From: a virus
Reading direction: 5' to 3' (one strand)
DNA: 22,491 nucleotides
IMG/VR virus record: IMGVR_UViG_3300009091_000064
Location: 1 to 22,491 of that record
Shown here: positions 1-22,491 of the stretch, piece after piece
Numbering within the stretch: position 1 is the first letter of the stretch
Layout: each line of letters opens with the position of its first letter
Program-made: the position numbers and the translations under genes
The notes under the pieces: model-generated
Databases searched by the model: none
The model's input: only the letters and a program-made list of their open reading frames with translations
Told to the model about the DNA's origin: nothing

Positions 1-579
1 ACCGATCTGCGGCAGGCGCTGCGCCGTACCGTACTAGCACCGCTGCGACGTAATCCCCAGGCGCGGGTGATCACCGAGATGGATGTGGGCCGCGCCCGCG
101 TCGTCGTCGTCACCATTCACCACGAGCTGGTGGGCTACGAGATCAAGAGCGACGTCGACTCCCTCCACCGTCTCCCCAACCAGATAGAGTACTACAATCG
201 TGTACTAGATCGGGCCACGCTGGTAACCACCGAGCGGCATCTGCGGGCGGCCCAGCAGCAACTCCCCCCTGAGTGGGGTATCCTGCTGGCCGACTTCTGG
301 TGTCGCGGGGTGCAGCTGCACCGCCTCCGGCCCGCGCAGCGCAATCCGCATCTGCGTGACTACGAGTTAGCTCGCTTGCTGTGGCGGGCGGAGCTACTAG
401 CCACCCTGCGGGACGCCGGGGCCTTGACCGGGTACCAGCGCCAGCGCTGTACGGTCCTGCGCCAACGCCTAGTTGAGGTGCTCCCGCTGCGTACGTTGCG
501 GGCCGTAGTACGCCGCTGTTTGAAGCAGCGTCCGTGGTGGCACCACACTCCCGCCGTGGCCGTCGTCGACCACGCCTAG
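1..579 (+). CDS. sce7726 family protein (PD-(D/E)xK-like), 5' truncated by window
   Basis: The frame is open from base 1 to the TAG at 577-579, so the true start lies upstream; the GTG at 67 is only an internal candidate. Visible residues resemble the sce7726 family: a Glu in VITEMDVGRAR (E26 of the visible part), then the GYEIKSDVDSLHRLPNQIEY block (E47, K49, D51, D53), then a DRATLV..ERH strand and a helical C-terminal region. This layout suggests a restriction-endonuclease-like fold with an E-x-K core. Family members normally have an Asp a few residues after the Gly-Arg (R-x-D). Here that stretch reads RARVVVV, so a metal-binding acid may be missing and activity is uncertain. The role in a phage is unknown; DNA processing is possible. 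The family call is from memory of the motif, not a search. Confidence 0.75.
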   Translation, partial: TDLRQALRRTVLAPLRRNPQARVITEMDVGRARVVVVTIHHELVGYEIKSDVDSLHRLPNQIEYYNRVLDRATLVTTERHLRAAQQQLPPEWGILLADFWCRGVQLHRLRPAQRNPHLRDYELARLLWRAELLATLRDAGALTGYQRQRCTVLRQRLVEVLPLRTLRAVVRRCLKQRPWWHHTPAVAVVDHA

Positions 580-584
580 TCCAC

Positions 585-594
585 CCTATCTTTT
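585..594 (+). promoter_or_regulatory. Candidate promoter-like motif CCTATCTTTT
   Basis: A T-rich CCTATCTTTT lies in the 31-base gap before the gene at 611. Similar strings (CCTTATCTTT, CCTTATATTT, CCTATCTTT) occur in the gaps before the genes at 8356, 17960 and 21509, in an otherwise GC-rich sequence. They could be -10-like boxes of a phage late promoter. There is no clear -35 partner and no experimental support. Confidence 0.25.
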
Positions 595-610
595 CAGTAT
601 CGAGTTCGCC

Positions 611-3028
611 ATGCAAGTCAGCGCGCGCCCCATCTATCCACTAGGTGATGTCGACGACAACGGCAGTTTCGACGCGGCCGACATGGCAGTAGTCGACGCG
701 GTCTATCTCGGAGCGCCGTTGCCCCCGGGCGTGCCGCTCGCGCGCCTCACGCCCGAGCCCACGCTGACGTTGAGCTGGGTGAACTATCTGCACGCGGTGC
801 TAGGTGGGACCGCGGTACAGCAGTACGCCGCCAATCCCCCGCCGGCCACCCCGGCCGCGAACCTGACTACTGCCTGGCGCCTGACGGCCCCAGGGCAGTA
901 CGACTGCTACCTGTGGTGCGAGGCGCCGGCGCTGGTGTTGCTGCATGGCTACGTGACGCCCACCCGCGTGGCACTGTACGCCGCCGACTATACCACCCTA
1001 CTGGAAGAGCACCTCAACGACTACTGGCTCCCTGCGGCGCTGAGTCTGTTCGATCAGAAAGTGGCGCCCGACTGGCACTGCCAGCTAGCGGCGCCAGCGG
1101 GATGGAGTCTGGTGCGCGTCGTCGCTGCCAGTGTCCCGCAGGTGAGCTTGCAGCTGGTCGGGCCGTTCATTACCGCGGCCAGCGACACCGCCAGCCTCGC
1201 GGTAGCTGAGACTCGATCCTGGCTGCTGCCGTACAGCAGCGACTTCACGCTCAACCTCCCCGGCCCTACTGCGGACTACGCTATCGCCGTGCAGGGCCTG
1301 TTCCGCGCGGTGACCACGCTGCAGTTTGGCGAGGGCGCGGTGCTACCCGACTGCACGCTGGCGCCGCAGGTGTCGTATCCGCAGCTGGTGGAGGATGCGT
1401 ACCTGCAGCCCCTAGTGCAGGACTACCAGAGTTCGCTGGCGGGCTTGGGTACGCCCGCCCCGGCCACGGCCCCACCCACCGACGCCTACGCCGATCGCGT
1501 GGCCAACACGTGGTGGTCTATCTACACCGCGCCCGAGGCACGCACCTTCCGCGCCTTCGACGTATTCCAGTCGCCGTCGCAGACCATCGGCTTGCCTCCG
1601 TACGATTCGCTGCTGGTCGGGCATGAGGCGCTGCACGATCCCTTCCCCATCACCGCCGACATCGAAGCGGTACTGCAGCCAGAGTGGGATGCGTGGCGCC
1701 TAGCCAATCAGCGTGACGATACGCTGGAGGTATACCTGTACTCACAGTCCAAGTCGGCGCTGTTCGCCACGGTGGATCTGGGTGCGGTATGGCAGCAGCG
1801 AGTGCGTCTAGCGCTCAACGTCGGCTGGCTGCTGCAGCGCCCCACCGCCACCCACGCTGAGCTACTGCGCACGACCATGGCGTGGGCGGCGTGGCTATCA
1901 CGATGGGTGGAAGCTACCGGCACCAACCCCGGACTGTATGCGCCCCCGCTGGGGTTTGAGCGCGGCGCGGCGCTGCTGTATCCCGACCTCAATACGGCAC
2001 CGCAGCTACTGGCGTTCGAACTGGAAGCCGCCCGGCACTGCTGGTTGTATCCGTGGTTGGGGTACAACACTCGCAACTTCAATCAGCTGGCACTGGCCAT
2101 CGAGCGCTACGGTACCTATCTGCAAGCGCTGTTCGACGACACGTTAGATGCCGTGCTGTGGCAGCCGACCATCACCGTGACCATGGCCGCCAATCGCCTG
2201 GCGCTACTGAGCGATGCGGTCATTCCCAGCCTGGTCTCGCTGCTGCTCAACGCAGCCACCGAGTGGGGCTACGTGCCCCGCACTACCACTACCGATCCCA
2301 TTGCCGTGCAGCGGGCTACCATACCCCTCGACACCGCTGACCTCTGCACTCAGGTGACCACGCAGACCACCACTTACATCACCACCGAGCATGCCAAGCG
2401 CTACTACACCAGCTCGACGGCGATGTTTTCCCCACTGACCGATCTGTACGCCACGCAGTCCCTGCCCGGCGAGTTCGCCGCGAACGTGTGGTTGGTCGAT
2501 GCCCTCGCAGCCAAGACTACGGACGACCGCCGCGCGCTGCTGGCGACGCTGACTGGCGCGGCGTCGCCGCTATGGGCCATCCAGCAGGTACTGGGCGGTA
2601 CGCTGCTGACGGCCTTGCGCGACATCAACAGCGACATCGCGCTGCACCGCTTCCCCACGTGGCACGCCGGATCCGTGTTCGTAACCAACTACGAGACGGC
2701 CAGTGATCGCCTGCAGCGCGACATCTACTACGTGTCGACGCCAGATCACGGCGTGACCCTGCTGACGCTACTGCAAGCGTGGCCCGACGTGGCGCTCACG
2801 CCGGCCGCGTTGCCGTATGCCCGTATTGAGTTGAGCGGCACGGCGACGCTACCCAACTTCGTACCCGCCTACAGCAGCTACGCCCCGCATCCCCTGCCCG
2901 GCGTGCCCGAGCACTGCTTGCCGGCGGGGGCAGCGGCGCTGTTCAGCAAGACCCAGACGGGTACGCCCGCCGCCTTGCGCTTGACCGCCGACCAAGCTGT
3001 GCTGCTCGTAGTAACTCGCACCCAGTAG
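611..3028 (+). CDS. Large unassigned phage protein, probably virion-associated, with dockerin-like Ca loop
   Basis: This is an 805-residue protein that I cannot assign to a named family. Residues about 11-33 (GDVDDNGSFDAADMAVVDA) look like one half of a type I dockerin or EF-hand-like calcium loop, with Asp, Asp, Asn, Ser and Asp at alternating ligand positions followed by a short helix. The rest is rich in Ala, Leu, Thr, Tyr and Trp with mixed beta and helical character. No signal peptide or membrane segment is seen. Its size and position next to the terminase and portal genes suggest a structural or baseplate/tail-associated protein; this is inference. The ATG at 611 has only a weak Shine-Dalgarno (CGAG). 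It ends 15 bases before the terminase ATG. Confidence 0.7.
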   Translation: MQVSARPIYPLGDVDDNGSFDAADMAVVDAVYLGAPLPPGVPLARLTPEPTLTLSWVNYLHAVLGGTAVQQYAANPPPATPAANLTTAWRLTAPGQYDCYLWCEAPALVLLHGYVTPTRVALYAADYTTLLEEHLNDYWLPAALSLFDQKVAPDWHCQLAAPAGWSLVRVVAASVPQVSLQLVGPFITAASDTASLAVAETRSWLLPYSSDFTLNLPGPTADYAIAVQGLFRAVTTLQFGEGAVLPDCTLAPQVSYPQLVEDAYLQPLVQDYQSSLAGLGTPAPATAPPTDAYADRVANTWWSIYTAPEARTFRAFDVFQSPSQTIGLPPYDSLLVGHEALHDPFPITADIEAVLQPEWDAWRLANQRDDTLEVYLYSQSKSALFATVDLGAVWQQRVRLALNVGWLLQRPTATHAELLRTTMAWAAWLSRWVEATGTNPGLYAPPLGFERGAALLYPDLNTAPQLLAFELEAARHCWLYPWLGYNTRNFNQLALAIERYGTYLQALFDDTLDAVLWQPTITVTMAANRLALLSDAVIPSLVSLLLNAATEWGYVPRTTTTDPIAVQRATIPLDTADLCTQVTTQTTTYITTEHAKRYYTSSTAMFSPLTDLYATQSLPGEFAANVWLVDALAAKTTDDRRALLATLTGAASPLWAIQQVLGGTLLTALRDINSDIALHRFPTWHAGSVFVTNYETASDRLQRDIYYVSTPDHGVTLLTLLQAWPDVALTPAALPYARIELSGTATLPNFVPAYSSYAPHPLPGVPEHCLPAGAAALFSKTQTGTPAALRLTADQAVLLVVTRTQ

Positions 3029-3043
3029 CGATTGGATTACCGT

Positions 3044-5206
3044 ATGCGCGCTCGCATGGGCTCTGCCAAACGTCGTGCTCGTCCCGCACCCTCGTACCGC
3101 TCGCGCAAGGACGCGCGGCCGTTCGACCCCTCTGAGCTAATCAAGGAAGCCCTCAAGCACGACCTGGACTCCTCGGTCCTCAACGAGTTCGACGATCGCT
3201 GGGTACCCAAGGCCAAGAACATCTACGACTGGTGCGTCAACCGCAAGTTCCTGGGGATGGATCCGTTCCCCATGCAGATGTTCCTGATGCTGGAGCTGTT
3301 CGAAGACTACTGTCCGTGGTGCTCCGATATGGAGTGGTGGCGCAATCAGCTGCAGGTCGACACGCCGCTGACGGAGTTCCGTAGCCACCTGCAGCTCTAC
3401 CGTCACGGCAAGTGCCGGAAGTGTGGTCGCACCCGACTGGATGCGGTCAAGGAACACAAGTGGTTCTTCCGCGACGAGCTAGCCGCCTGCCTGGGGCAGC
3501 GCGCTGGCAAGACCGCATGCGTCGGCTTCATCTCCACCTACCACCTGCACCGCTTCCTCACGCGCGAAGCGCCGTGGCAGACCTACGGCGTGCTGGCCAA
3601 TCAGAAGATGCTGATGACCTTCGTCGCCTTGACGGAGAAGCAGGTCATGGAGTCGCTGTGGGACTCCTTCATCGGCAAGGTGGGTAGCTCGCCGTGGTTC
3701 GACAAGTACCACAAGTTCCTCCGCGATGAAGGCAAGCGGTTGAGCGAGGAGCTGTTCTCGTGGAAGACCACCTTCATCACCTACTTCCACAAGCGGTTGA
3801 TGGCGCACTACGCGGTGGCCGACGAACGCACCCTGCGTGGTCCCACGCGGTTCTTCGCCAGCGTGGACGAGGTGGGCTGGTTCGACGCCAAGAACTACAA
3901 CAAGAAGGTCAAGGGCAACGCTCGCGGAGTCATCGCCTCGCTGGCCAACAGCTTGATGACGGTGCGCGGCGCAGCCGAGAAGCGGCGCTTCCGCGGCGAC
4001 TACGATCTGCCTACTGCCATCATGTGCAACATCGGGTCGCCGTCGTCGATGGACGATGAGATCATGCGGCTGGTGCGGCGGGCCAGCAAGCATGTAAAGA
4101 TCTTTGCCATGCACGCGCCGACTTGGGATATCAATCCCGAGTTGAGCCCGGACACGTGTCGACGCGCGGCCGACGAGGATGGGGGTCTGGATTTCGACCG
4201 CGACTTCGGCGCGATTCCACCGCTAGCCTCGGATCCGTTCATCGACAACAAGACCAAGCTGGATGTGATCTTCAACCACGGCGATCCGCCGCTGCTGCAC
4301 CTAGAGCCGCAGGAGAAGTTGTTGACGCTGTACGGACAGCCGGAGACCTTCGTGTGGTACAAGGTCACCAACACCATGCCCGAGCGCACCATCCCGCGCA
4401 TGGTGGCCGTCGACGCGGGCGAGACGTTCAACTCCTTTGGGCTCACGATCGCGCACTGGGACAGCGAGAACAACCGCATCGTGGTGGATCAGATCATCGA
4501 GATCAATCCGGCAGGTGGGCGGCGCGTATTTTTCCCTGGGGTGCTGAATGACCTGCTGTTGTGGATGGCCGACAACCTGCGCGTGCGCCTGTTCGCCTTC
4601 GACCGCTGGCAGTCCACGGACTTCGTCCATACCCTGGCTGACCACAAGCAAGACGCCGTCGTCCATTCACTCAAGTACGCCGAGATGGTAAACGTGCGCG
4701 CCGCGTTGCTATCGGATCAGGTGCTGTTGCCCAGCACCGAGTTCAAGCTGGCATCCATCCAAGGCGCCACCGTCGACGAGGCGGTGCTGGCCAATCCTAT
4801 ATCCCACCTCAAGCTGCAGCTAGGCACTATCCGTAACCTGGGGCATCGCGTAGTCAAACCCGCCAAGGGCACCGACGATCTGTGGCGCACGCTAGCACTG
4901 GCAGTGCACCACATCCTCGACCTCAAATCTGACTTCGCTGCCTACGTTACGGGATTAGCAGGTCCGGCCCGGCGCAGCATGGCGCTGTACGCGGTGCGCA
5001 AGGGTACCTTCGGAGGTACCGGCGGCTTCCCCGGCAGCACCGCGTCGTATTACTCCAAAAAGGCCCACGGGGTGCGCGGGCTGGTTACCGTCAAGAAGGG
5101 TGCTGGAGGTATGGCCTCGACTTCCAGCGGCCAGCGCGGACGCGGTCTGGGTCCGCAAGCTTCAATGGCTCAACCTTCTACTGGGGCTAGCGTGAGGAAA
5201 CGATGA
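3044..5206 (+). CDS. terL: Terminase large subunit (DNA-packaging ATPase/nuclease)
   Basis: The packaging motor that pumps DNA through the portal and cuts it. About 720 residues. Walker A-like LGQRAGKT is at residues 150-157 and Walker B ASVDEVGW has D275/E276. A coupling-type motif NIGSPSS follows. The C-terminal RNase H-like nuclease shows VAVDAG (D457), FAFDRW (D520) and GTDDLW (D611/D612) as the acidic set. Unusually, a CxxC-x30-CxxC zinc ribbon (C90, C93, C124, C127) precedes the ATPase. The C-terminal 60 residues are Gly/Ser-rich and basic. I chose ATG 3044 (a possible TTG at 3032 is less likely; ATG 3056 is an alternative). Its stop overlaps the next start (ATGA), so the two genes are probably coupled. 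No small terminase subunit is recognisable nearby. Confidence 0.93.
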   Translation: MRARMGSAKRRARPAPSYRSRKDARPFDPSELIKEALKHDLDSSVLNEFDDRWVPKAKNIYDWCVNRKFLGMDPFPMQMFLMLELFEDYCPWCSDMEWWRNQLQVDTPLTEFRSHLQLYRHGKCRKCGRTRLDAVKEHKWFFRDELAACLGQRAGKTACVGFISTYHLHRFLTREAPWQTYGVLANQKMLMTFVALTEKQVMESLWDSFIGKVGSSPWFDKYHKFLRDEGKRLSEELFSWKTTFITYFHKRLMAHYAVADERTLRGPTRFFASVDEVGWFDAKNYNKKVKGNARGVIASLANSLMTVRGAAEKRRFRGDYDLPTAIMCNIGSPSSMDDEIMRLVRRASKHVKIFAMHAPTWDINPELSPDTCRRAADEDGGLDFDRDFGAIPPLASDPFIDNKTKLDVIFNHGDPPLLHLEPQEKLLTLYGQPETFVWYKVTNTMPERTIPRMVAVDAGETFNSFGLTIAHWDSENNRIVVDQIIEINPAGGRRVFFPGVLNDLLLWMADNLRVRLFAFDRWQSTDFVHTLADHKQDAVVHSLKYAEMVNVRAALLSDQVLLPSTEFKLASIQGATVDEAVLANPISHLKLQLGTIRNLGHRVVKPAKGTDDLWRTLALAVHHILDLKSDFAAYVTGLAGPARRSMALYAVRKGTFGGTGGFPGSTASYYSKKAHGVRGLVTVKKGAGGMASTSSGQRGRGLGPQASMAQPSTGASVRKR

Positions 5207-5574
5207 TGACCGTCCGTGAGCTGCTCGATCGCAAGTATCCCACGTGGAACTCCAACCCGCTGATGCGGGCGGCGGTCTGCACCCGGCTCATGCGTGCCGG
5301 GTACAATCTCGACGAGCACTTGCCACCGGAGTCGATCAAGGCGGCCAAGGCCATCATCCACCGAGCCAAGCAGGATCCGCCCAAGATGCACAAGGTGGAT
5401 CACCAGCGTATGGTCACCGCCGGACTGCAGGTCGGCGTCATCACCAAGGTCGTCTGCAAGGTCTGCACTCAGCCCACCATCATCGCCAAGCTCGCTACGG
5501 GCGACGACGCGTACTACTGCCCCGCGTGCAAGGCCGTAATCGGCACGCTCGCGCATCTTCAGCCTGCACTTTAG
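5203..5574 (+). CDS. Small zinc-ribbon protein downstream of terminase
   Basis: A 123-residue protein starting in the ATGA overlap with the terminase gene, preceded by GAGGAAA. The first 75 residues look helical and basic (RELLDRKYPTW..., AAKAIIHRAKQ). The C-terminal part holds a zinc ribbon: C85-x2-C88, then C106-x2-C109. The family is not recognised. Position and coupling suggest a partner of the terminase in packaging or DNA binding, perhaps filling the place of a small terminase subunit, but sequence alone does not show this. Confidence 0.85.
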   Translation: MMTVRELLDRKYPTWNSNPLMRAAVCTRLMRAGYNLDEHLPPESIKAAKAIIHRAKQDPPKMHKVDHQRMVTAGLQVGVITKVVCKVCTQPTIIAKLATGDDAYYCPACKAVIGTLAHLQPAL

Positions 5575-5660
5575 CACTACGCTGCAGCTTACACGCTGCC
5601 CACCTTCGGCTATTTTTGGTGGAGGTTAATTCCTACCGCCACCTTACCGGAGGTCTTTCC
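5575..5660 (+). other. Short intergenic region with weak hairpin and T-run
   Basis: This 86-base gap holds a 5-bp inverted repeat (GCAGC 5584-5588, GCTGC 5595-5599), then TATTTTT at 5611-5617 and a clear Shine-Dalgarno CCGGAGG (5648-5654). The stem is short and 13 bases from the T-run, so a functional terminator is doubtful. Confidence 0.3.
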
Positions 5661-6017
5661 ATGCAGCGTGTCCTGATGTCGTTCAAAGTCGCGGACGTCA
5701 AGGCGATCGAAGAGATTCGGCTGACGCGTCCTAGTGATGGTAGCGTGCAGACCATGCGCGTGCTACCTATCTCGTCGGACATCGTCGAAGACGCCGTGCG
5801 CAGCGCGCTCGCCAACGCCGCCAAGCAACCGGTCCCGCTACCCCCTACGGCGCAGATCTACGTCTGCACCATTCGCGATGAGCTACCGCCGTCCAAGCAG
5901 GACGACGGAACGCTGGAAGAGCGGGTGGTCTACGGCATCTGCGTGTCGTCCGAGCCGGCTACGGTCGAAGTGATCGAGCCGCACTTCGTCAAGCCGCATG
6001 ATGTGCGTGTGGGATAG
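5661..6017 (+). CDS. Small protein between terminase and portal genes, unassigned
   Basis: A 118-residue protein (MQRVLMSFKVADVKAIEE...). The ATG at 5661 is chosen because GGAGG sits 6 bases upstream; the frame is open much further upstream but that part overlaps the zinc-ribbon gene. The sequence looks like an alternating alpha/beta small domain: RVLMSFKV, a DVKAIEEIRL helix, RSALANAA, IYVCTIRDE, VVYGICVSS and VEVIEPHFV. No family is recognised. It ends 3 bases before the portal ATG, so it is probably co-translated with it and may be a head-assembly accessory. Confidence 0.8.
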   Translation: MQRVLMSFKVADVKAIEEIRLTRPSDGSVQTMRVLPISSDIVEDAVRSALANAAKQPVPLPPTAQIYVCTIRDELPPSKQDDGTLEERVVYGICVSSEPATVEVIEPHFVKPHDVRVG

Positions 6018-6020
6018 TAC

Positions 6021-8231
6021 ATGGCGCTCTTCAAGGTGTCCACCTACGAGGGTCGCGTCAACCCCAGCAGTCGGCGGTTGGTCGCGGAGGCGTCGGAGCA
6101 GCGCAACGGCGTAGCAGTTATCCGTCGGGCCTCCGCAGACGGCAGCAAGTCTAGTACCGGTACCATCATCAAGCGCGGTGGAGTGGCCGGACCTGCCTCT
6201 ACTCCTGGCGGGGGTCTCGCCGCCCCGGGCGGTCTGCGCACGCCGTCGACCATCCGTAACCAGACCGGCAACCCCCTACTAGACAACTCGCTGGTCGACT
6301 ACTGGATCCCCATCGATCCGGTCGGGCTGCACCAGCTGTGGCGCCGCATCTACCTGCGCGATCCGATCTGCGGTCCTGCCATCGACTTCTTCCGCGAGCT
6401 ACCGTGGTCGGAGTGGACGCTGTCGGGCGTGGACGACAAGCTACTGCAGCGCTACGACGACACGCTGCATCGGATCAACCTGTTGGGGTGGTTGCCTGAG
6501 TTCTCCGGCGACTTCCTGGTGCTGGGCAAGGGCTGCCTGCACCTACTGTGGGATCGTACCAAGGGCGAGTGGAAGGATCTCATCATCCACGATCCCGACC
6601 ACATCGAAGTCAGCATCGTGCCGCTAGTCAACCAGCCCATCAAGGTGGACCTGAAGCCCACGCCCGCCCACCAAGCGTTCATTTTGTCGCCCGATCCCCG
6701 CGACCAGATGGCGCGCAAGGAGATGGACCCCAACATCATCCGCATGATCATGAGCGGGGAGCCCATTCCTCTGGATCCACGCAACACCCTGTACCTACCG
6801 CGCCGCGCGTTCCCCTACGACGTCGAAGGGGTGTCGCTGTTCTCCCGCGTCATCTACTTCGTCGCCCTCGAACGGCCGCTGTTCACTGCGTCGATCTTGG
6901 CCGCACGCCGGCGTGCCGGTCCCGTCACACACATCGCCGCGGGCAACGAAGAGTGGGAGCCAACCAACGAAGAACTGGACGCGCTCGCCCTCGCGTACAT
7001 GGAGTCCGAGGAAGATGCGGTGTCCGCCGTCTTTGCCACCCGCAACGACGTGCAGGTCAACCGCGCGGTATCGTCGCTGCAAGCTGACCTGTGGAAGATC
7101 AACGACGAATCACAGTTCATCTCGGAAGGCAAGATGCGCGCGCTGGGCATCAACGATGCCTTCCTCGCTGGCGACGCCTCCATCAATACCACCGAAGCCG
7201 CCACCTCAGTATTCCTTGAGCGCATCCGCGCCCATCGGCGGCTGATGACCGAGCGCGTGATCCAGGACAAGATCTTCAAGGAGATGGCCCGCGCCAATCG
7301 CTGGATCAAGCGCACGCCGGCCGAGATCGCCCACCACGTACGCGAGGACTCAGATGAGCAGGCGGCCCGGGACGACAAGCGGCTGGCCATTCCTATCGTC
7401 AACTGGACCAAGTCGCTCAAGCCCACCGCCGACGAGCAGCTGATCAACCTGATGCGGCAGGCGCAGGAATGGGGTCTACCCATCACCATCCGTGACCTAG
7501 CTTCAGCTACCGGTATCGACATCGACGGCGTACTCAGCGATCAGACCGAAGAGGCTGAGCTACGTACGAAGATCAAGACGTGGCAGGACACGATGCAGAA
7601 GACCGGCATCACCATCGGCGCCATGTCACCCGGCGGTGAGGGTGGGGGTGGCATGATGCCGCCGGGTGGGGGTGGCGAGATGCCCGGCATGCCGCCCGAG
7701 GGGCCACCGGCAGGCGGCGAGGCTCCCGGCGGTGAGGGCGGTGAAGCCCCCGAGGGCCTGGCGACCGCCGCCTCCTTCGGTGGTGACATTGAGGACGCGG
7801 TCCAACAACGAGTAGCGGCGTTGCCTATTTGGAACGACACGGGCCGCTGCGTCAATGTGCATCGGGATCAGCTGCGCGAGCTACTGCACCGACCTGAGAT
7901 GCAGCAGAAGCTGGCCCGTGGCATCACTTGGCAGGCACTGCAGAAGCACCTGCGGGATGGCTACACCTTCACCGAGCGCGAAACCGAGGTCATTGGCTAC
8001 GCGCTACACCGCGTCGGACTGGTACCCGACTTTGTAGTACCGCCCGGTTTCGCCCGCGCGGTCATGCAGAGTTGCGGCCGTGATCTGGATAACAACGCCG
8101 GGCTGTTCCGCGAGCTGCAGTACATGGAACGCTTCAGTACCGTACGCCGGCGCCTGGACTCCGCCGGCGCTAACGCCCGCCTCAAGCGCGAACTGGCCAT
8201 CCCCAGCCGCCGCCTCTATACCGGCTTCTAG
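6021..8231 (+). CDS. Portal protein
   Basis: A 736-residue portal protein, the dodecameric ring at the head vertex through which DNA is packaged and ejected. Support: length, position just downstream of terL, and portal-like blocks such as WIPIDPVGLHQLWRRIYLRD, the PICGPAIDFFRELPWSEW segment, an FLVLGKGCLHLLWDR strand, YLPRRAFPYD...VSLFSRVIY, and the helical LERIRAHRRLMTERVIQDKI stem region. A Gly/Pro/Met-rich flexible segment at about residues 532-580 separates the core from a C-terminal helical domain of about 150 residues, an extension beyond a minimal portal. The Shine-Dalgarno is GGGA 6 bases before ATG 6021. The specific portal family was not searched. Confidence 0.88.
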   Translation: MALFKVSTYEGRVNPSSRRLVAEASEQRNGVAVIRRASADGSKSSTGTIIKRGGVAGPASTPGGGLAAPGGLRTPSTIRNQTGNPLLDNSLVDYWIPIDPVGLHQLWRRIYLRDPICGPAIDFFRELPWSEWTLSGVDDKLLQRYDDTLHRINLLGWLPEFSGDFLVLGKGCLHLLWDRTKGEWKDLIIHDPDHIEVSIVPLVNQPIKVDLKPTPAHQAFILSPDPRDQMARKEMDPNIIRMIMSGEPIPLDPRNTLYLPRRAFPYDVEGVSLFSRVIYFVALERPLFTASILAARRRAGPVTHIAAGNEEWEPTNEELDALALAYMESEEDAVSAVFATRNDVQVNRAVSSLQADLWKINDESQFISEGKMRALGINDAFLAGDASINTTEAATSVFLERIRAHRRLMTERVIQDKIFKEMARANRWIKRTPAEIAHHVREDSDEQAARDDKRLAIPIVNWTKSLKPTADEQLINLMRQAQEWGLPITIRDLASATGIDIDGVLSDQTEEAELRTKIKTWQDTMQKTGITIGAMSPGGEGGGGMMPPGGGGEMPGMPPEGPPAGGEAPGGEGGEAPEGLATAASFGGDIEDAVQQRVAALPIWNDTGRCVNVHRDQLRELLHRPEMQQKLARGITWQALQKHLRDGYTFTERETEVIGYALHRVGLVPDFVVPPGFARAVMQSCGRDLDNNAGLFRELQYMERFSTVRRRLDSAGANARLKRELAIPSRRLYTGF

Positions 8232-8308
8232 CCGATCCGCCTCGCAGTTTTTCCATACAACGCCCGCCTACACCCGCACAGGTTGTGAGACTACTGCGGC
8301 GTGCTTTC

Positions 8309-8320
8309 CCTTATCTTTCT
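8309..8320 (+). promoter_or_regulatory. Candidate promoter-like motif CCTTATCTTTCT in the portal-downstream gap
   Basis: The 124-base gap 8232-8355 has no ORF and holds CCTTATCTTTCT 36 bases before the next ATG, one of four similar intergenic strings. A GAGGTAGG Shine-Dalgarno follows at 8341-8348. No convincing hairpin terminator was seen after the portal gene. Confidence 0.3.
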
Positions 8321-8355
8321 ACTACACGTAGTCAGCACCCGAGGTAGGCCGATCC

Positions 8356-9801
8356 ATGTCGGACAAGTTCAATGTCGGTCTGGTGATCCGTAGTCTGGAT
8401 CAAATCACCACGCAGCTGGAGCGGCTGCAAACTGCACCATCCGTGGTGCACGATGCCGCTATGCCACCACCTCGTGGTCCCAGTCACGTGGATCTTACCG
8501 ATACCGAATGGGCGATGTACCAGACGGTAGCCGACTACCGCACCGACGACTTCGCCGATGCAGGGAAGATCCTAACCTACCTCAAGGCCCGCTTGGGCTA
8601 CCACCGGCTGGAGCCGGGACAGCAAGTCACCATCACCTTCCGTCGTCACGGCAGCGACGTGCTGCTGCAGCCGTTCGATGGACGCAAGGCCAACGTGCTG
8701 GCGGTAGATCAGCACGGCCGCGCGTGGGTGCAGTTCGCGGACGATGCATGGAAGCACGCGGTGACCGTAGGTAAGGCACACGGTCCCGCGGCCACCGCCG
8801 GCGTGTCCCCCTACGAAGCCTCGGTCTACGACAACGTGGACGCCAAGCGCAAGGCGCTGCGGGTAGACCCGCTGGACACCCGCGAATACCTCACGCAGCT
8901 GACCCATCTGGGCTTCCATGCTCCAACTACCCCCAAGCTGGCGGCGATCGATCCGGCCCTGCAACCGGAGCCAGAAGCTACGCCTAGCGCGAGTTCCCCG
9001 ACCGACGATTCTAGCAGTAGCAGTGACGACTCTACGCCGGATGATGGGGCCGACGACGAGTCGGACGGATACTTCTACGACCCGCTGGTCCGCGACCTAC
9101 CGGATGTGTCGCGCGAGCAGTACCTCTATGTCATCAAGAACCTCAACGACTTCGGGTTGGGTGACTGGGCACCCGCCGAAGAGCACGTGCTGCAAGCGCA
9201 CACGGGAGGCCCCATGCGAACGCTAAGTGAGATCGATCAGCTGCTGGTGAAGCTGGCCGCGGACAAGAAGCCCAAGGCGAAGAAGCCGGATCCGCGCGAT
9301 CCCAGTCCCGAGCGCGGGCCGCGGTACCTCACTGGGCATGGGGCCAAGATCTGGGAGTCGATGTTTGAGATCCCGCACGTCAAGCAGTACATCGAGGGCG
9401 GGGACAACCCGGGGCACAAGTGGGCACGCGCGTTCTCCTCGATGATGGCGCACCACGAGCACCTCACCAAGACCACCGGCAAGTTCAAGCCGGTGATGAA
9501 GAACTGGGACGAGAAGAAGCACCAGGAGTGGGCAGGCAAGACGGCGCTGCGCAAGCGCAAGCACGGTAAGCGGTTGAAGGCGTTGGGCGAGCACTTCCAG
9601 GGCGAGGCCAATGCCCATGCGGCGCAGGAAGAGCAGAAGCGCAACTTCGGCGGGCAGTACCGCAAGAAGCCGCACCATCCGTGCGCGCACGGCTACAAGC
9701 AGTCGCGCAAGGATCCGTCGCTGTGTGTGAAGAAGGGTCAGCGCGCGTCCTACGTCGGCAAGAAGCGTAAGGCCGCTGAGTCCGTCACCTGGGCATGGTG
9801 A
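8356..9801 (+). CDS. Unassigned protein with acidic Ser/Asp linker and basic Cys-containing tail
   Basis: A 481-residue modular protein. The N-terminal ~200 residues form an alpha/beta region with a VTITFRRHGSDVLLQPFDG...RAWVQFADDAWK segment that could be a small beta-barrel. Residues about 205-240 are a low-complexity acidic linker rich in Ser, Asp and Pro. Next comes a helical segment (YLYVIKNLNDFGLGDWAPAE) and from about 305 a strongly Lys/His/Arg-rich tail suited to nucleic-acid binding. The tail ends with a Cys pair (C-A-H-G-Y...L-C-V-K) reminiscent of the Cys pair in the tagged genes at 9812 and 12283. It has no N-terminal tag. The family is not recognised; it may be an internal head or DNA-binding protein. 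Confidence 0.75.
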   Translation: MSDKFNVGLVIRSLDQITTQLERLQTAPSVVHDAAMPPPRGPSHVDLTDTEWAMYQTVADYRTDDFADAGKILTYLKARLGYHRLEPGQQVTITFRRHGSDVLLQPFDGRKANVLAVDQHGRAWVQFADDAWKHAVTVGKAHGPAATAGVSPYEASVYDNVDAKRKALRVDPLDTREYLTQLTHLGFHAPTTPKLAAIDPALQPEPEATPSASSPTDDSSSSSDDSTPDDGADDESDGYFYDPLVRDLPDVSREQYLYVIKNLNDFGLGDWAPAEEHVLQAHTGGPMRTLSEIDQLLVKLAADKKPKAKKPDPRDPSPERGPRYLTGHGAKIWESMFEIPHVKQYIEGGDNPGHKWARAFSSMMAHHEHLTKTTGKFKPVMKNWDEKKHQEWAGKTALRKRKHGKRLKALGEHFQGEANAHAAQEEQKRNFGGQYRKKPHHPCAHGYKQSRKDPSLCVKKGQRASYVGKKRKAAESVTWAW

Positions 9802-9811
9802 GGGATCTCCC

Positions 9812-10201
9812 ATGGACACGCCCCAGCAGATCAAGTTCCACGGGCAGCTCTACGTGCTGGCGGCCACCAAGCACAAGAAGTGCCCCAAGGGCCAGCACTG
9901 GAACGATGCCGAGCGTAAGTGCGTAAAGCTACCGGCGAGCATTGCGCACGCTAGTGCGCGGGCTTTCAAGCTGTCGGCCAGGGCCGACGCACTGCACGAT
10001 GTCGTACCGTCGGCCAAGAACGGGTGGAACCACCACAAGCTGGTGGCGCACCGCCGCGCCGTCAAGGCACACGAACACGCCTCAGCCGCGGCGTACGATA
10101 ACGGGTTCAGTACCTTGGCGCACGCGCACAGCCAGAAGCAGGATGCGCACGACGCGGTGATCAAGTCCATGACCCACTACAACCCGGATCGGGACTACTA
10201 G
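9812..10201 (+). CDS. Tagged protein 1: CPxGQHWN Cys pair plus His/Ala-rich helices
   Basis: 129 residues. The tag is IKFHGQLYVLA (residues 7-17). It is followed at once by a Cys pair, C24-PKGQHWN-x5-C37, a short motif also in the tagged protein at 12283 with identical Cys spacing. The remainder is a His/Ala-rich helical region (NHHKLVAHRRAVKAHEHASA, then HAHSQKQDAHD) like those in the genes at 12283 and 15326. The Shine-Dalgarno GAGGGA overlaps the TGA of the upstream gene. Function unknown; the His-rich helices could bind metal or pack as a helical hairpin. Confidence 0.85.
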   Translation: MDTPQQIKFHGQLYVLAATKHKKCPKGQHWNDAERKCVKLPASIAHASARAFKLSARADALHDVVPSAKNGWNHHKLVAHRRAVKAHEHASAAAYDNGFSTLAHAHSQKQDAHDAVIKSMTHYNPDRDY

Positions 10202-10209
10202 GAGCGATC

Positions 10210-10629
10210 ATGGCCGCCCCAAAGATCATCAAGTACAAAGGCCAGCTGTACCGCCGTGCTGGCTACATGGGCATGGAGCACTGGACGGCATCGGACACCG
10301 CGGCCGATCTGATGAGCGACGTGCGTGATGCGGCGGCCAAGATCCTCGCCAAGGCCATCAACGTCGATCACGGCCCCTACAACACGCCCGGCGCCATCAA
10401 CGTGCTGCTGTGTGCCGAGGCCCTGTTCGGCAAGGAAGCCATCGATCACGGTGAGGATCTGGCGGAGATCGTGGGCAAGGCCCTGAACAAGGTCATAGCG
10501 CTACGGGACAAGGCCACCCAGCAGCTGGCGAAGCTGCAGGGCGCTGACACCGACAACACCAAGGGCTTCATCAAGGATCTGAACGCGGTGGGCAAGCGCG
10601 TGGCGCGCAAGTTCGGCCTCACCTACTAG
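10210..10629 (+). CDS. Tagged protein 2: helical body
   Basis: 139 residues. The tag is IKYKGQLYRRA (7-17). The body is predicted to be nearly all helix (ADLMSDVRDAAAKILAKAI, EDLAEIVGKALNKVIALRDK, FIKDLNAVGKRVARKFG), suggesting a small bundle. One Cys and no catalytic motif were seen. The upstream TAG stop and the Shine-Dalgarno are fused (TAGGAG), with the ATG 9 bases after the G of the stop, which suggests translational coupling. Family not recognised. Confidence 0.85.
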   Translation: MAAPKIIKYKGQLYRRAGYMGMEHWTASDTAADLMSDVRDAAAKILAKAINVDHGPYNTPGAINVLLCAEALFGKEAIDHGEDLAEIVGKALNKVIALRDKATQQLAKLQGADTDNTKGFIKDLNAVGKRVARKFGLTY

Positions 10630-10637
10630 GAGCGCGC

Positions 10638-10970
10638 ATGAGCACGGTACCTACACGGATCAAGTACCAGGGCCAGATCTACAAGCTAGCGGCCACGAAC
10701 CGTCTCGGCACGCGATGGCAGTGGACCGCGCATCCCGATCCGCAGGGCGGTCCCGGTATGGTGTATGCTATCGAACTGCCGCCCAAGCATCCCAGCAACG
10801 CGTTGGCGTTTCGCGTAGCGCCGCATCCGGACGACAAGAGCAAGTGGACCTGCGACCGCCACGCCTACCTGACCTGGGAGACCTTCATCGACGGTCCCTT
10901 CGCCACGCCGCAAGCCGCCGCGCAAGCGTGCGAACAAGCGTTCAAGCAGCACAACTGGCCGAAACCCTAG
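10638..10970 (+). CDS. Tagged protein 3: small alpha/beta body
   Basis: 110 residues. The tag is IKYQGQIYKLA (8-18), one of the most typical copies. The body has aromatic beta-like segments (RWQWTAHPD, MVYAIELPP, LAFRVAPHPDDKSKWTCD, AYLTWETFIDGPFA) and a terminal helix (PQAAAQACEQAFKQH), compatible with one small alpha/beta domain. The TAGGAG stop/Shine-Dalgarno arrangement at its start matches that of the gene at 10210. Function not recognised. Confidence 0.85.
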   Translation: MSTVPTRIKYQGQIYKLAATNRLGTRWQWTAHPDPQGGPGMVYAIELPPKHPSNALAFRVAPHPDDKSKWTCDRHAYLTWETFIDGPFATPQAAAQACEQAFKQHNWPKP

Positions 10971-10980
10971 CGAGGACTTC

Positions 10981-11253
10981 ATGCGCGCACCGCAGCAGAT
11001 CAAGTACAAGGGTCACATCTACAAGCGGGCCGAGATCGATGAGAAGCGTGCCCTCGCCCTGACCACCAAACTGCTGCAGCAGCTGGGGGCGGCCAAGACC
11101 ACCGCCGAGCAGTTGGGCAAGACCTCTCCGGTTGGCACCGAGGTCACGCGGCTGTCCGAAGGCGTCATCACCGCGTTGTTGCAGGCGCAGAAGGTGCTGG
11201 GGATCAGCGCTGGCGTGCTGTGGCCGGAGCAGCGCTGGCCGAGCGGCAAGTAG
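10981..11253 (+). CDS. Tagged protein 4: small helical body
   Basis: 90 residues. The tag is IKYKGHIYKRA (6-16). The body is helical (ALALTTKLLQQLGAAKTTAE, then VTRLSEGVITALLQAQKVLG) with a short Trp/Pro end. The central S-P-x4-V/L-x2-L-x3-V pattern resembles the end of the tagged protein at 11598, so these two bodies may be distant relatives. CGAGGA lies just before the ATG. Function unknown. Confidence 0.82.
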   Translation: MRAPQQIKYKGHIYKRAEIDEKRALALTTKLLQQLGAAKTTAEQLGKTSPVGTEVTRLSEGVITALLQAQKVLGISAGVLWPEQRWPSGK

Positions 11254-11280
11254 TACCCCGCCGACAAGAAGGGACTAACT

Positions 11281-11595
11281 ATGAGCAAGGCACCGACGCA
11301 GATCAAGTACCAGGGGCGCATCTACAAGCGGGCCTTCGACGACGAAGCCATGGCGCCGGAACTGAAGTCCTTGAAGGAACTGGTAGGCCAAGCTACGCCA
11401 CCCAACGTCTTCAAGATCAAGGTGGACGGGCAGCTGCGGGTATACCGCCACGGCTCCTCAACCAGCGCCAACTTCATCGAGAAGCGGCCGGGCGTGGAGC
11501 GGTGGTCGTGCTACGACCGGGATATCCCCGCCGACAAGGCTCAGGTAGCTTGCACCACGATGATGGCCACGGCCAAGTTCTCTAGTCGGAGGTAG
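11281..11595 (+). CDS. Tagged protein 5: small alpha/beta body
   Basis: 104 residues. The tag is IKYQGRIYKRA (8-18). After a helix (APELKSLKELVGQA) comes a beta-rich part (NVFKIKVDGQLRVYRHG, ANFIEKRPGVERWSCYDRD) and a short helix. It resembles a compact single domain of unknown family. An AAGGGA Shine-Dalgarno lies in the 27-base gap. The next ATG begins 3 bases after its stop, with GGAGG inside this gene's last codons. Confidence 0.82.
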   Translation: MSKAPTQIKYQGRIYKRAFDDEAMAPELKSLKELVGQATPPNVFKIKVDGQLRVYRHGSSTSANFIEKRPGVERWSCYDRDIPADKAQVACTTMMATAKFSSRR

Positions 11596-11597
11596 CT

Positions 11598-11975
11598 ATG
11601 AGCGCGCCGCAGCTGATCAAGTACCAGGGTCAGGTCTACAAGCTGGCCACCGACGACGACACCGTCTACTGCGAGAAGTGCGGTCGGCCGCTGAGCGATG
11701 CCGAGGCCGCGGAAGCGGTCGACGTCAACCACGAGATGTGGTGCAAGCAGTGCGCGGCCAAGGCGGGCAAGCACGCGACGGTCAAGCAGGCCGATCGCGA
11801 CCTGCAGGCCACTCGGGAGCTAGAGAAGGCCTTGATGCAGGCCAGCAGTGAAGCCGTACACCTCCTGCACTCGCAATCGCCGACCAGTGAGCTGGCCAAG
11901 CTAGGCAAGGAGGTCGCAGCTCATCTCGGCGCAGCGATCAATCTGGTGATCAGCTTTCAGGACAAGCACAAGTAG
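11598..11975 (+). CDS. Tagged protein 6: zinc ribbon plus helical bundle
   Basis: 125 residues. The tag is IKYQGQVYKLA (7-17). A zinc-binding CxxC-x20-CxxC follows (C25, C28, C49, C52; YCEKCGRPL, then MWCKQCAAKAG), like a treble-clef or zinc-ribbon finger. The rest is helical (ADRDLQATRELEKALMQASS, then SELAKLGKEVAAHLGAAINL). A structural zinc in a small cargo protein could mean nucleic-acid or protein binding; no specific function is shown. It is tightly coupled to the preceding gene. Confidence 0.86.
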   Translation: MSAPQLIKYQGQVYKLATDDDTVYCEKCGRPLSDAEAAEAVDVNHEMWCKQCAAKAGKHATVKQADRDLQATRELEKALMQASSEAVHLLHSQSPTSELAKLGKEVAAHLGAAINLVISFQDKHK

Positions 11976-11982
11976 TCCAACC

Positions 11983-11998
11983 CGCCGCTGCGGCGGCG
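11983..11998 (+). other. GC hairpin in gap before the gene at 12016
   Basis: CGCCGC (11983-11988) pairs with GCGGCG (11993-11998) around a TGCG loop, 8 bases after the TAG of the tagged zinc-ribbon gene. Only two T residues follow directly, so it is at most a weak terminator or an RNA-processing or attenuation element. Confidence 0.35.
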
Positions 11999-12015
11999 TT
12001 GAAGGGAGACGATCC

Positions 12016-12267
12016 ATGGCGAACGGTAACGGCAACAAGATGTACAAGATCGACAGCACGAAGGCCCTGCCCTCGTTCGGCAGCAAGCCAGGCGCCGGCA
12101 AGGGCAGCACCGGGCAGCGCAGCGTCCACGACAGCTTCAAGGTGGCTCCCGGCGCTGCGGTCCCGCCCAAGCCGCCCAAGGGCATCAACCCCAACGCGCC
12201 CGGCAGCGCCAACAAGGTCTACACCAGCAAGCCGGGCATCGCCGGGCCGCTGCCGCGCAACAAGTAG
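12016..12267 (+). CDS. Small basic low-complexity protein without tag
   Basis: 83 residues, rich in Gly, Pro, Lys, Ser and Ala (SFGSKPGAGKGSTGQRS, APGAAVPPKPPKGINPNAPG), probably disordered. No tag, Cys or catalytic motif is present. AAGGGAGA precedes the ATG at good spacing, supporting translation. It is one of two untagged genes in the array. A scaffold-, DNA- or capsid-binding peptide is possible; function unknown. Confidence 0.75.
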   Translation: MANGNGNKMYKIDSTKALPSFGSKPGAGKGSTGQRSVHDSFKVAPGAAVPPKPPKGINPNAPGSANKVYTSKPGIAGPLPRNK

Positions 12268-12268
12268 T

Positions 12269-12299
12269 ACTCCAGGATCGCGGTGCGTACTCCTGGAGT
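12269..12299 (+). promoter_or_regulatory. Inverted repeat enclosing ribosome binding site and GTG start
   Basis: ACTCCAGGA (12269-12277) and TCCTGGAGT (12291-12299) form a perfect 9-bp inverted repeat with a 13-base loop. The Shine-Dalgarno AGGA (12274-12277) is in the 5' arm and the GTG start codon (12283-12285) is in the loop. The RNA hairpin could mask the ribosome binding site, opened when upstream ribosomes translate across it or by a regulator. Confidence 0.5.
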
Positions 12300-12762
12300 C
12301 ATTGCGTACCGTGGCTATCGCTACGTGCTAGCTACTGAGCACGCGCGGTGTCCTACGGGCCAGCACTGGAACGAGCCGCAGCATAAGTGCTGGCCGGTTG
12401 CGGGCTACCTGCCGTCGGGTAAGCCGGTGTTCGTACCCAAAGGCCTCGGAGTGATGACCCGCCTGCATCGTGATGCGCTGGCTATGGAAGGCGACATCTA
12501 CGCACAGCGACAGATGGTAGGCTTGCGACGACTGGTGTATAAGGATGCGCGCAAGCACGTCGCACGCCATCACGATGACTTCTCCCATCGTGACCACTTG
12601 GATGCGCGGAATCTGTACTACCGCAAGGCCAAGGACGCACGGGCGGCAGGCAAGCCGGCCCAAGCCAAGGCATACCACAGCCTGGGGTTGGCGCACGAGC
12701 AGCATTCGGTAGATAAGCTACTACGGGTAGCGCCCCAGTTGGTGCACGAGGTCATGCGGTAA
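12283..12762 (+). CDS. Tagged protein 7: CPxGQHWN Cys pair plus His/Ala-rich helices
   Basis: 159 residues from a GTG start. The tag is the divergent IAYRGYRYVLA (7-17). A Cys pair follows, C23-PTGQHWN-x5-C36, then GYLPSGKPVFVPKG, which parallels the SGKPIYAP segment in the gene at 15326, then a long helical part with DDFSHRDHLDARNLYYRKAK and AKAYHSLGLAHEQH. That part belongs with the His/Ala-rich bodies at 9812 and 15326. The start lies inside the hairpin at 12269-12299. Its TAA stop overlaps the next ATG (TAATG). Confidence 0.84.
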   Translation: MRTPGVIAYRGYRYVLATEHARCPTGQHWNEPQHKCWPVAGYLPSGKPVFVPKGLGVMTRLHRDALAMEGDIYAQRQMVGLRRLVYKDARKHVARHHDDFSHRDHLDARNLYYRKAKDARAAGKPAQAKAYHSLGLAHEQHSVDKLLRVAPQLVHEVMR

Positions 12763-13043
12763 TGCTACCCCGCACGATCCGCTACCACGGTATGCGCTAC
12801 CATCTGCACACCGGCCTATTTGGGCTGGGGGCGCCGGCCGTGCAGCCCGACTGGACGGTGGCCTACCAGAGCGCCGCGGAGTTGCAGAAGCAGGCGTACA
12901 AGTTGTACCGCGCGGCGCAAGAACTGCAGCGGCAGATAACGCAGCAGACCCCCATGGCCAAGCGCCTGGGGCTGCGAGTGCAGACCCAGCTAGCACAGCT
13001 GGTCGAGCAGCTGAAGCAGGTACTGCAACACACCCCAGTGTAG
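12762..13043 (+). CDS. Tagged protein 8: divergent tag, Gln-rich helical body
   Basis: 93 residues. The divergent tag IRYHGMRYHLH (5-15) keeps Pro, Ile, Tyr, Gly and Tyr but lacks the final Ala. The body is helical and Gln-rich (SAAELQKQAYKLYRAAQELQ, then TQLAQLVEQLKQVLQ), a plausible coiled-coil hairpin. It starts in a TAATG overlap, so it is probably translated by re-initiation. Function unknown. Confidence 0.8.
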   Translation: MLPRTIRYHGMRYHLHTGLFGLGAPAVQPDWTVAYQSAAELQKQAYKLYRAAQELQRQITQQTPMAKRLGLRVQTQLAQLVEQLKQVLQHTPV

Positions 13044-13053
13044 GAGTGCGACC

Positions 13054-13344
13054 ATGAGCACCACAGCACCGACGCACATCAAGTACCGCGGCCAGCTGTA
13101 TCGCCGGGCGGATGCCGGGCAGTATGCCACCCCCGCGGCCGGGATGATCCGCGCGCTGACGGCCCCGGGGTTTCGCAACGTGAAAGCCGACGTGATCGCC
13201 AGCTTCATCGAATATGGCAACGCGGGTGGCCCGCCGATCCCGCCTGCTACTCGCCTGGCTCAGGTGAACGCCGCCGCCAAGTTGCTGCGGGATCTGGTCT
13301 TGCACTACGGCGAGATGCAGGCGGCGGAACGCGACGAGTTGTAG
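13054..13344 (+). CDS. Tagged protein 9: small mostly helical body
   Basis: 96 residues. The tag is IKYRGQLYRRA (8-18). The body has helices (AAGMIRALTAPGF, VKADVIASFIEYGN, LAQVNAAAKLLRDLVLHYGE) around a Gly/Pro turn. No Cys or catalytic residues stand out. The gene follows a TAGGAG fused stop/Shine-Dalgarno and ends at another. Function not recognised. Confidence 0.83.
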   Translation: MSTTAPTHIKYRGQLYRRADAGQYATPAAGMIRALTAPGFRNVKADVIASFIEYGNAGGPPIPPATRLAQVNAAAKLLRDLVLHYGEMQAAERDEL

Positions 13345-13352
13345 GAGTATCC

Positions 13353-13706
13353 ATGAGCCTGACACCAGCGCAGATCAAGTACCGAGGCCGCATCTACAAG
13401 CAGGCGGCCGTGCGCATCTCCAAGCTACGGGTGGACGACAGCCACCGCGCCGGCGGCGCCGAGCAGACCAGTCGGCTGTTCGTCTGGATCGACAACGAGA
13501 AGGTGCTCGACAACCTGCACGACCGGTACAAGCGACCGTGGCAGTTGTGGAAGGCCGAGGTGCTGCCACAGGTCTTCAAGCGGCTGAAGCTGCCGCGGGA
13601 CACCCTGACCAAGTGGTCCCAGACCGCCGGCTGCAGTTGTGGTTGCAGTCCCGGCTTCATCGTCTACGACGGCAAGAATCAGGACTACCACGTGTTCGTG
13701 AGCTAA
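13353..13706 (+). CDS. Tagged protein 10: GCSCGCSPGF-containing body
   Basis: 117 residues. The tag is IKYRGRIYKQA (8-18). The body begins with RLFVWIDNEKVLDNL, then a basic helix (LPQVFKRLKLPRDTLTKW), then the striking GCSCGCSPGFIVYDG (C94, C96, C98) and a final strand. This Cys-rich signature seems familiar from other phage hypothetical proteins, but I cannot name a family. Clustered Cys suggests metal binding. The start follows a TAGGAG junction. Confidence 0.85.
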   Translation: MSLTPAQIKYRGRIYKQAAVRISKLRVDDSHRAGGAEQTSRLFVWIDNEKVLDNLHDRYKRPWQLWKAEVLPQVFKRLKLPRDTLTKWSQTAGCSCGCSPGFIVYDGKNQDYHVFVS

Positions 13707-13717
13707 CCGAGGTTGTC

Positions 13718-14089
13718 ATGCGCACAGCACCGAAGCAGGTCAAGTATCGCGGGCAGATCTACAAGCTAGCCACGCCCACCGATCCCATTGACGTGTGGAT
13801 CGCGGCCAATGGCAACGTGCTAGCCCGGTCCCTGGCTAAGCTACTGCAGCAACAGCTAGAGCGGGCGTACGACTTCAAGTTCGAGCCGCACCACGCGCAG
13901 ATGCTGCCGCAGTTCCTGCAGTGGGTGCTGTTCGCGCTGCCCAACGCGCCCGCGCCGGCCGGCTTGCCCCCGTACCTCAGAAACCGCGCCAGGGTGCTAG
14001 ACGGTCTACGTACCTGGGCTGACGACGCCTACGCGGTAGTGCTGGGCAGCGAACTAGATCCTGAGACCGGCGAGCCGAAGCAGAAGTGA
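13718..14089 (+). CDS. Tagged protein 11: helical body
   Basis: 123 residues. ATG 13718 is chosen because the tag (VKYRGQIYKLA, 8-18) begins right after it and CGAGG lies upstream, although the frame is open farther upstream inside the previous gene. The body is helical and Leu/Gln-rich (ARSLAKLLQQQLERAYDFKF, QMLPQFLQWVLFALPNAP, RARVLDGLRTWADDAYAVVL). No motif of known function is present. Confidence 0.83.
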   Translation: MRTAPKQVKYRGQIYKLATPTDPIDVWIAANGNVLARSLAKLLQQQLERAYDFKFEPHHAQMLPQFLQWVLFALPNAPAPAGLPPYLRNRARVLDGLRTWADDAYAVVLGSELDPETGEPKQK

Positions 14090-14096
14090 GGCGTTG

Positions 14097-14480
14097 GTGA
14101 CGCAACCAGCCATACTGCTATATCAGGGCCAGGAGTACGTTCGGGTAGCGTCGCTACCCGGGCCGCACGATCTGTACCTGACACCGCACGGGAGTGGGCT
14201 GGAAGTGTACGTGCCAGATGCGACGCATCCCGACGGTATCATGATCGGGTACACGCAGCCGGTCCCTCACCCCCGGCACATCAAGCTGCCAGAGTTGTGG
14301 AGCTTCAAGCCCGACGGCAAGCCCGCGTGGTGGGGACCGCTGACGCGGCTGGAAACCCGCGATCCCACTACCGATCCGCGGGACTTCTTGCAGGAGCTGA
14401 AGAAGATGCACGCCGTCGCCGACGCCATCACTGGCGTGTGGCTGTGGCCCGAGAATCAGCCGCCGCGAAAACTGTTGTAG
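14097..14480 (+). CDS. Tagged protein 12: divergent tag, Pro/Trp-rich body
   Basis: About 127 residues from GTG 14097; TTG 14094 is possible but too close to the GAGG at 14088-14091. The tag is divergent, LLYQGQEYVRV, and the usual Lys/Arg after the first aliphatic is Leu. The body is rich in Pro, His and Trp (DLYLTPHGSGLEVYVPD, LPELWSFKPDGKPAWWG) with a C-terminal helix (RDFLQELKKMHAVADAI). Function unknown. Its TAG runs into GGGAGA before the protease gene. Confidence 0.78.
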   Translation: MTQPAILLYQGQEYVRVASLPGPHDLYLTPHGSGLEVYVPDATHPDGIMIGYTQPVPHPRHIKLPELWSFKPDGKPAWWGPLTRLETRDPTTDPRDFLQELKKMHAVADAITGVWLWPENQPPRKLL

Positions 14481-14490
14481 GGAGACCGTC

Positions 14491-15294
14491 ATGCTCTACG
14501 CACCGGAAGACATCCTGGCAGGACCAAGCATCCGCAAGACCTCGGACTTCGCGGATAGCTACCACCTGTTCGCCCAGGCGGGCATGCCCGTAGTGCGCAC
14601 CTTCGATCTGCACTACTTCAAGACCGAGCAGGACATGACGGGCAACCTGCGGCTGGCCGATGCGCAGGGCTTCAAGGTGCCGTACGACCGGCCGGTGGAT
14701 CTGTCGCGGCTCAAGATCGCGGCCGAGACCTACAACATCAGCCCCGACTACCGCGACTACATCGCGTCCGAAGTACCCATCGTCACCGCCGACGTGCCCA
14801 ACCGCAACATGGACGCGTTCTCGTTCTCCGAGCTGACCTTCTACAACCCGCTGTACGGCTGCTGCTCGTACCAGACGTTCGTGGGCAAGGGCGTGCACCT
14901 GCAGCACGACAACCAGGATCCGAAGAAGGCCAAGGGCATCATCCTCGATGCCGCCATGCGCAAGGTGGGGCACAACTGGCACGTGATGATCCTGCTAGCG
15001 TGCGACCGCACCAAGGATCGCCAGCTGGTCGAGGAGATCGTGCGCAACCCCATCACCGGGTGGTCGATGGGCGCGCTGGTGTCGTACACCACCTGCTCCG
15101 TGTGTGGCTTCCGCTCCAACGGTAAGGTGTTCTGCGAACCGCACATCGGCCGCAACGGGTCGAAGAAGGGCCGCATCTTCGACGGTCGCATCGCCTACGA
15201 GCAGTGCCACCTCGTCAACTTCATCGAGACCAGCAAGGTCAAGAACCCCGCTGACATCAACGCCTACTCGGAAGAGAAGCTCTTCCTGGCCTGA
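14491..15294 (+). CDS. Prohead (capsid maturation) protease
   Basis: 267 residues. The pattern fits the serine-type head maturation proteases of tailed phages (T4 gp21-like / HK97-type assemblin fold): a His in GVHLQHDN (H136/H139), then a Ser in ITGWSMGALV (S192) about 50 residues later, and a closing FIETSKVKNPADINAYS block. Such enzymes cleave scaffold, capsid and internal proteins during maturation. Unusual is a putative zinc site right after the catalytic Ser: C202-x2-C205-x9-C215-x2-H218. It carries no tag but sits within the tagged array, upstream of the scaffold-like and capsid genes. GGGAGA precedes ATG 14491. Catalytic residues are assigned by pattern only. Confidence 0.85.
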   Translation: MLYAPEDILAGPSIRKTSDFADSYHLFAQAGMPVVRTFDLHYFKTEQDMTGNLRLADAQGFKVPYDRPVDLSRLKIAAETYNISPDYRDYIASEVPIVTADVPNRNMDAFSFSELTFYNPLYGCCSYQTFVGKGVHLQHDNQDPKKAKGIILDAAMRKVGHNWHVMILLACDRTKDRQLVEEIVRNPITGWSMGALVSYTTCSVCGFRSNGKVFCEPHIGRNGSKKGRIFDGRIAYEQCHLVNFIETSKVKNPADINAYSEEKLFLA

Positions 15295-15325
15295 TCCGTA
15301 CATTTCAGCATAGGAGCTGCTGACC

Positions 15326-15730
15326 ATGAGCACACCGCAGCAGATCAAGTACCAGGGGCAGATCTACGTGTTGGCGGCTGAAGGGCCAGTCACCGTCGGC
15401 CCGCGGGGTGGGAAGATCATCGGCAAGACCAAGAGCGGCAAGCCGATCTACGCGCCATCGTCAGACATCGTGGGGCGCGGGGCCTACGTCGTACCTACGG
15501 AGTTGTCGCAGGCGCACATGGCCCAGCATGCGGACTTTACCGCAGCTGATCACCGCGACGCCGCTGCGCTGCACACCCAGCACGAGGCGCGCCATCGGGC
15601 ACTGGCGATAAAGCACCTGGGGCAGGATAACCCGGACAGCATCCAGCGGGGCTACCGGCACATGGACCGGGCGTCGGCGCACAGCCATGTTGCCTACCTC
15701 CACCAGCAGCAGGCCAAGGCCAGTAAGTGA
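15326..15730 (+). CDS. Tagged protein 13: GPRGGK segment plus His/Ala-rich helices
   Basis: 134 residues. The tag is IKYQGQIYVLA (7-17). Residues about 22-44 hold VTVGPRGGKIIGKTKSGKP and then IYAP, a short module I have seen in phage head-associated proteins, but I cannot assign a function. A His/Ala-rich helical region follows (HADFTAADHRDAAALHTQHE, then HMDRASAHSHVAYLHQQQAK), matching the D-F-x3-D-H-x-D-A pattern of the gene at 12283. AGGAG lies 9 bases before ATG 15326. Confidence 0.86.
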   Translation: MSTPQQIKYQGQIYVLAAEGPVTVGPRGGKIIGKTKSGKPIYAPSSDIVGRGAYVVPTELSQAHMAQHADFTAADHRDAAALHTQHEARHRALAIKHLGQDNPDSIQRGYRHMDRASAHSHVAYLHQQQAKASK

Positions 15731-15740
15731 CGAGGCTACC

Positions 15741-16250
15741 ATGACCGCACCGCGAACCCTCCGCTACCAAGGGCAACTGTATGTACGCGCGCAGCTGGAC
15801 TCGCCGGCGGCGTGGTTTGCTGACCTCGTCACCGCGTGTCGCGGCAAGCCGTTCAAGCCGGTGGGCAACGAGCGCAAGGCCGTGATCGGGCAGTTCGGTG
15901 GCGCCGCTGTGCACGTCGCGCTTCTAGAGGACTTCGTGGTGGTAGACATGGCCTTTGGCCGAGTGTACCACATGTGGCAGAACCGCACGCACGTAGCCGA
16001 GGACGGCATGGTCGAGGCCAGTGGTGGCTGGTCCGCCGAGATGGGCGATACGCCACCCACCGAATGGGATCTAACCGGCTTGCACGGCGGCGGGCGTACC
16101 AGCGCGGGTAGCGGTAAGATCACAGTGACCAACGGTCAAGAGCTGCTGGGACACATGGTGTCGTGGAAGACCAAGCTGAAGCGCTACTCGGCGAAGGGCG
16201 ACTTCGGCAACCTCATGGAGCAGAAGGAACACGCCCAGCGCGGCTGGTGA
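15741..16250 (+). CDS. Tagged protein 14: larger alpha/beta body
   Basis: 169 residues, the longest N-terminally tagged member. ATG 15741 is chosen because the tag follows (LRYQGQLYVRA, 7-17) and CGAGG precedes. The body has beta-rich segments (KAVIGQFGGAAVHVALLEDF, VVVDMAFGRVYHMWQNRTHV), a Gly/Thr-rich loop and a basic C-terminal helix. No family is recognised. Its tag is closest to those at 16255 and at the C-terminus of the peptidase at 17245 (APRTL type). Confidence 0.84.
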   Translation: MTAPRTLRYQGQLYVRAQLDSPAAWFADLVTACRGKPFKPVGNERKAVIGQFGGAAVHVALLEDFVVVDMAFGRVYHMWQNRTHVAEDGMVEASGGWSAEMGDTPPTEWDLTGLHGGGRTSAGSGKITVTNGQELLGHMVSWKTKLKRYSAKGDFGNLMEQKEHAQRGW

Positions 16251-16254
16251 CAGC

Positions 16255-16548
16255 ATGCTCGCCCCCAAGACCCTACGCTACCAGGGGCAGCTGTACGTGA
16301 TGGCGTCGTGGGAGACGGGCCTCACGCCCCAGCAGATCGAGGGCATCAAGTCGCTCAAGCCGGTCTCGATTAGCACCGATCCCAAGGAGGGCGCCATCTT
16401 GGTGTGGCTGCGCTCCGAGCGGGAGTGTGAGCGCGCGGCCGATCACTTTGACCTGCACAAGTACGAGTTCAACGAGGTGGAAGTTCGCCTCAGTTGTGCT
16501 GCCACCAACTGGGAACCTACCCACCTAGCGCTGTACCCGCGAACGTAG
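16255..16548 (+). CDS. Tagged protein 15: small alpha/beta body
   Basis: 97 residues. The tag is LRYQGQLYVMA (7-17). The body shows a helix (TPQQIEGIKSLKPV), a strand (GAILVWLRSE), a helix (RECERAADHFDLH) and a strand (FNEVEVRLSCAATNW), a likely two-layer alpha/beta domain. It starts 5 bases after the preceding TGA with no strong Shine-Dalgarno, so it probably depends on coupling. Function unknown. Confidence 0.82.
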   Translation: MLAPKTLRYQGQLYVMASWETGLTPQQIEGIKSLKPVSISTDPKEGAILVWLRSERECERAADHFDLHKYEFNEVEVRLSCAATNWEPTHLALYPRT

Positions 16549-16556
16549 GAGTCGCC

Positions 16557-16853
16557 ATGCGCACCCCAACCCAGATCAAGTATCGGGATCGCATCTACAA
16601 GCGTGCCGAAGGTGACTGGCCACTCCCGTGGAAGCGCATCGCGGCCAACTCGTGGGAGTATGAGGGCCGCCGCGCGCACGTCATCGCACGGCAGGGAAAA
16701 CCGGGGTACTACGACTTGACCGCTACCGCCGGCGGCGTCACCTTCTACACCGCCCGCAAGCTGTTCGCCCCCAGTTCCGCTACCGTATGGCATCTGCAGC
16801 ACCTGGGCGAGTTCATCGGCTCGCAGGGACCGTGGCTAGGGCATGGAGCGTAG
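16557..16853 (+). CDS. Tagged protein 16: small beta-rich body
   Basis: 98 residues from ATG 16557, after a TAGGAG junction. The tag IKYRDRIYKRA (7-17) is the only copy in which the turn Gly is replaced (Asp). The body is beta-like (WEYEGRRAHVIARQGKPGYY, LTATAGGVTFYTARK) with a helical end (SATVWHLQHLGEFIG). Function not recognised. It ends 3 bases before the next start. Confidence 0.82.
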   Translation: MRTPTQIKYRDRIYKRAEGDWPLPWKRIAANSWEYEGRRAHVIARQGKPGYYDLTATAGGVTFYTARKLFAPSSATVWHLQHLGEFIGSQGPWLGHGA

Positions 16854-16855
16854 AC

Positions 16856-17248
16856 ATGACCGCACCGACACAGATCAAGTACCGGGGTAAGCTGTATCGC
16901 CTGGCGGCGTCGACTCCGGCGCCGTATCCCCGTTCGCCCAAGGAAGTCATGGTGGGCGTCAATCAGATGCATGCAGGGTTGTCACCGCTAGCCACGGCGC
17001 TTGCGGCAATGAAGGTCCATACGGAGCAGCTTAGTCGGCTGCTGTGGCAGATCGAGCAAATTGCTACCGATCCTTACCGCAAGATCTACAAGGATTGGCC
17101 GCAACGGGGAGAGGGCGAGTCCAAAGACCCACGAGCGCACTTCGTGGCCATGGGCGAGGTCATCGACCAGTTCAACGAAGCCAGCGACAAGCTGAAGGCC
17201 GTGCTCAAGAAGAACTTCGCCAAGGTCGAGTACCTGGCCGGCAAGTGA
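16856..17248 (+). CDS. Tagged protein 17: helical body
   Basis: 130 residues from ATG 16856. The tag is IKYRGKLYRLA (6-16). The body is helical (KEVMVGVNQMHAGLSPLATA, QLSRLLWQIEQIATDPYRK, VIDQFNEASDKLKAVLKKNF), like a four-helix or coiled-coil unit. The Shine-Dalgarno GGAG lies just before the TAG of the previous gene. Its stop overlaps the GTG start of the metallopeptidase (GTGA), so the two are probably translationally coupled. Function unknown. Confidence 0.84.
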   Translation: MTAPTQIKYRGKLYRLAASTPAPYPRSPKEVMVGVNQMHAGLSPLATALAAMKVHTEQLSRLLWQIEQIATDPYRKIYKDWPQRGEGESKDPRAHFVAMGEVIDQFNEASDKLKAVLKKNFAKVEYLAGK

Positions 17249-17772
17249 GTTCTACCTACTCCATCGTACGTGATCTACCCTCCGGCCACCACCCACTACT
17301 GACGGTACTCCCCGACCTCGCCACCTGTCCGCTACTGCCGCACATCGTGGGCCGCCGCCGCGACCTGCTAGCGCAAGTGGTGGTGCACATCACACCGTCA
17401 CCGTGCATCTGCCACGTCGATACTACCGAACCCAGCATCGTCATCGATCCCAGCTACTACCACACAGCAACCCCCGCAGACCTGTACTTGGATGTGCTGC
17501 ACGAGTTGACGCATCTGCGGCAACACCTAGACGGGCAGGACATCTGGGACGACCACCTGCCGTACGAACAGCGGCCCACTGAGATTGAGGCGTTCGCGAT
17601 CGCAGTGCTGGAAGCCCAGCGGCGCGGCCTGTCGGAGGCGGCAATCCTGGCCTACCTACGTCAACCGTGGCTGACGGAAGTTGCCGTGCAGCAGCTGCGC
17701 GCCAACATCGCCACGTTTCTAGCGCCTCGCACCCTCCTACGGCAGGGGCAGTGCTACCGCCGGCGCGGGTAG
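17245..17772 (+). CDS. HExxH metallopeptidase-like protein with C-terminal tag
   Basis: 175 residues from GTG 17245, which overlaps the upstream TGA; the longer open frame upstream runs through the previous gene and is rejected. LDVLHELTHLRQH contains the zinc motif H86-E87-x2-H90, and a downstream TEIEAFA (E113/E115) could give the third ligand, as in gluzincin-type peptidases. No signal peptide or membrane segment is seen. The last 16 residues (APRTLLRQGQCYRRRG) match the APRTL-type tag found at the N-terminus of the gene at 15741; this is the only copy at a C-terminus. Substrate unknown: a virion cargo peptidase, a maturation factor or an injected effector are all possible. Confidence 0.8.
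   Translation: MSSTYSIVRDLPSGHHPLLTVLPDLATCPLLPHIVGRRRDLLAQVVVHITPSPCICHVDTTEPSIVIDPSYYHTATPADLYLDVLHELTHLRQHLDGQDIWDDHLPYEQRPTEIEAFAIAVLEAQRRGLSEAAILAYLRQPWLTEVAVQQLRANIATFLAPRTLLRQGQCYRRRG
17722..17769 (+). repeat. C-terminal copy of the array tag
   Basis: These 16 codons encode the final residues of the metallopeptidase-like protein. Compared with the tag at 15741 (APRTLRYQGQLYVRAQ), identities are A, P, R, T, L, Q, G, Q, Y and R; the first Tyr is Arg and the final Ala is Arg. A remnant of a decayed downstream tagged gene fused in frame is another explanation. Confidence 0.6.
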
Positions 17773-17845
17773 AAAACCGCCGACACTCTCGCAGATCCTG
17801 CCGGTCGTTCCCACCACCACATCCTACCTACGTCTGTACAAACTG

Positions 17846-17953
17846 CCTTATATTTACTGGTAACGCATTACCGCTGCTGTTTCCGTTCTGCACGGGGCTG
17901 TAGCCCAGCAACCGGCTGTGTTACCGTAGTAACGTTAACGACCGGAGAAGGAG
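17846..17953 (+). promoter_or_regulatory. Leader of the scaffold/capsid block: promoter-like motif, small hairpins, strong RBS
   Basis: The gap 17773-17959 has no ORF. It contains CCTTATATTTAC (17846-17857), GGTAA-CGCA-TTACC (17859-17872), GGGCT-GT-AGCCC (17895-17906) and GTTAC-CGTA-GTAAC (17920-17933). Next is GAGAAGGAGATTTACATG, with AAGGAG at 17948-17953, very like the T7 gene 10 ribosome binding site. The two TAAC-type repeats could be operators or RNA hairpins. A promoter for the abundant head proteins is plausible but unproven. Confidence 0.4.
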
Positions 17954-17959
17954 ATTTAC

Positions 17960-19342
17960 ATGGCCAAGGACAAGAAGCTGAAGAAGAAGATCCAGAAGAC
18001 GGCAGCCGCCGACCTCGACATCGATGTGCTGCAGTCCAAGCGTGCAGACGAAGTGCCGCCCCCGCCGGCGGACGACCAGGGCATCGTCACGCCGCCCGAG
18101 TCCGAAGTCACGGCACTACCGGATGACGACGAGTCGTCCGACGACAGCAGCGACGACAGCAGTGAGCAGCCCGCACCAGTCGCCGCCGATGATGACGACA
18201 GCGACAGCGACGACGAGGACGCGGAGGAGTCCGCCGCGGGTCCGACCTACGCCGGTCCCGAGGTGCAGGAAGGCGATCCCAACCAGTCCCAGGCGCCGGC
18301 TAGCCCCGCCGCCCCGGGCGCGACGCCGCCCGTCGATCCGGGTGCCGCCAGCGACAGCAGCAGCGGCAGTGACCTGTCGGTGAGCAGCGACGAGATGGGC
18401 GCGCAGCAGCCCGGCGTCGGCGGCCCCGTAGACGATCCGACTACGCCGATTCCGGCCGAGGCGGGTGTGGATGAGATGATCATCCATCCTATCGCGGAGG
18501 TGCTGGACGAGAAGACGGCGTCACTGGAGATGTTCCTGTTCGACGCGCAGGGCAAGAACCCGGCGTGGATGGTCATCGCCAACGGCGACCCCTACGCCAA
18601 GATCTGCCTCACCGATCAGGAGAACCCGGAGCTGATCCGCCAGGCGTTCTGCGCGGACAGCTACGCCGACACCGTCATGGCCAATGCCAAGAAGCTGGGC
18701 ATGATGACGGTGCTGGCCGACGTCAAGGCCCGCTTCTACCACGCGCAGATCTTCAAGTCGCAGCTGGCCGAGACCCTCACCAAGAAGATCACGGCGAACG
18801 TCGAGAAGCGCGTCGCCACCGCCAACGACAAGTACAACGAGCGTGTTGCCGAGATGATGCACCTCGTCGTCAAGGCCGCCTCGGTCAACTTCTTCAAGGA
18901 TCCCGATCCGCTCAAGGCCGCCATGGTACAGGTCATGCGCGCCGCCGGCGTGGCCGATCCGACCGCCGCCATCGAGCAGCTGTTCGCGACCCACGCCCCC
19001 GAGTGGTTCAAGCGCGTGCTGGCCAAGGCCACCGAGTGGACCACCTTCGCCCCCGACGCCATGAAGCAGATCCGCGCCTCCATCGATGACATGGGCGTGC
19101 GCAGCGTCGACTACGTCGCCGCCGCGGCGCAGGATGCGCGGGATACCGCACGCCACGAAGTGGCCGCGCCGACGTCGATGGCGCTGGGCGTGCCCCTGGT
19201 CACCCAGGGACACCACAGCCGCAGCCTCGCGCCGCAGTCGGCCGGGGCGCGCGTGGCCGCCACGTCGGAGGAAGAGCAGCTGCGGCAGCAGTACCGCACG
19301 CGGCTCCAAGGACTCCGCCAGTCTCGCCGTACCGGCGAGTAG
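17960..19342 (+). CDS. Probable scaffolding / prohead core protein
   Basis: 460 residues. A short Lys-rich N-terminus (KDKKLKKKIQK) is followed by about 150 residues of acidic, Ser/Asp/Pro/Ala low-complexity sequence. A structured helical part comes next (LEMFLFDAQGKNPAWMVIAN, LAETLTKKITANVEKRVATA, YNERVAEMMHLVVKAASV), and a basic tail ends in RTRLQGLRQSRRTGE. Acidic and coiled-coil-rich composition, a basic C-terminus and the position between the protease and major capsid genes fit a scaffold that is degraded or expelled at maturation. No sequence family is recognised, so the role is inferred from context. It has the strongest ribosome binding site in the window. Confidence 0.65.
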   Translation: MAKDKKLKKKIQKTAAADLDIDVLQSKRADEVPPPPADDQGIVTPPESEVTALPDDDESSDDSSDDSSEQPAPVAADDDDSDSDDEDAEESAAGPTYAGPEVQEGDPNQSQAPASPAAPGATPPVDPGAASDSSSGSDLSVSSDEMGAQQPGVGGPVDDPTTPIPAEAGVDEMIIHPIAEVLDEKTASLEMFLFDAQGKNPAWMVIANGDPYAKICLTDQENPELIRQAFCADSYADTVMANAKKLGMMTVLADVKARFYHAQIFKSQLAETLTKKITANVEKRVATANDKYNERVAEMMHLVVKAASVNFFKDPDPLKAAMVQVMRAAGVADPTAAIEQLFATHAPEWFKRVLAKATEWTTFAPDAMKQIRASIDDMGVRSVDYVAAAAQDARDTARHEVAAPTSMALGVPLVTQGHHSRSLAPQSAGARVAATSEEEQLRQQYRTRLQGLRQSRRTGE

Positions 19343-19487
19343 GCACACCAGGATTTCCAGCTTTACCCCCAGGTTTAAGCCGCATTACTCGTAAGGCTGA
19401 ATTACCCACACGTTACCGTCGGCAGCCGCACCGCCTCACCCGCTTTACCGTCGTGATTAAGTCGCACGCTCCGTCATGGAGGACCAC

Positions 19488-20249
19488 ATGCTGAATCAAG
19501 CTGGGAAGAACATCTTTTCGGTGATGCAGGAGCTGCCGCTCTCCGCGGGAGTATCCGAGGTGTTCGAGGGCATGGCCCTCATCGCCGACAACACCGGAAC
19601 CGAGGTCTACGCCAAGCCGTCCACCGGCGCCAAGGGTGAGCAGTTCCTGGGCGTCGCGCTGGTCAACGCGCTGAAGGTGGTGGACCTGCCCATCGTCGAA
19701 TCGCTCATCGCGATTCTGCAGCCTCCGGCTGGCCCCAACACGCAGGTCACGCTCAGCCGCACGCCTACGGGCGCGCCGCCAGAGCTGACCGGCTACGTGG
19801 GCACGCCGGCCACCATCGTCACCTTCACCCTGCTCGCGGGCACCACCTACCAGACCGATCTCGCTGGCCCAGTTCCGGTGCCGGCGGGTACGGCGGTGAT
19901 CTGCTCGTACACCTACCAGCCGACCCTGGCTGAGGTGCTGGCGGTGTTCCACCAGAGCGCCATCAACTTCGAGAACGTCAACGCGCTGCTGTCGCAGATC
20001 AGCGTGGGTGGCGGCGTCAACTCGGAGTTCCAGACCATGCAGTACATCAACACTCCGGGCGTCAACTACACGCTCGGCGGCCCGGTGTACCTGGGACCGA
20101 ACGGCAAGTTCTCGGCGGACCCCGGCATCGCGCCGGCGACGCAGGTGGGCGTCTGCATCAAGCTGCCGACCCCATCTACCACGCCGTTGGCGCTCAGCGA
20201 TGAGCGCTACCTCGGAGTGAAGGTCACGGCGCCGCCGTCCATCCCGTAA
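19488..20249 (+). CDS. Probable capsid decoration / minor head protein
   Basis: 253 residues. ATG 19488 is preferred over 19476 because GGAGG (19478-19482) lies 5 bases before it and would sit inside the longer reading. The N-terminal part (EGMALIADNTGTEVYAKPST, then QFLGVALVNA) resembles small beta-rich decoration proteins that sit before capsid genes. The middle is Thr/Pro/Gly-rich and beta-like (VTFTLLAGTTYQTDLAGPVP). The end repeats a similar beta pattern (LGPNGKFSADPGIAPATQVG). It lies directly upstream of the major capsid gene. No enzyme motif is present. The family was not verified. Confidence 0.6.
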   Translation: MLNQAGKNIFSVMQELPLSAGVSEVFEGMALIADNTGTEVYAKPSTGAKGEQFLGVALVNALKVVDLPIVESLIAILQPPAGPNTQVTLSRTPTGAPPELTGYVGTPATIVTFTLLAGTTYQTDLAGPVPVPAGTAVICSYTYQPTLAEVLAVFHQSAINFENVNALLSQISVGGGVNSEFQTMQYINTPGVNYTLGGPVYLGPNGKFSADPGIAPATQVGVCIKLPTPSTTPLALSDERYLGVKVTAPPSIP

Positions 20250-20276
20250 CCGCGAGCCTGGGACAAGGAGACGATG

Positions 20277-21410
20277 ATGAGCTACCAAGTGACTCCCGTA
20301 ACCAAGAAGAACCTCCCGGCCCGCCCGATGGCGGCCTCCTTCAACCCCCGCTCCGGGTCGTTCCAGACCTCGGAGCGCGAGCCCGCGTGGAACGACGCTG
20401 GCGAGTTCAACGCCAGCTCCAAGCAGGAGCTGACCACCCGCATCGCGCAGATGATCGATGCCTTCCAGAAGGGTGAGCTGAAGACGGCGCACACCGAGGT
20501 GGGCGAGCAGGATGAGGCGCAGCTGCGCGCCGCGGATCTGCAGGAAGCGTACCACGACCCGACCGGGCAGAAGATGAAGGTGCTCGGTGACACCGTGGTC
20601 GAGGAGCTGGTCGAAGTCGGCAAGCGCGAAGGCTTCACGCGCACTCTGTGGGGTGTGCAGCGCGTGCCGCAGGGCCAGGATGGCAAGGTCCGCATCCGCT
20701 ACAAGCAGGCCGTCGCCATCGTTGCCACTTCCGCCACCACCGTGCGCGCGGTGCGGTGGAAGGAGCGCTACATCCGGCCGCCGGTGTACTACCTCAACGC
20801 CAACCTCCTGATCGAGGACGTCGAGGTTCGCCTCTCCCCCGTGGGCATCATGGAGGAGATGTTCGAAGACGGCCTGGAAGCGCTGATGGTCACCGAGGAC
20901 AAGCTGTCGGTCAAGTTCCTCAACGCGCTGAACGGCATCTTCAACGTGCCCATCGGCATCCCCGGCCAGCTGTCGCCGGAGATCTGGGCGCGCCTCAAGT
21001 CGGGCATCGAGGGCTTCGGCAACCCCGCGGCCACCGCGGTGATGTCGTACGACTTCTGGCCGGACATCCACGCCAGCACGTCGTTCACCGGCGGCGCCAC
21101 GGGCGGCGGCTACTTCGATCCGGTCACCAAGTACCAGCTGGTGCTGGAAGGCCGCCTCGGCAGCCTCATGGGCGTCAACATCATCACCGACGCCTTCCGC
21201 GAGCCGAAGCTGCGCGTCCTCACCGAGGGCCAGATCTACATGGTGGCCCCGCCGAACGTCCTGGGCGTCATCACGCAGCACCAGGAGCTGACGCCGTATC
21301 AGGTCGACCTGCGCAACCAGGGCCAGCCGGTGCAGGGCTGGTTCTTGGAGCAGCTGCAGGGTCAGGTGGCGCAGAACCCGCGCGCGGTCTACGCGGCGTT
21401 CCGCGTCTAG
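20277..21410 (+). CDS. Major capsid protein (HK97-fold-like)
   Basis: 377 residues. ATG 20277 has AAGGAG at 6-base spacing; ATG 20274 is the alternative (3-base spacing). An N-terminal polar region of about 60 residues (PVTKKNLPARPMAASFNPRS onward) could be the cleaved delta-like segment. It is followed by a TLWGVQRVPQGQDGKVRIRY N-arm/E-loop-like region, RPPVYYLNANLLIEDVEVRL, a long helical spine (GIMEEMFEDGLEALMVTEDK) and a LGSLMGVNIITDAFREP core common in HK97-fold capsids. Leu codon CTA is absent here although common in neighbouring genes, as expected for a very highly expressed gene. A strong terminator follows. Confidence 0.85.
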   Translation: MSYQVTPVTKKNLPARPMAASFNPRSGSFQTSEREPAWNDAGEFNASSKQELTTRIAQMIDAFQKGELKTAHTEVGEQDEAQLRAADLQEAYHDPTGQKMKVLGDTVVEELVEVGKREGFTRTLWGVQRVPQGQDGKVRIRYKQAVAIVATSATTVRAVRWKERYIRPPVYYLNANLLIEDVEVRLSPVGIMEEMFEDGLEALMVTEDKLSVKFLNALNGIFNVPIGIPGQLSPEIWARLKSGIEGFGNPAATAVMSYDFWPDIHASTSFTGGATGGGYFDPVTKYQLVLEGRLGSLMGVNIITDAFREPKLRVLTEGQIYMVAPPNVLGVITQHQELTPYQVDLRNQGQPVQGWFLEQLQGQVAQNPRAVYAAFRV

Positions 21411-21452
21411 CTGACGCGACCGTAGTACCAACTTTACCTCACTGCCTTACCC

Positions 21453-21484
21453 CCGCAGCCGAGTACGCAAGTACTCGGCTGCGG
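21453..21484 (+). terminator. Strong intrinsic terminator after the capsid gene
   Basis: CCGCAGCCGAGTAC (21453-21466) and GTACTCGGCTGCGG (21471-21484) form a perfect 14-bp stem closed by a GCAA (GNRA-type) tetraloop, followed by TCGTTT. It lies 43 bases after the capsid stop and 25 bases before the next start. The tail is short in T, but stem strength and position support transcription termination, or 3'-end protection of the capsid mRNA. Confidence 0.85.
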
Positions 21485-21494
21485 TCGTTTATGG

Positions 21495-21503
21495 CCTATC
21501 TTT
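21495..21503 (+). promoter_or_regulatory. Candidate promoter-like motif CCTATCTTT just after the terminator
   Basis: CCTATCTTT lies between the capsid terminator and the ATG at 21509, matching the motif before the gene at 611. If it were a -10 element, the downstream mRNA would be leaderless or nearly so. Only a weak GAAG Shine-Dalgarno is present. Confidence 0.25.
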
Positions 21504-21508
21504 GAAGC

Positions 21509-22491
21509 ATGGCACGGGTCACCGTCAGTAATCCTAGCACCTACGACATCGCGCTGCCGCATCCGCTATACGGCACGCTGCCGCCGGGCCGCGTACGCGT
21601 GTTCGACGACGTGTCGCTGCGGTTGCTGGAAGAGTCGGCGGCGTTCCAGCAGGCCCTAACCCGCGGGCTGCAGCTGCAGATGGGTGGTAGTGGTCTACGC
21701 GACGACGTCGAGCAGGCGTCGCTAGCCAACTGCAGTCCGGGTGGCCTACTTGCCGGCGGCGTGTGGCCCGAAACCGCTACGACGCGCACGGTAACCTACA
21801 CCACCGTAGGCGGTGAGCACGTCTTCAAGATTCCACTGGGCAGCTACTTCAAGGACGCGCAGGGCGAGACCACCCTCAGCATCAACGGCAATCGGCTGTA
21901 CTACCCCATGGAGTATCAGCACATTCACCGCAACTTCAACAACGGTGGGCCGACCTCTACTACCGATACGTGCATTGGCTTTGTGCTCGACGGTGGTCCC
22001 GCAAGCGCGGGCTGGACGGTGACGTTCACTTGGATCGAGCGGCGCCTGCTAGTCGAACCGCCGTCGCTAGCGCTGGTCACAACGGCGCTGAGTGGGGGCG
22101 TGTGGGTACCGGACTATAGCGTGAAGTGGATCCACAGCAACGCGGCCACCAGCCCCAATGCGGTGCAAGTTGCGCTGCCCCCGCCCGGCTACGTCGCCGA
22201 GTTCTGGCGACTGACGCCCAAGGTGGGTGGTGAGCGCATTCGCGTACTCACTGCTGAGAACCTCAAGAGTGATGGTCAACGCTACTTGCCGTACGTGCGG
22301 GGGCCAGCTGTGAGCACCGCCAACGAGGGGTTGTTCTTGCAGGCGATGTTCGATCCCCGCTCACTGGGATCGACGTGGAAGAAGTTTCGGGTGTGCTACT
22401 ACCACCCGACCACCGGCGCCCGTAGTGCCCTATCACCGGAAACCATCGTGTCGGCCAAGCCTGCCCCGGCGCCGCACGACTACGATCAGCA
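21509..22491 (+). CDS. Probable virion structural protein, 3' truncated by window
   Basis: The frame is open from ATG 21509 to the window end (327 codons visible). The N-terminus (MARVTVSNPSTYDIALPHPL, then YGTLPPGRVRVFDD) is a short beta-type module with a helix (RLLEESAAFQQALTRGLQ). Then follows a long Thr/Gly/Tyr/Trp-rich beta-like region with few charged helices (TVTYTTVGGEHVFKIPLGSY, GWTVTFTWIERRLLVEPP, AEFWRLTPKVGGERIRV). Composition and position after the capsid gene suggest a head-tail, neck or fibre protein. No family is recognised. Confidence 0.7.
   Translation, partial: MARVTVSNPSTYDIALPHPLYGTLPPGRVRVFDDVSLRLLEESAAFQQALTRGLQLQMGGSGLRDDVEQASLANCSPGGLLAGGVWPETATTRTVTYTTVGGEHVFKIPLGSYFKDAQGETTLSINGNRLYYPMEYQHIHRNFNNGGPTSTTDTCIGFVLDGGPASAGWTVTFTWIERRLLVEPPSLALVTTALSGGVWVPDYSVKWIHSNAATSPNAVQVALPPPGYVAEFWRLTPKVGGERIRVLTAENLKSDGQRYLPYVRGPAVSTANEGLFLQAMFDPRSLGSTWKKFRVCYYHPTTGARSALSPETIVSAKPAPAPHDYDQ

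Follow-up and report, generated by a model that had tools for sequence, protein, structure and literature searches.

Why should a series of small, otherwise dissimilar proteins, encoded between the head genes of a virus, all carry the same short peptide? This question is raised by a stretch of viral DNA of 22,491 nucleotides (IMG/VR record IMGVR_UViG_3300009091_000064), which was analysed as a whole and is called the window here. On its plus strand, the window encodes the terminase large subunit (3032..5206; phrog_17415, 2.2e-137), the portal protein (6021..8231; phrog_16240, 7.2e-100) and, 3′ of the portal gene, a Ser/Asp-rich protein for which no family was found (8356..9801). Further downstream lie the genes of an acidic scaffold-like protein, named from its position and composition (17960..19342), a virion structural protein (19476..20249; phrog_16710, 7.2e-7) and the major capsid protein (20274..21410; phrog_2522, 3.5e-43). 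The proteins in question are encoded between the portal and scaffold genes, also on the plus strand.

Tag copies in the window

The motif PxxIxYxGxxYxxA is found at the N-terminus of 17 small proteins. The original prediction had named 17 such proteins, and all 17 in-frame copies were recovered by motif scan and per-copy listing. In tagged protein 1 (9812..10201), the tag DTPQQIKFHGQLYVLAAT is followed by CPKGQHWNDAERKC and a His-rich part. Tagged proteins 2 to 5 come next (10210..10629, 10638..10970, 10981..11253 and 11281..11595), then tagged protein 6 (11598..11975), whose zinc-ribbon-like cargo gives weak Pfam matches that are both under the curated cut-off (DUF6011, 4.2e-5; Zn_ribbon_2, 8.5e-4). 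A small untagged protein (12016..12267) precedes tagged protein 7 (12283..12762), which has a GTG start. Tagged protein 8 (12762..13043), in which His replaces the last Ala, is followed by tagged protein 9 (13054..13344), tagged protein 10 with Cys-containing cargo (13353..13706) and tagged protein 11 (13718..14089), for which the start was set at 13718 and a longer frame from 13538 was not used. Tagged protein 12 (14094..14480) starts with TTG at 14094 or GTG at 14097. Downstream of the untagged head maturation protease (14491..15294; phrog_18299, 4e-53), the series continues with tagged proteins 13 (15326..15730), 14 (15741..16250), 15 (16255..16548), 16 (16557..16853) and 17 (16856..17248). 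In the alignment, Pro, the first aromatic residue (Tyr or Phe) and the last Tyr are kept in 17 of 17 copies. Gly is kept in 16 of 17, with Asp instead in the 16557 gene.

An eighteenth copy had also been claimed. The candidate is the C-terminus, APRTLLRQGQCYRRRG, of a frame at 17044-17772, the start of which is uncertain (17221..17772 is used here). This frame also contains HELTH, which we take to be an HExxH, metallopeptidase-like motif. By eye, the Pro, Gly and Tyr are present, so the claimed counts (Pro and last Tyr in 18 of 18 copies, Gly in 17) hold. The score, on the other hand, lends the copy no support, since it reaches 8.7 bits (E 2.1) with a model of window tags only and 1.3 bits with a broader model.

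As a control, the 502 window frames were residue-shuffled 100 times, which yielded 3 matches of at least 9 bits in total, compared to 17 matches in the real window, all of at least 13 bits. The shared motif on the window proteins is real and is hereby confirmed. The description of these proteins as otherwise diverse is borne out as well: after masking of the tag, they fall into 16 clusters at E 1e-3. The sole related cargo pair is that of the genes at 9812 and 12283, with the common stretch CPxGQHWN...KC.

Distribution of the tag among viruses

The search of viral records with a model of the tag, proposed in the original prediction, led to tagged relatives. Between 3 and 42 matches are present in each of 10 other virus records (161 in all at E<=0.1), and in most of them tagged families lie among the head genes. 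These records are partly non-independent, as the portals are 91% identical in G032 and G033 and in G035 and G037. One weak match was observed in 21 other relatives. Among 27,473 frames of untagged relatives, one match reached at least 9 bits and none 13 bits. A broader model was built from 75 tags, 12 from the window and the others from relatives. In stretches of the tagged lineage it gave 160 matches of at least 9 bits, compared to one for the reversed model and 0-2 for five column-permuted models. Because its tags come from the window and relatives, this count arises partly by construction; the initial recovery of the relatives does not, since the model then held window tags only.

Other searches gave no matches. 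A strict DNA pattern of the tag had none in viral_contigs, where the window's own record is possibly absent, and scans with a single capsid-protein or terminase sequence had none either; unlike these, alignment-based scans reached relatives. Bacterial and archaeal genomes, when scanned with the terminase, had no match. With tblastn, a 20-residue consensus peptide, so short a query as to be insensitive, had no match in named phages. The absence of the tag from named phages relies instead on the model search, in which it was absent from 8 named phage records and PaBG (G007). No description of this tag was found in the literature search.

In a portal tree of 61 rows, from which rows more than 90% identical had first been removed (G037 among them), the window and its tagged relatives fall together into a supported set (99/96) that numbers 16 rows. 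This set also holds four untagged rows and two short unscored rows, and the branching at its base fits a single origin of the tag as well as more than one. Among the records searched, the tag is confined to one lineage of large phages. These phages, which are known from DNA of environmental samples, carry the 18-residue peptide on dozens of proteins.

The tag is a module independent of its cargo

In the window and its relatives, the tag occurs at the N-terminus, at the C-terminus, between domains and in tandem. The 140 tagged proteins hold 158 tags, of which 16 are internal and another 16 are no more than 12 residues away from the C-terminus; the other 126, counted as N-terminal, are the most that this class can hold. 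With the tags masked, the 140 proteins form 88 cargo clusters, 65 of them singletons. Homologous cargo was found both with and without the tag. Additionally, a single fused gene in G001 is the counterpart of two adjoining tagged genes in G035 and retains both tags. The tag is thus a position-independent peptide module that is gained and lost independently of its cargo, and the claim of a tag plus cargo is strongly supported by 10 records, all positions and untagged homologues of the cargo.

We also considered that the copies go back to a repeat in the DNA or to recent duplication, or that they form the opening hairpin of a single domain shared by all members, the tag being functionless by itself in each case. 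Short DNA matches between copies do occur. However, synonymous codon identity between tag copies is 0.56, compared to 0.61 expected from codon usage (1124 comparisons), and in the flanking DNA identity falls to background. Because the synonymous codon agreement is no higher than codon usage predicts, the tag is conserved as protein and not as DNA, and these analyses rule out a DNA repeat or gene conversion. The common domain, an outcome that the original prediction had held against its own reading, is ruled out as well: no similar sequence follows the motif (88 clusters), and C-terminal, internal and tandem copies exist. We give this whole explanation next to no probability.

A beta-hairpin form, which had been predicted for the tag, was not substantiated. 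A model of a 77-aa family (9 sequences, mean pLDDT 74.3) contains two helices and leaves the tag without assigned structure (pLDDT ~43-51 over the first 20 residues). The YHxT...GL domain was modelled too poorly for use (3 sequences, mean pLDDT 40.6); here the tag takes a hairpin form, at very low confidence (pLDDT ~46-54). By its motifs, this domain is a candidate ADP-ribosyltransferase; PDB sequence searches gave nothing convincing. Elsewhere, the recognisable tagged cargo includes DNA-acting enzymes, among them a type IB topoisomerase tagged in two viruses, and, weakly, a phosphatase. PADLOC, run on 121 tagged proteins, gave scattered weak matches and one strong match (CARF_PDDEXK_AAA model, 1 of 121).

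The tag might mainly be a processing site, at or beside which the head protease cuts precursors and fusions to release their cargo. This would fit the existence of internal tags, of which one precedes a domain encoded by its own gene elsewhere, and the head maturation protease gene sitting among the tagged genes. However, many tags lie at either terminus of small proteins, where a cut frees little. The residues after the conserved Ala (columns 17-18) are variable, so no fixed site is seen, and no regular cleavage motif was seen after the tag. We consider such a role very improbable.

Gene neighbourhood and destination of the tagged proteins

In the relatives, the genes are ordered as terminase, portal, family i, scaffold, protease, family ii, family iii and capsid protein, families i, ii and iii being tagged. 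The full order is seen in G001, G031, G034 and G037 and is kept in G035 as far as the record's end. It is also present in G002, G032 and G033, where family members were recognised by cargo cluster or tag and not by the order search. In three orthologous families, conservation is higher for the tag (0.43-0.53) than for the cargo (0.35-0.36). No blastp-level match was found between the window and the three conserved tagged families. In G001 (350 kb), a 22-kb interval around the head genes holds 11 of 32 tagged frames, where 2.0 are expected (P 2e-6, to be read with the interval having been picked after data inspection).

It seems probable, by a modest degree, that the tag is a docking peptide that loads unrelated cargo into the prohead, some of which is ejected with the DNA. 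It would act as a short, movable address label recognised by one head component of the same virus during assembly, possibly the scaffold core, the inner capsid surface or the portal. Recognition would draw tens of unrelated proteins into the prohead, and part of them would exit together with the DNA and become active in the new host. This is favoured by the fixed places of the three tagged families among the head genes, by a cargo of topoisomerase IB type that suits delivery into the host, by an 81-aa stretch (47%) common to one tagged and one scaffold-like protein, and by the precedent of T4 and P1 capsid-targeting sequences. It is weakened by the lack of a regular protease site after the tag, unlike in T4, and by the untagged relative G030. 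There, a scaffold is present, sharing its C-terminal part with the window's scaffold-like protein and tagged relatives, and portal, protease and capsid protein resemble those of the window, with 0 tags in the whole record. Thus, the supposed receptor need not be portal, protease, capsid protein or scaffold as such.

It is further weakened by the 21 of 32 tagged frames of G001 that lie outside the head interval, and by the topoisomerase, which could serve inside the infected cell. Clusters are found at 174-181 kb and 218-221 kb, with a DNA-ligase gene 2.6 kb and an SbcC-like gene 6.8 kb before the start of the former. The tag might then collect proteins at a site within the cell, such as a replication site, viral DNA or a virus-made compartment, instead of packaging them. 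The basic nature of the tags (mean net charge +2.7, 103 tags), the tagged topoisomerase and the proximity to the ligase gene are consistent with this, whereas the three families fixed among the head genes argue against it. Import into a phage nucleus, as in Chimalliviridae, is weakened further: relatives of the phiKZ nuclear shell protein gp54 (E<=0.001) were found in 0 of 8 tagged records, several of them fragments, by a search that matches phiKZ itself and detects sequence relatives of that protein only. Additionally, import in nucleus-forming phages is reported, in the cited passages, to use a recognition surface rather than a linear signal (PMC11087766). Overall, an intracellular site appears unlikely.

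Even less likely is a tag for attachment to the outer face of the capsid or to a different outer surface, with the proteins as decorations. The gene neighbourhood fits equally, the domains are small and varied, and position independence would presumably suit surface display, too. On the other hand, the recognisable cargo includes DNA-acting enzymes and, weakly, a phosphatase, and no surface-binding domain is among the 25 listed of 31 Pfam families (121 tagged proteins).

We infer packing into or onto the head from where the tagged genes lie, from the conserved order of the genes and from the kind of cargo; a receptor in the head and ejection into the host are part of the same reading. The original interpretation of a tag with cargo, head packing and injection is thus partly supported. 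A universal packaging code may well exist, although we would stop short of calling it probable: gain of a tag at either end or between domains would turn a protein into virion cargo, giving each virus up to dozens of changing injected effectors, with tandem tags strengthening loading. Should the tag serve as a packaging address, sequence alone would suffice to list the probable virion cargo of uncultured large phages, which is otherwise hard to do, and phage heads could be loaded with proteins of choice by means of a short portable peptide. The tagged cargo would also supply candidates for injected proteins of host takeover and counter-defence.

In the literature consulted, the described phage packaging signals are few (T4, P1), and none of those is common to so many proteins. 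In the cited descriptions, the capsid-targeting sequences of T4 IPI-IPIII and Alt, the latter a packaged ADP-ribosyltransferase, are N-terminal propeptides of 10-20 residues on few proteins, removed by gp21 (PMC5694885, PMC9958956). Like these, the tag is a short, often terminal peptide common to several unrelated proteins, and a dedicated head protease is encoded in both cases. Compared by description, the tag differs in its up to 42 matches per record, in the lack of a regular cleavage motif and in not always being N-terminal (16 of 158 C-terminal, 16 of 158 internal) or single. The N-terminal 30 residues of P1 DarB, packaged for delivery, suffice to bring a reporter to the head, and the passages cited describe no N-terminal consensus of the Dar proteins (PMC9024508), whereas the tag has a single consensus on dozens of proteins. 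In SPN3US/phiKZ-type giant phages, N-terminal sequences of head proteins, identical in two of them, are likewise thought to target the prohead; as described, several propeptides exceed 100 residues, and they are cleaved and occur on few proteins, unlike the tag (PMC5694885). Encapsulin cargo-loading peptides direct cargo, encoded beside the shell genes, into an HK97-fold shell and, like the tag, are short and found at either end of varied cargo. By the same description they have ~10 residues, with at most three cargos named per shell, and belong to a bacterial compartment and not to a phage (PMC7355545). By analogy, the best explanation would be that the tag works like the capsid-targeting sequences of T4 and P1 and the cargo peptides of encapsulins.

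The tag in the window and among related viruses

The window is a GC-rich (0.61-0.67) virus record of 22,491 bases. Its plus strand carries genes for terminase and portal, then one for a Ser/Asp-rich protein and a series of small genes that encloses the head maturation protease gene. These precede the genes for a scaffold-like protein, a virion protein and the major capsid protein. The named relatives are large phages including PaBG, Lu11, NCTB and Rctr197k, mostly at ~29-40% identity. As originally predicted, 17 small proteins of the window start with the tag PxxIxYxGxxYxxA. A claimed 18th, C-terminal copy scored 1.3 bits with the tag model (a profile of aligned tags), too low to support it. 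The frame at 17221-17772, whose end is tag-like (1.3 bits only), contains a HELTH stretch, an HExxH motif typical of zinc metallopeptidases. The sole related cargo pair among the 17 (9812-10201 and 12283-12762) has a common CPxGQHWNxxxxKC stretch directly after the tag.

The tag is kept as protein, not as DNA. At identical residues of the 17 window tags, codon identity was 0.558, and codon usage predicts 0.606 (1124 comparisons). Mean pairwise DNA identity was 0.56 in the tag and 0.29-0.31 in the flanks, which lie near background except in the start-codon region.

A model of the 17 window tags, run on 80 terminase-relative loci, gave weak matches (best E 0.005-0.014) in those of three viruses, each of which proved to carry several tag copies. 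When 28 tags, including 11 from the three viruses, were used to search 37 whole records, these viruses gave 26, 25 and 6 matches (E≤1) and 3 of the 34 others a single weak match each. Further relatives were reached via the portal alignment. A broad model of 75 tags, 12 of which come from the window, was run on 31 records; 10 of these showed at least three matches at E≤0.1 (42, 29, 24, 15, 15, 11, 9, 8, 5 and 3; 161 in total). One of the remaining 21 had a single match (E 0.066) and 20 had none; no match was observed in any of the eight named phage records searched, nor in PaBG. The 10 records are partly dependent, the portals of G032 and G033 and those of G035 and G037 being 91% identical. At ≥9 bits, the real model gave 160 matches, a reversed model 1 and permuted models 0-2, and outside the tagged lineage 1 match was found among 27,473 frames of fetched loci. 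A set of 110 distinct tags keeps the last Tyr throughout, Gly in 109 and Pro in 89. Column 6 holds one of I, L and V in 109 tags, and column 9 varies among K, R, N, Q, H and M. These counts are biased upward because the model itself selected the tags, of which one or two at least, in minus-strand frames of 33 and 48 aa, look spurious.

Two DNA patterns were matched exactly against all viral contigs; of the 99 loci obtained, 32 reach a model score of ≥11 bits. Twenty of these lie on contigs already known as tag carriers. Among the other 12, four are multiply tagged, with 9, 6, 3 and 2 copies, and could be fragments of the same viruses or of related ones; the remaining eight show a single weak match each (11-12 bits). 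Outside the lineage, four contigs (L258, L263, L269 and L280) share a nearly identical 74-aa frame in which a single weak tag-like stretch (12.2 bits) has probably arisen by chance.

Portability and cargo

The tag is a portable module. A census of the window and the fetched stretches of the 10 relative records gave 160 tags in 142 frames, or 158 tags in 140 proteins without two frames below 60 aa. The 158 tags comprise 126 N-terminal ones (at most, as every nearby start codon was accepted), 16 at most 12 residues from the C-terminus and 16 internal ones, with six close tandem pairs at the cut-off used. When the tag was masked, similarity clustering divided the 140 proteins into 88 clusters, 65 of them singletons. 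A phosphatase-like protein (in G032) and a YHxT-type domain (in G034) are separately tagged, and in G035 the two kinds of tagged protein are encoded by adjoining genes. In G001 they are fused: a tag, the phosphatase-like domain and ~120 extra residues are followed by a second tag directly before the YHxT domain, which is 48-49% identical to the first of three sequences compared. Judged only by eye and by its motifs, the YHxT...GL domain may be ADP-ribosyltransferase-like, the predicted model being too poor for testing.

A ~370-aa protein encoded upstream of terminase has an internal tag in G003; in G032 and G033 a variant is recognizable by eye, and no tag was seen at this position in G001, G002, G034, G035 and G037. 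For the protein encoded after portal, the G032 and G033 copies bear a tag, and the homologues in G001, G002, G031 and G034-G037 contain no tag of ≥7 bits. Some of the 64 'untagged' matches in this comparison hold degenerate tags below the cut-off, and the split is not always clean.

In a Pfam scan of 121 tagged proteins from relatives, type IB topoisomerases were found in two viruses (3.3e-12 and 9.3e-15), N-terminally tagged at L135:6492-7994 (G001) and L131:16191-17702 (G002). An untagged distant relative occurs in Rhizobium phage RHph_N46 (20% identity, E 2e-5). Other cargo includes a cREC receiver domain (1e-24), AAA_33 (2.7e-9) and, in five of the 121, DUF5661; dual-specificity phosphatase matches in three were weak and below the curated cut-off. 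At least 83 of the 121 gave no Pfam family at E≤0.01. One protein of this set matches the PADLOC CARF_PDDEXK_AAA model (8e-18). Four adjoining tagged genes at L135:3897-5623 (G001, 218-220 kb) all have an IRVNG tag form, possibly a paralogous or subtype cluster.

Placement among head genes and phylogeny

In relatives, terminase and portal are followed by tagged family i (73-83 aa), next by scaffold-like protein and protease, then by tagged families ii (~250-295 aa) and iii (mostly ~160-200 aa), and last by the capsid protein. This order is present in full in G001, G031, G034 and G037, and in G035 as far as the record end; G036 is consistent with it over its matched part. In G002, G032 and G033 that search missed one or two of the three families, which were placed by cargo clusters, alignment or tag matches. 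In G003, portal, terminase and capsid protein lie at the record's two ends. The same head genes recur in the window, but blastp found no match there to family i, ii or iii. In G001, a 22-kb interval that surrounds the head genes holds 11 of 32 tagged frames, where 2.0 would be expected (P 2e-6); the interval was picked post hoc, and the count covers tagged frames of the fetched stretches only. The other 21 comprise clusters at 174-181 kb and at 218-221 kb, a group of three at 260-263 kb directly upstream of terminase, and three single frames. An 81-residue stretch (47%) is common to a G001 tagged protein and the G002 scaffold-like protein. A GWTxxSxxxFW...FCASL-type stretch occurs in the latter (L132, frame from 5233) and in the tagged L137:10992-11966.

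A portal tree of 61 rows places the window, together with all tagged relatives having a row, in one supported 16-row set (99/96), which also includes four untagged rows and two short unscored rows. The tagged relatives without the window, plus the two unscored rows, form a 100/100 clade. The window is distant from all rows (top identity 36%). From these portal sequences, a single origin of the tag is possible. G030 (L142, 188 kb) falls outside and carries no tag across its whole record. It has a scaffold, and its portal, protease and capsid protein resemble those of the window (38%, 46% and 36%). It offers a natural untagged comparison for locating a putative tag receptor.

Two records labelled Alcaligenes phage Afa-NA1 and Salmonella phage Sen-NF (PV550095.1 and PV359490.1) gave an identical capsid match (32.7%, 3e-40) despite different hosts, possibly a labelling or assembly problem. 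In Virus Rctr197k (L019), several terminase-to-capsid genes are annotated as misc_feature instead of CDS and some are unusually long; these are perhaps inteins or broken genes.

Candidate function of the tag

The most likely function, judged by analogy, is that of a docking peptide for prohead cargo loading. The tag would bind a putative head component, and docking would load the cargo into the prohead during its assembly. Docking fits better than a cleaved propeptide because the tag is position-independent and copies occur in tandem. In a predicted model of a 77-aa protein the tag is unstructured, which agrees, weakly given an input of nine sequences, with a peptide that may fold only upon binding.

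No description of such a tag was found in the literature searched, most subscription papers lying outside the search. Capsid-targeting sequences load proteins into heads in T4 and P1 (PMC5694885, PMC9958956, PMC9024508), and encapsulins load cargo by cargo peptides (PMC7355545). What is new about the tag is its scale, placement and sequence; in its proposed function as a targeting peptide it would resemble the capsid-targeting sequences of T4 and P1 and encapsulin cargo peptides.

Follow-up and report, generated by a model that had tools for sequence, protein, structure and literature searches.

A head maturation protease with a putative zinc knuckle amid seventeen commonly tagged genes of an uncultured phage

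Introduction

Which kind of protease sits in the middle of an array of small genes sharing one N-terminal tag, and whether this enzyme acts on the tags, is the question raised by a virus record of 22,491 bases (the window), a fragment of an uncultured phage that is known here from its sequence alone. A first-pass annotation of this DNA had read the central ORF as a prohead protease carrying a putative zinc site beside its catalytic Ser and had suggested that the enzyme removes the tags, for example near a conserved Ala or Ala-Ala at residues 16-18.

Results

The ORF at 14491-15294 begins with ATG, encodes 267 aa and is placed between the portal and capsid genes of a head module with the following features:

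3032-5206, plus strand, terminase large subunit (PHROG 17415, E = 2e-137)
6021-8231, plus strand, portal protein (PHROG 16240, E = 7e-100)
9812-14480, plus strand, upstream arm of the array with 12 small tagged ORFs (starts 9812, 10210, 10638, 10981, 11281, 11598, 12283, 12762, 13054, 13353, 13718 and 14094) and an untagged 83-aa ORF (12016)
14491-15294, plus strand, head maturation (prohead) protease (PHROG 18299, PaBG match, Foldseek, triad)
14491-14685, plus strand, N-terminal extension of the protease, residues 1-65, variable and without tag (pLDDT below 50, alignment)
15094-15144, plus strand, putative zinc knuckle C202-x2-C205-x9-C215-x2-H218 (ligand census in 30 homologues)
15326-17248, plus strand, downstream arm with 5 tagged ORFs (starts 15326, 15741, 16255, 16557 and 16856)
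17245-17772, plus strand, ORF with a metallopeptidase-like HELTHLRQH motif
17960-19342, plus strand, probable scaffold/core protein, acidic, pI 4.5 (position as in the related loci L003 and L038; PHROG 20988 weak, E = 6.5e-5)
19476-20249, plus strand, virion structural protein (PHROG 16710, E = 7e-7)
20274-21410, plus strand, major capsid protein with a candidate maturation site, LQE/A, after residue 91 (PHROG 2522, E = 3.5e-43)

The product of the protease ORF matches PHROG 18299 (head maturation protease) at E = 4e-53; Pfam scans with it gave no significant match, and a PDB search with it as single sequence gave no match. By tblastn, 307 phage records match the protease, the nearest isolate being Pseudomonas phage PaBG, to which 81% of the protein aligns at 39.6% identity, followed by phages of Vibrio, Dickeya, Erwinia, Pseudomonas putida, Burkholderia, Xanthomonas and Rhizobium as well as mycobacterial phages. 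The terminase, portal and capsid genes also have their matches, about 33% identical, in PaBG-like large phages; capsid and terminase queries in IMG/VR found no relatives.

An AlphaFold2 model of the protease, built on 11 sequences (the window and IMG/VR loci only), has a core at residues 66-258 with most blocks at pLDDT values of 80-90, preceded by residues 1-65, which are modelled as disordered and may possibly be a targeting region or propeptide. When the model was compared with the PDB by Foldseek, T4 gp21 chains (5jbl) ranked first with a probability of 0.98-0.99 (E = 0.006, TM 0.53 by target length) and other solved structures came far behind, whereas the viral library returned proteins of PaBG, phiRSL1, Pupper and Bacillus phage G, phage head proteases being prominent among the named matches. 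At the sequence level, profile comparison connects the protease only weakly to T4 gp21 and HK97 gp4, so that the link to these two enzymes rests on fold and motifs.

The motifs GVHLQHDN (residues 134-141), GWSMGAL (190-196) and C202-x2-C205-x9-C215-x2-H218 are all present exactly as first described. In an alignment of 30 homologues, many of them only about 30% identical to the window protein, H139, S192 and E246 are each conserved in 30/30 and, given this conservation, the motifs are not due to chance. E246 is the probable third catalytic residue, although Asp takes this place in T4 gp21 and SPN3US gp245 (PMC5694885); the protease motif E-x-S-x-V-x-x-P-A parallels E-I-S-V-C-T-F-P-A of HK97 gp4. 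By family, fold, triad and synteny within the head module, the product of 14491-15294 belongs to the phage head maturation serine proteases, which bears out the initial reading.

The four Cys/His residues are located in an insertion in the loop between Ser192 and Glu246. C202 and C215 are found in all 30 homologues and C205 in 29 (His in L003), the fourth ligand being His in 27 and Cys in three, so that four Cys/His ligands are kept in 30/30 with exchange in both directions, a degree of conservation equal to that of the catalytic residues. Such exchange of His and Cys is typical of metal sites. The common spacing among the homologues is C-x2-C, a variable stretch and C-x-H, with one extra residue before His in the window. 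Run against the PDB, the protease profile is drawn to zinc fingers, with a best E value of 0.013 that is not significant by itself, and the knuckle region of the AlphaFold2 model is of lower confidence, with a mean pLDDT of about 70. Homologues lacking the four ligands, named at first pass as the evidence that would speak against a zinc site, were looked for among the 30 and none was found. Zinc is therefore strongly suggested as the metal of the knuckle on the ground of this exchange. The expectation that a zinc-stabilized maturation protease would be unusual is not supported, however, because the knuckle is general in its family (307 matching phage records), which counts cluster C mycobacteriophages among its members and Bacillus phage G as a more distant one.

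In the actinobacterial phages Pier, Pupper, Myrna, Finch and E3 (L014, L015, L017, L018 and L047), proteins of roughly 900-1240 residues have the zinc-knuckle protease as their N-terminal domain; their annotations read tape measure, hypothetical protein or protease.

As first described, the protease is embedded in a tagged array: 17 small ORFs around it, 12 upstream and five downstream, begin with a common 17-residue tag, which the protease itself does not carry. The tags follow the consensus (A/T)-P-x-x-I-K-Y-x-G-Q-(I/L)-Y-x-x-A, in which the first P and the second Y are invariant and the first Y, the G and the A almost invariant; synonymous codons vary, indicating that the tag is conserved as protein and not as DNA. 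Conservation stops abruptly at residue 17, after the Ala, and the bodies beyond are mostly unrelated, with 13-28% identity to the first sequence in a gap-filled alignment and no common signal. Regarding the Ala or Ala-Ala at residues 16-18, the single Ala held up in 15/17 tags, whereas Ala-Ala occurs in only five. In AlphaFold2 models of the 17 proteins, the tag is a beta-hairpin with strands at 6-9 and 12-15 and a mean pLDDT of 82-89. Values of pI above 8 are found for 14 of the 17 proteins but for only 10 of 17 when the tag is left out, so that the basic character of the cargo depends mainly on the tag. Most tagged bodies have no database relatives, and one carries a zinc ribbon. A short common N-terminus on unrelated head-region proteins, as in the capsid-targeting sequence (CTS) of T4 type, is thus found in 17 ORFs; judged by where it lies, its modularity and the example of T4, the tag is most likely a CTS. 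The tagged set is unusually large for a head operon.

Zinc-ribbon-like CxxC pairs are found in two small proteins (5203-5574 and 11598-11975), one of them tagged. The tagged ORFs 9812 and 12283 both have CPxGQHWNxxxxKC right after the tag, likely by duplication. The C-terminus of the ORF with the HELTHLRQH motif is weakly tag-like (APRTLLRQGQCYRRRG, codons from 17722); its tag-profile score was 16.9, and since one of 20 shuffles reached 20.7, this copy is suggestive only. A search of IMG/VR for the tag by degenerate DNA gave five stretches, none of them an N-terminal tag, and tblastn with the tag peptide in phages gave no match. The tag pattern was found in 60 stretches of genome contigs, with one match each and hence without an array.

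The window and L038 have in common the gene order terminase-portal-(small ORFs)-protease-(small ORFs)-scaffold-structural-capsid, and L003 has the same order without the small ORFs. In L038, three otherwise unrelated ORFs start with the 15 residues MSIK(E/K)VI(A/E)KYxxxAS, different from the window tag; two of these copies (7963, and 9380 in ORF 9335) lie just upstream of the protease and the third (232939) about 23 kb off. In L034, ORFs 10822 and 11223, directly downstream of the protease, start with RxxIAxVLRAAAxALD. These N-termini would fit lineage-specific targeting sequences, by analogy to those reviewed for T4 (PMC9026906).

The proteases of T4, phiKZ and SPN3US all cut after Glu (PMC9026906, PMC10052503), T4 gp21 after L/I-x-E (PMC9026906) and SPN3US gp245 at AXE (PMC10052503). 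Among the 17 tags, no common Glu P1 site of the T4-type CTS is found at the tag end: AXE ends 2/17 tags, a Glu follows within three residues of the tag Ala in 5/17, and an L/I/F/V/M/A-x-E-small site lies within the first 45 residues of 2/17 tagged proteins. On these counts (2/17 and 2/17), T4-type Glu sites were rejected as the common place of tag cutting, and neither the scaffold nor the tagged proteins are enriched in T4-type cleavage sites. In the capsid protein, LQE/A after residue 91 aligns with LREA, ALAEA and similar sequences in relatives; as P1 is Glu in about half of the aligned relatives, this site is a candidate only. During maturation, about 20% of the PaBG capsid protein is lost (PMC7412058); cleavage behind AAE81 or LRE89, taking off 21-24%, would be compatible with this value.

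Discussion

The closest known counterpart is the putative prohead core protease of PaBG (PaBG_00226), which has the same triad and the same Cys-Cys-Cys-His knuckle; in contrast to the window, however, its gene is remote from those for portal and capsid, and no tagged array surrounds it. T4 gp21 (5jbl) has in common with the window protease an NRN motif before the catalytic His and a place in the head operon near scaffold and capsid genes, but no knuckle is found in its sequence and its third residue is Asp by published alignment (PMC5694885). In HK97 gp4 (S78-type), NHK, S-V-G and E-I-S-x-x-x-x-P-A parallel H-x-N, S-M-G and E-T-S-x-V-x-x-P-A of the window protease, yet only 27 residues separate Ser and Glu, compared to 54 in the window, and a knuckle is lacking. 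As to the tag, IPI-III and Alt of T4 similarly have a short common N-terminus on different, often basic small head proteins (PMC9026906), the CTS-bearing proteins of T4 being both variable and basic (PMC9026906). The T4 CTS, however, is only about 10 residues long and has a Glu cleavage site at its end, whereas the window tag is a 17-residue hairpin without such a site and, unlike the CTS, is present on 17 genes around the protease.

We propose, with a probability of roughly 0.6, that the zinc-knuckle protease and the hairpin-tagged cargo are built into the prohead core together, the 17-residue tag serving as CTS. The enzyme would be the protease of a PaBG-like large phage, of T4 gp21/HK97 gp4 type and with a triad of His139, Ser192 and Glu246. 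From its position in the chain between the Ser and Glu strands, the knuckle would probably stabilize the active-site wall or provide a contact in protease assembly or with the core. The protease would be packed in the prohead core with the small cargo proteins, which the beta-hairpin tag would send into the head as the CTS does in T4, and once the shell is assembled it would trim the capsid and core proteins, a cleavage proposed by analogy; head targeting by the tag and action of the protease on any given substrate are thus predicted steps of this scheme.

Several other explanations bear on the knuckle and the tag. For the former, the four residues might be structural or redox cysteines outside any metal site, and the zinc-finger matches of the protease profile, not being significant, would allow this. 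Nevertheless, the knuckle spacing C-x2-C...C-x-H recurs in nearly all homologues and exchange from C to H and from H to C always keeps four ligands, which makes a metal-free explanation very improbable.

For the tag, the first-pass proposal was that the protease removes every copy at a common site after the conserved Ala, freeing mature internal proteins. T4 gp21 does take off CTS propeptides (PMC9026906), conservation ends sharply at Ala in 15/17 tags and the common N-terminus of L038 likewise ends in Ala-Ser, but the known relatives cut after Glu, which most tags lack at their end (AXE in 2/17), and the residues following Ala are not conserved. As the tags have no common Glu site, their common removal is doubtful, even though the Glu-P1 rule is taken from T4 and SPN3US and may not be the specificity of this branch. 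Alternatively, the tag could be a permanent docking hairpin binding portal, scaffold or capsid, with the protease a neighbor only by way of the head operon. The fairly confident hairpin model and the missing Glu-P1 site are in line with permanent docking, as are the 24 head protein N-termini of SPN3US that stay intact (PMC10052503); in T4, on the other hand, the same layout is tied to removal of the targeting peptide (PMC9026906), and we consider permanent docking a tentative option that deserves to be kept in view. A third view would take the tagged ORFs as diverged paralogues unrelated to the head and the hairpin as the remnant of an ancestral domain. Similarity beyond the tag in 9812 and 12283 and the many bodies without a database function would agree with this, whereas the other bodies have no common signal at 13-28% identity, the tag stops sharply at residue 17 in front of unrelated bodies and every copy lies inside the head operon, so that shared descent of this kind appears improbable. 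Returning to the CTS reading, it might be extended to a modular head loading system, in which members of the zinc-knuckle protease family work with interchangeable N-terminal hairpin or helix tags that each lineage has as its own, in the present phage the 17-residue hairpin, which 17 accessory proteins carry and which the core would recognize and the protease might cleave with non-Glu specificity; in this full form, we regard the extension as rather unlikely.

While the prohead protease is ordinary in kind, its family-wide zinc knuckle is unmentioned in the open papers covered by a full-text search, subscription papers being mostly outside that scope. With ligands as conserved as the catalytic residues, the knuckle suggests that a structural or regulatory element absent from T4 gp21 and HK97 gp4 is built into a protease family spanning hundreds of phage genomes. 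If the tag is a head-loading signal, it would supply a short loading peptide, and 17 accessory proteins could enter the host together with the DNA, T4 IPI, a restriction inhibitor, being an example of what head cargo can do.
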